Shown: positions 1-64,000, numbered from the stretch's first letter. The stretch is DNA of 64,000 bases from Bacteroidales bacterium (GCA_017551515.1 JAFZLK010000107.1:1-64000), one strand, 5' to 3'. Notes: generated from the sequence alone by a model not told the origin. Program-made: numbers and translations.

Positions 1-22
1 AAATACATATTTTCCTTTATTC

Positions 23-45
23 ATTGCCTTTAAATTTTAGGCAAT
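23..45. other. small inverted repeat downstream of cyuA-like gene
   Basis: ATTGCCT and AGGCAAT form a 7 bp stem around a 9 nt AT loop. There is no T-run on either side, so a terminator role is uncertain. The rest of 1-194 shows no gene. Confidence 0.3.
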
Positions 46-194
46 ATATCATTTGAAATCGTCACCGTAAAAAACTTGATGTATTTCATTTAAATTCAGC
101 ACAATATAAGCATTGCTTTGAAAAACATTCGCCCACTAGTGATAATCAAAAGAAAAATATTTCACAAAATGTGTTTCACAAAATGTGTAATAGA

Positions 195-1478
195 CTATTT
201 CTTCGAAGTCATAATATCCAGCACATAATGATCGGTTTCGTTCATGCCACTTGTACCGATAACAGTTAGATTGCGGATGCAAGCATCGACATCATCATCA
301 ATGATGCCTTCGACACACGAAACACAATGGTTCTCCATTGCCAACATTGACGAAAATGCTGCAGAAGAAATTCCTGTGGCAATCTTCAACGAACAACTAG
401 GCTTGGCTCCATCGCAAATCATACCCGTAATGTTGGCAATCATATTCTTCACCGAATAGCAAACCTGCTCGTAACTTCCACCCATCAAATAAGTAATTCC
501 ACAACTAGAACCAGTGGAAGCAACCACACAACCGCACAAAGCCGACAAACGACCAAGACTTTGCTTAATGTAAATCGATGTCAAGTTACTTAAAATCAAT
601 GCTCTAATGAGTTTTTCCTCGGGTTGCATGGTATCGCGAGCATAAATACAAACAGGAACTGTCGTTGCAATGCCTTGATTTCCACTGCCAGAATTACTCA
701 TCACTGGACTTGGACAGCCTGCCATGCGAGCATCACAGGCAGCTGATGTATATGAAACTATATCCTTGAAAATGCCGTTTCCGAAAAGTGCATCGTGCTG
801 ATGTCCGTGAAGCATCTTGCCCAAAGTGTGACCAAAATTATTATTAAACGATTCCTCGGCAATTGACATGTTCATCTTGCCAGCCTCGAGAATAAACGAA
901 ATCTCATCAATAGGAGCAGTAGTGGCAAAATCGTAAACCTTACGCATCGAAAGTTGCAAAGTTCCTGAATCCTTGCACTCGGAAGATGAAATCTTTTTCT
1001 CGAAAATAACATCATCGTTACGCGAGATAAGTACAAAATTGGTATGTCCGCAAGCAATAACGGCCTTTGCCGAAGATGCTCCAGCATAACAAATAGCTTC
1101 TATGTAAAGTTTTTCAGTGATTCCAGTCTTACGCTTTATACTAATCTGCTTTGCATCAATCATTTGCTTGCCTTTTTCTATGCTTTCAGCGTTAACATCC
1201 TTCAACACTTCGAGACCATATTCCGACTTACCAATCAAAGCACCCAGAGCAATAGAAATAGGCAGACCAATCATTCCGGTTCCAGGGATACCAACGCCCA
1301 TGGCGTTTTTCAAAACATTATCGCTCAACAGAACTTCAATCCTTTCGGGAATCGTGCCAAGCGTCTCCTTCGCCTTTGCCACAGCCAATGCCACAGCAAC
1401 TGGTTCGGTACAACCTATAGCCGGAACTACTTCATTCTTTATCAAATCAATAATCTGCTTGCGTTCTACTGCTTCCAT
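195..1478 (-). CDS. cyuA: L-cysteine desulfidase (CyuA/YhaM, UPF0597 family)
   Basis: Cytoplasmic enzyme predicted to split L-cysteine into pyruvate, ammonia and sulfide with an oxygen-sensitive Fe-S cluster. The protein is 427 residues, the usual family length. Seen: GCTEP near residues 22-26, the signature MAGCPSPVMSNSGSGNQG, GSSCGITYLMGG and DGAKPSCSLK; the cysteines in these motifs are the likely cluster ligands by family knowledge. I start at the ATG at 1478, where family similarity begins (MEAVERKQ). An in-frame extension up to 1733 has no family similarity and would cross the divergent promoter of the next gene. It shares its fold with the L-serine dehydratase at 2202, so the two neighbours may both feed pyruvate. 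A related aromatic or serine substrate is not excluded. Confidence 0.85.
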   Translation of the reverse strand: MEAVERKQIIDLIKNEVVPAIGCTEPVAVALAVAKAKETLGTIPERIEVLLSDNVLKNAMGVGIPGTGMIGLPISIALGALIGKSEYGLEVLKDVNAESIEKGKQMIDAKQISIKRKTGITEKLYIEAICYAGASSAKAVIACGHTNFVLISRNDDVIFEKKISSSECKDSGTLQLSMRKVYDFATTAPIDEISFILEAGKMNMSIAEESFNNNFGHTLGKMLHGHQHDALFGNGIFKDIVSYTSAACDARMAGCPSPVMSNSGSGNQGIATTVPVCIYARDTMQPEEKLIRALILSNLTSIYIKQSLGRLSALCGCVVASTGSSCGITYLMGGSYEQVCYSVKNMIANITGMICDGAKPSCSLKIATGISSAAFSSMLAMENHCVSCVEGIIDDDVDACIRNLTVIGTSGMNETDHYVLDIMTSKK

Positions 1479-1551
1479 ATCAAAAATTTTTGCAAAATTA
1501 AGGTTTTTAAAAGAAAAAATGAATAGTGAACAATAAGTTTGAGAAAAGTTG

Positions 1552-1559
1552 TATTTTTG
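1552..1559 (+). promoter_or_regulatory. -7 box TATTTTTG for the ParE-type TA operon
   Basis: Matches the Bacteroidota -7 consensus TAnnTTTG, 24 bases before the ATG at 1584. No well-spaced -33 TTG was found, so the call rests on the -7 box. Confidence 0.5.
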
Positions 1560-1583
1560 TCCTTTGAAAAATGAATTGTTACA

Positions 1584-1775
1584 ATGGAAACATTTGTTGA
1601 CACAATAGAAAATATTAATACCGCAACTATGCAGGACGAACTTACGCCAGAACAGCGCACTTATTGGCAAGAGTCTATTGCTCGCGATATGAATAATATG
1701 AATCAACCGAAGAAATACATATCTTTGGAACAATTCGGAAAAGAACTATTGGCAGCAGTCAAAAGTAAAATATGA
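1584..1775 (+). CDS. small antitoxin-like protein of a ParE-type TA pair
   Basis: 63-residue acidic-to-neutral protein ending in a short segment (KKYISLEQFGKELLAAVKSKI type helix) like the toxin-binding tail of small Bacteroidota antitoxins. Its stop overlaps the start of the toxin gene by 4 nt (ATGA), the usual arrangement for antitoxin-toxin pairs. No clear DNA-binding domain is visible, so the name rests on size, tail and context. It probably neutralises the downstream RelE/ParE-fold protein and may help repress the promoter just upstream. A similar tail occurs in the orphan protein at 36490. Confidence 0.6.
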   Translation: METFVDTIENINTATMQDELTPEQRTYWQESIARDMNNMNQPKKYISLEQFGKELLAAVKSKI

Positions 1776-2080
1776 CTGAAAAAAAAGTCATAATTAGCGA
1801 AACTGTCAGATTGGATATTGGTGCAATTTCCGACTTTATTATCAGTTTTTCACGGCCAGAACACGCAGAAATTTACATCAAAAATCTATTGAATGAGTTG
1901 TCACAATTAAGTTATTTGGCAATGACAAGACAAATATGTCAATGGAATATTCCTAAAAAATACCACAATCAAGCAAAAACATTACCAATTTGTAAAAGGA
2001 AACTTACAGCAATTTTTCACATTGAAGGAGATTATGTGATTATTGACAAAATTTTACCTTCTTCAATGATTACATATTAA
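1772..2080 (+). CDS. RelE/ParE-family toxin
   Basis: 102 residues, the usual size of the ParE/RelE fold. The N-terminal helical half (LDIGAISDFIISFSRPEHAEIYIKNLL split around the usual ParE 'yi' helix-turn) is followed by a central basic stretch (KRKLTAIFHI) and a final strand (YVIIDKILPS), matching the fold's order. ParE-type members poison gyrase and RelE-type members cleave mRNA; the sequence does not decide which. Translationally coupled to the antitoxin-like gene at 1584. The gene is AT-rich with few rare features. Confidence 0.65.
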   Translation: MTEKKVIISETVRLDIGAISDFIISFSRPEHAEIYIKNLLNELSQLSYLAMTRQICQWNIPKKYHNQAKTLPICKRKLTAIFHIEGDYVIIDKILPSSMITY

Positions 2081-2201
2081 ATCTACCCTTTTCTTATTTC
2101 TGTTTTCCATTTGTTAATCCAAATGTTGAAAAAATAGAATAAACTTTTGCCGAAAATTGCTTTCGTAAATGTAGTTTTGCATAAAAATAAAATTTACGAC
2201 A

Positions 2202-4367
2202 ATGAAAAGCTTAAAGGAACTGATGCCCGAAATTTACTTCGAGGTAATGGACAAGGAAGATTTCGCCGAACACGAAATGTATCTCAACAAGATAATCGAT
2301 CCTAACAACCACACTAAAATATTCAAGCAGAAAGGCGACATCGAGGAGTTCGTTTTCTACAACTACGACCTTAAGCGTTTAAAAAACAAAATATTGAAAG
2401 TGGTGTCCAGCACCAAGAACAATGTCCTGATGTACAGAATTTTCCCAAGTCAGAAAATGGACTTCATACTGGCATCGTTCTACGAAGACCTTGAATACAG
2501 CGAACGCCGAAACGAGTTCAACATCCCAAATACCGAGGATTTCAGAAAAATATTCATCGACAAAAACAACAAAATTACAAAGTATGTCGATTTCGGATGC
2601 AAGGTAAATGATGCTAAAAAGTCAACAACCTTGTTACTAAAATGCGTCAACATTTCACACAACACACTTATTTCCAACATTTTTGAAACTATCGAACGCC
2701 ACGAACTCAACTCAGACTACATGGAATTGTGGCAGGTGAAAAAGTCGGACAAGAAAATCGATGTTTACTACGAAATTGCAATTGAAATCAGTTCTCTACT
2801 TCCAAAGGAGGAAATCGACTCCATCGGCGACGACTTTGAACGCTACATACAGTGCTACATAAAGCCTATGAGTATTTTCGACCTTGTAGGCCCTGCAATG
2901 GTTGGACCGTCAAGTTCTCACACCGCTGGCGCAAACCGTATCGGACAAATCGCTCGTAATATAATTTGCGCTGTTGAACAGTCAGGTGAAAAGATTGAAA
3001 CTGTGGAAGTTAAACTTATCGGTTCGTTCCGCGATACTGGCGTTGGCCATAAGACTCCATCGGCTCTTGGTGGCGGACTTTGCGGTTATGTTACCGATGA
3101 TCCGCGTATGATTGAGGCAGGAAATCCAGAATCTTTGTGCAAAAACGGCATAAAGTTCAACAAATGCACCGCAAAATTTAACGGCTACAAGAAAGGTTCA
3201 GCCGAAGATGATGCAAGATACGCCGACCAGAAGAATGCTAATATTGCCGAAATAATTTTCAAAACAGATAAGGCAACACACTGTGTAACAGGATTTTCGA
3301 TTGGTGCAGGAAATGTTGAGATAAGATTCTACGATGGTATGCTTGATTTTGCACTCGATGGTAAAATTGACACTGTGCTGAATGGCGGAAAAATTGAAAA
3401 AGTTAACGAAAAGAACTCAAATTTGCCGAAAATTGCCAAGATTTACAACGAAAATTCGGCAACAGAACTTCCAATGATGCCTTTCCACACTTTCGAGGAA
3501 CTTATTGAATATGTGAAAGAGGAAAAGATAAACCTTATTGATTTGATCCTCGACATCGAAAGGCAGTTGCAGAACACAGACCGCAAACAGGTTTACGATA
3601 AGATGCGCAGTTACTGGAACATCATGCAGAAGTCTGTTGACGATGGAATCCGCAGCAACGAACTTACATTGCTCAAACTTACTGGCAAGGATTCAAAGAA
3701 CATCAACAAGTACCGCGAAGGAAACAAGATTTTCGACAATATTTACGGAAAGGCAGTTGCTTACGCAGTAGCTGTTAACGAGATAAATGCAAAGTCAGGT
3801 GTTATCATAGCTTGTCCGACGGCAGGTTCGTGTGGTATTTTGCCAGGCGTACTGAAGGCATACAACGAAATTCACAAGCCGGAAGAAGATAGAATATTGG
3901 AATCGTTGATGATTGCCGGTTTCTTTGGAATGATACTTTTCGGTGATGTTTCAACTGCTGGAGCAGACTATGGATGTCAGGCCGAAATTGGTTCGGCAGC
4001 AGCAATGGCGGCAGCGGCACTTGTTTACCTTGAAGGTGGTGATGTGGAACAGATGATTGAAGGTTTCACCATTGCAATAAAGAACTCGCTTGGTCTTATC
4101 TGCGACCCGATTGCCGGACTTGTTGAAATTCCTTGCGTAAAGCGTAACGGTATTTATTCGTCGCACGCAATCAGCGCAGCGTTGATGGCTTTGAGCGGTG
4201 TTAAGTCGTTTGTATCACCAGATGAAGTTGTTCTCACCATGCGCGAAGTTGGTGAACGCCTGAATGTCGATTACAAGGAAACAGGTAAGGCAGGTCTTGC
4301 AAAGACTCGCGACGGCAAGGAAGTTGAAAAGAACTTTGCAAACGAAGTCAAGAAGTTCTTCAATTAA
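2202..4367 (+). CDS. sdaA: L-serine ammonia-lyase with N-terminal extension
   Basis: Fe-S L-serine dehydratase, converting L-serine to pyruvate and ammonia in the cytoplasm. 721 residues. The beta domain starts at residue 223 with MSIFDLVGPAMVGPSSSHTA, the normal N-terminus of the single-chain enzyme. The alpha domain follows with CPTAGSCGILPG, STAGADYGCQAEIGSA and CDPIAGLVEIPCVKRNG; these cysteines are the likely [4Fe-4S] ligands. Residues 1-222 are an added segment that I do not recognise, rich in Lys, Asp and Tyr, with no break in the reading frame. The ATG at 2202 has the pattern TAGTTTTG about 30 bases upstream. Typical single-chain enzymes are about 400-460 residues, so this one is unusually long. 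Confidence 0.88.
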   Translation: MKSLKELMPEIYFEVMDKEDFAEHEMYLNKIIDPNNHTKIFKQKGDIEEFVFYNYDLKRLKNKILKVVSSTKNNVLMYRIFPSQKMDFILASFYEDLEYSERRNEFNIPNTEDFRKIFIDKNNKITKYVDFGCKVNDAKKSTTLLLKCVNISHNTLISNIFETIERHELNSDYMELWQVKKSDKKIDVYYEIAIEISSLLPKEEIDSIGDDFERYIQCYIKPMSIFDLVGPAMVGPSSSHTAGANRIGQIARNIICAVEQSGEKIETVEVKLIGSFRDTGVGHKTPSALGGGLCGYVTDDPRMIEAGNPESLCKNGIKFNKCTAKFNGYKKGSAEDDARYADQKNANIAEIIFKTDKATHCVTGFSIGAGNVEIRFYDGMLDFALDGKIDTVLNGGKIEKVNEKNSNLPKIAKIYNENSATELPMMPFHTFEELIEYVKEEKINLIDLILDIERQLQNTDRKQVYDKMRSYWNIMQKSVDDGIRSNELTLLKLTGKDSKNINKYREGNKIFDNIYGKAVAYAVAVNEINAKSGVIIACPTAGSCGILPGVLKAYNEIHKPEEDRILESLMIAGFFGMILFGDVSTAGADYGCQAEIGSAAAMAAAALVYLEGGDVEQMIEGFTIAIKNSLGLICDPIAGLVEIPCVKRNGIYSSHAISAALMALSGVKSFVSPDEVVLTMREVGERLNVDYKETGKAGLAKTRDGKEVEKNFANEVKKFFN

Positions 4368-4497
4368 TTAATTGACAATGGATAATGAATAATGGACAAT
4401 ATTCTTATAAAGAATGTTGTTTCAAGTTGTAAAATAAACTAACTGAAGTCATATAATTATCAATTATTAATTGTCCATTATCAATTATTAATTAATT
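4362..4497. repeat. imperfect inverted repeat of dispersed 'attgacaatggataat' type
   Basis: The left arm (4362-4399) and right arm (4466-4497) are imperfect reverse complements built from words such as ATTGTCCATTATCAATTATT. A small hairpin ATTCTT-ATA-AAGAAT sits between them at 4400-4414. A related copy of the word lies at 5108-5141. This looks like a dispersed intergenic repeat at the 3' end of the serine dehydratase gene rather than a coding feature. Confidence 0.6.
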
Positions 4498-5075
4498 CTC
4501 ACGCTCTTTGAAATACACAAGTAATTTTTATCAACTTTTTGAAAATTGCAGTTAATTCGTTGAAACAAAATTTATTGAAAAAGTGCTTTTTTCGTAAGTT
4601 GTTGTCTTAAATGACTTATCGAAATTAACAACTAACGTTTCAAACTGATTATTTCTGTGAATAAAAATTATTAAATTTTTCTTGCAAAATTGTAAGGTGC
4701 TCGACTATATGGAAGTTAGATTTAAGCAAGAATTTTTTATTATTTTTTGATGTATTTTTTTCAACAGAAAAGTTATGCGAAGTGAACAATGCAAACATAA
4801 AAACTGCACCAGAGATGAACATCGAAAATCGTCATTTTTCTTCTTGGCGAAAATGCTGAAACATAATTCTATCGCTAAAAACCTTCGCAATAAAAAAACT
4901 TTTTTAGGTTAACTTGCAAGAGAAAAATTCAGAAAATTACTAACCAATTAACAAGCATTAATAATAATCATTCAATAAAATTTAATTAAATATTTATTTA
5001 TAGTTATTATGATAATGTGATTTGAGGCGAAAGAAAAATTTTGAAAAAATGGTCTTTAGACTAATTAAACCCATA
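4498..5075. other. long AT-rich intergenic region, no gene seen
   Basis: About 580 bases of strongly AT-rich DNA between sdaA and birA. Short open frames on both strands lack family similarity and convincing starts. Single weak DnaA-box-like words occur (for example TGTGAATAA near 4653), but there is no cluster, so I do not call an origin. Confidence 0.5.
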
Positions 5076-5103
5076 GTAGCGACGCAATGCATTACGTCGC
5101 TAC
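5076..5103. repeat. 28 bp palindrome GTAGCGACG...CGTCGCTAC
   Basis: A 14 bp stem with a single mismatch, centred on TGCA, directly followed by another copy of the 'tatcaattatcca' repeat. It is of the same style as the palindrome at 28241 and resembles dispersed palindromic repeats of Bacteroidota genomes. Confidence 0.65.
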
Positions 5104-5120
5104 AGATTATCAATTATCCA

Positions 5121-5150
5121 TTGTCAATTATCAATTATTCCCTACCTTTG
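5121..5150 (+). promoter_or_regulatory. promoter of birA (TTG-N19-TACCTTTG)
   Basis: TTG at 5121-5123 and TACCTTTG at 5143-5150 are separated by 19 bases, an exact match to the Bacteroidota sigma-ABfr promoter geometry. The ATG follows 28 bases later. The -33 part lies inside the dispersed repeat. Confidence 0.75.
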
Positions 5151-5178
5151 CTAAACATTTTACTAAAGATTTTAAACG

Positions 5179-5913
5179 ATGAAATACATAGAACTCAACG
5201 AGATTGATTCCACTAACGCCTATATCTCAGAAAAACTTTCGGCTGGTGAAATAACGGAACCAACAACAGTATATACAGCCTCACAGACCAAAGGCAAAGG
5301 CATGGGACAGAACATCTGGGTAAGCAACGACAATCAGAACGCACTTTTCAGTATTGCACTGTTTACCGAAATAAAAACCGAAGAAATTTTCAAGGTCAGT
5401 CTGGCAACATCAATGGCCATATTCGAATTTTTGAAAATAAAGGGCATTAAGACGAAGATCAAGTGGCCGAATGATATTTATTATGAAGGTAAAAAACTCG
5501 GCGGAATACTCATTGAAAACAAGTTAGACGGCAATATGGTTAAGGCGTCTATAATAGGTGTAGGAATAAACCTCAATCAGGAGAAATTTCCAAAGTGGTT
5601 GCCAAATCCAATTTCGTTGAAAAATATCACTGGCGAAACATACGATATAAAGGATTTTGTAATCGAAATTTCGGAAAGGGTTGAGAAGAAGCTCAATGAA
5701 ATAAAGGATATACCTTTTGCAGATCTACGCCTCGACTATCTTTTGAACCTTTATAAATTTGGAGAAATAGCAATCTGGAAGATTCAGGGCATAAAGGACG
5801 AAATTAGTGGTAGCATAGTCGATGTGAAACCATCTGGAAAGATTGTTGTACAGGCAGTTTCTGGTCAGCTTTGCGAATGCGAGGTGAAGCAGATAAAGTT
5901 GGTGGATGATTAA
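5179..5913 (+). CDS. birA: biotin--[acetyl-CoA-carboxylase] ligase
   Basis: Cytoplasmic enzyme that makes biotinyl-AMP and transfers biotin to a lysine of carboxylase carrier domains. 244 residues. The ligase domain starts at residue 1 with IDSTN, followed by the variant biotin-binding loop GKGMGQNIW and the motif KWPND with GKKLGGILIE. The small C-terminal SH3-like domain occupies roughly residues 195-244. There is no N-terminal helix-turn-helix, so this is a class I BirA without repressor function. Own promoter at 5121-5150. Confidence 0.92.
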   Translation: MKYIELNEIDSTNAYISEKLSAGEITEPTTVYTASQTKGKGMGQNIWVSNDNQNALFSIALFTEIKTEEIFKVSLATSMAIFEFLKIKGIKTKIKWPNDIYYEGKKLGGILIENKLDGNMVKASIIGVGINLNQEKFPKWLPNPISLKNITGETYDIKDFVIEISERVEKKLNEIKDIPFADLRLDYLLNLYKFGEIAIWKIQGIKDEISGSIVDVKPSGKIVVQAVSGQLCECEVKQIKLVDD

Positions 5914-5969
5914 AAGGCTAATGGTCTTGCTCAGTAATATAGTAACATAAAACCATGAAACTTTGAAAC

Positions 5970-6041
5970 GGACGAAGTCCATAGAACGGCGAAGCCCTCA
6001 ACGAAGTTAAACGTGCGAAGCTCATTTAAACGGCGTTAGCC
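5970..6041. repeat. array of mini-hairpins between birA and porQ
   Basis: GGACGAAGTCC (5970-5980), GGCGAAGCC (5988-5996) and GGCGTTAGCC (6032-6041) are each a 3-4 bp stem with a 3-4 nt loop. They are spaced by 'aNtgAAAC'-like words. The array sits exactly in the convergent gap between the two gene ends. Similar arrays occur at 28348-28408 and near 59669-59794. Confidence 0.7.
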
Positions 6042-6056
6042 ATTGAAACAACCTAT

Positions 6057-7100
6057 TTAGTTCTTCCTCATTATATTATCCAAATTTATCTTCAGCGATA
6101 CATAGTTCACAGACCCAGCAATATGATAAGATGAATATGAATATTCCAGACTGAATTTTTTGAGGCATAAACCAAAACCAGCAGAGAAACCAACAATCTT
6201 ACCTTTGTTTGGAAGTGCCAGTTCTGCACGACGACGATAGTTATAACCTAATGAAATGTAAAATACATTCTTTATGTTTATGTCGGCACCAATTACAAAG
6301 TGACGCATAAGTTCATCGCCAGCATGACCAAGTTTGTTTAGAAAGTTTTCCTGCTTTTCTTCGCCATTGTCATAATTAGTTCTCAAAGTGCTTTCGTAAC
6401 GAAGACTCCAGTTTACAAGGTCTATTGCAGTGAGAGAAAGTGAAAATGGTGCGTGTTTGAATTTCTTTGTAATTCCCAACTGTACATCAATAGGCAAACC
6501 TTCGCGAACTCCTTTTGTATATTTTTTTATTTGAAAACCAAGGTTTTTCACAACCATACCAGCCGAAAACAGGGAAGTGGTATCTTTGTATGTTGCACCT
6601 AAATCAACTGCCACGCCAAAAGATGTTGCTTCAAAATAGTCGGAAACTATAGTCTTAAATGTACCACCGAAATTGAATTTTTTTAGCGGATATGAGTATG
6701 AAACATTAATTGCATAATCTGCAGCATTGAATTTGCCAAGAATTTCTCCGTATTCGTTTGTATTGTAGAATCTTCCGTAATTAAGATATTGTATTCCAGC
6801 TGAAAAAATCCCTGCTTTTTCAAAGTTGCGTGCATATATGGCATAACCAAGATTAATGTCAGAAACATAATTAGTATAACTTAGTACAAACTGATTATGC
6901 ATATCGGCGGTAAGCATGGCCGGATTTGCATTTACATAGCTTAGATCACCATCAATATGCGAAACATTGAATCCGCCTTGTGCTGTTATGCGTGCCGAAG
7001 TGGGAATGTTGAGAAACTTGTATGTTTTCTCACCGCCGTTCTGCGAAAATACAGAAAGCCAAACTACCGAGAATATAATTATGCTTACAAGTCTTCTCAT
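6057..7100 (-). CDS. porQ: type IX secretion system protein PorQ
   Basis: Outer-membrane beta-barrel protein of the PorV/PorQ (FadL-like) family, linked to the type IX secretion system. 347 residues from the ATG at 7100, which gives a clean signal peptide (MRRLVSIIIFSVVWLSVFSQ); an upstream ATG at 7130 would bury it. The mature start GGEKTYKFLNIPTSARITAQ is the PorQ hallmark, and the rest alternates short amphipathic strands. In studied members PorQ partners with PorU/PorZ attachment-complex function at the cell surface. The gene stands alone here; a T9SS cargo protein lies at 42421. Confidence 0.85.
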   Translation of the reverse strand: MRRLVSIIIFSVVWLSVFSQNGGEKTYKFLNIPTSARITAQGGFNVSHIDGDLSYVNANPAMLTADMHNQFVLSYTNYVSDINLGYAIYARNFEKAGIFSAGIQYLNYGRFYNTNEYGEILGKFNAADYAINVSYSYPLKKFNFGGTFKTIVSDYFEATSFGVAVDLGATYKDTTSLFSAGMVVKNLGFQIKKYTKGVREGLPIDVQLGITKKFKHAPFSLSLTAIDLVNWSLRYESTLRTNYDNGEEKQENFLNKLGHAGDELMRHFVIGADINIKNVFYISLGYNYRRRAELALPNKGKIVGFSAGFGLCLKKFSLEYSYSSYHIAGSVNYVSLKINLDNIMRKN

Positions 7101-7182
7101 TACTATGAAATAACGCGCAAACTTACACAAAATTTTACATACAAGTCAAAATTGTACGAAAATATTAAGTTAAGACAGCACA

Positions 7183-7216
7183 TTTGTCACGACACAAATT
7201 TATTTTATTATTTTTG
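7183..7216 (+). promoter_or_regulatory. promoter of the glycosyltransferase gene
   Basis: TATTTTTG at 7209-7216 matches the -7 box, 20 bases before the ATG. The nearest TTTG (7183-7186) is 22 bases upstream, slightly long for the -33 element. Confidence 0.55.
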
Positions 7217-7236
7217 CGCTTCTATTTTAATGACAG

Positions 7237-8262
7237 ATGCCAGCAAGAACAGCAATCGTAATATTAAACTGGAACGGTGAAAAATTTCTCCGTCAGTTTC
7301 TGCATACGCTTGTAGAAAACACAAATCCAGAACTAGCTCGCATTTGTATAATAGATAACGGTTCCAACGACGGCTCGTTACAATTTCTTTCCGAGAACTT
7401 TTCGCAGATACAACTAGTAAAACTTGACAAAAACTATGGTTTTGCCAGTGGTTATAATCGTGGACTGAAGGAAATTGATGCAGAATATTTTATGCTGCTT
7501 AATTCCGATGTTGAAGTCGGAAAGGATTGGATTTCTCCGCTTGTGGAACTTATGGATAGCGACCCGACAATAGGCGTATGTGGTCCAAAACTAATTGATT
7601 ACAATAACCGCGAAAAGTTTGAATATGCTGGTGCCGCCGGTGGATACATCGACAAGTACGGTTATCCGTTCTGCCGTGGCAGATTGTTTGAAAGTATAGA
7701 AATCGACAATGGTCAGTACGATACCCGCGAAGATTGTCTTTGGATAAGCGGTGCTGCTCTTTTCATCCGCTCAAAGCTATTTTTTGAGGTAGGTGGTTTA
7801 GACGACGATTTCTTTGCGCATCAAGAGGAAATTGACTTGTGCTGGAGAGTGCAAAATTCTGGTTATCGCGTAGTTTGCGAACCAAAATCGGAAATTTACC
7901 ATGTTGGTGGTGGTGCCTTGCCAAAGTCAAATCCTTTCAAGACTTTCCTCAATTTCCGCAATAACCTATATCTCATTGTAAAGAATTTGCCAAACAAAGA
8001 AATTGGCTGGGTGCTGTTTGTTCGCTTCTTCTTTGATGTAATAGCTGCTGTGAGAATGATTTTCCAAGGCAACTTCAAGGAATGCCATGCCGTTTTCCGC
8101 GCCTACGGCGAATTTTTGAAGAACAAGAAAAAAATGAAGCAGAAGCGTTTACCTGTAACTCGTAAGCCTTCATCCAAAATTGTTGGAATGTACTGTGGAA
8201 GCATAGTTTTCAAGCATTTCCTTGGTAAAAAGCAAACTTCGAAAGAGATATTTGGGAAGTAA
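7237..8262 (+). CDS. family 2 glycosyltransferase (rhamnosyltransferase-like)
   Basis: Cytoplasmic or membrane-associated GT-A enzyme that adds a sugar from a nucleotide donor, probably in O-antigen, capsule or glycan assembly. 341 residues. Seen: the N-terminal VILNWNG strand, IIDNGSNDGS, the metal-binding NSDVEV (DxD-type) and the acceptor-side motif HQEEIDLCWR, in the GT2 order. The C-terminal 100 residues are basic and hydrophobic and may hold the membrane. Its stop is 1 base from the stop of the convergent flippase gene at 8264, so both may serve the same glycan. Donor and acceptor cannot be told from sequence. Confidence 0.85.
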   Translation: MPARTAIVILNWNGEKFLRQFLHTLVENTNPELARICIIDNGSNDGSLQFLSENFSQIQLVKLDKNYGFASGYNRGLKEIDAEYFMLLNSDVEVGKDWISPLVELMDSDPTIGVCGPKLIDYNNREKFEYAGAAGGYIDKYGYPFCRGRLFESIEIDNGQYDTREDCLWISGAALFIRSKLFFEVGGLDDDFFAHQEEIDLCWRVQNSGYRVVCEPKSEIYHVGGGALPKSNPFKTFLNFRNNLYLIVKNLPNKEIGWVLFVRFFFDVIAAVRMIFQGNFKECHAVFRAYGEFLKNKKKMKQKRLPVTRKPSSKIVGMYCGSIVFKHFLGKKQTSKEIFGK

Positions 8263-8263
8263 T

Positions 8264-9727
8264 TTAGTTCTGCTCCTTCTTCTTCGTAATGCTTTCCTTT
8301 ATCATACCCAATGCCGAACGCAAGTCAAGCACGCGAAGGGCAACTGCAACAAGCACGCAAACCAAAGCAACTCCACAAACGACAACCCAACGATTGTAAT
8401 CAATCATTGTTGCAAAATAAGCCATTGCTACAGAAACAATTACAAAGATTATTGTTACAATTGTAAATTTTAGGTTGAAATTGAACTTGAACAGACGGAA
8501 TGCAATGATGTACTGGCAAAGTCCTGTTGCGAGCTGTGTGACCATGCTCGAAATCGCTGCACCGATTACACCATAGTGCGGAATAAGTATGAAATTGAGA
8601 ATAATGTTGAGTACCATTCCACATGCAGCCATGATGTTCAAGTATTTAAGACTTCCGTTAGAGGTTAGCAGAGTGCCGAAAATGTAGGTTATGCAAATTC
8701 CAACAAAGCCCACCATCAATATTGACAACACTATTGAACTTGTTTCAACATGCTCGAAGTACATAAGCCCCATAATGTCGCCATTAAAGAAAAGGCAAAC
8801 GCTCATAAGCGCGATTGCCGGCACAAAAATAAGAACGAAAGCAATTTTGCACAGCCCTTCCACATTCTGTTTCTGCTTTATCATGCGTGCGAACATTGGC
8901 AACAACAGCACCGAGAAAAGGTAGGCAAACATAGATGCAGCTTCTAATATTCTAAACGCCTGCGCGTAGATTCCAGCCTGTTCCTTGCCATCGGGAAGCA
9001 TACGTTCGAGCATCACAGAGTCGATGCGGTTGTAGAACGCCATGAGAAGTATTAACAAGGCATACGGGAAACTCTGCTTTATGAATGCGATGAAGTATTT
9101 CATCTGGAAGTTGAGGCGAAAATGCTTTGTCTTGCTGAAAACGATTAGGAAAGCAACAAGTGCGGTAATGAAATATGCAGCTGTCTGCGTAAGTACAAAC
9201 CATTCGATCTTAATTGGTGTGTCGGTAACATGTCCCCAAACCAATATGCTACAGAAGATTATCATCAACAGACGGTCGAGCACCGAGAGCATACTGTCGG
9301 TTTTGAACATCTGCATACCGCTGACATTTGAGCGCAGATATAGCGTCATCGACTGCAGGAACTGGTTGACAACCAAGATGCCAAGGATTTTCATCTGTCG
9401 CAACTCATAACCTAGACAAAGTGCTATAACCATCGAAATTGCAATGTAAATCACCGCAAGTACTAGTCTAAGTGCCAATAAGTTGGATAAACTTTTGTCG
9501 AGTAAGTTTCGGTTTTGTGCAATGTTGCGGTTGTTAAAATTGGTAATGCCCATGTCGAGGATGATGTTGAGCAGGAGCGAGAAATTGAGCAGCGAAAAAT
9601 ATATTCCGAACTCCTCGGCACCGACAATATTCTGCACCGAGCGCTCCACTCCGAATATCCAGAAAGGTTTTACCAAGATATTCAGGAATAGGAGAAAGCA
9701 TAGGTTAATAATAAAGTTTCTCTTCAT
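8264..9727 (-). CDS. Wzx-like oligosaccharide flippase
   Basis: Polytopic inner-membrane protein of the MATE/MOP exporter superfamily, polysaccharide biosynthesis branch. 487 residues with about 12-14 hydrophobic segments spread over the full length. The N-terminus resembles lipid-linked oligosaccharide flippases (FWIFGVERSVQNIVG, then EEFGIYFSLLNFSLLLNIIL). It is predicted to turn lipid-linked sugar units across the inner membrane. Convergent with the glycosyltransferase at 7237, giving a small glycan locus. Which polymer is moved is not visible. Confidence 0.82.
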   Translation of the reverse strand: MKRNFIINLCFLLFLNILVKPFWIFGVERSVQNIVGAEEFGIYFSLLNFSLLLNIILDMGITNFNNRNIAQNRNLLDKSLSNLLALRLVLAVIYIAISMVIALCLGYELRQMKILGILVVNQFLQSMTLYLRSNVSGMQMFKTDSMLSVLDRLLMIIFCSILVWGHVTDTPIKIEWFVLTQTAAYFITALVAFLIVFSKTKHFRLNFQMKYFIAFIKQSFPYALLILLMAFYNRIDSVMLERMLPDGKEQAGIYAQAFRILEAASMFAYLFSVLLLPMFARMIKQKQNVEGLCKIAFVLIFVPAIALMSVCLFFNGDIMGLMYFEHVETSSIVLSILMVGFVGICITYIFGTLLTSNGSLKYLNIMAACGMVLNIILNFILIPHYGVIGAAISSMVTQLATGLCQYIIAFRLFKFNFNLKFTIVTIIFVIVSVAMAYFATMIDYNRWVVVCGVALVCVLVAVALRVLDLRSALGMIKESITKKKEQN

Positions 9728-9790
9728 CCTTAAAATTGGGCTGCAAAATTAAAACTTAAAACCGAATCCAAAAACCATAACGAATAATAT

Positions 9791-9820
9791 CCTAAAATGT
9801 TTTGTTGGTGTTGAAAAAAA
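9791..9820. repeat. left copy of 30 bp direct repeat around the DUF3990 cassette
   Basis: Begins CCTAAAATGTTTTGTTGGTG and is identical over 30 bases to 10871-10900, exactly 1080 bases downstream. The right copy carries the -33 part of the ferredoxin promoter. The left copy is not needed for the cassette, which has its own promoter at 9896. Confidence 0.8.
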
Positions 9821-9895
9821 TCTATTTCCCTAGTACATTGGCGTAAGTAATTGTTATTTTATGGCTAAATCTTCATTGAACTGAAATTCCATTGT

Positions 9896-9925
9896 TTGCA
9901 TTTAATAAAATAACTGCTAAATTTG
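9896..9925 (+). promoter_or_regulatory. promoter of the DUF3791/DUF3990 cassette (TTG-N19-TAAATTTG)
   Basis: TTG at 9896-9898 and TAAATTTG at 9918-9925 with a 19-base spacer, 25 bases before the first ATG of the cassette. Confidence 0.7.
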
Positions 9926-9950
9926 CAGTCGTAATTAAAATTGTCAGGTC

Positions 9951-10172
9951 ATGTCGCAAAAGACAATGTGGAAAATACAGTATATCAACTTATGTATTAA
10001 TGTTTTTGCACAAAAGCACCGCTTAACTTCGCAGGTGGCATTTCGCTATCTCCAACAGTACAAAGGATTGGAGTTCCTTGATTTATGCTACGAAGCCGAA
10101 CATCTACAGCCTTTGAACGATACCCAAGATTCCCTTAGGACTGTTTGTCGGCAAAATGGAGGTTCGATATGA
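9951..10172 (+). CDS. DUF3791-family small protein, likely antitoxin/partner
   Basis: 73 residues with the pattern INLCINVFAQKHRLTS..FRYLQQYKG..FL...YEAEHL, typical of DUF3791 proteins that sit next to DUF3990 genes in gut anaerobes. Helical, no signal peptide. Its stop overlaps the next start (ATGA at 10169-10172). It is predicted to bind or control the ADP-ribosyltransferase-like partner; that role is inferred from gene order, not from sequence. Confidence 0.7.
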   Translation: MSQKTMWKIQYINLCINVFAQKHRLTSQVAFRYLQQYKGLEFLDLCYEAEHLQPLNDTQDSLRTVCRQNGGSI

Positions 10173-10636
10173 AATTATATCACGGAACAAATACTGATTT
10201 TCTTACGATTGATTTGGAAAAATGTCATCCGTACAAGGATTTTGGTAAAGGTTTTTATTTGACCACTATTCATAGTCAGGCAATGGATAGGGCGATTGAC
10301 AAATGCAATACACTAAAACGAGGAACACCTATTGTACAAACATACGAATTTGATGAACAGCAATCTGAAATCTTGAAAATTAAACGATTTTCTAGCACAG
10401 ATGAAGATTGGGCACGCTTTATTCTTGGAAATAGGAATAGGAAAAACAAAAATTCCCATGATTATGATATAGTAATTGGTCCTGTAGCTGACGATGGCGT
10501 TATATCTTCAATTTTTCTTTACGAAACTGGAGTTATTGACATGAATACATTGATTGAACGTCTAAAATATGCTCGACCAAATGTCCAGTATTGTTTTTGT
10601 ACGAAAAAATCATTAGAATTATTGAAGCGATTATGA
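10169..10636 (+). CDS. DUF3990 protein, ADP-ribosyltransferase-like toxin candidate
   Basis: 155 residues. The start MKLYHGTN and the segment KDFGKGFYLTT match DUF3990, a family with an ADP-ribosyltransferase-like core (the YHGT strand and the GxGFY motif). Family knowledge suggests NAD-dependent modification of a target; target unknown. I choose the ATG at 10169 because GGAGG lies 7 bases upstream and it overlaps the previous stop; an upstream in-frame ATG at 10145 adds eight unrelated residues. The last gene of the cassette overlaps in the same ATGA style. Confidence 0.75.
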   Translation: MKLYHGTNTDFLTIDLEKCHPYKDFGKGFYLTTIHSQAMDRAIDKCNTLKRGTPIVQTYEFDEQQSEILKIKRFSSTDEDWARFILGNRNRKNKNSHDYDIVIGPVADDGVISSIFLYETGVIDMNTLIERLKYARPNVQYCFCTKKSLELLKRL

Positions 10637-10848
10637 AAAAGGCTGAATTTGAATTTGTTGTGCGTAGTATTGTAGAACAATTGGTTTCTTTTCTTATTGA
10701 GGACTACAATCTAGAAATGCTTGACGCTTTCGACAAGGTATATAATTCAAAGGTGATATTGTTGGTTCAGGACAAAAGTACAGGTTTGTATTTGCGAAGT
10801 GCCGCATACACATACGAATTTTTAAAAGAAGAACTCAATTTGCAGTAA
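10633..10848 (+). CDS. third small protein of the DUF3990 cassette
   Basis: 71 residues, all helical by appearance (FEFVVRSIVEQLVSFLIEDYNLEMLDAFDKVYNS...TGLYLRSAAYTYEFLKEEL). Proteins of this type often accompany DUF3990/DUF3791 genes. The start at 10633 overlaps the preceding stop; an in-frame start at 10591 would lie deep inside the toxin gene. Together with the gene at 9951 it could form a two-part antitoxin. Function not established. Confidence 0.65.
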   Translation: MKKAEFEFVVRSIVEQLVSFLIEDYNLEMLDAFDKVYNSKVILLVQDKSTGLYLRSAAYTYEFLKEELNLQ

Positions 10849-10870
10849 TTGGTAAAATTTTTAAAACCGG

Positions 10871-10900
10871 CCTAAAATGTTTTGTTGGTGTTGAAAAAAA
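10871..10900. repeat. right copy of 30 bp direct repeat
   Basis: Identical to 9791-9820. It overlaps the -33 region of the ferredoxin promoter, so it is most likely the original, resident copy. Confidence 0.8.
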
Positions 10901-10913
10901 ATAACTACCTTTG
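10885..10913 (+). promoter_or_regulatory. ferredoxin promoter (TTG-N18-TACCTTTG)
   Basis: TTG at 10885-10887 within the direct repeat and TACCTTTG at 10906-10913. The AT-rich leader up to the ATG shares 19 identical bases with the leader of the gene at 19451. Confidence 0.65.
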
Positions 10914-10957
10914 CCAGCGAAATTTTCAGTATTAATTAATATTTAAATTTTAAAGAA

Positions 10958-11125
10958 ATGGCTTATAAAATCAGTAACGACTGCGTATCTTGCGGTACAT
11001 GCGCTGGCGAATGCCCAACAGGCGCTATCAGCGAAGGAACTCCTTATGTAATCAATGCTAACGAATGTGTATCTTGCGGTACTTGCGCAGGTGCATGCCC
11101 AGTTGGTGCAATTTCAGAGGAATAA
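10958..11125 (+). CDS. 2[4Fe-4S] ferredoxin
   Basis: 55-residue soluble electron carrier, only 168 bases long. Two perfect copies of the cluster motif are visible: CVSCGTCAGECP and CVSCGTCAGACP, each CxxCxxCxxxCP, binding two [4Fe-4S] clusters. This is the clostridial-type low-potential ferredoxin used by pyruvate:ferredoxin oxidoreductase, hydrogenase or Rnf in anaerobes. Strong promoter upstream and an intrinsic terminator downstream make it a single-gene unit. The neighbouring cysteine and serine degrading enzymes yield pyruvate, whose oxidation would use such a carrier. Confidence 0.95.
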   Translation: MAYKISNDCVSCGTCAGECPTGAISEGTPYVINANECVSCGTCAGACPVGAISEE

Positions 11126-11146
11126 TAGCAGTCTGAAAAGAGATTG

Positions 11147-11176
11147 ATAGGTTGTCGGAATGGCAACCTATTTTTA
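11147..11176 (+). terminator. intrinsic terminator after the ferredoxin gene
   Basis: ATAGGTTG and CAACCTAT pair across a 9 nt loop and are followed by a T-rich run. Confidence 0.8.
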
Positions 11177-11188
11177 TTTTTTTCAGTC

Positions 11189-11255
11189 ATTCCACAAGTC
11201 AGAACATACACGCGATACGGAACGAGGAGCGTTGTAATGTTCGACTATGCGGAAT
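11189..11255. repeat. imperfect 19 bp inverted repeat
   Basis: 11189-11207 (ATTCCACAAGTCAGAACAT) and 11237-11255 are reverse complements apart from a few mismatches, with a 29-base loop. It lies between the ferredoxin terminator and the CWC protein. It may be a dispersed palindromic element; no regulatory role is evident. Confidence 0.5.
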
Positions 11256-11296
11256 CTCCTTAAAGAATGTTTGGTAAACTATTATTATTGAAAACT

Positions 11297-11485
11297 ATGC
11301 AAAAGACTTGTCCGGAATGCCACAAAACATTTGAATGTTCGCAAAGCGAAAACTGCTGGTGTACTCGTATCACCATTCCCGAAGATGTTGCCAACTATAT
11401 GAGAGACAAATACTTCGATTGTCTTTGCGAAGAGTGCGTAACCAAAATTTTAAAAAACAAAGAAAAAATTTTGTCAGGTAAATAA
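11297..11485 (+). CDS. cysteine-rich CWC-family protein
   Basis: 62 residues with the family pattern CPECHKTFECSQSENCWC followed by YFDCLCEECV, giving eight cysteines suited to binding zinc or a metal. Family function is unknown. I start at the ATG at 11297, just before the first motif; an in-frame ATG at 11267 would add ten residues. The promoter of the downstream tRNA gene lies in its last codons. Confidence 0.75.
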   Translation: MQKTCPECHKTFECSQSENCWCTRITIPEDVANYMRDKYFDCLCEECVTKILKNKEKILSGK

Positions 11486-11500
11486 AAAGCACTACTTTTG
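11471..11500 (+). promoter_or_regulatory. tRNA-Cys promoter (TTG-N19-TACTTTTG)
   Basis: TTG at 11471-11473 and TACTTTTG at 11493-11500 with a 19-base spacer, ending 11 bases before the tRNA. The -33 element sits inside the end of the CWC gene. Confidence 0.8.
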
Positions 11501-11511
11501 CAGTCCGCTAA

Positions 11512-11582
11512 GGTACCTTGGCCGAGTGGTGAGGCACCAGTCTGCAAAACTGGGTACTGCAGTTCGATTCTGCAAGGTACCT
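11512..11582 (+). tRNA. tRNA-Cys(GCA)
   Basis: 71-nt cloverleaf without encoded CCA. Acceptor GGTACCT/AGGTACC, D stem GCCG/AGGC, anticodon stem CCAGT/ACTGG with loop CTGCAAA (anticodon GCA), T stem TGCAG/CTGCA with loop TTCGATT. The discriminator base is T (U73), the usual identity element of tRNA-Cys. Confidence 0.96.
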
Positions 11583-11588
11583 CAAAAC

Positions 11589-11616
11589 AAAAAGACATCC
11601 GATTGGGTGTCTTTTT
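11589..11616. terminator. bidirectional terminator between tRNA-Cys and higA
   Basis: AAAAAGACA pairs with TGTCTTTTT around a 10 nt loop. The A/T symmetry lets it serve both the tRNA and the convergent higBA operon. Confidence 0.75.
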
Positions 11617-11618
11617 AT

Positions 11619-11930
11619 TTAAAACACAGCTGCAATTTTTCGTATTCCTTTTAGCATATCAATAAGCGATTTATCTTTTCTCGCTGTTTGCATATTGTAT
11701 TTCGTTTGAAGATACATTAATGAGTCTGCTGGCACATCAAGAACCGCTTCAAACATTAAGGCAGTCTTTGCTGTAAGTGGACGATGCCCATTAAGTATTT
11801 CATTTACAACAGAATATGTTAGTCCCATTCTTTCTGCCAATTGACGCTGACTGATGCCACGATATTCTATTTCATCTTTCAATACTTCCCCTGGATGTGT
11901 CGGGTATGCACCGTAACCTAAATTTCCCAT
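11619..11930 (-). CDS. higA: HigA-type antitoxin (XRE family)
   Basis: 103 residues. It begins with the HigA signature THPGEVLKDEIE and a helix-turn-helix (GISQRQLAERMGLTYSVVNEILNGHRPLT). It is predicted to bind the HigB toxin and repress the operon. It lies 11 bases after higB on the same strand, in the toxin-first order usual for higBA. A 19 bp palindrome upstream of higB is the probable operator. Confidence 0.85.
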   Translation of the reverse strand: MGNLGYGAYPTHPGEVLKDEIEYRGISQRQLAERMGLTYSVVNEILNGHRPLTAKTALMFEAVLDVPADSLMYLQTKYNMQTARKDKSLIDMLKGIRKIAAVF

Positions 11931-11941
11931 TTTTTCCTCCT

Positions 11942-12250
11942 TTATTTATAATGGTTTGACAATTCTATTATATTGCAGATGGTTATTCCATCTTTTTCTG
12001 ATGACTTAAATTCTATCCTATACTGGTCATTAACGCGTACAGATTCCAATCCTTCCTTATCGCCTATCAGTTTTTCGTAATGCAAAGCCTGATAGCGATA
12101 TAAGTCAGTAGTTTTATCAACAGAATCGAGAATATTTACCACGCGAATGTATTTCTTTACTATATAGGGTTGATAACGATGCTGTTTATCGTTTGCCTTT
12201 CCATAATAGAATAATTCACGAAGATAATCCTTTTCAAATTTTATATCCAT
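11942..12250 (-). CDS. higB: HigB-type toxin (RelE superfamily)
   Basis: 102 residues. Typical HigB features: basic N-terminal helix, central 'DLYRYQALHYEKLIGD' and the strand VNDQYRIEFK with terminal IIELSNHYK. Members cleave mRNA on the ribosome. I start at the ATG at 12250; an ATG at 12304 would add an unrelated YYYYF-type leader and overlap the promoter. Co-transcribed with higA. Confidence 0.82.
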   Translation of the reverse strand: MDIKFEKDYLRELFYYGKANDKQHRYQPYIVKKYIRVVNILDSVDKTTDLYRYQALHYEKLIGDKEGLESVRVNDQYRIEFKSSEKDGITICNIIELSNHYK

Positions 12251-12272
12251 CCACTCTATTAATTTTCGGGTA

Positions 12273-12315
12273 CAAAAATAATAATAATAAATCATAATTC
12301 GCAAAATTTGCGAAT
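12273..12315 (-). promoter_or_regulatory. higBA promoter and 19 bp palindromic operator
   Basis: On the minus strand TATTTTTG lies at 12280-12273, and the -33 TTG (12304-12302) falls within the perfect palindrome ATTCGCAAA-A-TTTGCGAAT (12297-12315). A repressor bound there would block the -33 element, fitting HigA autoregulation. Confidence 0.7.
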
Positions 12316-12437
12316 ATTTTTTACAAGTAGCTATAAAGCAATAGTTTACTAATTAAAATAACATCAATAAATCATTCTAATTTGTCAGCATATTTTTTTT
12401 CACTATTTTAGCACCCTAAATTTTAAAATTTAACAAG

Positions 12438-13334
12438 ATGAGAAAATTTTGTTTGTTCATAATCATTGCATTGGCAAGTGCGTATTCGTTTGCGCAAAAT
12501 GCATCTGTAACATTTGAAAGTGAAAGAGGCGAGCATTTCTGGGTATATGTAAACGGTAAGCAACAGAACCATCATCCGGAATCCTTTATACAAATTGACG
12601 GACTTTACGCCGACTGGGATTACAATATCCGCATAGTAATGGAGAACAAGCGCAGGTCGGAAATGTCAACGGTAATGCGACTTCATCATGGAAACAACAA
12701 CTATTCACTAAATTGCAATTCACGAAGCGGACAAATAAACCTTAATCCAAAACATGGCAATCCACCTCATCCACAAAATGGCAATCACGGTCAGCACGGC
12801 AATCATAATCAACAGCCGCCTCATGGTCAATATCCTCCCAACGGACAATATCCATCTCAAGACGGTAACTTCCCACCGCAGGGTCAGTACCCACCCCAAG
12901 GCAATTTTCCACCTCAGGGACAATATCCACCGCAAGGACAGTTCCCTCCACAGGGCGGACATCACGACCATCACAATCCTCCACAGAATCCCAACCAGCC
13001 ACCACAGGTTGTAGTTGTTGAACAAGCACCAGCTGAACCAGTAATAATGCCATGTTCAGAAGAAGATTTCATTGAAGCAAAACGCACCATTGAAAAAGCA
13101 GATTTCGAGCAGACAAAACTTACTATTGCAAAGCAGATAGTTGTATCAGAATTTATGACTGCAAGTCAGTTGGCAGAAATTGCACGCTTGTTCGACTTTG
13201 AACAAACAAAACTCGAATTTTTGAAATATGCCTACCAATACTGCTACGACCAGAACAAGTATTATTTGGTAAACAATGTATTCGATTTTTCTTCTTCGGT
13301 TGATGAGTTGAACAAATATATCAGCAGACAATAA
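12438..13334 (+). CDS. exported DUF4476 protein with Pro/Gln-rich linker
   Basis: 298 residues. Signal peptide MRKFCLFIIIALASAYSFAQ, then a small beta-rich domain (about residues 22-95), then a low-complexity linker of repeated PPQGQYPPQG-type units with His and Asn (about 105-190), then a C-terminal helical DUF4476 domain (about 205-298; SEEDFIEAKRTIEKADFEQTK and a related second half). Probably periplasmic or surface exposed; function unknown. The NYN gene follows after 10 bases and may be co-transcribed. The linker is coded by tandem near-repeats that could change in number. Confidence 0.8.
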   Translation: MRKFCLFIIIALASAYSFAQNASVTFESERGEHFWVYVNGKQQNHHPESFIQIDGLYADWDYNIRIVMENKRRSEMSTVMRLHHGNNNYSLNCNSRSGQINLNPKHGNPPHPQNGNHGQHGNHNQQPPHGQYPPNGQYPSQDGNFPPQGQYPPQGNFPPQGQYPPQGQFPPQGGHHDHHNPPQNPNQPPQVVVVEQAPAEPVIMPCSEEDFIEAKRTIEKADFEQTKLTIAKQIVVSEFMTASQLAEIARLFDFEQTKLEFLKYAYQYCYDQNKYYLVNNVFDFSSSVDELNKYISRQ

Positions 13335-13344
13335 TATCCTTATA

Positions 13345-14097
13345 ATGACGACAGAAAATAATAACTACAAAATAGCATTGTTGATAGATGCCGAAAACAT
13401 CTCTAACAAATATGCCGATGGTATAATGAACAGTCTAACGCGTTATGGCAGAGTGATAGTAAAAAATGCTTACGTGTCGGTTGACGACAAAGGTGCTGTT
13501 ACGCCCAATGCATGGATACATACATGCAAGAACAAAGGTATGCACCTAGTAACCCAAACACGCAATGCATCAGGGAAAAACTGCGTAGATTCGAAGTTGA
13601 TAATAGATGCAATGGATATATTGCACTTAAACACAGATGTCGATTGTTTCTGTTTGGTTTCGAGCGACAGCGATTTCACCACTTTGGCATCACGGCTTCG
13701 CGAGACTGGCAAGTACCTTATTGGAATGGGCGAGAAGAAAACCATAGTTACTCTTCGTAAGGCTTGCGACGAGTTTATTGAACTTGAACGAGTTACACCA
13801 GATGAATCACTTGACAAGTATCGTAAAGCTGTTGCCGAAGGCGAAGATGTGCCGCCAGTATCGAAGGAATTCATTGCCAGCGCCGTCCGCCGTATGGTTG
13901 CCGACAACATGGCAAACGACAGGGTTACAAACCTCAGCGAAATAGGATCGCGCCTGAAAAAGATGTATCCCGACTTCGACTCGCGAAACTACAAATTTTC
14001 GCAGTTGGGCAAGTTCCTTGCCTCGCTTGACGGCTTGAGCGTCAATAACTCCGAAGTCGAGTTGGTGGCAATGAAGAAGAAAAAAGGAAACAAATAG
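13345..14097 (+). CDS. NYN-domain nuclease-like protein with LOTUS/OST-HTH domain
   Basis: 250 residues. The N-terminal NYN (PIN-like) domain shows IALLIDAENIS, then VDSKLIIDAMD and LVSSDSDFTTLASRLRETGK, whose aspartates are the expected metal-binding acids of this RNase fold. The C-terminal part (about 165-240) has the winged-helix LOTUS pattern ending SQLGKFLASLDGLSV. The family (LabA-like) is thought to act on RNA. No signal peptide, so cytoplasmic. Its position after a secreted protein and before a glycosyltransferase gives no clear pathway. Confidence 0.83.
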   Translation: MTTENNNYKIALLIDAENISNKYADGIMNSLTRYGRVIVKNAYVSVDDKGAVTPNAWIHTCKNKGMHLVTQTRNASGKNCVDSKLIIDAMDILHLNTDVDCFCLVSSDSDFTTLASRLRETGKYLIGMGEKKTIVTLRKACDEFIELERVTPDESLDKYRKAVAEGEDVPPVSKEFIASAVRRMVADNMANDRVTNLSEIGSRLKKMYPDFDSRNYKFSQLGKFLASLDGLSVNNSEVELVAMKKKKGNK

Positions 14098-14117
14098 GCT
14101 AGTCCTTTCATATTGGC

Positions 14118-15212
14118 ATGATTATAACTTTGGCGATAATAACTGTCATTTATGCCTTGCTGATATTGGCTTTCGGTTATTATTGGCGTGAGGATGAAGA
14201 TGCTAAGTCGTTTTCGGCTGGTGCTGAAAAACCTCTGGTGAGTGTCATTGTGGCATTAAGGAACGAGGAGAAAAACCTTTCTGCATTGATTGACAGCCTT
14301 CTCGCACAGACATATACAAAATGCGAATTTGTTCTTGTCGATGACCATAGCGATGATAATTCTTTGGCTATTGCAAGATCGTTTTCCGATTCACGGATAA
14401 AAATTATTTCTGCCAGCGATGAGGTTATAGGCAAGAAAGCGGCATTGAAGTTAGGATATGAAAATTCATCAGGTGACATACTTTTTTTTACCGATGCCGA
14501 TTGCGTGCTAGGAAGTAGATGCATTGAAACAACCGTTGCAAAAATGCACTCCGAAAAAAGTCAAATGGTTTGTGGACCAGTGCGTTATTTTCATAAAAAA
14601 GGCTTCTTTCAGGGCCTTATGCAACTCGAGTTTCTTTCACTTACTGGCAGTGGTGCATCTGGATTTTTCATGGGACGACCTTTTATGTGCAATGGTGCCA
14701 ATCTTGCTATTGAGCGAAAAATTTATGCCGAAGCCGATTTAAATTCAAAGTATTCCTCTGGCGATGATGTTTTTTTGCTTCATTATGCGCATAGTAAGTA
14801 TAAGGTAGGTTTTGTTCAGAGCAGGGAAAGTATTGTCGAAACGCAAGGACCCGAAGGAATTTGCGACTTTTTCAAACAGAGGGTAAGATGGGCATCGAAG
14901 ACAGGAGGGTATAAGAACGGATTTGCCATTTTTGTCTCCTCATTGATTTTTTTGATGTCTCTTGCGCTGATTGTTGCCTTTGTGGTAGGTTGCATAACTC
15001 CAATATATTTTATAGTGTATTTCTGCTTGCTGATGATGAAGCTTGTAGTTGACACATATTTCATTATTCCAGTGTTGCGATTTTACCGCATGGGCAAATT
15101 ATGGTGGGCAATTCTTCCATTAACTATTATTTATCCGATTTATATTGTCTCTGTCGCTGTGGCAACGCTTTTTTATAGGCCGATGTGGAAGGGGAGAAGG
15201 GTTAGGGGCTAA
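14118..15212 (+). CDS. membrane family 2 glycosyltransferase
   Basis: 364 residues. An N-terminal membrane helix (1-22) is followed by a GT-A domain with VSVIVALRNEEKN, LVDDHSDDNS, FTDADC (DxD) and the QRVRWASKTGG motif (a QxxRW-like acceptor motif). Two or three C-terminal membrane helices follow. This layout is that of processive or polyprenol-type inner-membrane GT2 enzymes. Acceptor unknown. It follows the NYN gene by 20 bases. Confidence 0.85.
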   Translation: MIITLAIITVIYALLILAFGYYWREDEDAKSFSAGAEKPLVSVIVALRNEEKNLSALIDSLLAQTYTKCEFVLVDDHSDDNSLAIARSFSDSRIKIISASDEVIGKKAALKLGYENSSGDILFFTDADCVLGSRCIETTVAKMHSEKSQMVCGPVRYFHKKGFFQGLMQLEFLSLTGSGASGFFMGRPFMCNGANLAIERKIYAEADLNSKYSSGDDVFLLHYAHSKYKVGFVQSRESIVETQGPEGICDFFKQRVRWASKTGGYKNGFAIFVSSLIFLMSLALIVAFVVGCITPIYFIVYFCLLMMKLVVDTYFIIPVLRFYRMGKLWWAILPLTIIYPIYIVSVAVATLFYRPMWKGRRVRG

Positions 15213-15222
15213 GAGCTACGCT

Positions 15223-15262
15223 GTTTCTAGGTTTCTAAGTTTCAGTGTTTCTGGGTTTCTAT
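15223..15262. repeat. five tandem 8 bp GTTTCTNN units
   Basis: GTTTCTAG, GTTTCTAA, GTTTCAGT, GTTTCTGG and GTTTCTAT follow each other with an exact 8-base period, between the glycosyltransferase stop and the kinase promoter. Read on the other strand they give the AGAAAC words that also space the mini-hairpin arrays. Confidence 0.7.
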
Positions 15263-15322
15263 GCTATTTTTAAGTTTCTTTGGGTAAAGGTGATGATTTG
15301 AAGGATGATTTATATAAAATAC

Positions 15323-15330
15323 TAATTTTG
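15323..15330 (+). promoter_or_regulatory. -7 box TAATTTTG of the kinase gene
   Basis: Matches TAnnTTTG 18 bases before the ATG. A TTG lies 22 bases upstream, slightly long. Confidence 0.5.
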
Positions 15331-15348
15331 CATCCGTAATTTTCATCA

Positions 15349-16758
15349 ATGCCAGATACCAGCGACATATCAACATCAGGCAAAGTGACGGCGCAGGATA
15401 TTCGTGTTTCCAGCAAGTTTACCGACTTTGCCGAACTGCCATCAAAGGGACATTGCCGTTTAACGAAAGCGCAGCGCTACGGAATGTGGAATGTGCTGAA
15501 AGGCTTGAAACCACAGTACTCCTCCGATCAGCAGTATGTTGAAATGCTCTCCAAGGAGTTCGCACTGATGGTCGGGTTGACGCACCCAAATATTGTTCGC
15601 ACCTACGGGCACGAAAATGTTCCCGAACTTGGCGAGTGCATAGTTATGGAGTATGTGGATGGTCGTACGCTGGCTGACTTTATAGCCGAGAAACCATCGT
15701 TGGAGCAACGCAAACAGGTAGTTACGGAACTAGTGGATGCACTTTCCTATTGTCACAAAAAGCAGATTGTTCATCAAGACATTAAGCCGTCCAACATTCT
15801 AATAACCCACGATGGCGACCATGTAAAAATAATTGACTTCGGACTGTCCGATAGTCGCGAATGGGCAATACTGAAAGAACCTGCTTACACAAAGGCCTAC
15901 GCAGCACCAGAACAGCTTGCTGGCGAAGAAGTGGACAATCGTACCGATATTTACGCTTTCGGTATTATACTTAGGCAACTGTTTCCGAAACGATATGGAG
16001 GCGTTATTCGCAAATGCCTGCAACCGCAGCGAGAAAAACGGTATTCTTCGGTAGAGACAGTTCTTAATGACATCCAACGTGCCGACAGAAGAAGAAAGAG
16101 GATGCCTATTGTCGCAATTGTACTCACTATTCTGATTGGATTGGCAATATTTATTGGTAGTAGGTTTGTTCAAAAGGAAGAACCTGCGGTTACAATTCCC
16201 GATACACCTGCCATTGAGCATAGTGACAAAGATTCTCTGCCTGTGGAAAATTCGGCGACAAATGAAATCCCGCAACAAACAAAGCCAAATGCTGTTGAAA
16301 ATTTTGTTGCAGAGGAGAATATCGCCACAAATAGCGATGACGAACTTCTTAATCTCTACATTTCCAATATAAAATCGGAACTCGACAGCATCCAGAAACC
16401 ATTCGACGAGAGAATAGAGTCAGGGGAAATCCTTTACAAGGAAGAATACTTAATACTTAGAGGCATTACATGGTATAAGATACTCATTCATATTCAGCAA
16501 CACCGCCAGAGACTGCCGAGGAACAAGCAAAAAATATTTATGCAGCAGGTCAATGACTCGTGGTATGATATGGTAAATAGTTATGATGAGTACGACTCTG
16601 ACGGAAATGATATATACAAAAGTTTTGAATCGCTACATAGTGAAGGTAAGATTTCTGATGATGAGTATGATAAATTGAGGGATGAGTATGCTGCTGAAGA
16701 ATCGGAACTCTTTAGGCTTGTGGATATTCATGCAAAAGAAAGCCGAAAGAATCTCTGA
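15349..16758 (+). CDS. membrane-anchored Ser/Thr protein kinase
   Basis: 469 residues. Kinase domain about residues 30-245: a candidate ATP lysine in NVLKGLK, EF..MVGLTHPNIV as the C-helix, the catalytic loop HQDIKPSN (residue ~142; Gln where most kinases have Arg), DFG (~163) and APEQL. The glycine-rich loop is poorly formed. One membrane helix follows at about 250-272, then an acidic linker and a helical C-terminal domain, probably periplasmic. It fits PASTA-less Hanks-type kinases. The HTH-like gene at 16759 is convergent and ends next to it. Activity is likely but the HQD change suggests RD-independent regulation. Confidence 0.82.
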   Translation: MPDTSDISTSGKVTAQDIRVSSKFTDFAELPSKGHCRLTKAQRYGMWNVLKGLKPQYSSDQQYVEMLSKEFALMVGLTHPNIVRTYGHENVPELGECIVMEYVDGRTLADFIAEKPSLEQRKQVVTELVDALSYCHKKQIVHQDIKPSNILITHDGDHVKIIDFGLSDSREWAILKEPAYTKAYAAPEQLAGEEVDNRTDIYAFGIILRQLFPKRYGGVIRKCLQPQREKRYSSVETVLNDIQRADRRRKRMPIVAIVLTILIGLAIFIGSRFVQKEEPAVTIPDTPAIEHSDKDSLPVENSATNEIPQQTKPNAVENFVAEENIATNSDDELLNLYISNIKSELDSIQKPFDERIESGEILYKEEYLILRGITWYKILIHIQQHRQRLPRNKQKIFMQQVNDSWYDMVNSYDEYDSDGNDIYKSFESLHSEGKISDDEYDKLRDEYAAEESELFRLVDIHAKESRKNL

Positions 16759-17328
16759 TTAGGTTTTGCTCGTACTTGTGAGTCCGCCCTTGTTGCCAAT
16801 TACGAACAGTTCCTTTGTGCCGTCATCGAGTATGTGTTCCACATATAATGGTTCGTTGAGTGTGAAGCGTTCGCAGAGGAATGAATCTCCAACTTTCAGT
16901 TTTGCATTTTCCGATTCGGTCACATCAAACCGATTGTCGCCTTTGTAGCAAAGTTTCAGTCTTCGGTTGGGATTCCAGCGGATTTCTACCTTGTTGTCGG
17001 CGGTCAATTCGTTCGAATACAACGATTTTGCTACCACTCGGTGCGACGACTGCACACTTTCGGTTTCGCAGTAGTCGGTTACAAAGGTTTCCCAGTCGGG
17101 AAAGCCAGTGAAGCGAGCCAAGACATCGAGCGTTGCGGTGCGTACCGATGCATAGCCATCTATGTAGCCCCAGATTCTTTTCAGCGTGGATGTGCTGACT
17201 GTTTCCTTCAATCGACCTTGTATTTCTCCCGACAGGAATATGAAGTCGGTGGAAGTCTTGATGCTATGGTCTGCCGACTCCGATACCAACTGGCGCAAAA
17301 GTGCAATATGTTGTGGATTCAATGACAT
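16759..17328 (-). CDS. HTH-like Bacteroidota-specific protein
   Basis: 189 residues. The N-terminal half (about 1-90) has a pattern common in Bacteroidota, LSGEIQGRLKETVSTSTLKR then IWGYIDGY...TLDVLARFTGFPDWETF, resembling a DNA-binding helical domain. The C-terminal half is beta-rich (about 110-189). Probably a regulator, but no function is assigned. Its -7 box TATCTTTG reads on the minus strand at 17361-17354. The 22 bp repeat at 17385 lies just upstream of that promoter. Confidence 0.65.
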   Translation of the reverse strand: MSLNPQHIALLRQLVSESADHSIKTSTDFIFLSGEIQGRLKETVSTSTLKRIWGYIDGYASVRTATLDVLARFTGFPDWETFVTDYCETESVQSSHRVVAKSLYSNELTADNKVEIRWNPNRRLKLCYKGDNRFDVTESENAKLKVGDSFLCERFTLNEPLYVEHILDDGTKELFVIGNKGGLTSTSKT

Positions 17329-17384
17329 ATTTCTTACATATAAAGTTTCGTGGCAAAGATAATACAGATTACAAAAGCTCGAAT

Positions 17385-17406
17385 GGTTCTTTTATGGTTC
17401 TTTATG
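17385..17406. repeat. left copy of 22 bp direct repeat around the DUF4143 ATPase
   Basis: Begins GGTTCTTTTATGGTTCTTTA and is identical over 22 bases to 18931-18952. It lies upstream of the promoter of the minus-strand gene ending at 17328. Confidence 0.75.
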
Positions 17407-17447
17407 TGTGTTCAATTAGTGGTTTTTATGTTATAGAAATAAATAGA

Positions 17448-17500
17448 TGTCAAAATGTTACAAAAAATAATAATTGTTGGTGTCAAAATATTACAAAAAA
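17448..17500 (+). promoter_or_regulatory. two 20 bp direct repeats with 33 bp period, putative operators
   Basis: TGTCAAAATGTTACAAAAAA (17448-17467) and TGTCAAAATATTACAAAAAA (17481-17500) differ at one base. The second ends four bases before the -7 box TATTTTTG at 17505-17512, so a bound protein would cover the -33 region of the ATPase promoter. Confidence 0.65.
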
Positions 17501-17504
17501 GTTG

Positions 17505-17512
17505 TATTTTTG
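17505..17512 (+). promoter_or_regulatory. -7 box TATTTTTG of the DUF4143 ATPase gene
   Basis: Matches TAnnTTTG, 33 bases upstream of the ATG. The -33 position is taken up by the operator-like repeat. Confidence 0.6.
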
Positions 17513-17545
17513 CTATCGATTTATTACAAATAAAATGATATTATC

Positions 17546-18877
17546 ATGATACAACGAACTGCAATACAATATCTTGAGAATTGGAGAAACTTTTTAGATC
17601 ACAAACCGTTAGTACTTCGTGGTGCTAGACAAGTTGGCAAGACTACTCTTGTAAATCAATTTGCCACAGGATTTGACACATATCTATATCTAAACCTTGA
17701 CCGTCGGCGAGACCGCAATTTGTTTGAAGAAGATGATATTCCAACTTTAATCGACAGAATACACATTCATTGTCGCAAACATAAGACCGAAGGAAAAACT
17801 TTGCTTTTCATAGATGAGATACAAAATTCTCCAGAAGCAGTCCGTTTGCTCCGTTATTTCAGGGAGGAAGCTCCTGAACTATATGTTATTGCCGCAGGTT
17901 CGTTGCTCGAAACACTGATTGACACACATATATCTTTTCCTGTGGGTCGCGTTGAGTATATGGCTTTGCGTCCTTGCTCGTTTGTCGAATTCCTAAATGG
18001 AATAGGCGAAGAGTATGATGCTCAAGTTGTTGCAGATTTATCTGCTGATGCCATACACGACAGGCTTATGAATCATTTTCTCAACTATGTGCTTGTCGGA
18101 GGAATGCCTGAAGCAATTGTGAAATATGCCGAACATAGGGATATACTGGCGGTAAACCCTATTTACAGCACCTTTTTGAACGCATATAGCGATGATGTTC
18201 AAAAATATGCACAAAATAAGACAATGGCAACCGTCATACGCCATATACTCAAGGAGGGGTGGACATACGCAGCGGAGCCTTTAAGTTTCAATAACTTTGC
18301 CGATAGCAATTATCGTTCTCGCGAAATGGGCGAAGCTTTTAGAACCATTGAAAGGGCTTTGTTACTTGAACTTGCTTATCCTGTGACTACAGAACAGATT
18401 CCGTTGATGCCCAATTACCGTCGAAAACCGAAACTATTATGGCTTGATACGGGTTTAGTGAACTATTATGCAGGTATAAGGAGCGAGATATTTAATGTAA
18501 ATGATATTATGTCGGTATGGAAGGGCAGGGTAGCCGAGCATATTGTAGCGCAGGAGTTGATAGCAGAAAACTTTGAGTTTGGCACTCGTCGCAATTATTG
18601 GGTGCGCGAAAAAGTTGACGCATCGGCAGAAATTGATTTTGTGTATAGGTTTGGTAACAAAATAATTCCAGTTGAAGTGAAAAGTGGTACCAATTCAAAA
18701 TTGCGTTCGTTGCACCAATTTATGGATAAGGCTCCTCACGACATAGCTGTGCGCGTATGGACTGGCAGGTTCTCCATCGATACGGTTAGAACGCCATCAG
18801 GTAAAGATTTTAGATTGGTTAACATACCATTCTACTATGTTGGACAATTGGACAAAATACTATCAAGATTACTGTAA
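17546..18877 (+). CDS. AAA_14/DUF4143 ATPase with nuclease-like C-terminus
   Basis: 443 residues, cytoplasmic. Walker A LRGARQVGKTTLVNQ (about 24-38), Walker B LLFIDEIQNS, sensor region VIAAGSLLE, then a winged-helix/DUF4143 part. The C-terminus has a PD-(D/E)XK-like core: AEIDFVYRFG then IPVEVKSG. This family is very common and mobile in Bacteroidota; some members behave as solitary defence or toxin-like genes, but the role is unproven. The gene has its own operator-like repeats and is bracketed by 22 bp direct repeats, so it looks acquired. A second member lies at 50889. Confidence 0.85.
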   Translation: MIQRTAIQYLENWRNFLDHKPLVLRGARQVGKTTLVNQFATGFDTYLYLNLDRRRDRNLFEEDDIPTLIDRIHIHCRKHKTEGKTLLFIDEIQNSPEAVRLLRYFREEAPELYVIAAGSLLETLIDTHISFPVGRVEYMALRPCSFVEFLNGIGEEYDAQVVADLSADAIHDRLMNHFLNYVLVGGMPEAIVKYAEHRDILAVNPIYSTFLNAYSDDVQKYAQNKTMATVIRHILKEGWTYAAEPLSFNNFADSNYRSREMGEAFRTIERALLLELAYPVTTEQIPLMPNYRRKPKLLWLDTGLVNYYAGIRSEIFNVNDIMSVWKGRVAEHIVAQELIAENFEFGTRRNYWVREKVDASAEIDFVYRFGNKIIPVEVKSGTNSKLRSLHQFMDKAPHDIAVRVWTGRFSIDTVRTPSGKDFRLVNIPFYYVGQLDKILSRLL

Positions 18878-18930
18878 TACAAACTAGTAAACTGGGAAAA
18901 ACAATTTTGAAAACAAAAATGCCAGAAATA

Positions 18931-18952
18931 GGTTCTTTTATGGTTCTTTATG
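18931..18952. repeat. right copy of 22 bp direct repeat
   Basis: Identical to 17385-17406; the two copies bound a unit of 1546 bases holding only the ATPase gene and its control region. Confidence 0.75.
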
Positions 18953-19041
18953 CGTTTTTTTTGCAATTGTATTGGTTGTACGCCTTTCTATTTGTAACGA
19001 ATATTGCTGATAATCAGCACAACAGCCACTTAAAATAAATT

Positions 19042-19071
19042 TTGTAGTTTTACTCTCGTTTCTTATATTTG
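19042..19071 (+). promoter_or_regulatory. promoter of the structured RNA (TTG-N19-TATATTTG)
   Basis: TTG at 19042-19044 and TATATTTG at 19064-19071 with a 19-base spacer, an exact consensus match. Transcription would begin near 19078. Confidence 0.75.
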
Positions 19072-19077
19072 CATTTG

Positions 19078-19281
19078 GTTTGGTTCGCCAAGCCGTACAT
19101 ATTGATTAACGAAGCGTTATGCTCGTCTTGTAATCGGGAACGTAGGAAATTTCTGAATTATAATGACAAGAGAGTATAAATGTTCGCGCATACAGCGTGG
19201 GCTATATATTACATCTACATTATAAGGTATTCCTACGACCTCCGATTAGAGAAGTGGTATATCAGTGCCACGCTTCTTTTG
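19078..19281 (+). ncRNA. ssrS: structured RNA, candidate 6S RNA
   Basis: A rod-like fold is visible: closing stem GAAGCGT (19111-19117)/ACGCTTC (19270-19276); a large internal bubble; TAATCGG (19131-19137)/CCGATTA (19242-19248); CGTAGGAA (19141-19148)/TTCCTACG (19230-19237); TTATAATG (19158-19165)/CATTATAA (19218-19225). The 3' side of the bubble can form its own hairpin GTGG...CCAC. A closing stem, central bubble with 3' hairpin and long apical stem is the 6S RNA layout, and the length of about 200 nt fits. A T-run follows at 19277. Identity as 6S is inferred; that it is a structured RNA gene is better supported. Confidence 0.6.
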
Positions 19282-19450
19282 TATAATTTGCCTATTTGGT
19301 GCTGGTGGGCAGAAAAATTAATTTTTAATGCTTATAAAGGTATAAAAAAGAACCAAATTAGAACCAGCGAAGTCTGATTTTTTTTATATTCTTTTGCGGT
19401 GAGAAATTAGATTGAATTAACAGTTTTATTAATATTTAAATTTTAATACT

Positions 19451-19753
19451 ATGGCAGAATTTAACATCAGCGGTCGTATGGCCGTAAAGAGCTTGAAAAA
19501 GCAGTTCAAGGAAGCTTTCGGAGCAACATTGAGAGTTTACAAGGGAAAACAATTTGCAGATGACGATGCAACATTGGCATCTATCCGCGTTGGCGACGCA
19601 AAGGGTGGCGAACTCAAGTGCGCAGGAAACCTCAAGGTTGGAAACTTCGAGAACAAGATGAAGGAATTGTTCGGCGTAACCGTACAGGTTGCCAACAAGG
19701 ACGACAGTGCTTTGGCAAGCAACGACATTACTATTGCGGCAGCAGGAAAGTAA
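19451..19753 (+). CDS. two-repeat 'ISG-NKK' family protein, first copy
   Basis: 100 residues, no signal peptide. Two halves of about 48 residues share the pattern (I/L)..G...(V/I)..(L/F)...F...FG..(L/V).V......D..(T/L)LAS: NISGRMAVKSLKKQFKEAFG then CAGNLKVGNFENKMKELFG. Related, better conserved copies lie at 21409 and 22105. Codon choice is biased to AAG, AAC and TTC-type codons, suggesting high expression (inference). Leader shares 19 bases with the ferredoxin leader. Function unknown; it opens the 14-gene cluster. Confidence 0.75.
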   Translation: MAEFNISGRMAVKSLKKQFKEAFGATLRVYKGKQFADDDATLASIRVGDAKGGELKCAGNLKVGNFENKMKELFGVTVQVANKDDSALASNDITIAAAGK

Positions 19754-19767
19754 TTGTTGATTTGATT

Positions 19768-19806
19768 AAAAGGTATGGGTGGATTATTGCACCTATACCT
19801 TTTTTT
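19768..19806 (+). terminator. intrinsic terminator after the gene at 19451
   Basis: AGGTATGGGTG pairs with CACCTATACCT across an 8 nt loop and is followed by seven T. It should make the first gene the most abundant product, with read-through into the rest. Confidence 0.75.
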
Positions 19807-19848
19807 GTAAAATTTTGTAAAAGTATAAACAGAATAAAATATTTCGAT

Positions 19849-20799
19849 ATGGCAGATAAAGTAAAAGTTTACGGAAAAAGTATGAAGTGGTCGGCAATGG
19901 GTATCATCGGTGCATACGTAAAGATGTATCCGCAGGCAACACTTGACGACCTTAACAAGGCGTTCCCGCGCAATAAAATACTTGGTAGCGATGGAATTTT
20001 GCTGGACACAATTGAAAATCTTCAGAAGAAAGCAGCAGCAACTACAAACACCGATTTCGACGACAATGTAATTAAGGAAGCCATCGACAAGGAATGGCTT
20101 GTTACTCTCAACGATGGAACCCGTGTTTGCTTCTATAATGTAATGTGGACTAAGGACAATTTCCCGAAAATAGTGGAACACGGAAAATTGTACGACATAG
20201 TAATTGCAGATTTCCAAGAAGCCGAAAAAGGTTTCGGCAAGCGCGGAAGCTACACACTCGAGTACCTCAATGGTTATGTTCCGCCTGCACCTAAGAAGCG
20301 TATTCCTATATGGGTGTGGATTCTCTTGGCTATAATTATAATTGCAGTAATAATCATTCTTGCACTGCGCGGATGCAGGGAACAGCAGGTTGTTGTACAG
20401 GAAAAGATTGTCAACGATACGGTTGTTATACACGATACCCTTTATGTACAGCAGATTGAAGAAATTGAAAAGAATTTCAATGCAGCCGAGTTCATACAAG
20501 GCAAGGCCGACCTGTCGGAAAGTGCAAAGTTCGTACTGCACGACTTGGCAAAGGTAATGCAGAAGAATCCGCAGCTTCGTTTGCGTCTCGAAGGACATAC
20601 ATCTGCAGAAGGTGATGCTGCTTTCAACCAGAAACTATCGGAAGCTCGCGCTCAGGCAGCCGTTGATTTCCTTATAAACCACGAAAGCATAGATGCATCG
20701 CGCCTTGAGGCTGTAGGAAAAGGCTCTTCGGAACTGAAGAACACCGATGACCCGATGGCATCGGAAAATAGAAGAACTGAATTTATTGTATTAGAATAA
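19849..20799 (+). CDS. membrane protein with cytoplasmic N-domain and periplasmic OmpA domain
   Basis: 316 residues. N-terminal globular domain (about 1-145) rich in charged residues, one strong membrane helix (about 151-173, IPIWVWILLAIIIIAV), a linker, then an OmpA-type peptidoglycan-binding domain (about 225-316) with LEGHTSAEGD, LSEARAQAAVDFLI, GKGSSEL and ENRRTEF. It would tie a cytoplasmic module to the cell wall through the inner membrane, an arrangement like MotB or ExbD-type anchors. I start at the ATG at 19849; upstream in-frame sequence overlaps the terminator. The N-domain is not recognised. Confidence 0.82.
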   Translation: MADKVKVYGKSMKWSAMGIIGAYVKMYPQATLDDLNKAFPRNKILGSDGILLDTIENLQKKAAATTNTDFDDNVIKEAIDKEWLVTLNDGTRVCFYNVMWTKDNFPKIVEHGKLYDIVIADFQEAEKGFGKRGSYTLEYLNGYVPPAPKKRIPIWVWILLAIIIIAVIIILALRGCREQQVVVQEKIVNDTVVIHDTLYVQQIEEIEKNFNAAEFIQGKADLSESAKFVLHDLAKVMQKNPQLRLRLEGHTSAEGDAAFNQKLSEARAQAAVDFLINHESIDASRLEAVGKGSSELKNTDDPMASENRRTEFIVLE

Positions 20800-20827
20800 A
20801 AATAAATAACAACTAAATTTAAAGAAT

Positions 20828-20959
20828 ATGGTACAGAAAACAAAAAGCGGAAAGGTGGACAAGCGCACCAAGGAAGGCAAGGAGATTGCCGCCCGTATGG
20901 CAAAGGCCCGCAAGGCAAAAGGTAGTTTAAAGAACAGATTAAAAAGATTGTTTAAGTAA
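20828..20959 (+). CDS. 43-residue basic protein
   Basis: Short ORF missed by size filters: ATG at 20828, stop at 20957-20959. About 40% Lys/Arg with no acidic cluster (KTKSGKVDKRTKEGKEIAAR, then MAKARKAKGSLKNRLKRLFK). It lies 28 bases after the OmpA-domain gene and 14 before terB-like. A similar role for basic peptides is played by the gene at 21858. It may bind nucleic acid or a membrane surface; function unknown. Confidence 0.6.
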   Translation: MVQKTKSGKVDKRTKEGKEIAARMAKARKAKGSLKNRLKRLFK

Positions 20960-20973
20960 AAAATTAGGAAAGA

Positions 20974-21390
20974 ATGAAGACTAGTATTGAAAACATAGCA
21001 ACATTCCTTGCTGCCGCAATTATGGCAGACGGTAAATATGATGAGGCTGAAAAAATAGCATTGGGTGAAATCGCTGAGGCTTTCGAGCTGAAGGAAGAAG
21101 AACTCATTAATGCTGTTGATGCAGAAATAGCAAATCAGGAAAAGCTCGCTGACAAGAAGTTGAAGGAACATCTCTGCGTAGCAAGCACTTTTGTAGAAGG
21201 CGAAGAGAACATGTATATCTTCGAGGCAGCACTTGAGTTGATTCTTGTTGACGGCGTGCTTACTGCCGACGAAGTTAATGTCATGTTCGATGTGGCAGAT
21301 GTTTTGGCAATCAGCCAGAGCGATGCAGTTCTTATGCTTGCCGATATGGCTAAGGAAGAACCAGAATTAGAGGTAAAAATTAATTGCTAA
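20974..21390 (+). CDS. TerB-family protein
   Basis: 138 residues, all-helical and acidic. The duplicated motif MADGKYDEAEK...EI and LVDGVLTADEV matches the TerB fold, whose paired acidic loops bind metal ions. TerB proteins belong to Ter-type stress-response modules that often occur near membrane and DNA-processing proteins. Cytoplasmic. In this cluster it sits between a membrane anchor and the two-repeat proteins, so it may act as a metal-dependent sensor or adaptor (inference). Confidence 0.75.
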   Translation: MKTSIENIATFLAAAIMADGKYDEAEKIALGEIAEAFELKEEELINAVDAEIANQEKLADKKLKEHLCVASTFVEGEENMYIFEAALELILVDGVLTADEVNVMFDVADVLAISQSDAVLMLADMAKEEPELEVKINC

Positions 21391-21408
21391 CATTTAAAAT
21401 TAAAGATT

Positions 21409-21789
21409 ATGGCTGGAATATCAGTTAATGGTAACAAGAAGATTGCTACTCTTCAAAAGGAATTCAACGAGCAGTTCCCATATTTGCAATTGTGCATTTT
21501 CTATAGTTATATGCGGAATGAGAAGTCAAAAACACAGCTTAGTGGAGACAAGACTTTGGCTTCTGTGCGTCGTGGAAATGGAACTGGCAAAATTTCTATA
21601 AGTGGGAACAAAAAGATTTCTTCTTTGGAAAAAGAATTCGACAAAGAATTCGGTTTGTATGCACAAGTTTGCTACACATCAAGTGATGGTAAGGGGTATT
21701 ATACTTCCGGTTCTTCAGATTTGATGACACTTTCTGCTTTCAACGAATTTTGCAAAAAGAACAAATGCAAAAAAGGCGTATGGAGATAG
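21409..21789 (+). CDS. two-repeat 'ISG-NKK' family protein, second copy
   Basis: 126 residues. Two halves: ISVNGNKKIATLQKEFNEQF with DKTLASVRRG, then ISISGNKKISSLEKEFDKEF with GLYAQVCY, a YYTSG strand and TLSAFN. Ends in a short Cys/Lys tail (KKNKCKKGVWR). Close paralog of 22105, including the DNA after the stop codon (both read ATAGTACGATAA then a terminator), so the pair arose by duplication of gene plus terminator. Family function unknown. Confidence 0.75.
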   Translation: MAGISVNGNKKIATLQKEFNEQFPYLQLCIFYSYMRNEKSKTQLSGDKTLASVRRGNGTGKISISGNKKISSLEKEFDKEFGLYAQVCYTSSDGKGYYTSGSSDLMTLSAFNEFCKKNKCKKGVWR

Positions 21790-21799
21790 TACGATAATT

Positions 21800-21830
21800 A
21801 AGCGGAGAGACTCAGGTTTCTCCGCTTTTA
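21800..21830 (+). terminator. intrinsic terminator after 21409 gene
   Basis: AAGCGGAGA pairs with TCTCCGCTT and a T-rich run follows. Confidence 0.75.
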
Positions 21831-21857
21831 TTGTATAAGCAAAAAAGATTTGAAAAA

Positions 21858-22043
21858 ATGAGATTGTTTCGGGGTTTGTCTTTTTCGTGGAAAAGAGCAC
21901 TGGGTATCAGTGGCCTGAAGACCAAGGTGGCTCGCAAGACTGGTATTCCAACCACAAGGGGAGGTATGGAACGCAAGGTTGGTAGAGCTGTAGTAAAGGC
22001 ACTCATGGGCAGTAAGACAAAAAATGGAAGAAAGAAAAAATAA
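21858..22043 (+). CDS. 61-residue basic protein
   Basis: MRLFRGLSFSWKRALGISGL opening, then KTKVARKTGIPTTRGGMERKVGR; about a third Lys/Arg. Small basic proteins of this look are common in Bacteroidota and Firmicutes mobile or accessory regions; none has an assigned function that I know. I start at the ATG at 21858 rather than an in-frame ATG at 21831 that lies in the preceding terminator. Confidence 0.6.
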   Translation: MRLFRGLSFSWKRALGISGLKTKVARKTGIPTTRGGMERKVGRAVVKALMGSKTKNGRKKK

Positions 22044-22104
22044 AAGGATATGTCTGCAGTCCTGAAGATGCGGGCGGAAAGGTAAAAACTTAAAAATTAT
22101 TATT

Positions 22105-22632
22105 ATGGCAACAACAACTAAAAAGACAACAACGACAAAAACTGCAGCAAAGAAAACCACTACGGCTAAGCCCGCTGCTAAGAAGACTACAACTACAGCT
22201 AAGCCAGCAGTAAAAAAGGCTGCTCCGGCAAAGACCGCAGTTGAAATTTCGGTAACTGGCAACAAGAAAGTATCAACCTTAAGAACTGAGTTTAATAAGA
22301 AATTCCCATATCTAAACTTATATGTATGTTATAGTTATGGAAGAGATCTGGTAAAAAAGGGTGAGACATTAAATGCAAGAATTCCAGATGATAAGACTTT
22401 AGCTTCTGTTCGCCGTGCCAATTCGGGTGGAGATATTTCTATCAGTGGCAACAAGAAAATCAAGAGCCTAGAGAAAGAGTTTGATACAGTATTTGGATTA
22501 TATGTTCAAGTATGTTATGAGAATAGTGACGGAAATAGATACTACACTAGCGGGACGGCAGATGAAAAGACTCTTTCTGCTTTCAATGCAGAATGTGAAA
22601 AGAACGGTTGCAAGAAAGGCGAATGGAAATAG
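22105..22632 (+). CDS. two-repeat 'ISG-NKK' family protein with histone H1-like tail
   Basis: 175 residues. Residues 1-46 are a low-complexity Ala/Lys/Thr/Pro tail (repeated AKKTTT and AKPA words) like histone H1 or bacterial Hc1-type tails. The rest is the two-repeat domain: ISVTGNKKVSTLRTEF, then DDKTLASVRRANSGG and ISISGNKKIKSLEKEF, GLYVQVCYENSDG, TLSAFN, and the Cys/Lys end. The tail should bind DNA or another polyanion. The repeats suggest length variation in the tail. Function unknown. Confidence 0.75.
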   Translation: MATTTKKTTTTKTAAKKTTTAKPAAKKTTTTAKPAVKKAAPAKTAVEISVTGNKKVSTLRTEFNKKFPYLNLYVCYSYGRDLVKKGETLNARIPDDKTLASVRRANSGGDISISGNKKIKSLEKEFDTVFGLYVQVCYENSDGNRYYTSGTADEKTLSAFNAECEKNGCKKGEWK

Positions 22633-22640
22633 TACGATAA

Positions 22641-22677
22641 ACAAGCGGAAAAAAACTTTGGCCTTCCGCTTGTTTTG
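22641..22677 (+). terminator. intrinsic terminator after 22105 gene
   Basis: ACAAGCGGAA pairs with TTCCGCTTGT followed by TTTTG. Paralogous to the terminator at 21800. Confidence 0.75.
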
Positions 22678-22708
22678 TATATGACAAAAAATAATAATCT
22701 AATAAAAT

Positions 22709-23257
22709 TTGTTTAATCTGTTTGAGGTGAATAATATTAAGCCAGTCGCGCAATTGCGACAACAAATACTCGACAGACATTTGGAAGTTGAGAAATGCTC
22801 TGGCATATATCGTTGGTGGTTTCCAAAAGACATCGCAGAAAATTTGCTTGCACATTTCAAAAGCACAATGCCGAAGAATAGTCAAAAATTACAGGAACGG
22901 AACATTGAAGGAACTCCGTATCTCACGTTATATTTTGGCATAAGTAGCAATATGCGTAGGCGAATACGCTGGCACATTTGCGGTCCGTTCAAGAGTTCTA
23001 CACTACGAAGGACACTGCGTGCCATTATCGCTCCAAAAGAGGATGACAAAGCAGCGGAAAAGATGGTAAACCAAATGATAGACTCTTGCTTCTGGGAGTG
23101 GGATTATACAGAGTCTGCAAAATTGGCAGAAGATCATGAAACAAAAGAACTTGCTCAAGAAAAGTATACATACCCACTAAATATCAGCAAGAACAACACG
23201 GTTACATCCGAATGTATTAAGGAGTTGAGGTGCATGAGAAAAGGCAATCAAAAGTAA
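22709..23257 (+). CDS. GIY-YIG-like protein
   Basis: 182 residues. SGIYRWWF (GIY strand), TLYFGISSNMRRRIRWH (the YIG-like strand followed by the catalytic-type arginines) and a downstream acidic helix match a diverged GIY-YIG nuclease core. The start is uncertain: TTG at 22709 gives the longest frame, GTG at 22727 is an alternative just after GAG; no ATG fits. Cytoplasmic. It is the first of two GIY-YIG-type genes in the cluster, which suggests DNA processing. Confidence 0.6.
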   Translation: MFNLFEVNNIKPVAQLRQQILDRHLEVEKCSGIYRWWFPKDIAENLLAHFKSTMPKNSQKLQERNIEGTPYLTLYFGISSNMRRRIRWHICGPFKSSTLRRTLRAIIAPKEDDKAAEKMVNQMIDSCFWEWDYTESAKLAEDHETKELAQEKYTYPLNISKNNTVTSECIKELRCMRKGNQK

Positions 23258-23297
23258 TGTCGAAAAGCCATTAATCGCAGGCAAATAAGAAAAAATT

Positions 23298-23540
23298 ATG
23301 AGTAAAGAATATTACAAGAAGAGAATTATTGACCTTCGCGCAAGTATGCAGAAGGAAAAGGAAGCTAAAAAACGCGATAATGAATATTATGCTAGATTAA
23401 TAAAGAGCGCAACAACTCCATCGTCAAAAGCATCTTACCGCAAGTCGAAAATTGACCATGCAGCCAGCCACGACCGCAATATCGAGTCGCTGAAACGGCA
23501 GATTGAAAGCGCAAAGGAATCGCTGAAGAGAGAAAAGTAA
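23298..23540 (+). CDS. 80-residue coiled-coil protein
   Basis: Highly charged, almost wholly helical (KKRIIDLRASMQKEKEAKKR and NIESLKRQIESAKESLKRE), consistent with a coiled coil. No family recognised. It ends 7 bases before the channel gene, so the two are likely translated together. Confidence 0.6.
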   Translation: MSKEYYKKRIIDLRASMQKEKEAKKRDNEYYARLIKSATTPSSKASYRKSKIDHAASHDRNIESLKRQIESAKESLKREK

Positions 23541-23547
23541 TAGAACG

Positions 23548-24342
23548 ATGAGAAAGTTTTTGGAGCGTATTTTCCTGAACGAGAAGTTCATATTTGCAGT
23601 AATACTTCTCAACGCCTTTGTGATATTTGCCGAGGAGAGCGAAATTGACAATCTTGCCCTGCAAATTACCGACATAGCGTGTACATTTATCTTCATTATC
23701 GAGATGATAGTGAAGCATATACACCTTGGATTCAAGGGATATTGGAAGTCGGGATGGAACAGGATGGACGGAATACTTGTGATTCTGTCGTTGCCGTCGG
23801 TGGCATCGCTGTTCTTGCCAAAGGTCGGAATAGACCTTTCGATACTGATGATTTTCCGTCTGTTGAGAGTGTTACGCTTCTTCCGCGTAATGCACTTTTT
23901 CCCCAATTTTACACAAATCATAAAGAATTTCAAGCTTGCAATGAAGCAGTCGTATGCAATATTGCTGGCGTTCTTTGTGATAATTGTGATTTTCGGACTT
24001 GTCAATTGCGCGTTGTTCAAGGAAATAGCTCCCGCCTATTTCTCAACTCCGCTCGATTCGATATATGCAATTTTCCAGCTTTTCACCGTGGAAGGCTGGT
24101 ATGAGATTCCAAATACAATAGCAGAAGCTACAAGTTCGACGATAGGCAGCCTTGTGAAGTTTTACTTCTGCTTGCTGCTCATATTGGGCGGAATCATTGG
24201 TATGTCGTTCATCAATTCAATCTTTGTCGATGCAATGGTAAGTGACAACAACGACGATGTAAAGCAAAAACTTGAGGAATTGGAAAAAAAGATTGACCAG
24301 TTGCTGGAAGAGAAAAATGAAAATAAAAATAATAGATTATGA
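23548..24342 (+). CDS. voltage-gated ion channel (NaChBac-like)
   Basis: 264-residue inner-membrane protein with six hydrophobic segments. S4 is visible as RLLRVLRFFRVM (about residue 104-115) with regularly spaced arginines. The pore filter is TVEGW (about 178-182), of the TxExW type found in bacterial sodium channels and in eukaryotic Nav/Cav repeats. The C-terminus is a coiled coil (LEELEKKIDQLLEEKNE), the tetramerising element of this family. Overlaps the next gene by 4 nt. Membership in a multi-gene accessory cluster is unusual for such channels. Confidence 0.85.
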   Translation: MRKFLERIFLNEKFIFAVILLNAFVIFAEESEIDNLALQITDIACTFIFIIEMIVKHIHLGFKGYWKSGWNRMDGILVILSLPSVASLFLPKVGIDLSILMIFRLLRVLRFFRVMHFFPNFTQIIKNFKLAMKQSYAILLAFFVIIVIFGLVNCALFKEIAPAYFSTPLDSIYAIFQLFTVEGWYEIPNTIAEATSSTIGSLVKFYFCLLLILGGIIGMSFINSIFVDAMVSDNNDDVKQKLEELEKKIDQLLEEKNENKNNRL

Positions 24343-24680
24343 GATATACATTTAAATCAACAACATCGGCCCTACTTGGCAACGGCAGAGGTGCAGATGT
24401 CTTTACTCCGTGGAATGTTATAATCGATACCGATGAGCAGACAATTACGCTCACAAAACGGAACAGGATAATGATTGGTGTTGACGAGGACACTATTGCA
24501 TTCCGCTTCATACGCCGTGTTACCATCGACCAGCATGTGTTTGGTGCCGACATTACAATAAAGGCCGTTGGTGGCACACTTACCGCATATAGTATGGACA
24601 AGAAGGATTGCAAGAAGATAAAGGAAATACTTATGGAGTACAATAATACGCGACGGAAAGGCGGAATTGTATTTGCGTAG
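24339..24680 (+). CDS. PH-like domain protein
   Basis: 113 residues. Beta-rich pattern (VIIDTDEQTITLTKRN, IAFRFIRRVTIDQ, ADITIKAVGG) ending in one helix (KKDCKKIKEILMEYN), which matches the small bacterial pleckstrin-like fold. No signal peptide. Coupled to the channel gene by an ATGA overlap, so it may regulate or bind the channel. Assignment is by pattern, not by a named family. Confidence 0.55.
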   Translation: MRYTFKSTTSALLGNGRGADVFTPWNVIIDTDEQTITLTKRNRIMIGVDEDTIAFRFIRRVTIDQHVFGADITIKAVGGTLTAYSMDKKDCKKIKEILMEYNNTRRKGGIVFA

Positions 24681-24699
24681 GAATAAAAAATAACAATAT

Positions 24700-25293
24700 A
24701 TGGCATTATTTAATAAGAATAAAGACAATGAGAAACCAATTGAACTTCCAACGGTTTCGGCAGAAGTGGTAAAGGCGCAGATAGAACAGAACTGCTATTT
24801 GGAAAGCGACGATATTGAAACTATGTTTGGCAAGTACGAGGCCTTGTGCAACCTTGATATGGAAAATTTAAACAAAGCACAGAAGGAAAAGGTTCATAGC
24901 GCAAAGTTGCTGTTTGTCAATAGTATTAAGTTGCCCAAGGAAGATAAGGAAGGTTTGCTGAACTTTATTGCGCATTCTTTGTTGTATGTGAGGACTTCTG
25001 CGTCTCAAGATGCACTGAAGTTAGCATCGAAAGTTGGTTTCACTGCATTGAAGACTGTTTCTGTTGCGGGCAAAATTGCAACATTGGGTATGGGAAGCAA
25101 AGTCCTGAACAATGTGGAAAAGGTCGCCAATAAGGCTATGACGACAGATGCGCTTGAACTTGTAAATGCATGGACTATAAAGATAGATTCGGCATTTGCA
25201 GCAGCAAAGAAACTTGAAGGCAGTTTCCTTAACAAGGATAAGGACTTTGCTGACAGACTGAATGACTTGAAGAAGCAATACGAAAATGCATAA
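24700..25293 (+). CDS. unrecognised helical cluster protein
   Basis: 197 residues, mostly helical, with a central Ala/Gly/Val stretch (FTALKTVSVAGKIATLGMGS) that might lie on or in a membrane. Lys-rich at both ends. I recognise no family. It is 19 bases after the PH-like gene and 134 before the GIY-YIG gene. Confidence 0.55.
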   Translation: MALFNKNKDNEKPIELPTVSAEVVKAQIEQNCYLESDDIETMFGKYEALCNLDMENLNKAQKEKVHSAKLLFVNSIKLPKEDKEGLLNFIAHSLLYVRTSASQDALKLASKVGFTALKTVSVAGKIATLGMGSKVLNNVEKVANKAMTTDALELVNAWTIKIDSAFAAAKKLEGSFLNKDKDFADRLNDLKKQYENA

Positions 25294-25427
25294 GTTGCGG
25301 TTATTACAATGCCCATAAATCCGAGGAATATACCAATGTCGCTGAGTTGCAAAACAGTTTTGAATTTGTAAAAACCTTAGTTTCAACCTTATGAAGTTGT
25401 TCCCGACACAAATCAGGATGATAGAAT

Positions 25428-26180
25428 ATGGCAAAATGTAGTATACAGGATTTTTCGCCGCGTACTGAGGAAGCATTGGCTTACTATGTCTATTTGCTGG
25501 TCGATCCGCGCGACGGCAAGATATTTTATGTCGGCAAGGGCAAAGGCGACCGCGTGTTTGCTCATTTGCGTTGCGCTCTTACATCTACAACAGAAACCGA
25601 CAAGCTTGACATTATCCGTAGTATTGTAAATGCAGGAATGGACGTGCGCTACTATATTGCTCGTCACGGAATGAAAGAAGACGAGGCTTTCTTGGTAGAG
25701 AGCGTACTTATTGACTTGCTGACTTTTAGCGATTTTGCATCGGTAGCCAACATTTCAAACATTCAGGCAGGGCATCACCAGTTCGACAGGGGAATAAAGA
25801 CCGCCGAAGAACTGGATGCATTGTATAATGGCGGAGAATTGGCAACAACTGACTTTGTTGACAAGATTATGACAATAAATATCAACGGAACATACGGACT
25901 CAACAACGAGCTGCGCCCGAATATCTATGAAGCTACGCGAAAGTATTGGAAACTGTCGCCAGAGCGTGCAAAACTGGTGCAATATGTGCTTAGCGAGTAT
26001 CGTGGAGTTGTAAGGGCCATATTCGTCCCGCAATCGTGGAGCAAATCAGAAAGCCGCTGGATGTTCGATGGCTATGAAATCACAGCAGAAAACAATCCTG
26101 AAATATACCACCGTTATATTAATAAGAGCGTTCCGAAGGTAAGAGGTATGGCAAACCCGATAAGGTATTTTAATGTATAA
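25428..26180 (+). CDS. GIY-YIG nuclease family protein (LEM3/ANKLE1-like)
   Basis: 250 residues. The N-terminal GIY-YIG core reads YYVYLLVDPRDGKIFYVGKG (about 15-36) followed by GDRVFAHLR, the form found in the LEM-3/ANKLE1-like branch, where the catalytic arginine and a later glutamate (FLVESVLID) are retained. The C-terminal half (about 140-250) is not recognised. It probably cuts DNA; target unknown. It directly precedes the KAP NTPase gene. Confidence 0.75.
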   Translation: MAKCSIQDFSPRTEEALAYYVYLLVDPRDGKIFYVGKGKGDRVFAHLRCALTSTTETDKLDIIRSIVNAGMDVRYYIARHGMKEDEAFLVESVLIDLLTFSDFASVANISNIQAGHHQFDRGIKTAEELDALYNGGELATTDFVDKIMTININGTYGLNNELRPNIYEATRKYWKLSPERAKLVQYVLSEYRGVVRAIFVPQSWSKSESRWMFDGYEITAENNPEIYHRYINKSVPKVRGMANPIRYFNV

Positions 26181-26219
26181 AACATCACCAAACGATTCTA
26201 AACAAAAAATAACATAACT

Positions 26220-27992
26220 ATGAAATCCAGTATAATTGATGTGCCTCGTAAATATTCGGAGGCTGATTTGTTTGGTATCCAGAAATACCAGAATGCATTG
26301 ATAAAGTTTATAAGGCTCACCGACACGCCAATCACAATAGCCTTGCAAGGTGAATGGGGCAGCGGAAAGACTTCGCTTATGAACCAGCTCCGCTACGAGT
26401 TGTGCGACAAGGACGATGCTCCGTATTTCTCTGTGTGGATAAACACTTGGCAGTTCTCGCTTATGAAAACGCCGTCGCAGGCAATTATGAGCATACTCGA
26501 AGGATGTATAAACCAGATTGGTGCGCTCAACCCTAACGAACACAAGTGGGACGAGAGCAAGAAGAAAATCGGCGGCATCTTTAAAAAAATGGCTTCGGTT
26601 GGCGCAAAGGTGGCTGCCAGCACTGTTGGTGTTGACGGTGATGTGGTTGAGGGTCTGTTCGGCGGCGAAAGTTCCGAATCAGACATTTTGCAACTGAAGG
26701 GCGAAATTGCAAAGCTGATTGACGAAGCTCTGAAGTCAAATCCATCGAAGGTTGGCTTTACCTTCTACATTGACGACCTTGACCGTATCGACCCACCGGT
26801 AGCCGTGGAAATACTGGAACTTCTGAAGAACATATTCGACCTTGACAAGTGCGTATTCATCCTTGCAATCGACTACGACGTGGTAATCAAGGGGTTGAAA
26901 TCGAAATTCGGCGAACTTACCGACAAGAACGAGCGTGAGTTCCGTGCATTCTTCGACAAGATTATCCAGTTACCGTTCTCTATGCCAGTTGCTTCGTACA
27001 ATGTTGATACTTTCCTAGTTGATGCATTGCAGAAGATAGAGTTCTTTACATCGAAGGAACTGGAGGATGAAACCTTGGCAGAAAACCTTAGCGAAATCGC
27101 TCGTCTCTCTGTAGGTTGCAACCCGCGTTCGCTGAAACGACTGAGCAATACGCTGTCGCTTATTTCCATCATCAACGAGGGCGATGACGATAACGAAGAA
27201 AATGATACCAATTCTGCACAGACCAAGCTTATAAACTTTGCGCTTGTATGTATGCAGATTGCTTATCCGTTTGTTTACAACCAGTTGGCAGAAGAACCCG
27301 ATTTCAAGAAGTGGAACGAGGGCATTGCCGCAAAGTTGAAGTTGCGCCATCTGACGGAAGAAGAAAAGGAAAGTCTTAATGCTGCCGATGAATTCAACGA
27401 AGAGTGGGAAAAAGTTTTGTTCCGTATGTGCCAGAAAGAGACATACCTTAGTATTCGCGCTTTCCAAGTTTCGGGACTGCTCAACAAAATAGCCGAAATA
27501 ATTAACAACGATGAAAACTTGGGAGAGATAGTCGAATCTGTTATTGCACTTTCGGCTGTTACCAACTTGAAGGCATTCGATAGTACACCTCAAAATAAGA
27601 GAAAAGTAAGTCAAGCTGCTAATGATATTATTGTTTTCTTTGAAAAATTCGTTGCTGATTTGAAACCATCCATTCCGTCAATTAAAGCAGCCAAAGGTAA
27701 GACATACGGCAGAATATACGACCGCAATGGCTATTTTGGAACAAGATTCCTCTGCTCGCCAAAAGATAACTCCTTCACTTTACAGATATATACAGAAAAT
27801 CGAGATATGGTGGAAAAGTTTAATACTTTAACTAATACTGAATTGAGCAAATATCATTTTAATTACCATCTTGGAAAGAAAAACCAGAATCTTCATAAAT
27901 GGGAAGCTCAATTAGATGGCGATTATCGTGTAGATACAGAGAATATTAAGCAGGCTTGCATAGAGTTTTATAATGCGGTGGTAAAATTGTAA
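26220..27992 (+). CDS. KAP-family P-loop NTPase
   Basis: 590 residues. Walker A GEWGSGKTSLMNQL (about 43-56), Walker B FYIDDLDRIDP (about 181-191), with SVWINTWQFS and CNPRSLKRLSN as expected for KAP NTPases of the STAND class. Residues 115-150 hold a small Gly/Ala-rich insertion where KAP proteins often carry membrane helices; here it is only weakly hydrophobic. The C-terminal 100 residues form a separate domain. KAP NTPases are membrane-linked switches and occur in several anti-phage systems. Last gene of the cluster, followed by a terminator. Confidence 0.85.
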   Translation: MKSSIIDVPRKYSEADLFGIQKYQNALIKFIRLTDTPITIALQGEWGSGKTSLMNQLRYELCDKDDAPYFSVWINTWQFSLMKTPSQAIMSILEGCINQIGALNPNEHKWDESKKKIGGIFKKMASVGAKVAASTVGVDGDVVEGLFGGESSESDILQLKGEIAKLIDEALKSNPSKVGFTFYIDDLDRIDPPVAVEILELLKNIFDLDKCVFILAIDYDVVIKGLKSKFGELTDKNEREFRAFFDKIIQLPFSMPVASYNVDTFLVDALQKIEFFTSKELEDETLAENLSEIARLSVGCNPRSLKRLSNTLSLISIINEGDDDNEENDTNSAQTKLINFALVCMQIAYPFVYNQLAEEPDFKKWNEGIAAKLKLRHLTEEEKESLNAADEFNEEWEKVLFRMCQKETYLSIRAFQVSGLLNKIAEIINNDENLGEIVESVIALSAVTNLKAFDSTPQNKRKVSQAANDIIVFFEKFVADLKPSIPSIKAAKGKTYGRIYDRNGYFGTRFLCSPKDNSFTLQIYTENRDMVEKFNTLTNTELSKYHFNYHLGKKNQNLHKWEAQLDGDYRVDTENIKQACIEFYNAVVKL

Positions 27993-28023
27993 AAAATCAC
28001 ATTCGATAAACATTATATCCCCC

Positions 28024-28054
28024 ACTCCCGTTTTTAGAAAGGCGGGAGTTTTTT
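28024..28054 (+). terminator. intrinsic terminator after the KAP NTPase gene
   Basis: ACTCCCG pairs with CGGGAGT, followed by six T. It closes the cluster. Confidence 0.8.
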
Positions 28055-28165
28055 GTGTAGTTTAGAGCACATATTCCTATCATAAGCATATTGATTATGG
28101 CATATTTACGTACCGAAATATTTAGAAGAGATTTCTTCATATTGGAAAGTATTATTTATGTTTTA

Positions 28166-28201
28166 AAAGTTGGTCGGCGGAGAGATCTGCCGACTTTTTT
28201 T
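28166..28201. terminator. second terminator-like hairpin
   Basis: GTCGGC (28173-28178) pairs with GCCGAC (28189-28194) and seven T follow. No gene precedes it directly, so it may be a remnant or end an unseen small RNA. Confidence 0.5.
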
Positions 28202-28240
28202 AGCAACAAAATATGAAAAAATGAAATGTTTTGGGAATAT

Positions 28241-28271
28241 TGTAGGGTTAGGTTTCAAACCTGACCCTACA
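28241..28271. repeat. 31 bp palindrome TGTAGGGT...ACCCTACA
   Basis: Near-perfect hairpin in the 3' gap between the cluster and the alpha-2-macroglobulin gene, same style as the palindrome at 5076. Confidence 0.6.
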
Positions 28272-28308
28272 ATTTATTATTCGTATTCAGATGCTGTCTT
28301 TCATTACC

Positions 28309-28341
28309 AGATGCTGAAACAAGTTCAGCATTCCTTTTTTT
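28309..28341. repeat. dispersed hairpin containing GAAACAAGTTC
   Basis: ATGCTGAA and TTCAGCAT pair around ACAAG. The core is the reverse complement of GAACTTGTTTC at 59740, a word typical of dispersed Bacteroidota hairpins. A T-run follows, so it may also end transcription. Confidence 0.55.
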
Positions 28342-28347
28342 AGAAAC

Positions 28348-28408
28348 GCCGCAGGCATAGAAACGTGCAGCACATTGAAACGGCGAAGCCATTCAAACTG
28401 GCGCAGCC
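28348..28408. repeat. array of four 9 nt mini-hairpins
   Basis: GCCGCAGGC (28348), GTGCAGCAC (28365), GGCGAAGCC (28382) and GGCGCAGCC (28400) are each a 3 bp stem with a 3 nt loop, about 17 bases apart, separated by AGAAAC/TGAAAC/TCAAAC words. The array ends two bases before the stop of the alpha-2-macroglobulin gene. Confidence 0.75.
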
Positions 28409-28410
28409 TA

Positions 28411-31400
28411 TCATTCTACCGTTACCCTAATTCCTTTGCTATGGCTTGTGTATTCGGGTGCATACATGCTCTGGATGGTGGTTATGCCGTTTGAGAAGTT
28501 ACCCTTCTGTGTGGCAATAACCTGATATTCGAACACATATGTTCCCTTTGGCAGAATGTCGATGAAGAAGTTGACAGATGCGTCCTTTATTGCCTGATAG
28601 TAGCCAAGGGCATTCTTGAACCTGTATCCCGAAAGTTTTTCGGTTGGCTCGAATGCCGAGGCACGCATATCCTTCAGGTGGACATATTCCATGTTGCGGT
28701 CAACTTCGATTTCGATGCGGACTGTTACCTTGTCGCCGACCTTGAGTTTTGCATTCTTCTGCGTAATTGGTACGATGACTTCCTTGCCATTTTCCACGCG
28801 GTTGACAAACAAATCCTTGCGAATCTTCAGCGGAGTGTCCTCGAAGCCTTTTATCTTGTCGATGTCCTCGTAGTACTGCCAGTAGATGCTTCCCCATGCA
28901 ACTGTGCTATCTGCCTTCGTTACCGAAACATCACTCCACGACTTTGAAATTTCGTCCTTCTTCCACATTTTCTTGTAGTAGCCAGTGCCTTCCTCGGTCT
29001 TTTCAGTAGCAAGGTCTATCATTTTTGTGCCAAGAGTGATTTTCGGATAGTCGGTATTGGTCAGGATGGTTTTGCCATCGAGCATCAAAGCATATACGGC
29101 TTCGGCAGTTGCCTTTGTGCTCTTCCAGCGGTTGGTTTGCTTTTGTTTTAGCAACCAGACTTTCATGTCGTTAACATCCTGATGCTCGCCCATTTCCTCG
29201 AAAAATTCAATAAGCAGTGCTTGAGTTTCGATACCGCTGTTGTACCAGTACCAACCGCGCTCCAAATCCCAGTACATTCCAAGTTCTTCGCTGTGCTGCG
29301 CGTATTCCTTCAACGATGCCACAATTGCCTTTGCAGTTGCGGTACGACCACTACGGTTCATTGCAAGTCCAAGCATTCCGCGCATGTAGAAACCACAACT
29401 AACCCATTCTTTTTCGGCAAGTTTCATATAGTCATCAAAGACTTTCTTTTCGCTCTTGTCCAACGGATAATCCTTTAAATAGAATGAGCGAACATAAAGG
29501 TAATGTATCTGCAAGTAGCCAAGTGTCAGGTGCTTGTCCTTCATTTGCCAGTTGTAGATTTCACGAATTTCGCGGTCGGTGTACTTAATGGCTTTCTTAA
29601 TCATGCCTTCCATCGACGAATCGGGGAATTTCACGCCAAGTTTCTTCAAATGTCCGTAGTTACCAACAATATGTTGGGTTACATACAGGTTTTCCTTCAT
29701 TCCATCGAACCAAGGCCAACCGCCGTTTGGCTTCTGCATCTTCGATAGCTTTTCGGTGGCTTTCTTGGTTTCCGCCTTTATGCGGTTCATATCGAACAGG
29801 ATACCAATGTTTTGCTTGCATTCGGCTTCACTTTCAGCATCGAGGAGCCACGGTGAATTTTCGAGGATTACTGCTTTAAGTTCCTCGTTGCGCTGCAGGT
29901 TCGACTTCATTGTTTCTGCATCGGTATTTTTCCATGCCTCGAACATGGTCTTTATCTTCGGGTCTGAATTTGCTACGTGCGAAGCGATGAGGTTGGAATA
30001 AATGCGCGAGAAAGTCTGTTCGGCACATTCGTATGGATATTCCATCATGTATGGCAGCGCAAGCACTGCGTACCAGGCAGGATTTGAAGTAAATTCGAGA
30101 GTATAAGAGTAGTTTTCAAGCGTATTGGAATTGTTGTCCTTCATTGATTTGAACGAGAAGTTGGTTGTTCCTGCACGGCGAACTGGCAACGGCATAGTTT
30201 CGGTTACCATCATGCGGTTGGTAAGTATCGGCAATACTTTTTCCTCGCCATCTGAATGACCGTCGGCTATTGCAACGATTCGCGCCGAAACAGAACCCAA
30301 ACTCATTGGAACATCAATTTTCCATTCTACCGAAGTGTTGCGATTTGCATCGGCACTAAACGAAACCATATTGTTTTTCAGGAACTTGCTTGTTATATCA
30401 TCGGAATTTTCGGTACTGATGAATTCAATTTTCGCCTTGCCTGAAATTGCATTTTCGGTCATGTTTGCAATCTTAGCCGAAATGTACATTTCATCGCCTT
30501 CACGCATAAAACGTGGCAGATTTGGCGTTACTGAAACCTTCTTCTGGGTTATTATGCTTTGGCTGGTACTGCCGACCTTCATGTCGCTTGTGTGGGCAAG
30601 TCCGAACATGTTCCAGCGTGTGAGACTTTCGGGCATTGTGAACTTGATGAATATATTGCCGTCCTTGTCGGTAACAAGGTCGGATGCAAAATATGCAGTC
30701 TCGTTGAAGTTGGTACGCACCTCTGCATTGTCAAATGCTTCGCTTTCCTCCTCCGAAATCTCAAGTTCAGCAGCTTCGTCATAAACGGCGGCATCGTTTG
30801 AAGCTAGTTCGCTCTTCAATGCGACTTCCTCTTCAACAACAGCACCTCCTGCTGCGTTTGCTCTATATAGCACGCGACCAGACTTATAATCAGTGGTATA
30901 TGCCGAGTAATATGCGTTTATCGCATTGAAGAAATAAGGTTCTGGATAAGGTGTGATTTCGTAAGTCGTTTTTGGATAGGCATATTCGTACCAATGTCCG
31001 CCTTCGCTCTCGAAACCTGTTGACCTGAAATTGTAATTGGTGTAGTTTGACGAATACGGCCATAATCCCCACGAATGCGATGCGTAGGAATCGAGCGAAG
31101 CATCGTAAATGGTTGCTGCAAGTTCCGCATCGGCGGGTTTGCCGTTCTTGTCGGTAATCTTTATCTGCCACGATTCCTCTGATCCAGGCAAGGTCTTGTC
31201 GCGGAAAGTAACGAGGTCAACATCGAGTTGCTTGTTCTTGCGCTCTACGCTTATAGTCTTGTTGCAGGAGAATGACTTGCCGTTGCGGACGAATATTGCC
31301 GTAATGTTGACGTTTCCGTAGCATTTTTCGGTGATTGGAATCTCGATGTCCTTGATTTCGTTGCTAATGTCAATGGTCTTTACATCAAGTTTATCCTTGC

Positions 31401-34320
31401 CGATTTGTATTGTATAATAAACCTTTACATCTTTGAACGACGAACCGAAGCGCATTTTTACCTTGTCGCCGATATTTGCACTGGATTGTGTCAATTCGAA
31501 ATATGACGGTGCTACATACGGCATTGCCTTGGATGATTTGTCGGTAATGCGGAAATAGCTTGTGTCGTAAACCTGGTTGCCGTCCTTGTCCTTCGATTTC
31601 AGCGTTATCATGTACGAACCAGCCGTAAGTTTTGCATTCTTGCCAAAGGCAATTGGTGTTGTGTCGGCTGTGTTTGCCGTACCTTTCAGGATTGATGACT
31701 GAACCTTGCGGTTTTCGAGCGAATTTTCGTTGTCGTATTCAAGTGCCGGACAAAGTTTTTCCCATTCTTCACGGCTGTACATATTGCGGTCGGTGGTCTT
31801 TCCTGTCGATACGGTTGTACGCGAAGGTTCTGCAAGTTTATCAATTTTGTATTCAACAATTGCATCTATGTGGTTGCCCGAAATGTTTTCGCTGTAAATC
31901 TTGAAATTCTTGAATTCGCTTAATTCATTGGTTCCCGATATGTTGCACGATACCCACAGCGATGTGCGCGAAACACTCAACGACTTTTCGGCAGTGTGCG
32001 ATTCTCCGTTTATGTCGGCAACTACAACATCGACCTTGTAGCGGTTAACATCGTTGAAACATTCCTTTGCCACGAAGCATATTGTAAATTCACCATTCTC
32101 ATCGGTAGTTAATGTTCCATCGGCAAGATGTTTCTTCTCGTCGCTACCGCCACGCCACCACCAGCGCGAATATGACGAGCAGTTGACATTGAAATTAACA
32201 GTTGCATCGCTTAGCGGTATGCCCGAATAGCTGACTGCACGACCTTTTATGCATACCGAATCGCCAAACGAAACTTCATCGGTAATGGCATCCATCTCAA
32301 TTTCAAATGTCGGACGCTTATATTCTTCAACCTTTATATTTTGGTAACCAGACACATATCCTGAACCTCTGGCATTTATACTGAAATTTCCTGTAAGCAC
32401 ATCATCGGGAATACGGAACGAACCGCTTGCGCTTCCGAATCTGTTTGTAACAACGGTAAGACTGCTTACTTCCTTGCTGTTTACATCATTTAGTTTTACA
32501 AAAATGGTGTCGTTGGCGATGACTTTGTATTCGTTTTCGGAACCGGAATATTCAATTGCCTTGAAGTAAACGGTCTGTCCTGGACGATATATTGCTCTGT
32601 CGGTCAGTAATTTGATGGACGAATGCCGATTATCATCTGAGTAGTATCTGCTTTCGCTTACTCTGAAAAGCATGTCATCGTCACCTTTCTTGACGCTAAT
32701 TTTCGTATAATAGTAATCGGACTTGGAGGCATCGTATGCAAATTCACCGTTTGCGGAAGTTTCGGTCGAAAGCAGAGTTTCTGTGTTCTTGTAATGGTCA
32801 ACAGTAACCTTTACCTTGACATTTGGCACTGGTTTTCCCGAAATCCTGTCGATTACGACATATTTTGCTTCATCGATTCTAAGCAGGGCAAACTGCGACA
32901 CTGATACCAGCGAATATTTGATTTGCTCACCGTTTTCGGTTCCGATAAAGATAGCGTAAAAACCATTTGGCAATCCGTTTACAACATAGTAGGTGCTGTG
33001 AGTAGAATAGTCGCCGGTTTCGGGCAGGGTGATTGTAGTTTCGGAAATGCCCTTCGAGGTGTACAATTTTTCCATCTCACTTTTGTTATTCCTGAAATCG
33101 TCGAAGTCGGACGCCTTGCCCGAAATCTTCACCACTTTTACCTTTACCTTGTCGATGTTGGCGTATTCGATGTGGATAGGAATATTCTCATCGGGATGTA
33201 CAATTTTTTCCGCATTAATCTTTAGTTCTGGGAACTTTATTTTTTCGAGTTTGTTGGTGCAGATGCTTATGTATTTGCTGTCCTTGAACTGCGCCACTGT
33301 GGCTTCGAGAAGTTTTACAGCATCAACCAAATCCTTGCTTGACTTTTCCGACAAAATTTCTGCGATTTCGGCATTTATGAAAACAACGCTTTCCAGTCCG
33401 GCATATTTCTTTGCAGCATCGTAGTAAAGTTCCAGAATCTTGTCGTCCTTGCCCCTCTGCCTGCGTGCCGAATATTTGATTCGGGTGTAGTCGATAAATG
33501 AGAAAACTGCATTGTTCGACAGGTTTTCCGAAAGCATCTGCTGCATGATGTACAGACTTGCCATTTCTGCATTTTCGTCCGAGTTTTCGATTTTCAGTTT
33601 CATGAAATCGTTGGCGTTGCAGAAGAAACTCTCATCGAGGTTGGTGCTCGAATAATAATAGCGGTCGAGTTTATCCAACTGCTTTATAACAGAATATGCT
33701 AACTTATCGAAAAGTGTTGGGAAGTAGTCGTCAACAGCTTTTAAATCGCTGAAAAACTCCTTGAAATCATTTGCTTCCACTTTTTTAAGTTCGGGATTTA
33801 CGGCAAGTTTGTAATGGCTTATTATCTGCTTCTTGAACTCGTTCTTGTCGTAGAATTCGAGGCGCGAACCCTTGCTGTCGGCGGAATCGCTTACTACCGA
33901 ACGAGTGTCGATGCTATAGCGGTTGCGCGAATAATAGTTCTGGTACATTGCACCGATGAGGAAATTGCAAATATGTTTACCTATGCCTTCCTGCACATTT
34001 GCCTGCTCTTCGAGAAAATCAAGAGCCTTGAGACTACCGTCCTGAGATGCTTCCACAAGGAATTTTGTCTTGTAGGTTATTGCCTTTATCTGTTGGTAAT
34101 CATTGTGTTCCTTTGTAGCAAGCGACAAAATTGCCTCCACTTTTTCCAATGCCGACTTAGGCAAGTCCTTGTACTCCAACTCCTTGACTTCCTTCCAAAG
34201 TTTTTCGTATTTGTCTGGTTCATCGGAGAATGTTCCTGCCGAACTTCTATAAACAGCGAATGCAGAAATGCCCAATGTTGCTAAGGCGATGATGGTAAGT
34301 ATCAGAATAATCTTTTTCAT
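28411..34320 (-). CDS. bacterial alpha-2-macroglobulin
   Basis: 1969 residues. Signal peptide or anchor MKKIILILTIIALATLGISA; start chosen at the ATG at 34320 because the upstream extension to 34377 precedes the -7 box. A helical N-terminal region (about 25-380) is followed by macroglobulin domains, with LLTDRAIYRPGQTVYFKA near residue 575, a bait-like region near 960-1100 and the A2M core (RWNMFGLAHT, about 1236). The thioester motif is YECAEQ (Cys about 1432), so it can probably trap attacking proteases covalently. Bacteroidota members are periplasmic guards. No lipobox and no penicillin-binding partner are seen nearby. Confidence 0.9.
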   Translation of the reverse strand: MKKIILILTIIALATLGISAFAVYRSSAGTFSDEPDKYEKLWKEVKELEYKDLPKSALEKVEAILSLATKEHNDYQQIKAITYKTKFLVEASQDGSLKALDFLEEQANVQEGIGKHICNFLIGAMYQNYYSRNRYSIDTRSVVSDSADSKGSRLEFYDKNEFKKQIISHYKLAVNPELKKVEANDFKEFFSDLKAVDDYFPTLFDKLAYSVIKQLDKLDRYYYSSTNLDESFFCNANDFMKLKIENSDENAEMASLYIMQQMLSENLSNNAVFSFIDYTRIKYSARRQRGKDDKILELYYDAAKKYAGLESVVFINAEIAEILSEKSSKDLVDAVKLLEATVAQFKDSKYISICTNKLEKIKFPELKINAEKIVHPDENIPIHIEYANIDKVKVKVVKISGKASDFDDFRNNKSEMEKLYTSKGISETTITLPETGDYSTHSTYYVVNGLPNGFYAIFIGTENGEQIKYSLVSVSQFALLRIDEAKYVVIDRISGKPVPNVKVKVTVDHYKNTETLLSTETSANGEFAYDASKSDYYYTKISVKKGDDDMLFRVSESRYYSDDNRHSSIKLLTDRAIYRPGQTVYFKAIEYSGSENEYKVIANDTIFVKLNDVNSKEVSSLTVVTNRFGSASGSFRIPDDVLTGNFSINARGSGYVSGYQNIKVEEYKRPTFEIEMDAITDEVSFGDSVCIKGRAVSYSGIPLSDATVNFNVNCSSYSRWWWRGGSDEKKHLADGTLTTDENGEFTICFVAKECFNDVNRYKVDVVVADINGESHTAEKSLSVSRTSLWVSCNISGTNELSEFKNFKIYSENISGNHIDAIVEYKIDKLAEPSRTTVSTGKTTDRNMYSREEWEKLCPALEYDNENSLENRKVQSSILKGTANTADTTPIAFGKNAKLTAGSYMITLKSKDKDGNQVYDTSYFRITDKSSKAMPYVAPSYFELTQSSANIGDKVKMRFGSSFKDVKVYYTIQIGKDKLDVKTIDISNEIKDIEIPITEKCYGNVNITAIFVRNGKSFSCNKTISVERKNKQLDVDLVTFRDKTLPGSEESWQIKITDKNGKPADAELAATIYDASLDSYASHSWGLWPYSSNYTNYNFRSTGFESEGGHWYEYAYPKTTYEITPYPEPYFFNAINAYYSAYTTDYKSGRVLYRANAAGGAVVEEEVALKSELASNDAAVYDEAAELEISEEESEAFDNAEVRTNFNETAYFASDLVTDKDGNIFIKFTMPESLTRWNMFGLAHTSDMKVGSTSQSIITQKKVSVTPNLPRFMREGDEMYISAKIANMTENAISGKAKIEFISTENSDDITSKFLKNNMVSFSADANRNTSVEWKIDVPMSLGSVSARIVAIADGHSDGEEKVLPILTNRMMVTETMPLPVRRAGTTNFSFKSMKDNNSNTLENYSYTLEFTSNPAWYAVLALPYMMEYPYECAEQTFSRIYSNLIASHVANSDPKIKTMFEAWKNTDAETMKSNLQRNEELKAVILENSPWLLDAESEAECKQNIGILFDMNRIKAETKKATEKLSKMQKPNGGWPWFDGMKENLYVTQHIVGNYGHLKKLGVKFPDSSMEGMIKKAIKYTDREIREIYNWQMKDKHLTLGYLQIHYLYVRSFYLKDYPLDKSEKKVFDDYMKLAEKEWVSCGFYMRGMLGLAMNRSGRTATAKAIVASLKEYAQHSEELGMYWDLERGWYWYNSGIETQALLIEFFEEMGEHQDVNDMKVWLLKQKQTNRWKSTKATAEAVYALMLDGKTILTNTDYPKITLGTKMIDLATEKTEEGTGYYKKMWKKDEISKSWSDVSVTKADSTVAWGSIYWQYYEDIDKIKGFEDTPLKIRKDLFVNRVENGKEVIVPITQKNAKLKVGDKVTVRIEIEVDRNMEYVHLKDMRASAFEPTEKLSGYRFKNALGYYQAIKDASVNFFIDILPKGTYVFEYQVIATQKGNFSNGITTIQSMYAPEYTSHSKGIRVTVE

Positions 34321-34345
34321 ATCAAGTCGTTTTTGTTTAATAACG

Positions 34346-34353
34346 CAAAAGTA
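34346..34353 (-). promoter_or_regulatory. -7 box TACTTTTG of the alpha-2-macroglobulin gene
   Basis: Reads TACTTTTG on the minus strand, 26 bases before the chosen ATG. No well-placed -33 was found. Confidence 0.5.
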
Positions 34354-34412
34354 AGCAAAATATTGGGGCATCGGCATAAAGTGTGCCAGAATTGACTTGT
34401 TAAAAAAAACAT

Positions 34413-34442
34413 TTGCATATTTAAATTAGTATTGTATTTTTG
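34413..34442 (+). promoter_or_regulatory. promoter TTG-N19-TATTTTTG
   Basis: TTG at 34413-34415 and TATTTTTG at 34435-34442, exact spacing, serving the lipoprotein gene at 34483. Confidence 0.75.
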
Positions 34443-34482
34443 CAGTTTTTAATTCAATTTATTTTTAAACTTAAAAAATCGT

Positions 34483-34917
34483 ATGTTTATGAGAAGATTT
34501 TTGTTTATTATCGTTGTAGCAATATTATTTTGCTTAAGTTTTTCAAGTTGCCATGTTTCGAGCAATGTAATGAGGGAACCGAATGTAAGGTTTGAGTTCA
34601 ATTCCAATGACATTACATTGTCGGAACAATTTTCAGCAGAGGCTACGACAATAAAAGTTCTTGGCATTAACTGGAAGAGGTTGTTCAAGAAATCAGAAGA
34701 TGGTTACATCAACAATGCAAGCATTCCGATTCTTGGTTCTTTCATAGATGATCAGACTGTAAATGAAGCTATGTACAAATTGATGGAAGAGCATCCTGGT
34801 TACGATGTTGTGGTTTATCCGCAGTATCACAAATATGCTCACAAACCAGTTTTGGGGACTAACATTTATTCCAAGACAACGGTAAAAGTTACAGCAAGAT
34901 TAGGAAAGTTGAAATAA
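34483..34917 (+). CDS. small lipoprotein of unknown function
   Basis: 144 residues. Hydrophobic leader and lipobox LSFSSC with Cys23. The mature part is beta-rich, with GYDVVVYPQYHKYAHKPVLG and a final TTVKVTARLGKLK strand; it recalls small TRL-like outer-membrane lipoproteins, but I do not assign a family. ATG at 34483 or 34489 both give the same lipobox. Divergent from the alpha-2-macroglobulin gene and closed by a terminator. Confidence 0.75.
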   Translation: MFMRRFLFIIVVAILFCLSFSSCHVSSNVMREPNVRFEFNSNDITLSEQFSAEATTIKVLGINWKRLFKKSEDGYINNASIPILGSFIDDQTVNEAMYKLMEEHPGYDVVVYPQYHKYAHKPVLGTNIYSKTTVKVTARLGKLK

Positions 34918-34938
34918 CAATTTTTTGAAATGTTACAC

Positions 34939-34975
34939 AAAAAATCGGTCGTGGTTTACTATGGCCGATTTTTGT
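34939..34975. terminator. bidirectional terminator
   Basis: AAAAATCGG pairs with CCGATTTTT between two convergent genes (34483 and 34995). Confidence 0.75.
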
Positions 34976-34994
34976 TTTAGTAAATTGGCAATAT

Positions 34995-36437
34995 TCATTT
35001 TATTCTTATTATCCCCGAATAATTTATGTGCTGATGTTTTTTCAGATAGTCGAAAATAATGTTGTTTGAGTGGGGATATTCTTTGCCATTGTATCTGTCG
35101 TTGAATCCGTAAACGCTTGCCATGTAGCTGTTTATGGCGATGTTGTATTTTGCATTGGGATTAAAAGGTTTTCCGTTATCCAATATGATTTCCATGCTTT
35201 CAACCTCTTCGTACTCGTTGACTTTCAATATAATATTACATCCAGAACAAAGCATCGGAAAATCCTCAGTTTCTGTATATGCCTTATTCATCATGTCCAA
35301 AATTTCCTGTCCGCTGACTTTGTATTTCATAATGATATTGTCGAACGGATCCATTTGGTAGATGTCTTTGGCGGTAATTTGTCCCTTAAGTAGCGATTTC
35401 AATCTAACGCCACCGGGATTCTGGAAAGCCATGTCCGACTTTGTGCGCTCGCGAATTGCATCTGCCATAAAGTAGCCTAGTTGTTCTTTGGTGGTGGTGT
35501 CCGCATCGGTGTAGCCTACAACTTGACTGAAAATATCGAGACTACCGAATTCGTTCACCAGCTTCTGTATTTTTTCGTCCTTCTTTGGGAAATCCTTGAT
35601 TGAAAAAACCTGCTGTGCCTTGTAGTCGATTTTTCCATTTGTAAAGTAGAACACACTTACCGTCAGGTAGTTTAGATTCTTGCCTGATTGGGTTATCATT
35701 GTGTTTCCGATAATCTTTGTGCGTTCGATTTTTTTGTGCGAATGTCCTCCGAAAATAGCATCGAACTGAGGAAACTTCTTGGCAATCTCAATGTCGGCTT
35801 CTAGTCCGCAATGCGAAATGAGGAAAAGCATGTCGCATTCTTTGCGCAGGAACATATATTCGGACAGTACATCTTCTATTGGCTTGAAAGATACACCTTG
35901 GGCATATTTAGGATGAAAGTCTGGGATTCCGTTTGCGCCTATTTGTATCCCACCTATGAAACCGATTTTTAATCCTTTGTAGTCGATAATTTTGTATGGC
36001 TTAACATTTATGCTGTCATCGAAGTAGGCATTGGCGCATACATAGTCGAAATCAGACCAATTCACAACATTGCGCAGACCATCCAAGCCAATGTCAAACT
36101 CATGGTTTCCAAGTGTTGACAAGTCGAAATGCACCTCGTTCATGAGTTTTGTAATGGGGTAGGAGGGTTTAGGATAGCGGTCGTTCACTGGATGACCTGT
36201 ACGGTTGTCCCCGGCTGAAATAAGCAGGATGTCAGGATATTGTTTGCGCAGAGTGTCAAGTAATGCGGCAAACTGCGGAAAGTTGTCGATGTTGCCGTGC
36301 ATGTCGTTCACCGATACCACATACAGCACCTTTTCGTCTGCTTGCTGGGCATTGGCGTTGCCAACAGCTAGCAGCAATGCTACCGCGATGGTTGTGAGCA
36401 GTGTGAATATTTTGTGGTGCCTTGTAGTGCCGAGCAT
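34995..36437 (-). CDS. periplasmic 5'-nucleotidase/UshA-like metallophosphoesterase
   Basis: 480 residues with an N-terminal signal peptide (about 1-31, ending ANAQ). Metallophosphatase motifs appear in order: NDMHG, SAGDNRTG, TLGNHEFD, LISHCG and GGHSH, which bind the two metals. The C-terminal 5_nucleotid_C domain (about 305-480) has the substrate-binding FQNPGGVR, MDPFDN and a SYMA-type strand. Predicted to dephosphorylate nucleotides in the periplasm for purine salvage; punA at 57269 could act on the resulting nucleosides. Single-gene unit. Confidence 0.88.
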   Translation of the reverse strand: MLGTTRHHKIFTLLTTIAVALLLAVGNANAQQADEKVLYVVSVNDMHGNIDNFPQFAALLDTLRKQYPDILLISAGDNRTGHPVNDRYPKPSYPITKLMNEVHFDLSTLGNHEFDIGLDGLRNVVNWSDFDYVCANAYFDDSINVKPYKIIDYKGLKIGFIGGIQIGANGIPDFHPKYAQGVSFKPIEDVLSEYMFLRKECDMLFLISHCGLEADIEIAKKFPQFDAIFGGHSHKKIERTKIIGNTMITQSGKNLNYLTVSVFYFTNGKIDYKAQQVFSIKDFPKKDEKIQKLVNEFGSLDIFSQVVGYTDADTTTKEQLGYFMADAIRERTKSDMAFQNPGGVRLKSLLKGQITAKDIYQMDPFDNIIMKYKVSGQEILDMMNKAYTETEDFPMLCSGCNIILKVNEYEEVESMEIILDNGKPFNPNAKYNIAINSYMASVYGFNDRYNGKEYPHSNNIIFDYLKKHQHINYSGIIRIK

Positions 36438-36489
36438 TTATTTTGTTATTTTCTGCAAAGAAAATGAAAAATTTGATGGTATAATACAA

Positions 36490-36669
36490 TCAATAACCAA
36501 AAATTGTCGTATGTGTGGAATATTGCAATCCACTTTGTATGTTTGCATAACATTCTTCAATTTTTTTGTGGAAAATTTCTCCAAAAGCGTCTAAAGACAT
36601 ATAACCTTCGGGGATTTGGGCAGACATATCTTCAGAATACTGCGGTGTCGTTTTATATGGTTTTTTCAT
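36490..36669 (-). CDS. orphan antitoxin-like small protein
   Basis: 59 residues. C-terminal segment IPEGYMSLDAFGEIFHKKIEECY is of the type seen at the end of short Bacteroidota antitoxin-like proteins and matches the tail style of the protein at 1584 (YISLEQFGKELL). No toxin gene adjoins it. The ATG at 36669 follows a -7 box TATTTTTG at 36693-36686 on the minus strand; an upstream ATG at 36711 lies before that box. It may be left over from a lost toxin-antitoxin pair. Confidence 0.5.
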   Translation of the reverse strand: MKKPYKTTPQYSEDMSAQIPEGYMSLDAFGEIFHKKIEECYANIQSGLQYSTHTTIFGY

Positions 36670-36766
36670 TCTTGGATAATTTCCGCAAAAATAATAACAA
36701 TCATAACACAAAGTTCTATCTCATATTTTTTTAAACCAACATACTTATTCTTTCAAAACTTTCTCC

Positions 36767-36825
36767 TATCTTTACACGCTTTTTACTTGGTAATTATGAA
36801 CATTACTTTGCTTGTGGTCGGGAAG
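36767..36825. repeat. left copy of 59 bp direct repeat (duplicated rlmH promoter and start)
   Basis: 57 of 59 bases match 37946-38004. The repeat covers a -7-like TATCTTTA and the first ten codons of rlmH. Confidence 0.9.
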
Positions 36826-36870
36826 TTGTTTAACATTGAAAATAGTAGGAATAAATGTCTAAAGAAATAG
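36796..36870 (+). pseudogene. rlmH: 5' fragment of rlmH
   Basis: ATG at 36796 begins MNITLLVVGK, identical to the start of the intact rlmH at 37975, then runs into unrelated sequence and stops after 24 codons. It was created by the duplication at the left edge of the rhuM segment. It overlaps the start of rhuM and may act only as a translated leader. Confidence 0.85.
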
Positions 36871-37877
36871 AAATAAGGAATAGTACGGCAGAATTTCTAA
36901 TCTTTCAGATTGAAGGCAAGGAAGATGGTGTGCAGGTGCTGTATAGGGATGAAACGATATGGTGTACGCAAAAGGCAATGTCAGTATTGTTTGATGTGGG
37001 GATACCAGCCATAAGCAAACATTTGAAAAATATAATAGAATCCGGAGAATTGACTGCAAATTCAGTTGTTTCCAAAATGGAAATAACTGCCGATGATGGC
37101 AAACAATACAATACCGCTTTTTATTCGCTTGATGCCATCATATCTGTCGGTTATCGTGTAAATTCGGTGCGAGCCACCCAGTTTAGGCAATGGTGCACAT
37201 ATATTTTAAGGCAGTTTGCTATCCGAGGCTATGTTATAGACAAGAAACGCATGGAGAATGGCAGTTTCATCGGTGAGGATTATTTTGAGCATCTGTTGGC
37301 TGAAATTAGGGAGATTCGTTTAAGCGAACGTCGTTTCTATCAAAAACTTACCGATATTTATGCAACTGCCATCGACTATAACCTTGATGCTCCAACTACG
37401 CGGTTGTTTTTTCAAAAAGTTCAGAACAAAATGCATTATGCCGTTCATGGACATACGGCTGCAGAACTAATTATGGAACGCGCCGATGCAAAGAAAGAGC
37501 ACATGGGGTTAACAACATGGGAAAAAGCCCCCAATGGTAAGATTGTAAAACCAGATGTGTGTGTTGCCAAGAACTATCTTAAGGAAAACGAACTGGAAGA
37601 TATGGGGCGTCTGGTTAACGCAGTGCTTGATATTGCTGAGCGTATGGCGCAAAGGCATATCCCGATGACGATGGAGGATTGGTCGAAAAGAATTGATGCA
37701 ATTCTCGTCGCTGGCGGTGATGCCGTTTTGGATGATGCCGGCAAGGTAACGACAGAAGATGCCAAAAATTTTGCAGAAACTGAGTTTGAAAAGTATAGAA
37801 TAATTCAAGACCGTCTTTTCAGATCTGACTTTGACCGTTTTGCTGATGGCGAATTGTTGTCTATTGATTTTGAATAA
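36855..37877 (+). CDS. rhuM: RhuM-family protein
   Basis: 340 residues. The family pattern is complete: VQVLYRDETIWCTQKAMSVL, ISKHLKNIIESGEL, YNTAFYSLDAIISVGYRVNS and TQFRQWCTYILRQFAIRGY, then the C-terminal helical half. RhuM proteins (first noted in Salmonella SPI-3) are cytoplasmic, variable in presence and of unproven function. The gene begins 29 bases after the left repeat, so it probably uses the copied rlmH promoter. It is the only full gene between the two 59 bp repeats. Confidence 0.88.
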   Translation: MSKEIEIRNSTAEFLIFQIEGKEDGVQVLYRDETIWCTQKAMSVLFDVGIPAISKHLKNIIESGELTANSVVSKMEITADDGKQYNTAFYSLDAIISVGYRVNSVRATQFRQWCTYILRQFAIRGYVIDKKRMENGSFIGEDYFEHLLAEIREIRLSERRFYQKLTDIYATAIDYNLDAPTTRLFFQKVQNKMHYAVHGHTAAELIMERADAKKEHMGLTTWEKAPNGKIVKPDVCVAKNYLKENELEDMGRLVNAVLDIAERMAQRHIPMTMEDWSKRIDAILVAGGDAVLDDAGKVTTEDAKNFAETEFEKYRIIQDRLFRSDFDRFADGELLSIDFE

Positions 37878-37945
37878 CTGCAAATGCAAAAATCAGCATT
37901 ATAAAAGATTTTACTGGGAACTAAAGAAATGTAAGAAAAAGAAAT

Positions 37946-38004
37946 TATCTTTACACGCTTTTTATTCGGTAATTATGAACATTACTTTGCTTGTGGTCGG
38001 GAAG
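37946..38004. repeat. right copy of 59 bp direct repeat
   Basis: Contains the promoter-like TATCTTTA and first codons of intact rlmH. Two transitions separate it from the left copy. Confidence 0.9.
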
Positions 38005-38448
38005 ACCGACAAGGACTATATAAACGCGGCGGTTGAGGAGTATTTCAAGCGCATTAAGCGGTACATGAATTTCGAGTTCCGTGTGGTGAAGGACATCAAG
38101 AACGCGAAAAGCGTAACCACTGCCGTGCAGAACAAACTCGAGGGCGAGAAGATTCTCGATGAACTTTCTCTATCTGACTTTGTGGTACTGCTCGATGAAA
38201 ACGGAAAAAATCCGTCATCGAAGGAATTTGCAGCATTCATCGAGAAGCAGTCTCTGTCGGGACTGAAGAACCTTGTGTTCGTAATTGGCGGTCCTTACGG
38301 ATTTTCAGAGGATGTTTACGCAAGAGCAAACTACAAGTTGTCGCTGTCGCGGATGACATTTTCGCACCAACTGGTGAGGGCTATATTCGCTGAACAACTA
38401 TACCGCGCACTTAGCATACTGAACAACGACCCATACCATCACGAATAG
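37975..38448 (+). CDS. rlmH: 23S rRNA pseudouridine-1915 N3-methyltransferase
   Basis: 157 residues, normal family length. SPOUT methyltransferase: N-terminal MNITLLVVGKTDKDYI, then LLDENGKNPSS, the cofactor loop FVIGGPYGFSEDV and the C-terminal knot LSRMTFSHQLVRAIFAEQLYRA with HHE at the end. It methylates m3-psi1915 in helix 69 of 23S rRNA. Its start and promoter are duplicated upstream by the rhuM insertion. The histidine kinase starts 1 base after its stop. Confidence 0.96.
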   Translation: MNITLLVVGKTDKDYINAAVEEYFKRIKRYMNFEFRVVKDIKNAKSVTTAVQNKLEGEKILDELSLSDFVVLLDENGKNPSSKEFAAFIEKQSLSGLKNLVFVIGGPYGFSEDVYARANYKLSLSRMTFSHQLVRAIFAEQLYRALSILNNDPYHHE

Positions 38449-38449
38449 C

Positions 38450-41400
38450 ATGAAGCGGAAAATCGGTTACATATTGTATTTCACATTGTTATCGTTGCTG
38501 ACGATAGCGACTGCCTTGCTCGCTTTTCTGCCCCGTGGCGGTGGCAATACCGACATCTCCGAACTCGTTGACGCCAATGCTCTCGAAACGCTTCTTGCCG
38601 ACAAGTACGACTATATGTCGGAAAAGAGCGACGATGCGCTAAAGATTGCTTCTACGCGGTCCGACAGCGTCAATGTGGAGTTTTTCGACTCGTTGGCTGG
38701 TGACTTTTCCGAAAAGGGCATAGGATTTTTCCACTACGAGCGCGGTCGTTTGCAACACTGGTCAACCAACGACATCCCAGTGCCAGTGGAGTTCAAGTCT
38801 TCATTGGGCGACAGGATTGTGAAGTTGGAAAACGGCCTTTACCTGTGTTGCATGAAACTGACGGACAACAATGCCGTGGTCGGACTTTACCAGATACGCA
38901 AGGAATATTCATACGAAAACGACATGCTTGTGTCGGCGTATGGTTGCGACATTGACTTGCCAGCAAAGGTTTCGGTATCAGCAGATAGTAGCGACAATTC
39001 GCTCTCGGTGCGACTTCCTGCAAGCGACAAGGACATTTATTTCAGTGTTGCCGATGACAGTTATCTTCAGGACAGGATTTCGTTACCGCAGGCAATGAAA
39101 CTGACATTTTTGTTGTTGGTTCTTGTGCTAGTGTATTCAATATTCGAAGTGTTTGCGCAAAAATACAAGTCGCGCTCGTGGATTGTGGTTGTCGCATTCA
39201 TTTTCACGCTGATTTTAATAAGGTTTTCGCTTCTTGCGACGGGATTTTTCGGCGATTTGGGCAACTTGAAACTGTTTTCACCGGAATTGCTTTCAACATC
39301 GACAATGCAGGCATCGTTTGGCGATATGTTGCTGAAAGTGATTGTTGTAGGATTAGGATGCTTGTTTTTCTGCCGTCATTTCAATGTCAATGTCTCATCG
39401 GAAAGAAAGTCTTACAAGTTGCTTGCAAGCGTTCTGTTTTCGCTGTTCGTCTCGGGAATTTCGATACTTTTGATTGATTTTCTTGCCGAAATAGTGTATG
39501 ATTCTTCAATTCCGTTCAATTTTGCAAACCTTTCAAGTCCAGACATATACGGCTACATAGCATTGGTTGTTATTACTGTGGTGATTTTTATTGCGATATT
39601 TATCGTGAGGAAGATTATCCGTATTTGCGACAGCCTTCTCGAAATGCGCCTGATACTGCCGATTTCGTTGGTTGTGATAGCAGGTTACACTGTATTTTGC
39701 TGGGTATCTGATAATAATGTGATTGTGCAGGCGGGGGTGCTTTGGCTTTTGTGGTCGTACCTGCTGTTCTGCATCAAGAAGGGGAAAGTTGCTTTTGTAT
39801 ATAGGACGGTGCTTGCGATAATTGTTTCACTGTTGGTGGCGTATTCCATTTCGGCTGATTCGATGCGCAAGGAAGCCGAGGCTTTCAAGGTGCTGGCATA
39901 CAACATGTCCGCCGAGCGTGATTTTGATGCCGAGTTCAACTTTATTGGTTTCGACAGCGAAATGCGTAGCAGTACGGAACTTGCCGATGCCGTGAAGGAT
40001 TACAACTTTGCGCGTGCCGACAGCATAATCAACACTATAATTTCGACAAAGAAATACCTGAAACGCTACGATGCGCAGATAACTATATGCACCGACAGCG
40101 ACAGTCTGATTTTTGAGGATGACGAGGAATCGGCAAGTTGCTTCGAGTATTTCAGGACAATGCTTCTCGAATATGGCGTGGTGATTCCCAATACGAATTT
40201 CTACTATCTTGACAACAACAACGGTCGTCAGTCATATCTCGGGGTGTTTGGCATAATGGTGAGCCAGACGGAGTTCGTGAAGATTTACATCGAGTTCAAC
40301 AGCAAGATTTTCAGCGAAGGGCTTGGCTATCCCGATTTGCTTCTCGACAAGCGTATGGCGTTGAAGCACAGTGACAAGAAGTTCGATTTTGCACGATACA
40401 GCAAGGGCATACTGGTGGCAAGCCGTGGTTCGTACAAGTACCTGTTCTCGCTTGCGCCCGAAAACGACTTCCGCGAATATTCGGTAAGCACAAGCAATGG
40501 CTACAGGCATTTCAAGTATTGTCCCGACAAGGAGAACACCGTGATACTCAGCAAGCGCGATTCGGGATTTTCCAATGTGTTCATAATGTTTTTCTTCGTG
40601 CTGTTCGGCATTTTTGTGATATACATGCTTGTTTTCGCAATTTATGGAATAGGGCACAAGAAAAAACTTGCGACCGCGAGCCTTGGTCAGCGCATCAGGG
40701 CGGCGTTTATTGGTGTGCTGGTGGTCAGTTTGTTCCTGACGATGGTTGTGTCGGTGATTTTCATAGTCGATACCTACGAGACAAGGCAGAACGAACTTGT
40801 GCTCGACAAGGTTCACTCGGTGGCTGTTGAGTTGGAACATTCGTTCGACATCGCCAAACTCAAGGACGAAGACCCGCAGTTTGTGAACGATATGCTTGTG
40901 TATCTGTCTAACATTCTGTATGTTGACATAAATATTTACGATGTTCACGGCGTGCTGATGTCATCTTCGCGCCACGAATTTTTCGACAAGGGACTGAAGG
41001 GAATGTTCATGGATCCGAGTTCGTACAGGCATCTGATTATGAACAAGGACGAACTTTTCTCGCACAAGGAACGCATCGACAAGGTTGAGTATCTTTCTGT
41101 ATATCTGCCACTTAAGGACAAGAGCAACAAGGTCGTGGGCTACCTTAACTTGCCGTATTTTGCCGCCGAAGCCGAGATTGAGGAGGAAATGTCGAACTAC
41201 ATTGCGGTGTTCGCATCCATTTTCCTGTTGGTGATTTTCTTGGCGTTGATAATCGGACTTTTGGTGTCGAGACAGGTTACAATTCCGCTGTCGATGTTGC
41301 AGAATTCAATTCGCAATATGGAGATAAACCGAGCCAAGAAAATAACTTACGGTAGCAACGATGAAATAGGCCTGCTTATTGACGAGTACAACCGCAAGGT

Positions 41401-42130
41401 TGACGAACTGGCTGAATCGGCGCAGAAACTGGCGACATCGGAGCGAGAATCGGCTTGGCGCGAAATGGCAAGGCAGATTGCCCACGAAATCCGTAATCCA
41501 CTCACACCTATGAAGTTGCGCATACAGTACCTTGAACGCGCTTACCAAGAGAATGCTCCCGGTTGGGAAAAGATGCTTGAGCAACTTCCGCAGATGCTCA
41601 TTGAGCAGATTGATGTGCTTGATGCAACGGCTTCGCAGTTCTCCGAGTTCGCCAAGATGCAACTTCCTCAGAAGAAGGAAGTCAATCTGTGCGAGGTGAT
41701 TGAGAACATTGTCGATTTGCACAACGGAACCAATGGCGTGGTGGTTCGCAGGGAATGCAATGTGGATGGCAAGGCGGTAGTTATGGTTGACCGCGAGCAG
41801 ATTTTGCGCGTGTTTACCAATCTGGTAAAGAACAGCATACAGGCAATTCCTGAAGACCGCAAGGGTGAAGTTGTGATTTCCATATCGGATGATGGCGACC
41901 GCTATTTCGTTTCTGTTCGCGACAATGGCTGTGGAATCCCCGACGATATAAAGGCAAAGATTTTCCAACCCAACTTTACTACCAAATCGTCTGGTATGGG
42001 CTTGGGTTTGAGTATGGTAAAGAATATTTTATTTGGCAATGGTGTCGAAATCGACTTCGAGACTGAGGTCGGGGTTGGCACAGAGTTTAAATTGTATTTT
42101 GAGAAATATCATTATATTTGCGAAAATTAA
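38450..42130 (+). CDS. large NtrY-like sensor histidine kinase
   Basis: 1226 residues, inner membrane. Many membrane helices in the first 800 residues (for example near 5-25, 205-260, 290-310, 340-360, 380-475, 710-735), two extracytoplasmic regions, a final helix pair near 760-930 and a HAMP-like segment (PLSMLQNSIRNMEINRA). The kinase core has the H-box AHEIRNPLTPMKL (His about 1011), N-box NLVKNSIQAI, G1 DNGCGIPDD and G2 GMGLGLSMVK. It is in the NtrY group by core sequence but much longer. No response-regulator gene adjoins it. Its last codons supply the 25 bp repeat found again at 44307. Confidence 0.88.
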   Translation: MKRKIGYILYFTLLSLLTIATALLAFLPRGGGNTDISELVDANALETLLADKYDYMSEKSDDALKIASTRSDSVNVEFFDSLAGDFSEKGIGFFHYERGRLQHWSTNDIPVPVEFKSSLGDRIVKLENGLYLCCMKLTDNNAVVGLYQIRKEYSYENDMLVSAYGCDIDLPAKVSVSADSSDNSLSVRLPASDKDIYFSVADDSYLQDRISLPQAMKLTFLLLVLVLVYSIFEVFAQKYKSRSWIVVVAFIFTLILIRFSLLATGFFGDLGNLKLFSPELLSTSTMQASFGDMLLKVIVVGLGCLFFCRHFNVNVSSERKSYKLLASVLFSLFVSGISILLIDFLAEIVYDSSIPFNFANLSSPDIYGYIALVVITVVIFIAIFIVRKIIRICDSLLEMRLILPISLVVIAGYTVFCWVSDNNVIVQAGVLWLLWSYLLFCIKKGKVAFVYRTVLAIIVSLLVAYSISADSMRKEAEAFKVLAYNMSAERDFDAEFNFIGFDSEMRSSTELADAVKDYNFARADSIINTIISTKKYLKRYDAQITICTDSDSLIFEDDEESASCFEYFRTMLLEYGVVIPNTNFYYLDNNNGRQSYLGVFGIMVSQTEFVKIYIEFNSKIFSEGLGYPDLLLDKRMALKHSDKKFDFARYSKGILVASRGSYKYLFSLAPENDFREYSVSTSNGYRHFKYCPDKENTVILSKRDSGFSNVFIMFFFVLFGIFVIYMLVFAIYGIGHKKKLATASLGQRIRAAFIGVLVVSLFLTMVVSVIFIVDTYETRQNELVLDKVHSVAVELEHSFDIAKLKDEDPQFVNDMLVYLSNILYVDINIYDVHGVLMSSSRHEFFDKGLKGMFMDPSSYRHLIMNKDELFSHKERIDKVEYLSVYLPLKDKSNKVVGYLNLPYFAAEAEIEEEMSNYIAVFASIFLLVIFLALIIGLLVSRQVTIPLSMLQNSIRNMEINRAKKITYGSNDEIGLLIDEYNRKVDELAESAQKLATSERESAWREMARQIAHEIRNPLTPMKLRIQYLERAYQENAPGWEKMLEQLPQMLIEQIDVLDATASQFSEFAKMQLPQKKEVNLCEVIENIVDLHNGTNGVVVRRECNVDGKAVVMVDREQILRVFTNLVKNSIQAIPEDRKGEVVISISDDGDRYFVSVRDNGCGIPDDIKAKIFQPNFTTKSSGMGLGLSMVKNILFGNGVEIDFETEVGVGTEFKLYFEKYHYICEN
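42082..42106. repeat. left copy of 25 bp direct repeat (end of the kinase gene)
   Basis: Begins AGAGTTTAAATTGTATTTTG, within codons for the kinase C-terminus, and is identical over 25 bases to 44307-44331. Confidence 0.75.
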
Positions 42131-42247
42131 CTCGAAGTGTAACAAAAACATTTTATTGATGACATAAAAAACGGACATAATTAATTGATTTTAAAATAAA
42201 AAAGCGTTTTTGCTTTTGTTCTTGCTCATAAATTCTGGAAAAATTTA

Positions 42248-42362
42248 GTTCTGTAAGAAAAAGTGAAAATGTTCGCGGTCTATCCGTGGGCTTTTCTTAT
42301 TTACAGAACAGGTATTCCAGAAACCTTTGAGCAGATAAGAGTTAAACGAAGCCCACTTTTTT
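42248..42362 (+). promoter_or_regulatory. structured leader with possible pseudoknot and terminator
   Basis: GTTCTGTA (42248-42255) can pair with TACAGAAC (42302-42309), while GTGGGCTT (42286-42293) pairs with AAGCCCAC (42349-42356), helped by CTTAT/ATAAG inside. The pairs cross, giving a pseudoknot or two exclusive folds, and six T follow the second stem. This is the form of an attenuator or riboswitch upstream of the gene at 42421. The ligand, if any, is unknown. Confidence 0.5.
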
Positions 42363-42420
42363 ATTTGTGATTTTTGAAAACTGCTGATTTGGGGCTTGCG
42401 GCGAGTAAAAACAATTGAAA

Positions 42421-42897
42421 ATGAATAAGTTTTTAATTCTTTTCTGCGTGCTGATGACAAGCATCGGTGCGTATGCGCAAAGCGCAGTTTCCGCTTCGGG
42501 TGGCGAATCGTTGGGAAGCGGAGGCACGGCATGTTACACAATTGGGCAAACATTCTATTCTGCCAATGTGGGAACGAACGGACAAGTTAGTGAAGGTGTG
42601 CAACAGGCATACGAAATTTATGATGTTACAGAAGTGCAAAATCCGATTGCATTGGGAATTTCGTTGTCGGTTTTTCCAAATCCAACTAACGATTTCCTAA
42701 CCTTGCGCATTGATGGTGATTACATTGACGGTCTTGACTGCACAATGTACGACATTTCCGGCAAGGAAATAATGGAATGGCAAATAAGTTCGTCGGAAAC
42801 AAACATTGATATGCAATCGTTACCGTCGGCGACATATTTTGTCCGTGTAACGAAAGAGAAAAACGAGGTAAAAACATTTAAAGTTGTAAAAAAATAA
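42421..42897 (+). CDS. secreted protein with type IX sorting domain
   Basis: 158 residues. Signal peptide to about residue 20 (AYAQ), a small Gly/Ser-rich region (SGGESLGSGGTACYTIGQTF) and a C-terminal T9SS type A sorting domain: LSVFPNPTNDFLTLR, CTMYDISGKEI, LPSATYFVRV and KTFKVVKK. Predicted cargo of the type IX system that includes porQ at 6057. The short mature part resembles domains that report on the surface; no enzymatic motif. Preceded by the structured leader. Confidence 0.85.
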   Translation: MNKFLILFCVLMTSIGAYAQSAVSASGGESLGSGGTACYTIGQTFYSANVGTNGQVSEGVQQAYEIYDVTEVQNPIALGISLSVFPNPTNDFLTLRIDGDYIDGLDCTMYDISGKEIMEWQISSSETNIDMQSLPSATYFVRVTKEKNEVKTFKVVKK

Positions 42898-42903
42898 CCG
42901 CCC

Positions 42904-42968
42904 GTTGAGCTTGTCGAAACGAAGGATAATGTAATGCAAATAGAAACACCCCTTCGACAGGCTCAGGG
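42904..42968. repeat. dispersed inverted repeat TTGAGCTTGTCGAA / TTCGACAGGCTCAG
   Basis: The arms at 42904-42921 and 42950-42968 are imperfect reverse complements. Words of this kind are widespread between Bacteroidota genes. Confidence 0.6.
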
Positions 42969-43036
42969 AGCGAAAAAACGGAGATTCAAATATTGTATTT
43001 CAATAATAAAAGACAAACAAATAAAATAATAAAACG

Positions 43037-44242
43037 ATGAAGAAAAATTTCATTTTGGCAGTATTATGCCTTATTATCAGTGCAATGACATTTGCACAAG
43101 TACCGCAAAAGATGAGTTATCAGGCGGTGGTTCGCGGAAGCGACAACAATTTAGTGACAAACAGCGAAATTTCGGTGCGTATAAGCATCCTACAAGGAAG
43201 CACTGATGGTGAAGCCGTATATACTGAAACCCATTTGGCAACAACCAACGCCAACGGTTTGCTGACGATAGAAATCGGTGACGGCACAAGCAACGACGAT
43301 TTCTCCGTAATCAACTGGGCAAACGGACCATATTTCGTAAAGACCGAAACCGATGTGAACGGTGGAGATGACTATGATATTATAGGAGTAAGCCAGTTGC
43401 TATCTGTTCCGTATGCGATGTATGCACAATCGGCTGGCAATATGCCTGATGTCAGTGGGTTTTTGACGGAGGAAACACAAACTTTGGCAGATGTAGTTTC
43501 TGTCGGTAATTCTGCAAATGCACAGTTGAAAGATGTTACAGACCCAACAGATAATCAAGATGCGGCAACGAAGAAATATGTGGATGATGTTATTGCCGAG
43601 CTACAGGCAACTATAGATCATTTAAGTGAAGTTGTTAGGTTGGGTGGACACGATTTTGTAGATTTAGGACTGCCGAGCGGTACTCTATGGGCAACTTGCA
43701 ATGTAGGTGCAATAAATCCAGAAGATTATGGTGATTATTTTGCTTGGGGAGAAACCACCATAAAGGAAACATACAGCTGGAGTACCTATAAATATTGTAA
43801 TGGCTCTTCAACTACGTTCACCAAGTACTGCAACAATTCAAGTTACGGTAACGAAGGCTTTACCGATACTCTGACTACCTTGGAAGCTGGCGATGATGCC
43901 GCCACCGCCAACTGGGGCGCAGGCTGGCGAATGCCGACCAGTACAGAAATGCAGGAGTTGTTTGACAATTGCACATACGAGTGGACAACACAAAACGGAG
44001 TAAGCGGAGAAAAGTTCACCGGACCTAACGGCAAATCAATCTTCCTGCCAGCAGCTGGCTATCGAAATGGTACCGAATTCGTCAGTGCCAATTCCAACGG
44101 CAACGGCTTCTACTGGTCGAGGATGCTTTATATTGATAATACACTTGACTCTGTGGAATTTCATTTTGATAATACTCATACTAGCATGGGCGCAACCACA
44201 CGTAAATGTGGTTTGCCTGTGCGACCAGTTGTAGCTGAATAA
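43037..44242 (+). CDS. secreted FISUMP-domain protein
   Basis: 401 residues. Signal peptide MKKNFILAVLCLIISAMTFA; an N-terminal domain common in Bacteroidota and Fibrobacter (VPQKMSYQAVVRGSDNNLV, then LSVPYAMYAQSA); a Thr/Asp linker with a coiled segment (about 175-205); and a C-terminal major paralogous domain: HDFVDLGLPSGTLWATCNVG, YFAWGETT, GWRMPTSTEMQEL and LPVRPV. Such proteins are surface or extracellular and often many per genome. No T9SS sorting domain is present. Function unknown. Confidence 0.85.
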   Translation: MKKNFILAVLCLIISAMTFAQVPQKMSYQAVVRGSDNNLVTNSEISVRISILQGSTDGEAVYTETHLATTNANGLLTIEIGDGTSNDDFSVINWANGPYFVKTETDVNGGDDYDIIGVSQLLSVPYAMYAQSAGNMPDVSGFLTEETQTLADVVSVGNSANAQLKDVTDPTDNQDAATKKYVDDVIAELQATIDHLSEVVRLGGHDFVDLGLPSGTLWATCNVGAINPEDYGDYFAWGETTIKETYSWSTYKYCNGSSTTFTKYCNNSSYGNEGFTDTLTTLEAGDDAATANWGAGWRMPTSTEMQELFDNCTYEWTTQNGVSGEKFTGPNGKSIFLPAAGYRNGTEFVSANSNGNGFYWSRMLYIDNTLDSVEFHFDNTHTSMGATTRKCGLPVRPVVAE

Positions 44243-44266
44243 AAAGTTTTTTATAATTGCAATTTT

Positions 44267-44299
44267 CAGCAGTCGGCAAATAGTCGGCTGCTGTTTTTT
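44267..44299 (+). terminator. intrinsic terminator after the FISUMP gene
   Basis: CAGCAG pairs with CTGCTG (inner GTCGG repeats do not pair well) and six T follow. Confidence 0.65.
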
Positions 44300-44306
44300 G
44301 TTTCAA

Positions 44307-44331
44307 AGAGTTTAAATTGTATTTTGAGAAA
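44307..44331. repeat. right copy of 25 bp direct repeat
   Basis: Identical to 42082-42106 but here non-coding. A shorter match (about 16 bases) lies at 45349-45364 before the GH92 gene. Confidence 0.75.
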
Positions 44332-44373
44332 ATGCGTAGGTATTTTTGAGTTCAAAATAGAAAAGATGTCGTT

Positions 44374-44664
44374 TTATTCGTTTTGAGAACTTCCATAATA
44401 TCCGTTTTCACTATACCTTGACCATTTCAAATACATTTCCTTATAATTTTCTTTTATAAATGCCTGTATCTTAGATATTTCTTTGTCGGTTAGTATTCCT
44501 CGTTTCTGTAATACTGTATCTCCGTTTTCCTTTACAAAAAATTTAGCAGAACTCCCTTCTGTCAATTTGCTGTCACTTGCATGAACATGCATACATTCTA
44601 CAATGCAAAACGAAGTAAAATACAGGAAATAGCCTGCCACTTTAAATTCATAATACTTTGGCAT
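44374..44664 (-). CDS. DUF4160 protein
   Basis: 96 residues. Starts MPKYYEFKVAGYFLYF, has the typical HVHASDS word (usual form HVHV), the strand AKFFVKENGD and a C-terminal helix ending in YKEMYLKWSRYSE. This matches DUF4160, a small family often found in toxin-antitoxin-like pairs. It is the last gene of a three-gene minus-strand unit. Biochemical role unknown. Confidence 0.75.
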   Translation of the reverse strand: MPKYYEFKVAGYFLYFTSFCIVECMHVHASDSKLTEGSSAKFFVKENGDTVLQKRGILTDKEISKIQAFIKENYKEMYLKWSRYSENGYYGSSQNE

Positions 44665-44666
44665 CT

Positions 44667-44888
44667 CTAATCCTCCATAAACTTTTTGTTTTTCAAGAAA
44701 TAATCCACAACAATACTAATTTCAATATCGTCCATTGTCGTTTCGAATGGTTCTCCTGTATCGGAAACTACCATTGCTTTTTGTGGATTATCAAGATTCA
44801 GCACCTTGTATCCTAGTTCACATTTGGTAAATGCATAGCCGTTTACTATCAAGTTGGCTTCGTTCGCTATTTTAGTTATGTCGTTCAT
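44667..44888 (-). CDS. small protein of the DUF4160 unit
   Basis: 73 residues, beta-rich then helical (IVNGYAFTKCELGYKVLNLD, then MDDIEISIVVDYFLKNKKF). I do not recognise a named family. Two bases separate its stop from the DUF4160 start, and its start overlaps the stop of the gene at 44885 by 4 nt, so the three are translated together. Confidence 0.65.
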   Translation of the reverse strand: MNDITKIANEANLIVNGYAFTKCELGYKVLNLDNPQKAMVVSDTGEPFETTMDDIEISIVVDYFLKNKKFMED

Positions 44889-45166
44889 TTTTCAATCTTT
44901 ACTTCTTTTATTGGTTTCAAAAATGTGTCTGGATTGATATACAAATCCTTTAATATTGGAACAATGTCGATATACTCCTCTTCGCTGTTTGGGTTGTGCG
45001 AATATTTTGCCATAACAACAAGATAGCCATTCTCCCACAATTTTATTTCTGTGTATTTTTCAAGTGAATAAGGTGCCTTGAAACGAATAATTCTATCACC
45101 ATACTTAAATATAGTATAGTTGTCTTTGTTGCTGAGTGTTGCATAATTGACATTGTCCATAAGCAT
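44885..45166 (-). CDS. first small protein of the DUF4160 unit
   Basis: 93 residues, beta-rich (IFKYGDRIIRFKAPYSLEKY, LWENGYLVVMAKY) with a helical end. Family not recognised. Start may be 45166 or the ATG two codons on (45160). A -7 box TATATTTG reads on the minus strand at 45189-45182. Confidence 0.65.
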   Translation of the reverse strand: MLMDNVNYATLSNKDNYTIFKYGDRIIRFKAPYSLEKYTEIKLWENGYLVVMAKYSHNPNSEEEYIDIVPILKDLYINPDTFLKPIKEVKIEK

Positions 45167-45181
45167 TCGTTTTCAATTATG

Positions 45182-45189
45182 CAAATATA
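45182..45189 (-). promoter_or_regulatory. -7 box TATATTTG of the DUF4160 unit
   Basis: Minus-strand match to TAnnTTTG, 16 bases before the ATG at 45166. Confidence 0.5.
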
Positions 45190-45363
45190 CACAATATATT
45201 TTGCATTGTGCCAAACAAATTCACTGAACTTTTGTCATTTGCTTGTTGAATCTGCAATTTTTCCAATTCAGAAAAGTAGAATCTCAACATTCAACTTTAT
45301 TTATTACATTTGCGACCGAAAAGAACATAGAGGTTTTTTTGTTGCTAATTTGTATTTTGAGAA

Positions 45364-48312
45364 ATGGATAAACTAAAGATTTTTGTTGGAATCATTATAA
45401 TTTGTGGTATGCTTGCTTCGTGCAAGACTAAAACCGAAAGGTTTGAATTGCAGAACGAAGATTTGGTTGGATATGTCAATCCTATGGTTGGTACCGATGT
45501 TCATGGGCATACTTTCCCTGGTGCGGTAATGCCCTTTGGCATGGTGCAACTCAGTCCCGATACTCGTCATGACGGCTGGGACGGTTGTAGCGGCTACCAC
45601 TATACCGATAATGTTGTGTATGGTTTTACACATACACACTTGAGCGGAACCGGTTGTTCAGACTACGGCGATGTGCTACTGATGCCGATGTGTGGAAAAT
45701 TTTCAACTGATAACAAGGAATATTCGTCGCATTTCTCACATGAAACCGAAGTCGCTGAGCCTGGTTACTATGCTGTGAAACTTTCGGATGAGGACATTGA
45801 TGTGGAACTTACCGTTTCTCAGCGCGTTGGTATGCACCGCTACAAGTTCAACCGCGAAGGCAAGCGCTATATTGTTCTTGACCTTGAGCATCGTGATGTG
45901 GTTCTTGAGGCAGGTTTGCGCAAGCAGTCCGACAAGCGTTATACTGGCGTGCGTCGCTCGCGTGCTTGGGCTGACAATCAGCATTTGTATTTCGCAATAG
46001 ATTTTTCAACAGAGGTTTCCGTTGTTGAACCTGCCGATTTCGATTGGGAAAGCGATTCGTTGTGCCGTCCCGATAAGGCAATTTATGTTTTCGAAGTTGC
46101 TGATAGTTCTGTGACTGAGGTACTTGTGAAGGTTGCAATTTCGCAGGTTGATGAAGCAGGCGCAATGAAAAACCTTGATGCCGAAATTCCTGACTGGGAT
46201 TTCGATGCTGTTCGCAAAAATGCTTCCGATGCATGGAACTGCGAACTGAACAAGATTATCGTCAAGGGGGGAAGCGAGGAGCAACGCAAGGTTTTCTATA
46301 CAGCAATGTATCACTCGTTTATACAACCGACTTTGGCACAGGATGTTGACGGTCGCTATCGTGGCACCGACCTTGAGGTTCATTCTAGCGATGATTTTAC
46401 CTGCTACACAGTTTTCTCGCTGTGGGACACTTATCGCGCTGCGCATCCACTATATACAATTACTCAGCAGAAACGCAGTGTCGATTTCATAAAGACTTTT
46501 CTTGCCGAATATTCACAGGGCGGAAGGTTGCCGATGTGGGAACTTTCGTCAAATTATACGGGATGCATGATTGGTTATCACTCTGTTCCTCCGATTGTTG
46601 ATGCATATTTCAAGGGCATAAAGTTCAAAAATCTTGAAAGTCTTGCTCTTGAGGCAATGCAGGCATCAGCAACTGCGGACGAACTTGGCAAGCGCGATTA
46701 TGCACGTCATGGTTTTATTTCGGTGAACGAAGAACACGAGTCGGTGTCGAAAAACCTTGAATATGGCTTCGATGACTGGTGCATTGCTCAATTTGCTAAG
46801 TCGCAAGGCGACATGGAAACTTACCGCGAATACATGATTAGAAGTCAGGTTTACAAGCATATTTTCGACAAGAGGTGCGGATTTATGTGCCCGCGTCAGA
46901 ATGGTGCATGGAAGGCAAATTTCGACCCCAAGGAAATTGATTTTAACTTCACCGAAGCCAATTCATGGCAGTATTCGTTCTATGTTCCGCACGACATTCT
47001 CGGCTTTATAGACATGATGGGCGGAAACGAAGTATTTGAGGCAAAACTTGATGAACTTTTCACCACTGGCAGCGAAACCTACGGCAAGGATTTGAAGGAC
47101 ATTTCGGGCATGATTGGTCAGTATGCTCACGGAAACGAGCCGAGCCATCATATTGCTTACCTATATAATTATTGCGGAAAGCCGTACAAGACACAGGAAC
47201 TTGCGCGCCGTATAATGTCCGAAATGTACAATTCCACTCCATCGGGCAACTGCGGAAACGAGGATTGCGGTCAGATGTCGGCGTGGTATGTGCTTAGTGC
47301 GATGGGTTTTTATCCAGTGAACCCTGCGAATGGCGTGTATGATATAGGTAGTCCGATATTCGATACCGTGCAGATAAATCTTGAAAATGGAAATAAATGC
47401 TTGTTTGTTGCTCACGACAACAGTCCAGAAAACATATATGTCGCAAAGATGGAACTCAACGGAAAGCCATACACAAAGTCATACATTTTGCATTCCGACA
47501 TTGCTGATGGAGCAAGATTCGATTTCTATATGACATCCGATTCGCAGAACGGCTTTGGAACCAATAGTGCTGACATATATCCTTCGCACATAGAGGAATT
47601 TAAGGTCGTGCCGGCTCCGTATGCGCTTACAGGAGAACGGACTTTCTTGGATTCGTTGAAAATTGAACTCGAATGTGCCGATGACAGTGCAAAAATCTTT
47701 TATTCAATCAATGATGGTAACGAAAATCCATATACCCACCCGATATTTATAAACGAAACTTCAACACTTAAATTCCATTCCGAACGCGATGGGTATGTGT
47801 CGTCCAAGCCGGTGGAAGCCAAATATGTAAAGATTGCCGATGACAGACGCATAAAGTTGTACAGCAAGTATAATCGCATGTACACTGCAGGTGGCGACAA
47901 TGCTTTGATAGACAGGTTGCGCGGTGGAAACGATTTCCGTACTGGCGAATGGCAGGGCTATCAGGGACAGGACTTTGAGGCAGTGGTGGATTTGTGCGGT
48001 GTGAAGGACATCAAGTCTATCGAAACAGGATTCATTCAGGATGTGCGTTCGTGGATACTTTTCCCGAAGTATGTTGAGTATTACACATCAAACGATGGTG
48101 TGAATTTTAAGAAGATAGCAACCGTTACCCACAACATTCCCGACAACGACTATCGCCAGCAGATTTACAATTTCCGTTCCGAACCGCAGAACTGCAAGGC
48201 GCGTTATGTGAAGGTTTTTGCAAAATATTACGGCACGCTTCCCGAATGGCATCTTGGTGCAGGTGGCGAAACACATTTGTTCATTGATGAAATTGATATT
48301 GATGAAAAATGA
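45364..48312 (+). CDS. GH92 alpha-1,2-mannosidase lipoprotein
   Basis: 982 residues. Lipobox GMLASC with Cys20, so lipid-anchored on the surface or in the periplasm. GH92 domain about residues 35-740: GYVNPMVGTDVHGHTFPGA, GWDGCSGYHY, FTHTHLSGTGC, GNEPSHHIAYLYNYCGKP and GNEDCGQMSAWYVLSAMG, holding the calcium and acid/base sites of the family. C-terminal additions: a chitobiase-like strand region (about 760-820) and a discoidin-like F5/8 domain (about 850-982). It trims alpha-mannosides from host N-glycans or yeast mannan. No SusC/D pair is adjacent. Confidence 0.92.
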   Translation: MDKLKIFVGIIIICGMLASCKTKTERFELQNEDLVGYVNPMVGTDVHGHTFPGAVMPFGMVQLSPDTRHDGWDGCSGYHYTDNVVYGFTHTHLSGTGCSDYGDVLLMPMCGKFSTDNKEYSSHFSHETEVAEPGYYAVKLSDEDIDVELTVSQRVGMHRYKFNREGKRYIVLDLEHRDVVLEAGLRKQSDKRYTGVRRSRAWADNQHLYFAIDFSTEVSVVEPADFDWESDSLCRPDKAIYVFEVADSSVTEVLVKVAISQVDEAGAMKNLDAEIPDWDFDAVRKNASDAWNCELNKIIVKGGSEEQRKVFYTAMYHSFIQPTLAQDVDGRYRGTDLEVHSSDDFTCYTVFSLWDTYRAAHPLYTITQQKRSVDFIKTFLAEYSQGGRLPMWELSSNYTGCMIGYHSVPPIVDAYFKGIKFKNLESLALEAMQASATADELGKRDYARHGFISVNEEHESVSKNLEYGFDDWCIAQFAKSQGDMETYREYMIRSQVYKHIFDKRCGFMCPRQNGAWKANFDPKEIDFNFTEANSWQYSFYVPHDILGFIDMMGGNEVFEAKLDELFTTGSETYGKDLKDISGMIGQYAHGNEPSHHIAYLYNYCGKPYKTQELARRIMSEMYNSTPSGNCGNEDCGQMSAWYVLSAMGFYPVNPANGVYDIGSPIFDTVQINLENGNKCLFVAHDNSPENIYVAKMELNGKPYTKSYILHSDIADGARFDFYMTSDSQNGFGTNSADIYPSHIEEFKVVPAPYALTGERTFLDSLKIELECADDSAKIFYSINDGNENPYTHPIFINETSTLKFHSERDGYVSSKPVEAKYVKIADDRRIKLYSKYNRMYTAGGDNALIDRLRGGNDFRTGEWQGYQGQDFEAVVDLCGVKDIKSIETGFIQDVRSWILFPKYVEYYTSNDGVNFKKIATVTHNIPDNDYRQQIYNFRSEPQNCKARYVKVFAKYYGTLPEWHLGAGGETHLFIDEIDIDEK

Positions 48313-48320
48313 TTTTTTTG

Positions 48321-48328
48321 TAAATTTG
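48321..48328 (+). promoter_or_regulatory. -7 box TAAATTTG of the GNAT toxin-antitoxin operon
   Basis: Matches TAnnTTTG, 30 bases before the ATG at 48359; no properly spaced -33. Confidence 0.45.
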
Positions 48329-48358
48329 CATCATAAAATAAAAAGGAAAGGACTAATT

Positions 48359-48517
48359 ATGGCAACGGCAATAAGAGCAATTCCGACACTTTACGGAGAA
48401 ACTGCACAGCGTTTCGAGCAAGAAGCAGCCGCCACGGAGCAGAATCCTGGAACACAGGATTATTGCCACGAATCGGAACTTGTTATTGAGTACCTTAAGA
48501 CTACCAACATATTATGA
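48359..48517 (+). CDS. antitoxin-like partner of GNAT protein
   Basis: 52 residues, too short for most gene finders. MATAIRAIPTLYGETAQRFE and the helical tail SELVIEYLKTTNIL look like small Bacteroidota antitoxins that precede GNAT genes. Its stop overlaps the acetyltransferase start by 4 nt. AAAGGAAAGG lies upstream as a ribosome site. Role inferred from context. Confidence 0.65.
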   Translation: MATAIRAIPTLYGETAQRFEQEAAATEQNPGTQDYCHESELVIEYLKTTNIL

Positions 48518-49128
48518 CAATAGAACAATTGTTGGCAGAATGTGATATTGTGCGAGCTTCTTCTGAGAAACTTGCGCAGTGTAAACCATTTAGTTGCGAT
48601 GATGAAGACCTTGATGAATTCTTTGCAAAGGATTGCATTGTCAACCAAAAACGCTTACTGGGGAAAACTTATTTGTTTGTCTTGAAAAAATCTCCTGATA
48701 CTATTGTTACTGCTTTTTCTCTTTCTAATGATAGCATCCGATTAACAAACCGCATAAATGACGAATATAAGGAATTGTTTCTTGATGACACCGATTTGCG
48801 AGATAAGACACTCAAGCGCTTTCCTGCTGTACTTATTGGACGTCTGGGTACAAACAAAGAATTTGCAAGACGTGGGTATGGAACTGCTATAATGGATTTC
48901 ATTAAGGTTCTTTTTCGCACGAATAACCGTACTGGTTGTCGTTTTATTATTGTTGATGCATTGAACCGACCAGAAACTCTTTATTACTATAAGAAGAATG
49001 GCTTCCGTTATCTAATTGACAATGAGCAACTCGAAGCCAAATATATGGGAATTGGTGTTAACCGTTTGCCATTGAACACTCGCTTAATGTATTTCGATTT
49101 ACTGAAGATTAAAGTAAACGAAGACTAA
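48514..49128 (+). CDS. GNAT acetyltransferase, probable toxin
   Basis: 204 residues. N-terminal KPFSCDDEDLDEFFAKDCI (the beginning typical of TacT-like and related GNATs), core strand RFPAVLIGRLGTNKEFARRG with RRGYG as the acetyl-CoA loop, and IVDALNRPETLYYYKKNGFR as the final strand-helix. Paired with the short gene at 48359, it could acetylate aminoacyl-tRNA like TacT/AtaT toxins; the target is not shown by sequence. Confidence 0.75.
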   Translation: MTIEQLLAECDIVRASSEKLAQCKPFSCDDEDLDEFFAKDCIVNQKRLLGKTYLFVLKKSPDTIVTAFSLSNDSIRLTNRINDEYKELFLDDTDLRDKTLKRFPAVLIGRLGTNKEFARRGYGTAIMDFIKVLFRTNNRTGCRFIIVDALNRPETLYYYKKNGFRYLIDNEQLEAKYMGIGVNRLPLNTRLMYFDLLKIKVNED

Positions 49129-49136
49129 TAAAAGTT

Positions 49137-49553
49137 ATGAAAAAGAGAGTAGATATATTTCTAATTGCAATTTTGTGTGCTATGCTTTTTACTTCCTGCA
49201 ATAAGGACGAAAGCAAACTTGTAGTTACGAACCTTGAGTACACCGATTGCCTAGAGCGACCAAAGAACCTTAAGACATCAATTGTATATTATAACAATAC
49301 AATTAGTATTACGCATGAATACCTCCCAGTGAACTGCCATTTTCAAGGCATTCTTGTGACACCTACAATTGATGAAGATAACAAAATCATAGAAATTGAT
49401 GTTGACCCGATTGTGGTTCAAGCATCATTGGATTGTGAATGTGAGATAAATGTGTCCTATACCTTCGAGAATTTTTACAAGCGTAATGCTGATTATACCT
49501 TTATAATAAGGGAGAATAATACGGAGATTTATAGGGGAGAAGAGAGATTGTAA
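49137..49553 (+). CDS. small lipoprotein of unknown function
   Basis: 138 residues. Lipobox LFTSC with Cys21, then a beta-sandwich-like mature part (VTNLEYTDCLERPKNL, TISITHEYLPVNCHFQGILV, CECEINVSYTFENF, DYTFIIRENNTEIYRG) with four more cysteines that could form two disulfides. Starts 8 bases after the GNAT gene, perhaps by chance of insertion. No family recognised. Confidence 0.72.
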   Translation: MKKRVDIFLIAILCAMLFTSCNKDESKLVVTNLEYTDCLERPKNLKTSIVYYNNTISITHEYLPVNCHFQGILVTPTIDEDNKIIEIDVDPIVVQASLDCECEINVSYTFENFYKRNADYTFIIRENNTEIYRGEERL

Positions 49554-49595
49554 AGATTTGTAATTGTTTTTACAATTGTCAGCTTATTATACAAA

Positions 49596-49634
49596 CTAGT
49601 ACATCATTTCAAACAGCACTGTCTCAACATTAAT
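49596..49634 (-). pseudogene. remnant of a DUF4143-type ATPase gene end
   Basis: On the minus strand this reads NVETVLFEMMY-stop. The ATPase gene at 50889 contains NVET (in ENVETGTVRE) and ends FGMMY-stop. The DNA words TAGTACATCATT and CTGTCTCAACATT occur in both. It looks like an internally deleted leftover of the same gene or a close copy. Confidence 0.5.
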
Positions 49635-49710
49635 TTTTTATACACAGAAAATAGTTCGGGATAGCATCGCTTTTTTGCGACTTTGCATAAATTTTTTCCC
49701 AATCACATTC

Positions 49711-49739
49711 TTGCATAATAAAATAAAATTGTATTTTTG
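49711..49739 (+). promoter_or_regulatory. promoter of the Fic gene (TTG-N18-TATTTTTG)
   Basis: TTG at 49711-49713 and TATTTTTG at 49732-49739. Confidence 0.65.
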
Positions 49740-49749
49740 TTGCAAATTT

Positions 49750-49767
49750 GGTGGCTATGTAGCCACC
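49750..49767. promoter_or_regulatory. perfect 18 bp palindrome GGTGGCTATGTAGCCACC
   Basis: Lies just downstream of the expected transcription start of the Fic gene and is followed by TTTT. It could be an operator or an early hairpin in the leader. Confidence 0.55.
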
Positions 49768-49788
49768 TTTTGGAAGAGATTTTTTGCT

Positions 49789-50868
49789 ATGAGATACTTG
49801 ACATTAGAGAAAGCCATTGATGCGTGGCGTAGGATTCAGCCTGTGTCGGATGTTGACAGGGAGCGGTTGAGCCGTAAGTTTACCATTGATTTCAATTACA
49901 ATTCGAATCATATTGAGGGAAATACGCTTACATACGGACAGACTGAGATTCTATTGCTTTTTGGTAAGGTCATTGGCGAGGCCGATGTGAAGGATGTGCA
50001 AGATATGTCTGCAAGCAATGTAACGCTTAAGATGATGAAGGAAGAATCCGTTCTTAATAATGTGCCTTTGACTCAGAACTTTATCCGTACATTGCATCGC
50101 ACCTTGCTTCGCGAAGACTATACCGTTTACCGTAATCTTCCGGGAGGTGGGCAGACGAGCTATACCATATACGCCGGGCAGTATAAGACACGTCCGAATA
50201 GTGTAATAACCCGTTATGGTGACCGATTTGAGTACGCCTCACCCGAAGAAACCCCTTCATTGATGGCGGACCTTGTGGATTGGTACAATAAAGCCGAAGA
50301 GGAAGGCAAGTTGTCTCCAGTAGAATTGGCAGTTTTGTTTCATTACCGCTACATTCGCATTCACCCGTTCGAAGATGGCAATGGTCGTATAGCTCGTTTG
50401 TTGGTCAATTATATCCTTGCAAAGCACAATTATCCAATGATAGTGGTGCGTAGCCGATTGAAGAATGAATATTTGGAAGCATTGCATGCTGCAGATTTAA
50501 TTGTCGGTTCTTCTCCAAGTGCTGGTGCCAGTGCCACATTGCAGGAGATAAGACCGTTTTTGCAATATTTCAAAGGTTTGATGGCAAAAGAAATATATGC
50601 TGATGTCTGCTTTTTGACCGAGCACGATGACGATTTGTGGTGGTACGATGGAGAGCGCATAGAGTTCCGTTCGAAAAACTATGGCAAGTTGTTGCATTTG
50701 ATGATGTCGGAGCCTGTCTTGATGCTTACGGATATGCAGAGGCGTATGGAAATAAATATGTCGGCGGTAAAGAAACTTGTAAATCAGTTGCTTGATAAGC
50801 ATTTTATCGAGAGAGGTGCTTCTGATGGTTCGTGGCGTGTGTTTATTACACCGTCGGTGTGGCGATAG
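49789..50868 (+). CDS. Fic-domain AMP transferase
   Basis: 359 residues. An N-terminal inhibitory motif SNHIEGNT (about 40-47) is the class II autoinhibitory helix [S/T]xxxE[G/N]. The Fic core has HPFEDGNGRIARLL (about 195-208), complete with catalytic His and the anion-binding GNGR. A winged-helix-like C-terminus (about 300-359) follows. It should transfer AMP to a protein hydroxyl when inhibition is released; target unknown. I start at the ATG at 49789; the longer frame runs through the promoter. The adjacent ATPase gene converges from the right. Confidence 0.88.
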   Translation: MRYLTLEKAIDAWRRIQPVSDVDRERLSRKFTIDFNYNSNHIEGNTLTYGQTEILLLFGKVIGEADVKDVQDMSASNVTLKMMKEESVLNNVPLTQNFIRTLHRTLLREDYTVYRNLPGGGQTSYTIYAGQYKTRPNSVITRYGDRFEYASPEETPSLMADLVDWYNKAEEEGKLSPVELAVLFHYRYIRIHPFEDGNGRIARLLVNYILAKHNYPMIVVRSRLKNEYLEALHAADLIVGSSPSAGASATLQEIRPFLQYFKGLMAKEIYADVCFLTEHDDDLWWYDGERIEFRSKNYGKLLHLMMSEPVLMLTDMQRRMEINMSAVKKLVNQLLDKHFIERGASDGSWRVFITPSVWR

Positions 50869-50888
50869 TAGGTGCTGAAAATGTATTT

Positions 50889-52082
50889 TTAGTACATCAT
50901 TCCAAACATCCATAGAGGAATCTTGTTGTCTATGCCGATCTCGATTCCGTCTGCCACAACAAAACTGCCTTTTACTCCGCTGATCTGCTTGTATCCCTTT
51001 CCGTGACCGCCAACCTCGAATACGTAGTCGGAATTTACAAGGAAATCGCCTTTTTGTGGCATTGCAATGCGATTTTCGAGCGAAAGTTGGTTGGCAAAGA
51101 AAGTTTCCCGCACAGTGCCTGTCTCAACATTTTCTGATAGGGCATCCATTATGTTTGTGTTGCCAAACACAATCTTTTCGGGCTTCACTAGTTGTTTCAG
51201 CCCTTTGTCTTCCGAGTATATCATTCGTATTACGCCTGCCCGGTTGAGAAGGTCGAAAAGCCGCATAAGTTGGTTCCTGCCAATTTGCATCATTGTGCAT
51301 AGCGACTGGATGTTGAGCGTATATGGAACCGTTTCTGCCAGAATCACAAGCAGTTGCTTGGCTTTTTTCAGCGAGGCGTATTCTATTTCGGTAACGGCGG
51401 GAATGTCGTTGTCTATAATGGTATTTACAACCTGCTGAACTTTTGTGAGGTATGTTATTTCCGAACTTCCCCTGTAGTACGGATAGTAACCCCGCTTCAA
51501 GTATTTCTCGAATTTTGGCAGCACTTTGCTTTTGGCTGTAATCTGCGCTGCGATTTCGTAGTGCGACTTTATGATTTCTGACAGCGAATACACCTTGTCG
51601 AAATGCTCGCCTTCAAAGTTTAGGAACTCTCTGAACGACAGTCCGTGCATTTCGTAGATTACGCATCTCCGCGACAGGTCGGCTATGGAATTGTCGATTT
51701 CGAGTAGCGATGAGCCAGTGAACACAATGTGCATATCGGGGTACGAGTCGTATATGTTTTTCACTTCTATCGACCAGTTGGGATACCTGTGAACCTCGTC
51801 AAGGAAAAGGTATTCGCCACCGTGTGCATTATGGTAGTCGGCAAGTTCGACCAATGTGTGCGCCGTAAACCAGATATTGTCGAGTGACACATACAGGGTT
51901 TTGCGTCTGTCGGCGATTTTCAGTTTGATGTATTGGAGCATTATTGTGGTCTTTCCGACACCCCGCGCACCCTTTATGCCAATCAGTCTGTCTTCCCATT
52001 GTATCTTGTCGAATAAATATCTGATAATGTCTGTAGATGTTTTTTCGATAAGTTGTGCCGATATCCTATATACACTTTCCAT
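50889..52082 (-). CDS. AAA/DUF4143-type ATPase
   Basis: 397 residues. Walker A GIKGARGVGKTTIML (about 35-49), Walker B EYLFLDEVHRYPNW, sensor VFTGSSLLEI, then a DUF4143-like C-terminus. It differs from the ATPase at 17546 in lacking a clear D..EVK nuclease core; the end reads FVVADGIEIGIDNKIPLW instead. Mobile, variable family in Bacteroidota with unproven function. Upstream repeats of about 33 bp period cover its promoter as at the other ATPase gene. Confidence 0.82.
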   Translation of the reverse strand: MESVYRISAQLIEKTSTDIIRYLFDKIQWEDRLIGIKGARGVGKTTIMLQYIKLKIADRRKTLYVSLDNIWFTAHTLVELADYHNAHGGEYLFLDEVHRYPNWSIEVKNIYDSYPDMHIVFTGSSLLEIDNSIADLSRRCVIYEMHGLSFREFLNFEGEHFDKVYSLSEIIKSHYEIAAQITAKSKVLPKFEKYLKRGYYPYYRGSSEITYLTKVQQVVNTIIDNDIPAVTEIEYASLKKAKQLLVILAETVPYTLNIQSLCTMMQIGRNQLMRLFDLLNRAGVIRMIYSEDKGLKQLVKPEKIVFGNTNIMDALSENVETGTVRETFFANQLSLENRIAMPQKGDFLVNSDYVFEVGGHGKGYKQISGVKGSFVVADGIEIGIDNKIPLWMFGMMY

Positions 52083-52118
52083 AAAATCAGTCGTTTAGTG
52101 AATTGTATTTGTACGATG

Positions 52119-52126
52119 CAAAGATA
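52119..52126 (-). promoter_or_regulatory. -7 box TATCTTTG of the second ATPase gene
   Basis: Minus-strand match to TAnnTTTG, 37 bases from the ATG at 52082. Confidence 0.6.
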
Positions 52127-52131
52127 TAAAA

Positions 52132-52218
52132 TTTTCTTTACATAGAAAAAATATTGCTATTTTTTTTCTCTGTACAGACGATTTTTTGTTAAGTAATTTT
52201 CTCTGCATAGACGATTTT
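52132..52218 (-). promoter_or_regulatory. three degenerate repeats with 32-33 bp period, putative operators
   Basis: Units start at 52132 (TTTTCTTTACATAGA), 52164 (TTTTCTCTGTACAGACGATT) and 52197 (TTTTCTCTGCATAGACGATT). The nearest unit begins six bases from the -7 box, so they span the -33 and upstream region. Confidence 0.6.
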
Positions 52219-52280
52219 GCTTGCTTGTGAGGGTGCTAATGATTGCTTGCGGAGTATTGGTGTATTTGTTAGCATTTTTG

Positions 52281-52288
52281 TATCTTTG
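52281..52288 (+). promoter_or_regulatory. -7 box TATCTTTG of the PLD-like gene
   Basis: Matches TAnnTTTG, 20 bases before the ATG. Confidence 0.55.
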
Positions 52289-52307
52289 CACAAATTTTTT
52301 TTGAATA

Positions 52308-53018
52308 ATGGCTAAGTTTTTAAGTTCGTCAGCGGTTACAGCCGAATTGGAAAATATTGTCAAACAGACACAGCGGAGGTTGATATTGATAACTCCATAT
52401 CTTAAATTTGCAAGTCGTTTGGAAGAAGAGATTAGAACATTGAGCAAAAATCAAAAAGATATATATGTAGTTTGCAGAGAGAAAAAACATTTACAAGAGA
52501 ATCAGTGGTTACAATCTTTGCCAAATGTAAGATGTTGTATTAGCAAAAATTTGCATGCAAAATGTTATATAAATGAACAACAAGGTATTGTTACTTCGAT
52601 GAATTTATATGATTATTCGCAGCAGAATAATTATGAAATGGGAATACTTTTTACGAAAGAGCAAGATGCTGAGTTGTATAGCGAGGTTTATAAAGAGGCA
52701 AAACATATATTGGAACTTCCCAACAATGAAATATATGGTTCTCTAAAAGAATGTGGAAATAAAGATTTCGGTTCTAAAATTTCAAATGTTCACCACGGAT
52801 ATTGCATAAGAACTGGTGTTGAGATTCCGTTTGATATGGGCAAACCAATGTGCAGAGATGCATTTTATGAGTGGAGTATGTGGTGGAATGAGGATTATCC
52901 TGAAAACTATTGCCATTATTCAGGCGAACGTGCTAATGGTAAAACTTCTATGGCAAATCCTGTTCTAAAAAAATATTTGGATGAAGCCGAAGATTTACAA
53001 AGGAAACTTCATTATTAA
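52308..53018 (+). CDS. phospholipase D-like protein
   Basis: 236 residues. One HKD-type motif, HAKCYINEQQGIVTSMNLYD (about 82-101), preceded by a strand-helix unit (LILITPYLKF) of the PLD fold; a dimer would make the active site. The C-terminal 80 residues hold conserved-looking cysteines (GYCIRTG, PMCRDAF, NYCHYSGE) suited to binding zinc. Such single-HKD proteins act as nucleases or are inactive helpers. Starts 22 bases upstream of rimO, maybe co-transcribed. Confidence 0.75.
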   Translation: MAKFLSSSAVTAELENIVKQTQRRLILITPYLKFASRLEEEIRTLSKNQKDIYVVCREKKHLQENQWLQSLPNVRCCISKNLHAKCYINEQQGIVTSMNLYDYSQQNNYEMGILFTKEQDAELYSEVYKEAKHILELPNNEIYGSLKECGNKDFGSKISNVHHGYCIRTGVEIPFDMGKPMCRDAFYEWSMWWNEDYPENYCHYSGERANGKTSMANPVLKKYLDEAEDLQRKLHY

Positions 53019-53040
53019 TTGGTAATTTTTTTCATCTATT

Positions 53041-54333
53041 ATGGCAAAAGTCAATATTGTAACGATGGGCTGTTCGAAGAATCTTGTTGATTCGGAGAAA
53101 CTTGCCGCCCAGCTTGTGGCAAACGGCTACGAGGTTGTGTTTGATGCGGAATGCAGAGATGCGGAAATTGCGTTTGTGAATACTTGCGGTTTTATAAACG
53201 ATGCCAAGGAGGAGTCGATAAATGCAATTCTGAAACTTGCTGGCGACAAGGGTAGCACAAAACTGAAAAAGATTGTCGTGTTCGGATGCCTGTCGGCTCG
53301 CTACTATGATGACCTAAAGGCCGAACTGCCCGAGGTTGATTTTATGTGCGGCAACTACAAGATTGACGAACTGCTTGCTTTCCTTGGCAAGAAGTCGGAC
53401 GAGGGCAAGGCAAATTCGCGCGTGTCGAGTGCGGCAGGACATTACGCCTACCTTAAGATTTCGGAGGGGTGCGTGCGCAACTGCGCTTTCTGTGCTATTC
53501 CGCTGTTCAAGGGAAAGTATGTTTCGCGTAGCATGGACGAAATTATTGCCGAAGCCGAAAATCTTGCAAAAAGCGGAGTCAAGGAGTTGATTCTCATTGC
53601 TCAGGACTTGTGCTACTATGGTTACGATATGGAACATCGCTTTATGTTGCCCGAACTTGTTGAGCGCCTGTCGAAGATTGATGGCGTTGAATGGATTCGT
53701 CTGCATTATCTTTACCCGTTCCTGTTCCCGGAGCGTTTGCTCGATGTCATCCGCGACAATCCAAAGGTTTGCAAGTACATCGACATTCCTTTGCAGCATA
53801 TTTCCGACAAGGTTCTTGCAGGCATGCACCGTGGCGGAACTCGCAAGCAAACCGAGGAACTGTTAAGCAAGATTCGCAAGACTATTCCCAATGCGGTAAT
53901 CCGCACCACAATGCTTGTCGGTTTCCCAAACGAGTTCGATTCCGAATTTGAGGAATTGCTTGAGTTTGTGAAGGAACAGAAATTCGACCGTCTAGGCGTG
54001 TTTACATATTCAGAGGAGGACGGCACGGCTGCCGCAAGCGAATTCGAGGATGTTGTTCCGCAGGAAGTCAAGGACGAACGCGCCAACAGGATTATGGAAT
54101 TGCAGCAGGAAATTTCGTTGCAGTCCAATATGGCGAAGGTTGGAAAGACTTTTCGCGTTCTAATCGACTATATTGAAGATGATATGTTTGTCGGTCGTAC
54201 TGAGTTCGATTCGGTAGAGGTTGACAACGAGGTGCTTTTCCCGTATTCCGACAAATACAAGGTCGGTGATTTTGTGGATGTGAAGATTGACGATGCTTCG
54301 GAATATGAGTTGTATGGAACTATTTTGGTGTAG
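53041..54333 (+). CDS. rimO: ribosomal protein S12 methylthiotransferase
   Basis: 430 residues, full length. N-terminal MTTase domain with VTMGCSKNLVDSE and AFVNTCGFI and later FGCLSARY (three cysteines for the auxiliary cluster); radical SAM core with CVRNCAFC (about 144-151); C-terminal TRAM domain (about 370-430). It adds a methylthio group to Asp of ribosomal protein S12 using SAM. Start ATG at 53041 after ATCTATT spacing. Confidence 0.95.
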   Translation: MAKVNIVTMGCSKNLVDSEKLAAQLVANGYEVVFDAECRDAEIAFVNTCGFINDAKEESINAILKLAGDKGSTKLKKIVVFGCLSARYYDDLKAELPEVDFMCGNYKIDELLAFLGKKSDEGKANSRVSSAAGHYAYLKISEGCVRNCAFCAIPLFKGKYVSRSMDEIIAEAENLAKSGVKELILIAQDLCYYGYDMEHRFMLPELVERLSKIDGVEWIRLHYLYPFLFPERLLDVIRDNPKVCKYIDIPLQHISDKVLAGMHRGGTRKQTEELLSKIRKTIPNAVIRTTMLVGFPNEFDSEFEELLEFVKEQKFDRLGVFTYSEEDGTAAASEFEDVVPQEVKDERANRIMELQQEISLQSNMAKVGKTFRVLIDYIEDDMFVGRTEFDSVEVDNEVLFPYSDKYKVGDFVDVKIDDASEYELYGTILV

Positions 54334-54399
54334 TTTTGTCTTTTGTAAGTAAAAATAACTAACTAGTGTATTTGTCGTGTGGGGTTGCTTGTATGGTAT

Positions 54400-55410
54400 T
54401 TATTCCGAAAATTTCTGCTTTAATGTTTCCACATCAATCGGCACAACCCCAACCTTTTCGCACACGATACCACCGGCGAAGTTGGCAATGCGGGCTATTT
54501 CGTGAATGTCGTCTGTCGCGGTAAGCAGAAGAGATGCAACGCTTATCACGGTATCGCCAGCACCAGAAACATCCACTATGTCGCGGATTTGGGCTGGAAT
54601 ATGGACCGATTCCTTGCGATTGCAAATGAAAATTCCATTTTCCGAAAGCGTAACCATCAGCATATCAATATTGTTGCGAATCATGAAATCCTTGGCATAC
54701 GGCTTTAGTGTTTCAACATTGGTACTGCGGTCAATCTTGCAACCTTCGCAAAATTCCTTTAGGTTCGGCTTGAACAAGGTAACATACTTGTAAGCATCAA
54801 AGTTGCGCTTTTTGGGGTCAACGGTGACCTTTATCTTGTTTTGTCGGCATAGCATTGTGATTCGGTGGATAATGTCGGGCGAAAGCAACCCCTTGTCATA
54901 ATCCTCGAAAATGAGTACATCAATATGCTCGTTCTCGATAATCTGCGAAATGCGGAACATCAAGATTTCCTTCAGTTCATCCGAAATCTGCGAAGAATCC
55001 TCATCATCAATGCGAAGCAAATGCTGTCCGCTGCTGATAACACGCGTCTTAGTAGTTGTCTTGCGGTTCTCGCTGCTGATTATGCCATTGTCTGGCAGAT
55101 TGTTTTCGTGAAGCAGTTCGCGAAAGGTATGTCCCATGCTGTCGTTGCCGATTACAGCACATAGGAAAACCTGTGTTCCGAAAGCCGCTATGTTAAGCGC
55201 AACATTTGCCGCACCGCCAAGACGGTATTTTCTGTCGCTTACCGAAACCACCGGCACGGGTGCCTCTGGCGAAATTCGGTTTACCTTGCCAAACATGTAA
55301 GAGTCAATCATCACATCGCCGACTACGATTGCCTTCTTATCCTTGATTTTTCCGAAAAGTGTATCTATATCTAACGGCTCTACTTTATTAAGCCCTTGCT
55401 GTCTATCCAT
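54400..55410 (-). CDS. hldA: D-glycero-beta-D-manno-heptose-7-phosphate kinase (HldA/RfaE1-like)
   Basis: 336 residues, PfkB sugar-kinase fold. VVGDVMIDSYMFG, the GG pair YRLGGAANVALN, DYDKGLLS and the anion-hole DVSGAGDTVIS (about 280-290) are all present. It is the kinase half of HldE without the adenylyltransferase, as usual for Bacteroidota. Makes heptose bisphosphate for LPS core. Its start lies 31 bases inside the end of the alkD-like gene; no shorter ATG fits. With lpxK it links this stretch to LPS synthesis. Confidence 0.88.
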   Translation of the reverse strand: MDRQQGLNKVEPLDIDTLFGKIKDKKAIVVGDVMIDSYMFGKVNRISPEAPVPVVSVSDRKYRLGGAANVALNIAAFGTQVFLCAVIGNDSMGHTFRELLHENNLPDNGIISSENRKTTTKTRVISSGQHLLRIDDEDSSQISDELKEILMFRISQIIENEHIDVLIFEDYDKGLLSPDIIHRITMLCRQNKIKVTVDPKKRNFDAYKYVTLFKPNLKEFCEGCKIDRSTNVETLKPYAKDFMIRNNIDMLMVTLSENGIFICNRKESVHIPAQIRDIVDVSGAGDTVISVASLLLTATDDIHEIARIANFAGGIVCEKVGVVPIDVETLKQKFSE

Positions 55411-56072
55411 TTTATTGCTTCCTGTTTTGTCTTTTTGTTCATTTTTTCACTATTCTGCACCACATTTTCGAGAACCCACTTGTGATTTGTCTTGGAATAA
55501 TCCCTTAAAGCCGAACCGATGGATCTGTTTATTATTTCATCGCTTGTTCCAAGGTTTTCCGAAATGAATCTTCCAAGCAATTCCTTATCGGTCTTGTCCT
55601 TCATTTTGCGCTGGAACATTATTGCAGTTGCCTTGAGCCATGGGCTTTTCGATGCGCTCCACGATTCAAGGAACTCGAGCGTTACCTTGGGGAACATTTC
55701 GTAGAAATGCGATACAAGTTCGGTTGCTATGTATTCGGTGGTATCCCATCCAGGTTGAGTTAAAATCAAACTCTCAACGAAGACAATGTCGGTTTTATTC
55801 CACATTTTCTTGCGCTTTGCAAAAAGTTCTATCCCGAAATACAGGTACTCGCGCTCTTCCATTGCAAAAAATTCACGGATTATGCTCTTTGTGTCGTTGC
55901 TTTTGGGTAACGGGTAGGTTGTGAATAGCGCCTTGAATATATTTTTAAGCTCTGTGGTCTTTATGCCGAGAAACTTGGTCTCCCCTTTTGTTGCTTTCGA
56001 CATGGACTTGGCCACCTCGGTATCCTTATGTCTGCCTAGGTACAAAAGTATCTGTTGGGTATATTCTTTCAT
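55380..56072 (-). CDS. AlkD-like DNA alkylation repair protein
   Basis: 230 residues of HEAT-like helical repeats: LGIKTTELKNIFK, WNKTDIVFVESLIL, PGWDTTEYIATELVSH, SKSPWLKATAIMFQRK and IGSALRDYSK. The pattern of Trp and Asp in WDTTEYIA matches AlkD, a glycosylase for bulky alkylated purines that needs no base flipping. Overlaps hldA by 31 bases on the same strand. Confidence 0.82.
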   Translation of the reverse strand: MKEYTQQILLYLGRHKDTEVAKSMSKATKGETKFLGIKTTELKNIFKALFTTYPLPKSNDTKSIIREFFAMEEREYLYFGIELFAKRKKMWNKTDIVFVESLILTQPGWDTTEYIATELVSHFYEMFPKVTLEFLESWSASKSPWLKATAIMFQRKMKDKTDKELLGRFISENLGTSDEIINRSIGSALRDYSKTNHKWVLENVVQNSEKMNKKTKQEAIKWIDSKGLIK

Positions 56073-56153
56073 ATAAGAATACTGATTTTTTAACCTTGCA
56101 AAAATAAAATTATTCCATGAAAAAAATCCCTTTTTTGAAAAATAAAAAGCAAT

Positions 56154-56161
56154 TAATTTTG
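56154..56161 (+). promoter_or_regulatory. -7 box TAATTTTG of the lpxK operon
   Basis: Matches TAnnTTTG, 44 bases before the ATG; the nearest TTG is 16 bases upstream, a little short. Confidence 0.45.
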
Positions 56162-56205
56162 TCAGTCCGTGGGAAAGTATTATTTTTCCCCGAAATTTTT
56201 AAAGT

Positions 56206-57318
56206 ATGAGTAGTCATAAGGTCGGTTTCTTTCGGTTCATATTGCTCTGGCCGTTGTCGCTTATATACAAGTTTATAGGCGATGTAAGGAATTTCATGTA
56301 TGAAAACGGAATGCTAAAATCCAAGGAATACGACCTTCCGATAATTTCAGTCGGCAACATTAGCGTTGGCGGTACAGGCAAGACTCCGCATGTGGAGTAT
56401 GTCATCCGCATGCTGAAGGACGATTTCAAGACAGCAATGCTTAGTCGTGGCTACAAGCGCAAGACAAAAGGTTTCCGCATTGTGGAAGCCGACGATGACT
56501 ACACTCTTTGTGGCGATGAACCGTTGCAGGTAAAGCGCAAATTCAAGGATGTAGTGGTGGCAGTTTGCGAAAACAGGAACAAAGGCGTTGAAAAGCTGCG
56601 CGAACTTTACCCCGACCTAAACCTGATTATTCTTGATGATGCTTTCCAGCACAGGCGCATAAATCCCGGACTGCACATATTGCTGATAAACTACAACTAC
56701 CCTATTGCCAGCGACTATGTAATGCCTCTCGGTCGTTTGCGTGAATCAAAATCCAATGTACACCGCGCACATTTACTGGTTTATACCAATTGTCCTCCGA
56801 AACTTACGCCCATGGACAGGCGGATTATGACAAAGGAAGTGGGCGTATTGCCATACCAGCACCTTTCGTTTACCACGGTAATATACGAGAATCCGTTGCC
56901 AGTGTTCAAGAATAACAAGAAACTAGACTACACACGGCTAAATGATTGCAATGTACTTGCTGTCACAGGAATAGCACATCCAGAAAGTTTTGTTGAAATG
57001 CTTATGGAGAAGTCGAAGGGCGTTGTTCATCTTCCTTTTTCCGACCATCACGATTTTTCGGCTTCAGACATTGCTAAAATAAACAAGACCTTCGCCGAAA
57101 TGAGTGGACCAAAGGTAATAGTCGTTACCGAAAAAGATGCTGTGCGCCTGCGTTCAAGCAAGTTCATCGGTGACGAACTTAAACCATATATGTATTACAT
57201 CCCTATCAGAATAGACTTGCTTTGCGATGAGGATGAGAAGAAATTGTTTAACAATCAAATAATTACATATGTCAGAAACAACAAACGCTACAATAAACTT
57301 TATCAAAGCTCGCTTTAA
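56206..57318 (+). CDS. lpxK: tetraacyldisaccharide 4'-kinase
   Basis: 370 residues. N-terminal membrane-associating helix (RFILLWPLSLIYKFIGD), P-loop region VGNISVGGTGKTPHVEY (about 49-65), DDAFQHRRIN and the C-terminal FSDHHDFSASD. It phosphorylates the lipid A disaccharide at the inner membrane. Its last 50 bases overlap punA. First gene of the lpxK-punA-rbfA-lolE run. Confidence 0.93.
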   Translation: MSSHKVGFFRFILLWPLSLIYKFIGDVRNFMYENGMLKSKEYDLPIISVGNISVGGTGKTPHVEYVIRMLKDDFKTAMLSRGYKRKTKGFRIVEADDDYTLCGDEPLQVKRKFKDVVVAVCENRNKGVEKLRELYPDLNLIILDDAFQHRRINPGLHILLINYNYPIASDYVMPLGRLRESKSNVHRAHLLVYTNCPPKLTPMDRRIMTKEVGVLPYQHLSFTTVIYENPLPVFKNNKKLDYTRLNDCNVLAVTGIAHPESFVEMLMEKSKGVVHLPFSDHHDFSASDIAKINKTFAEMSGPKVIVVTEKDAVRLRSSKFIGDELKPYMYYIPIRIDLLCDEDEKKLFNNQIITYVRNNKRYNKLYQSSL

Positions 57319-58078
57319 GGAAACTCCCGAAGTGGGCATAATATTAGGCACTGGACTTGGCGGACTAGTCAAGATGATTGACATCATCGAGACAATTCCA
57401 TACGAGGAAATTCCAGATTTCCCTGTTTCAACAGTTGAAGGACACAGCGGCAAGTTGATTCTTGGTCGACTTGGCGGAAAAATTGTCGTTGCCATGCAGG
57501 GACGATTCCACTACTACGAAGGCTATTCAATGAAACAGCTTGTTTTTGCAACAAGAACTTTGATACGATTAGGTATAAAGTACCTTTTCGTGTCGAATGC
57601 CAGCGGTGGTGTAAATCCCAATTTCGAAATTGGCGACCTGATGATAATCAGCGACCACATTTGCCTGTTGCCAAATCCGCTTATCGGCAAGCACAATCCA
57701 GAGGATGGTGACCGTTTCCCAGATATGAGTTGCGTTTACGACAAATCGTTGATAGCCAGTGCAGAAAAAATTGCTAACGAACTCGGCTACAAGTTGCAGA
57801 AAGGTGTATATCTTGCCACTACAGGACCAACATTCGAGACACCTGCCGAATATAGGTATTTCCGCACTGTCGGTGCCGATGCCGTTGGAATGTCAACCGT
57901 ACCCGAGGCAATTGTGGCACGCCAGATGAGGATTCCGTGCTTTGCAATGTCGATAATTACCGACCTTGGTGTACCCGACAAGATTGTGGAGGTTTCGCAC
58001 GAGGAAGTGCAGAAGGTTGCTGCTGCCGCCGAATCGAAGATGACGGAGATTTTTACAAAGATGATAGAAAGGCTTTAA
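57269..58078 (+). CDS. punA: purine nucleoside phosphorylase
   Basis: 269 residues. GIILGTGLGGLV, VEGHSGKL, MQGRFHYYEGY, VSNASGGVN, GPTFETPAEY and GMSTVPEAIVA are the landmarks of the trimeric PNP-I family. Splits inosine and guanosine to base and ribose-1-phosphate. Starts 50 bases inside lpxK in another frame, an unusually long overlap. Confidence 0.94.
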   Translation: MSETTNATINFIKARFKETPEVGIILGTGLGGLVKMIDIIETIPYEEIPDFPVSTVEGHSGKLILGRLGGKIVVAMQGRFHYYEGYSMKQLVFATRTLIRLGIKYLFVSNASGGVNPNFEIGDLMIISDHICLLPNPLIGKHNPEDGDRFPDMSCVYDKSLIASAEKIANELGYKLQKGVYLATTGPTFETPAEYRYFRTVGADAVGMSTVPEAIVARQMRIPCFAMSIITDLGVPDKIVEVSHEEVQKVAAAAESKMTEIFTKMIERL

Positions 58079-58088
58079 ATAAGGACAG

Positions 58089-58427
58089 ATGGATTCAAAG
58101 AGACAGACACAGGTTGCCGGCTTGGTTCAGAAGGAACTGGCAAATGTATTGCAATTCAAGTTCAACGGTTTGGTTCCAGGCAGATTGCTTACAATTACTG
58201 GCGTGCGAATGTCGCCAGACCTCGGACTTGCAAAGATATACCTCAGCATTTTCCCGTCGACAGATGGGCAATCGATAATAAAGGAAATAAACACCAATGT
58301 TTCGCGCATTCGCTACGAACTCGGAAATGCAATCCGCAACGATGTGCGCCGTGTTCCCGAACTTATTTTCTACCTTGATGACAGTTTCGATGAGGTTGAA
58401 CGCATCGAGAAGGCTCTAAAGTCGTAG
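58089..58427 (+). CDS. rbfA: 30S ribosome-binding factor A
   Basis: 112 residues. KH-like fold with RQTQVAGLVQKELANVLQ, SPDLGLAKIYLSIF and the final RVPELIFYLDDSFDEVERIE, all standard RbfA. Acts in 16S rRNA 5' processing and cold adaptation. Ten bases after punA; the next gene begins on the base after its stop. Confidence 0.95.
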   Translation: MDSKRQTQVAGLVQKELANVLQFKFNGLVPGRLLTITGVRMSPDLGLAKIYLSIFPSTDGQSIIKEINTNVSRIRYELGNAIRNDVRRVPELIFYLDDSFDEVERIEKALKS

Positions 58428-59672
58428 ATGAACTTTCCTTTCTACATAGCGTCACGGTATTTGGTGTCGAAAAAATCGCGCAATGCGATAAACATCATTT
58501 CCATAATTTCCATTCTGGGAGTTGCCGTAGGCACGGCTGCATTGGTGATAGTGATGTCCGTATTCAACGGTTTCGAGGATTTGCTTACTCGGCTCAACAA
58601 TTCATTCGACCCCGACATAAAGGTGATGCCAGTGCATGGAAAAACCTTCGTTCCCGATGAAAAATTCAAGTCGGCTATAGATGGATGCGATTTCATTGCC
58701 TCGGCATCATATACACTCGAGGAAAACGCACTTTTGCAATATGGTGAAAAACAACTTATTGCCACAATAAAGGGCGTGGATGAAAAATATCTTGAAACAA
58801 CAGGACTCGACTCTATGGTTGTGCGTGGCGAACCGCTTTTGTACAATGAAGGTGTTCCTTGTGCAATCATGGGCGCTGGTGTGGCTTACTCTATGGGCGT
58901 TTTATGCGACTACCTTGAACCGTTGACAATCAATATTCCAAGTCGCACAAAGGAAATACATGGCAACTTCAGCGATGCCGCCTCCGACATTCTCAATAGA
59001 ATAACGACCTATCCTTCAGGAATTTTTGCAATACAACAAGAGTACGACACCAAGTATGTGGTTTTGCCAATCGATGAGGTGCGAAAACTATTGGAATTTG
59101 AAACCGAAGTTGGTGCTGTTGAATTGAAATTGAAGCGCAATGCTAACAATGATAAGTCAGTAGAATATCTTTCGCAGAAATTAGGTGACGAGTTTCAGAT
59201 TCTTGACCGAAAACAGCAGCATGAGTACGCCTACAAGATTATGCAATCGGAAAAGTGGGCGATATTTATGATACTGATATTCATATTGTTGATTGCATCT
59301 TTCAACATAATTGCCTCTATCACAATGCTCATAATCGACAAGCGCAACGATATTTCCATACTTCGTAGCATGGGTGCCAACGACAAGGCAATAAGGCGAA
59401 TTTTCTTCATCGAAGGAGTTGGCGTTAGTCTGGTTGGTGCGGTTGCAGGATTGATTTTTGGCGGACTTATCTGCTGGTTGCAAATGACTTACGGATTTGT
59501 AAAACTTGGTGGAGGAAGTGGTTCGTTTATCATTGATGCATATCCGGTTGTGGTGAATATGATTGACATTTTATGGTCGTTTTTAGCTGTGATGGTTATC
59601 GGTTTGTTTGCCGCCTGGGTGCCGGTGAGAATAGTAACTAGGAAACTAAAGGCGAAAAATCTTGAAGGCTAA
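58428..59672 (+). CDS. lolE: FtsX/LolE-type ABC transporter permease
   Basis: 414 residues. An N-terminal helix (MNFPFYIASRYLVSKKSRNA, then the hydrophobic stretch), a periplasmic MacB_PCD domain (about 45-245) and three helices at about 275-300, 325-350 and 375-400 with IDKRNDISILRSMGAND as the coupling segment. This is the LolC/E group that pulls lipoproteins from the inner membrane with a LolD ATPase. LolD is not in the window. Lol assignment rests on family resemblance. Confidence 0.85.
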   Translation: MNFPFYIASRYLVSKKSRNAINIISIISILGVAVGTAALVIVMSVFNGFEDLLTRLNNSFDPDIKVMPVHGKTFVPDEKFKSAIDGCDFIASASYTLEENALLQYGEKQLIATIKGVDEKYLETTGLDSMVVRGEPLLYNEGVPCAIMGAGVAYSMGVLCDYLEPLTINIPSRTKEIHGNFSDAASDILNRITTYPSGIFAIQQEYDTKYVVLPIDEVRKLLEFETEVGAVELKLKRNANNDKSVEYLSQKLGDEFQILDRKQQHEYAYKIMQSEKWAIFMILIFILLIASFNIIASITMLIIDKRNDISILRSMGANDKAIRRIFFIEGVGVSLVGAVAGLIFGGLICWLQMTYGFVKLGGGSGSFIIDAYPVVVNMIDILWSFLAVMVIGLFAAWVPVRIVTRKLKAKNLEG

Positions 59673-59794
59673 AAGCCAACCTTTAGCTCGCGCAAGCAAT
59701 TTCAAACAACATCAAATCTAAAAAAACGGAATGTCATCTTGAACTTGTTTCAAGATCTGATTCCGTTTTTTTGAACCTATAGCTCGGCGAAGCC
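59669..59794. repeat. mini-hairpins and terminator-type repeat after lolE
   Basis: GGCTAAAAGCC overlaps the lolE stop, GCGCAAGC follows, and GGCGAAGCC lies at 59786-59794. Between them is the larger hairpin at 59720-59772. Confidence 0.6.
59720..59772 (+). terminator. terminator built from a dispersed repeat
   Basis: AAAAAACGGAAT pairs with ATTCCGTTTTTTT, with inner stem ATCTTGAA/TTTCAAGAT around the GAACTTGTTTC word shared with 28309. Confidence 0.75.
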
Positions 59795-59848
59795 AATTAT
59801 TGAACCATTGAATCATTTTTTCAACTTTTAATTTTCAATTCTTTTCCT

Positions 59849-59856
59849 TACTTTTG
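59849..59856 (+). promoter_or_regulatory. -7 box TACTTTTG of the BspA-like gene
   Basis: Matches TAnnTTTG, 54 bases before the ATG; the leader is AT-rich. Confidence 0.5.
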
Positions 59857-59909
59857 CCATATTAATTTTTTAACCTTATACAAAATATAAAATATTGATA
59901 ACTACTGAT

Positions 59910-62900
59910 ATGAAAAGATTTTTATCACTTTTCCTCTTTGCCATCCTATTTGGTAGCTATGCTATGGCATACGATTTTTCCGCAGTATGCAGCACTGGAC
60001 AAACCTTGTATTATAATATCACTTCTAATGTGGAACCATATACGGTGAAAGTGACATATCCTTATCATAGTATTTTTCAAGGCGACTACTATTACAATTA
60101 TACAAAGCCCACTGGCAATCTCATTATTCCGTCTTATACTACCAATAATGGGATAACATATTCGATTACAAGCATTGGCAATTATGCATTTTATGGTTGC
60201 AGTGGACTGACATCGGTGACAATCCCAAGTTCTGTTACAAATATTGACGCTTATGCATATTATGGTTGTAGTGGACTGACATCGTTTACGATTCCAAATT
60301 CAGTCATAAGCATTGGCGAAAAAAGTTTTAACGGTACTGGGTGGTACGAGGCACAGTCTGACGGCATTCTTTATTTGGATGGCTGGTGCCTTGGATACAA
60401 GGGCAGCAATCCGACTGGCTTCTTAAATATAGCAGATGGTACAAGGCAAATTTGTAATTATGCATTTAGTGATATTGCAGGATCTTCTTATATTTGTACT
60501 GGGCTTACATCTGTAATAATTCCCAATTCTGTTACAAGTATTGGCAATTATGCATTTTATGAATGTAGCGGACTGACATCTGTTACAATCGGCAATTCTG
60601 TTACAAGCATTGGAGCATGGTGTTTTTATTCTTGCAATAGCATTTCCGAAATAAATACGCTTGTGAATACTCCGCCTAGTCTTGGTGCCAATGCCTTCAG
60701 TTCCAACATATACTCTACAGCCACCGTCTTTACGCCTTGTGCAACTGCCGAAAGCTACAGAAATGCCAACGGCTGGAGTCAATTCTCAAACATACAGGGA
60801 GATACTACTGTAAATTTCACTGTTGGCGTACAGGTGCAGGATGATGCCATGGGAAGCGTAACCGGTAGTGGAACCTACTCGTGCGAAGCGGAAGCAAGAC
60901 TTGAGGCAATAGCAAACGATGGCTACCATTTCGTACAGTGGAACGATGGAAATACCGACAATCCACGTATGATTACCGTGACATCTGATACAAGTTTTAC
61001 TGCAAGTTTTGGCGCATTACGTACAATCACAGTAGCTTTAGCCGATGAAACTATGGGAACAGTGTCTGGAAGCGGGGTGTATGCTGATGGTTCGCAAGCT
61101 ATAATTTCGGCAACCGCTAACGAGCATTACCGTTTTGTTCAATGGAATGACGGCAACAACGAGAATCCACGCACAATTACAGTTACCGAAGATGCGACAT
61201 ATATAGCAGATTTTGCAATTGACCAGTTAGTTATTGTCGTATCTTCTGCAAATGAAGCAATGGGTACTGTTAGCGGAAGCGGAACTTACGATTATGGTTC
61301 TTCTAGGCAGATTTCTGCAACACCAAACGAGCATTACCGTTTTGTTCAATGGAATGACGGCAACAACGAGAATCCACGCACAATTACAGTTACCGAAGAT
61401 GCGACATATATAGCAGATTTTGCAATTGACCAGTTTGTTATTGTCGTATCTTCTGCAAATGAAGCAATGGGTACTGTTAGCGGAAGCGGAACTTACGATT
61501 ATGGTTCAGAAATCGAACTTTCTGCTACACCTTCCGAAAATTACAATTTTGTTCAGTGGAATGACGGCAACACGGACAATCCAAGGACTGTAATCGTAAC
61601 CGAAGATGCAACCTACACAGCCCTGTTTGATGTGCAATACACTATAGCATATAATGCAACGGAAGCAGTTTCTGGCAATTGGGTAGCAAGCAATACTGAT
61701 ACTAGTAGGAACACATGGGACAGCAACACTGGTGAGGGAGTCCTTTATCTCAATCCTGGTGTAACTGCTATTGGTGGAGGTGTCTCCACAAATTATTCTC
61801 CTTTCGAAGGTAATAACAACCTTGTTTCTGTAGATTTGGATAATAGTGGATTAACGAGCATTGGCTTATTGGCATTTTCTAATTGCGTTGGACTGACATC
61901 GGTCACAATCCCAAATTCGGTAACAAGAATTGACCATTATGCATTTTTTGATTGCATCGGACTTAGATCTGTTACAATCCCTAATTCAGTCACAAGTATT
62001 GGTAATTATACTTTTGGAGGTTGCGAGAATCTTGAGACAATTGTAGTGGAAACAGGCAACATCTTCTACGATTCGCGCGACAATTGCAATGCTATAATAG
62101 AAACGGGAACAAATACTTTGATTTTAGGTTGCAAAAACACAATAATCCCTAATTTTGTTATAAGCATTGGCACTTGGGCATTTTTTGGTTGCCACGGACT
62201 GACATCGGTAGCGATTCCAAATTCAGTTACGAGCATTGGCGAGGCTGCATTTTCTGGTTGCGACGGACTGACATCGGTGACAATACCTAATTCGGTAACA
62301 AGCATTGGCAATGAAGCATTTTATTGTGACAATATTGTCGACATATATGCAAATCCAACTAATCCCGCAAGCTGTGTTGATGCGTTTAACAATTATTCGG
62401 CAACACTATATGTTCCCTGCGGCACGGCTGAAGCGTACGCTTCTGCAAATGGCTGGAGCAACTTCTCCAACATAAACGAAAGCAGGGCATATATGCTTAA
62501 TGTGTCAAGCGAAAACCCACGGCAGGGAATCGCAAGAATAACAGAGCAGCCAAACTGCACAGATGGCATTGCTCAGATAGGGGCAACCCCTAACTATAGC
62601 TTCCGCTTCGTGCAGTGGGATGATGGTGTTACAGACAATCCTCGCACTGTTATAGTAACGGAGGGTACAACTTTCACTGCATTATTTGAAGAGCTTCCGC
62701 AATACACTATCACAGTTCTTTCTGCGAGCAACACAAGGGGTACTGTCTCTGGTGGCGGAACATTCTACGAGGGTGCGGAGATACAAATTTCTGCTACCGC
62801 CAACGAAGGCTACCGTTTCTCGGCATGGAACGATGGAAGCACGGATAATCCACGTTACATAACCCTAACCGAGGACGCAATCTACATTGCAAGTTTCGAG

Positions 62901-64000
62901 GCTATACCGCAATATACAATCACCGTATTGGCAAACAACGATGCATACGGTACTGTTGAGGGTGGCGGCGAGTATTACGAAGGCGAAGAAATCCAAATTT
63001 TTGCGACCGCTAACGAACATTTCTTCTTCGTAAAGTGGAGCGATGAAAGCATAGTCAACCCGCGCAGAATAACCGTTACCGCAGATACAACCTACACAGC
63101 AATCTTTGAGGAACTTCCGCAATACACGATTACGGCAATTTCCTCCAACGAGGTAATTGGAACGGTAACCGGCGGCGGAACCTACTACATTGGCGACACC
63201 GCAACACTCGAAGCAATCGGTAACAACGGTTATGCTTTCCTACGCTGGAGCGACGGTAATGTAAACAATCCGCGAAGAATTAGGGCTGTTTCCAATGCTT
63301 CATATACAGCCTATTTTGCTATTTCCCATATCATAACGGTTAATTCATCCGACACCACTATGGGAACGGTTACAGACGGCGGAGTATATGCCGAGGGCAC
63401 AAGGGTAACACTCAGAGCTACGGCTAAAGAAGGCTACAAGTTCCTAAACTGGAATGACACTATTAGCTATAGCATACATACCTTCACCGTTACCGAGGAC
63501 GCAGCTTTCACTGCAAACTTCGTGACAATACCGCGACCGCGATACACTATTACAGCATTGGCAAACAACGAGGAATACGGCACGGTTGAGGGCGGCGGAG
63601 TGTATGTCGAAGGTGCGGAAGTAACCCTTACACCTATACCGTTCGAAGGATACAACTTTGTTGGATGGGAAGATGGATATAATTATTCGAACTTATTTGG
63701 TGAATTCTACGAAGAATACATATATAATTACCAGTATCCACGTAGAATAATAGCTACATCCGATGCAACCTACACTGCTATATTCGAGCCAATACCGCAA
63801 TATACAATAACCGTTTTCTCATCCGATGAGGAGCAGGGAACGGTTACTGGTGGCGGAACATTCAGGTCGGGTACTAACATAACTATCGAGGCCACAGCCA
63901 ACGAGGGCTACGGATTCCTGAGGTGGGATGATGGAAACACTTCAAATCCACGTTCTTTTGATGTATATGGTGATGCAACATTTACTGCATTTTTTGGAGC
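59910..64000 (+). CDS. BspA-like LRR / InlB-repeat surface protein, 5' part
   Basis: Open from the ATG at 59910 to the end of the window (over 1363 codons, no stop; the frame was checked at several points). Signal peptide MKRFLSLFLFAILFGSYAMA. Then alternating blocks: BspA-type leucine-rich repeats (consensus ITSIGNYAFYGCSGLTSVTI) at about residues 65-290, divergent InlB B-repeats (GYxFVxWxDGxxxNPRxITVTxDxTxTAxF) at about 305-570, a second LRR block at about 630-850, and a long InlB run to the window end. Likely an exported adhesin or matrix-binding protein; a sorting signal would lie beyond the window. Confidence 0.88.
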   Translation, partial: MKRFLSLFLFAILFGSYAMAYDFSAVCSTGQTLYYNITSNVEPYTVKVTYPYHSIFQGDYYYNYTKPTGNLIIPSYTTNNGITYSITSIGNYAFYGCSGLTSVTIPSSVTNIDAYAYYGCSGLTSFTIPNSVISIGEKSFNGTGWYEAQSDGILYLDGWCLGYKGSNPTGFLNIADGTRQICNYAFSDIAGSSYICTGLTSVIIPNSVTSIGNYAFYECSGLTSVTIGNSVTSIGAWCFYSCNSISEINTLVNTPPSLGANAFSSNIYSTATVFTPCATAESYRNANGWSQFSNIQGDTTVNFTVGVQVQDDAMGSVTGSGTYSCEAEARLEAIANDGYHFVQWNDGNTDNPRMITVTSDTSFTASFGALRTITVALADETMGTVSGSGVYADGSQAIISATANEHYRFVQWNDGNNENPRTITVTEDATYIADFAIDQLVIVVSSANEAMGTVSGSGTYDYGSSRQISATPNEHYRFVQWNDGNNENPRTITVTEDATYIADFAIDQFVIVVSSANEAMGTVSGSGTYDYGSEIELSATPSENYNFVQWNDGNTDNPRTVIVTEDATYTALFDVQYTIAYNATEAVSGNWVASNTDTSRNTWDSNTGEGVLYLNPGVTAIGGGVSTNYSPFEGNNNLVSVDLDNSGLTSIGLLAFSNCVGLTSVTIPNSVTRIDHYAFFDCIGLRSVTIPNSVTSIGNYTFGGCENLETIVVETGNIFYDSRDNCNAIIETGTNTLILGCKNTIIPNFVISIGTWAFFGCHGLTSVAIPNSVTSIGEAAFSGCDGLTSVTIPNSVTSIGNEAFYCDNIVDIYANPTNPASCVDAFNNYSATLYVPCGTAEAYASANGWSNFSNINESRAYMLNVSSENPRQGIARITEQPNCTDGIAQIGATPNYSFRFVQWDDGVTDNPRTVIVTEGTTFTALFEELPQYTITVLSASNTRGTVSGGGTFYEGAEIQISATANEGYRFSAWNDGSTDNPRYITLTEDAIYIASFEAIPQYTITVLANNDAYGTVEGGGEYYEGEEIQIFATANEHFFFVKWSDESIVNPRRITVTADTTYTAIFEELPQYTITAISSNEVIGTVTGGGTYYIGDTATLEAIGNNGYAFLRWSDGNVNNPRRIRAVSNASYTAYFAISHIITVNSSDTTMGTVTDGGVYAEGTRVTLRATAKEGYKFLNWNDTISYSIHTFTVTEDAAFTANFVTIPRPRYTITALANNEEYGTVEGGGVYVEGAEVTLTPIPFEGYNFVGWEDGYNYSNLFGEFYEEYIYNYQYPRRIIATSDATYTAIFEPIPQYTITVFSSDEEQGTVTGGGTFRSGTNITIEATANEGYGFLRWDDGNTSNPRSFDVYGDATFTAFFG
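61119..61300. repeat. 182 bp tandem repeat inside the BspA-like gene, copy 1
   Basis: Identical to 61326-61507 except for one base (A at 61229, T at 61436), offset 207 bases = 69 codons. Encodes one InlB-type unit. Confidence 0.85.
61326..61507. repeat. 182 bp tandem repeat, copy 2
   Basis: See copy 1. The single mismatch changes Leu to Phe. Confidence 0.85.

What the first reader, a model, noticed from the sequence alone, without database searches (positions are those of the whole stretch)
19451..27992. Fourteen-gene cluster with TerB, OmpA anchor, voltage-gated channel, two GIY-YIG-type proteins and KAP NTPase
All genes run on one strand with short gaps or overlaps and end at a strong terminator. 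The mix is unusual: DNA-acting parts (GIY-YIG, histone-H1-like tail), membrane parts (channel, OmpA-anchored protein), a metal-binding TerB and a KAP switch NTPase. KAP and TerB proteins are known from defence and stress modules, but I know of no described system with this set. A model: a membrane-stress or phage sensor (channel plus OmpA anchor) coupled to DNA-processing effectors through KAP. Defence is inference.
Basis: partly seen in the sequence, partly recalled or inferred. Interest (0 to 1): 0.82.

Follow-up and report, generated by a model that had tools for sequence, protein, structure and literature searches.

The report
Bacterial defence-like cluster with swappable nucleases
A run of fourteen genes in a rumen-type gut bacterium belongs to a previously unnamed, patchily inherited gene cluster in which a constant set of small scaffold, membrane-anchor and switch proteins is combined with interchangeable DNA-cutting enzymes, several of them relatives of known anti-virus enzymes, so it is probably a new modular defence against phages.

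Summary
The 14 same-strand ORFs are real and the domain calls hold. The neighbourhood is conserved: 49 loci with the 'two-repeat' (rep) domain were compared, 24 of which also carry the 80-aa coiled-coil protein (g8). In one sample of 393 genomes of the order, 22 have rep, 15 have g8 and 14 have both (p = 2e-19, ignoring phylogeny). Recurring members are rep, g8, a shared N-domain (in OmpA anchors, rep fusions and KAP C-termini), TerB, channels, KAP and tiny basic proteins. Between them sit interchangeable cargo genes: CMoRE/PD-T4-3 (window g12), PvuRts1I-SRA, UzuA and PD-(D/E)XK nucleases. Inside the operons, terminator-like hairpins sit almost only after rep-containing genes (18 of 19), which suggests rep is made in excess as a scaffold. 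Best reading: a PG/membrane-anchored scaffold carrying swappable anti-phage nucleases. Conservation and cargo exchange are shown; defence is supported indirectly; the scaffold mechanism is inference. No library has a family for rep, and no paper found describes the set.

The parts
19344..19404 (+). leader/promoter-proximal element upstream of g1, repeated upstream of unrelated operons in sister genomes
   Evidence: blastn hits in L146, L148, L151 and within the collinear leader of L147
19451..19753 (+). g1: stand-alone rep-domain protein, 100 aa, duplicated beta-alpha-beta unit
   Evidence: 49 loci; AF2 pLDDT 86.7; halves align; no Pfam/NCBIfam family
19767..19807 (+). internal terminator-like hairpin after g1
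   Evidence: -20.4 kcal/mol
19849..20799 (+). g2: N-domain (about aa 4-139) + TM (about 154-172) + OmpA peptidoglycan-binding domain
   Evidence: N-domain shared with rep fusions and KAP C-termini elsewhere
20828..20959 (+). g2b: 43-aa basic protein (DKRTKEGK motif)
   Evidence: conserved next to TerB in several loci
20974..21390 (+). g3: TerB, 138 aa
   Evidence: PF05099 1.2e-6; 11 loci
21409..21789 (+). g4: rep-domain protein, 126 aa
   Evidence: rep HMM
21800..21827 (+). internal terminator-like hairpin after g4
21858..22043 (+). g5: 61-aa very basic protein (net +18)
   Evidence: 10 loci; charge
22105..22632 (+). g6: K/T/A-rich H1-like tail + rep domain
   Evidence: same architecture in L033, L035, L051
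22636..22674 (+). internal terminator-like hairpin after g6
22709..23257 (+). g7: GIY_YIG_2 nuclease-fold protein (TTG start), cargo
   Evidence: PF20815 5.2e-17; relatives in L040 and L124 clusters
23298..23540 (+). g8 (s80): 80-aa coiled-coil, most constant partner of rep
   Evidence: 24 loci; 14/15 s80+ genomes are rep+
23548..24342 (+). g9: voltage-gated cation channel, S4 RLLRVLRFFRVM, pore TVEGW
   Evidence: PF00520 3e-32, motifs
24339..24680 (+). g10: 113 aa, possible bacterial PH-like protein
   Evidence: PF14470 E=0.014, below cut-off; relative in L048
24700..25293 (+). g11: 197 aa, no family
   Evidence: found only in the window
25428..26180 (+). g12: CMoRE/PD-T4-3-type GIY-YIG nuclease, cargo
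   Evidence: PADLOC 1.5e-46; PDB 9u75/9u7u 3e-32; second copy in cluster L049
26220..27992 (+). g13: KAP P-loop NTPase, Walker A GEWGSGKT, Walker B FYIDDLD
   Evidence: PF07693 4.7e-36, motifs
28024..28049 (+). terminal intrinsic-terminator-like hairpin

Best explanation
This is one version of a modular, horizontally patchy anti-phage cluster of Bacteroidota. The constant part is a cytoplasmic scaffold built from many rep-domain proteins plus the g8 coiled coil. It is tethered to the inner membrane and peptidoglycan by N-domain/TM/OmpA proteins and associated with TerB, a gated channel and (in a subset) a KAP NTPase. Rep fusions carrying an H1-like tail and several tiny basic proteins probably hold DNA. 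Into this frame are placed interchangeable nucleases; here CMoRE (modified-cytosine-dependent) and a GIY_YIG_2 protein. Proposed working: phage DNA entering at the envelope is captured on the anchored scaffold and handed to the docked nuclease, with KAP/TerB/channel gating activity. Shown: cluster conservation, shared modules between gene products, cargo exchange, rep-specific internal hairpins. Inferred: scaffold, tethering, DNA capture, gating, anti-phage outcome.
For: Non-circular co-occurrence: 14 of 15 g8+ genomes are rep+ (22/393 rep+; p=2.5e-19); N-domain and rep overlap in 12 genomes (p=3e-11). One N-domain is shared by OmpA anchors, rep fusions and KAP C-termini, as expected for interacting parts. 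Cargo inside equivalent clusters: CMoRE (window, L049), PvuRts1I-SRA (L040: Pfam 3.6e-31, PADLOC 4.7e-80), UzuA (L044 PADLOC 3.5e-63; L045 and L107 hold genes of the same cluster c30), PDDEXK_4 (L108), AAA_21 (L109). CMoRE is an experimentally shown type IV anti-T4 nuclease (PMC12923530). TerB occurs in Shango and Bunzi defence (PMC10952713). Internal terminator-like hairpins: 16/51 rep genes vs 3/143 others, two of those three being N-domain+rep fusions (Fisher p=3.7e-8). Patchy distribution.
Against: No experiment. Most of the cargo tested has no known defence match: 5/20 cargo vs 0/10 flanking genes at E<1e-10, Fisher p=0.14. Several recurring members (C15 peptidase, OMP, lipoproteins) look like envelope biology. 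N-domain/OmpA proteins also exist alone next to housekeeping genes. Divergent rep genes in other classes sit near universal-stress proteins. CMoRE, UzuA and PvuRts1I-type enzymes act as single genes elsewhere, so they need not depend on the scaffold.
Confidence: 0.5

Rival explanations
1. Envelope/DNA stress-response module (Ter-like): anchor, channel, TerB, C15 peptidase and OMPs sense envelope damage, and nucleases serve repair or nucleoid protection; any anti-phage effect is secondary.
For: Recurring C15 peptidase (12 loci), outer-membrane-type protein (9) and 445-aa lipoprotein (9) beside the core (Pfam); sister genome G013 carries another TerB/channel/SPFH-like module at the same site; divergent rep genes near universal-stress proteins.
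Against: The nucleases that match best are modification-dependent restriction enzymes (CMoRE, PvuRts1I-SRA) and UzuA, not repair enzymes; cargo turns over between relatives.
Confidence: 0.25
2. No single system: a variable chromosomal site beside kinase/c4 pairs accumulates unrelated defence and stress genes.
For: The site is a hotspot with different content in sister genomes, and modules have changed places between two kinase/c4 sites; 13 of 26 g8 loci hold a c4 gene although there are only 2-4 such genes per genome.
Against: The same members recur with similar order in many families and at unrelated sites (beside dnaK in L122, beside a MurB-like gene in L107); N-domain and rep modules are shared between different gene products of one locus.
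Confidence: 0.15
3. Ubiquitin-like conjugation system of the Bil type, with rep as a bacterial ISG15-like modifier.
For: Best PDB fold matches of the rep model are ISG15 and other UBLs (E 0.02-0.8); weak UBL sequence hits.
Against: No E1, E2 or JAB gene recognised in the clusters; rep typically ends in -AAGK/R rather than diglycine; TM-scores below 0.5; the halves are beta-alpha-beta without the first UBL hairpin.
Confidence: 0.03
4. Remnant of a prophage, plasmid or injection device.
For: Patchy distribution; many small basic proteins; full-length fold resemblance of rep to uncharacterised jumbo-phage proteins (prob 0.98, TM about 0.5).
Against: g1 has no relative in the phage, plasmid or viral-contig collections and g8 none in viral contigs; few PHROG matches.
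Confidence: 0.03

Closest known systems
CMoRE / PD-T4-3 (single-gene type IV restriction nuclease)
   Same: g12 matches it over aa 5-209 with the Y-x-Y...Y motif (Y20, Y22, Y34)
   Different: sits inside a multi-gene cluster; the acidic autoinhibitory loop (DDDD) is replaced by TSTTETDK in g12, though DDDE remains in the L049 homologue
NTP-dependent conflict systems with effector-associated domains (Kaur et al. 2020, PMC7159879)
   Same: logic: a small domain is repeated in adjacent genes and fused to different effectors
   Different: no vWA-MoxR-VMAP core seen; rep is a duplicated alpha/beta domain not in any library searched
Zorya
   Same: inner-membrane protein with an OmpA-type peptidoglycan-binding domain plus an ion-conducting protein and nucleases (from general knowledge)
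   Different: the channel is Ion_trans, not MotA; g2 matches ZorB only through the OmpA domain (4e-6); no ZorA, ZorC or ZorD match among the window proteins scanned
Shango and Bunzi
   Same: contain TerB (PMC10952713)
   Different: no other component detected among the window proteins scanned with PADLOC
PifA / QatABCD (KAP NTPases)
   Same: g13 matches PifA 6.5e-31 and QatA 1.1e-19
   Different: no QatB, QatC or QatD; KAP is optional in this cluster
Ter-dependent stress systems (recalled, not read)
   Same: TerB in a predicted membrane-tethered complex
   Different: no TerC, TerD or TerY match among the cluster proteins scanned with Pfam

Membership tests
CMoRE/PD-T4-3 (g12) | whole-protein match to the family | tested here: met
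   PADLOC 1.5e-46; PDB 9u75/9u7u 3e-32
CMoRE/PD-T4-3 (g12) | GIYxY-YIG tyrosine triad with 12-residue spacing | tested here: met
   Y20, Y22, Y34 aligned with CMoRE
CMoRE/PD-T4-3 (g12) | acidic autoinhibitory loop (present in most, not all, members) | tested here: not met
   TSTTETDK replaces the DDDD region; the paper says most members have it, so it is not strictly defining
CMoRE/PD-T4-3 (g12) | cleavage of 5hmC/5ghmC DNA | not testable with these tools
   needs an enzyme assay
Zorya | ZorA (MotA-like) and full-length ZorB | tested here: not met
   only OmpA-domain hits to ZorB; no ZorA hit
QatABCD | QatA over full length with QatB, C, D | tested here: not met
   NCBIfam QatA 74.5 bits vs cut-off 600; no other Qat hit
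Shango/Bunzi | TerB plus partner genes | tested here: not met
   no partner hits among window proteins scanned
Bil/ubiquitin-like conjugation | UBL with E1/E2/JAB partners | tested here: not met
   no partner among Pfam results for the cluster; fold match weak
EAD-type conflict systems | adaptor domain duplicated in adjacent genes and fused to effectors | tested here: met
   rep and N-domain fusions
EAD-type conflict systems | belongs to a named EAD family with vWA/MoxR/VMAP | tested here: not met
   no such Pfam/NCBIfam hits

The most novel reading that the evidence does not exclude
A new class of bacterial immunity in which a peptidoglycan-anchored scaffold of duplicated, possibly beta-grasp-like rep domains, made in excess through rep-specific attenuator hairpins, captures DNA and docks interchangeable anti-phage nucleases, so that specificity is changed by swapping the cargo gene while the frame stays.
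Probability: 0.4. Interest if true: 0.88.

Novelty: categorically new. Interest (0 to 1): 0.76.

Why it matters
Most multi-gene phage-defence systems have a fixed effector. Here a constant frame of unnamed proteins appears to host different, partly well-understood nucleases. If true, it shows how single-gene restriction nucleases can be housed in, and perhaps controlled by, a larger membrane-anchored machine, gives a search key (rep, g8, N-domain) for finding new anti-phage enzymes as cargo, and defines several protein families that none of the libraries searched holds.

Tried and rejected
Phage, plasmid and viral origin: g1 has no relatives in INPHARED, PLSDB or IMG/VR, g8 none in IMG/VR. RNA elements: no Rfam match. 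Ubiquitin-type conjugation: UBL-like fold hits are weak and no E1/E2/JAB is recognised. Fold of the N-domain: model good (pLDDT 86.7) but Foldseek gives only low-probability winged-helix (MarR/La) matches, inconclusive. Literature searches for TerB+KAP(+OmpA+GIY-YIG) gave nothing; a search for Uzume gave no relevant paper. The idea that the kinase/c4 pair is part of the system: pairs also flank unrelated variable content, so treated as a hotspot marker.

Full report
WHAT IS THERE. The window holds 14 plus-strand ORFs at 19451-27992 with short gaps: g1 rep (100 aa), g2 N-domain+TM+OmpA, g2b basic 43 aa, g3 TerB, g4 rep, g5 basic 61 aa, g6 H1-like tail+rep, g7 GIY_YIG_2, g8 80-aa coiled coil (s80), g9 voltage-gated channel (S4 RLLRVLRFFRVM, pore TVEGW), g10 PH-like, g11 unknown, g12 GIY-YIG, g13 KAP NTPase. 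Pfam supports OmpA, TerB, GIY_YIG_2, Ion_trans, LEM-3-type GIY-YIG and KAP above cut-off. The H1-like tail and PH calls are below cut-off. Rep, g8, g5, g2b, g11 and the N-domain have no curated family in the libraries to which each was submitted (g2b was not submitted).

THE NEIGHBOURHOOD IS CONSERVED. Starting from g1, relatives were found in 8 of 61 relatives' genomes, 9 of 395 in the phylum and 22 of 393 in the order, plus 21 contigs of a named collection, mostly rumen or gut Bacteroidales. Gene families around them recur. In the clustering: rep 49 loci, s80 24, a long channel 17, N-domain/OmpA 14, C15 peptidase 12, TerB 11, basic g5-type 10, KAP 10, an outer-membrane-type protein 9, a 445-aa lipoprotein 9. 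A test that does not start from rep: in the same 393 genomes s80 is in 15, of which 14 are rep-positive (p=2.5e-19; relatedness of genomes is not corrected for). The exception (G712, L136) lies about 4 kb from a contig end. The N-domain is in 23 genomes, overlapping rep in 12, but it also occurs as a solitary gene among housekeeping genes, so it is not exclusive. In the host genome there are only two TerB matches and two strong KAP matches.

SHARED MODULES. The two halves of rep align with each other (hhalign probability 95). The AF2 model (pLDDT 86.7, pTM 0.72) is beta-alpha-beta twice. Foldseek gives weak ubiquitin-like matches in the PDB, and full-length but low-TM matches to uncharacterised jumbo-phage proteins. 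Rep is fused to BspA-type leucine-rich repeats, TerB-like segments, H1-like tails and the N-domain. The N-domain occurs in OmpA anchors, rep fusions and KAP C-termini. Sharing of modules between different products of one locus argues for physical association.

CARGO CHANGES. At equivalent positions, next to rep or s80 genes, different loci carry different enzymes: CMoRE/PD-T4-3 in the window and L049; a PvuRts1I-like SRA nuclease in L040 (Pfam 3.6e-31; PADLOC 4.7e-80); UzuA in L044 (3.5e-63), with genes of the same cluster (c30) in L045 and L107; PDDEXK_4 in L108; an AAA_21 ATPase in L109; a PARP-like protein in L032 (E=0.0026, weak). g12 matches the solved CMoRE structures at 3e-32 and has the tyrosine triad (Y20, Y22, Y34) with the published spacing. 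CMoRE was shown to be a type IV nuclease against 5hmC/5ghmC phage DNA (PMC12923530), and PD-T4-3 protects in a native host (PMC12409345). The acidic autoinhibitory loop is lost in g12; in the published enzyme a mutant of that loop cleaved host DNA and was toxic. So either g12 is restrained by a partner here or its loop works differently (inference). As a control, ten genes flanking the clusters gave no PADLOC hit better than 1e-10, versus 5 of 20 cargo genes; this difference alone is not significant (Fisher p=0.14). The case rests on which enzymes they are, not on the count.

REP-SPECIFIC HAIRPINS. Within 23 s80-containing loci, terminator-like hairpins after internal genes follow 16 of 51 rep genes and 3 of 143 other genes, two of which are N-domain+rep fusions (Fisher p=3.7e-8). 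In the window they follow g1, g4 and g6. Sequences differ strongly between lineages while the position is kept. The simplest reading is partial termination that makes rep proteins more abundant than downstream products, as for major structural subunits. This is inference; protection of mRNA ends or cassette boundaries are alternatives.

SITE. Left of the cluster are a Ser/Thr kinase (15349-16758), a c4 gene (16759-17328, minus) and an AAA_14/DUF4143 ATPase (17546-18877); right is an alpha-2-macroglobulin gene. In sister genomes this site carries other content, and a lipoprotein module and the cluster occupy each other's kinase/c4 site in G022 compared with the window's genome. In G022 the homology to the window runs up to 19445, just before g1, so the leader is kept while the operon differs. 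In G013 the site carries a different TerB/channel/SPFH-like/GYF-like module (the SPFH and GYF names are from inspection, not from a library search).

MECHANISM. Best-supported model: rep and g8 form an abundant scaffold, tethered by N-domain/OmpA proteins; basic proteins and the H1-like tail bind DNA; the docked nuclease cuts invading DNA; KAP, TerB and channel regulate. Only the anatomy is shown.

COMPARISON. The set is not Zorya, Qat, Shango/Bunzi or Bil by their defining parts, although single parts resemble each. Its logic resembles the effector-associated-domain systems (PMC7159879), with different domains and no vWA-MoxR-VMAP core. I rate it categorically new at the level of the assembly, with known parts as cargo. 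Confidence: conserved module 0.97, exchangeable cargo 0.9, anti-phage role 0.65, scaffold mechanism 0.4. These are judgements, not computed values.

Noticed in passing
window 15349-28411 and L146-L149: Variable chromosomal site: the stretch between the kinase/c4/AAA_14 genes and the alpha-2-macroglobulin gene carries different content in sister genomes. A lipoprotein module sits here in G022 but at another kinase site (C72) in the window's genome, so the two modules are exchanged between sites.
   Followed up: partly
L148:2586-10230: Sister genome G013 has a different cluster at this site: DnaJ-type Zn-finger protein with TerB-like C-terminus, Ion_trans-like channel, TerB-like+zinc ribbon, SPFH-like and GYF-like proteins (names by inspection).
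   Followed up: no
window 15349-17328; L150-L156: Ser/Thr kinase and c4 gene (about 190 aa, no Pfam family) form recurring pairs, 2-4 per genome, beside variable gene content; a c4 gene is in 13 of 26 s80 loci.
   Followed up: partly
window 19344-19404; L146:5571-5631; L148:10595-10662; L151:203-264: About 60-bp element just upstream of g1 is repeated upstream of unrelated operons.
   Followed up: partly
window 25428-26180: g12 lacks the acidic autoinhibitory loop of CMoRE while the L049 homologue keeps DDDE.
   Followed up: partly
L158:9535-10521, L159:9322-10341, L160:9559-10659, L161:9605-10765: Solitary N-domain/TM proteins (with an OmpA match in L158, L159 and weakly L161) among housekeeping genes in other Bacteroidales without rep.
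   Followed up: no
L073, L075, L076, L078: Divergent rep genes in other classes lie near universal-stress-like proteins (cluster c17), CBS-domain-like and LOG-like genes.
   Followed up: no
L136:10267-11349: Only s80 gene whose genome has no rep match: beside a uracil-glycosylase-like protein, about 4 kb from the contig end.
   Followed up: no
window 19451-19753: The g1 fold resembles uncharacterised proteins of Erwinia and Serratia jumbo phages (Foldseek prob up to 0.98, TM about 0.5).
   Followed up: no
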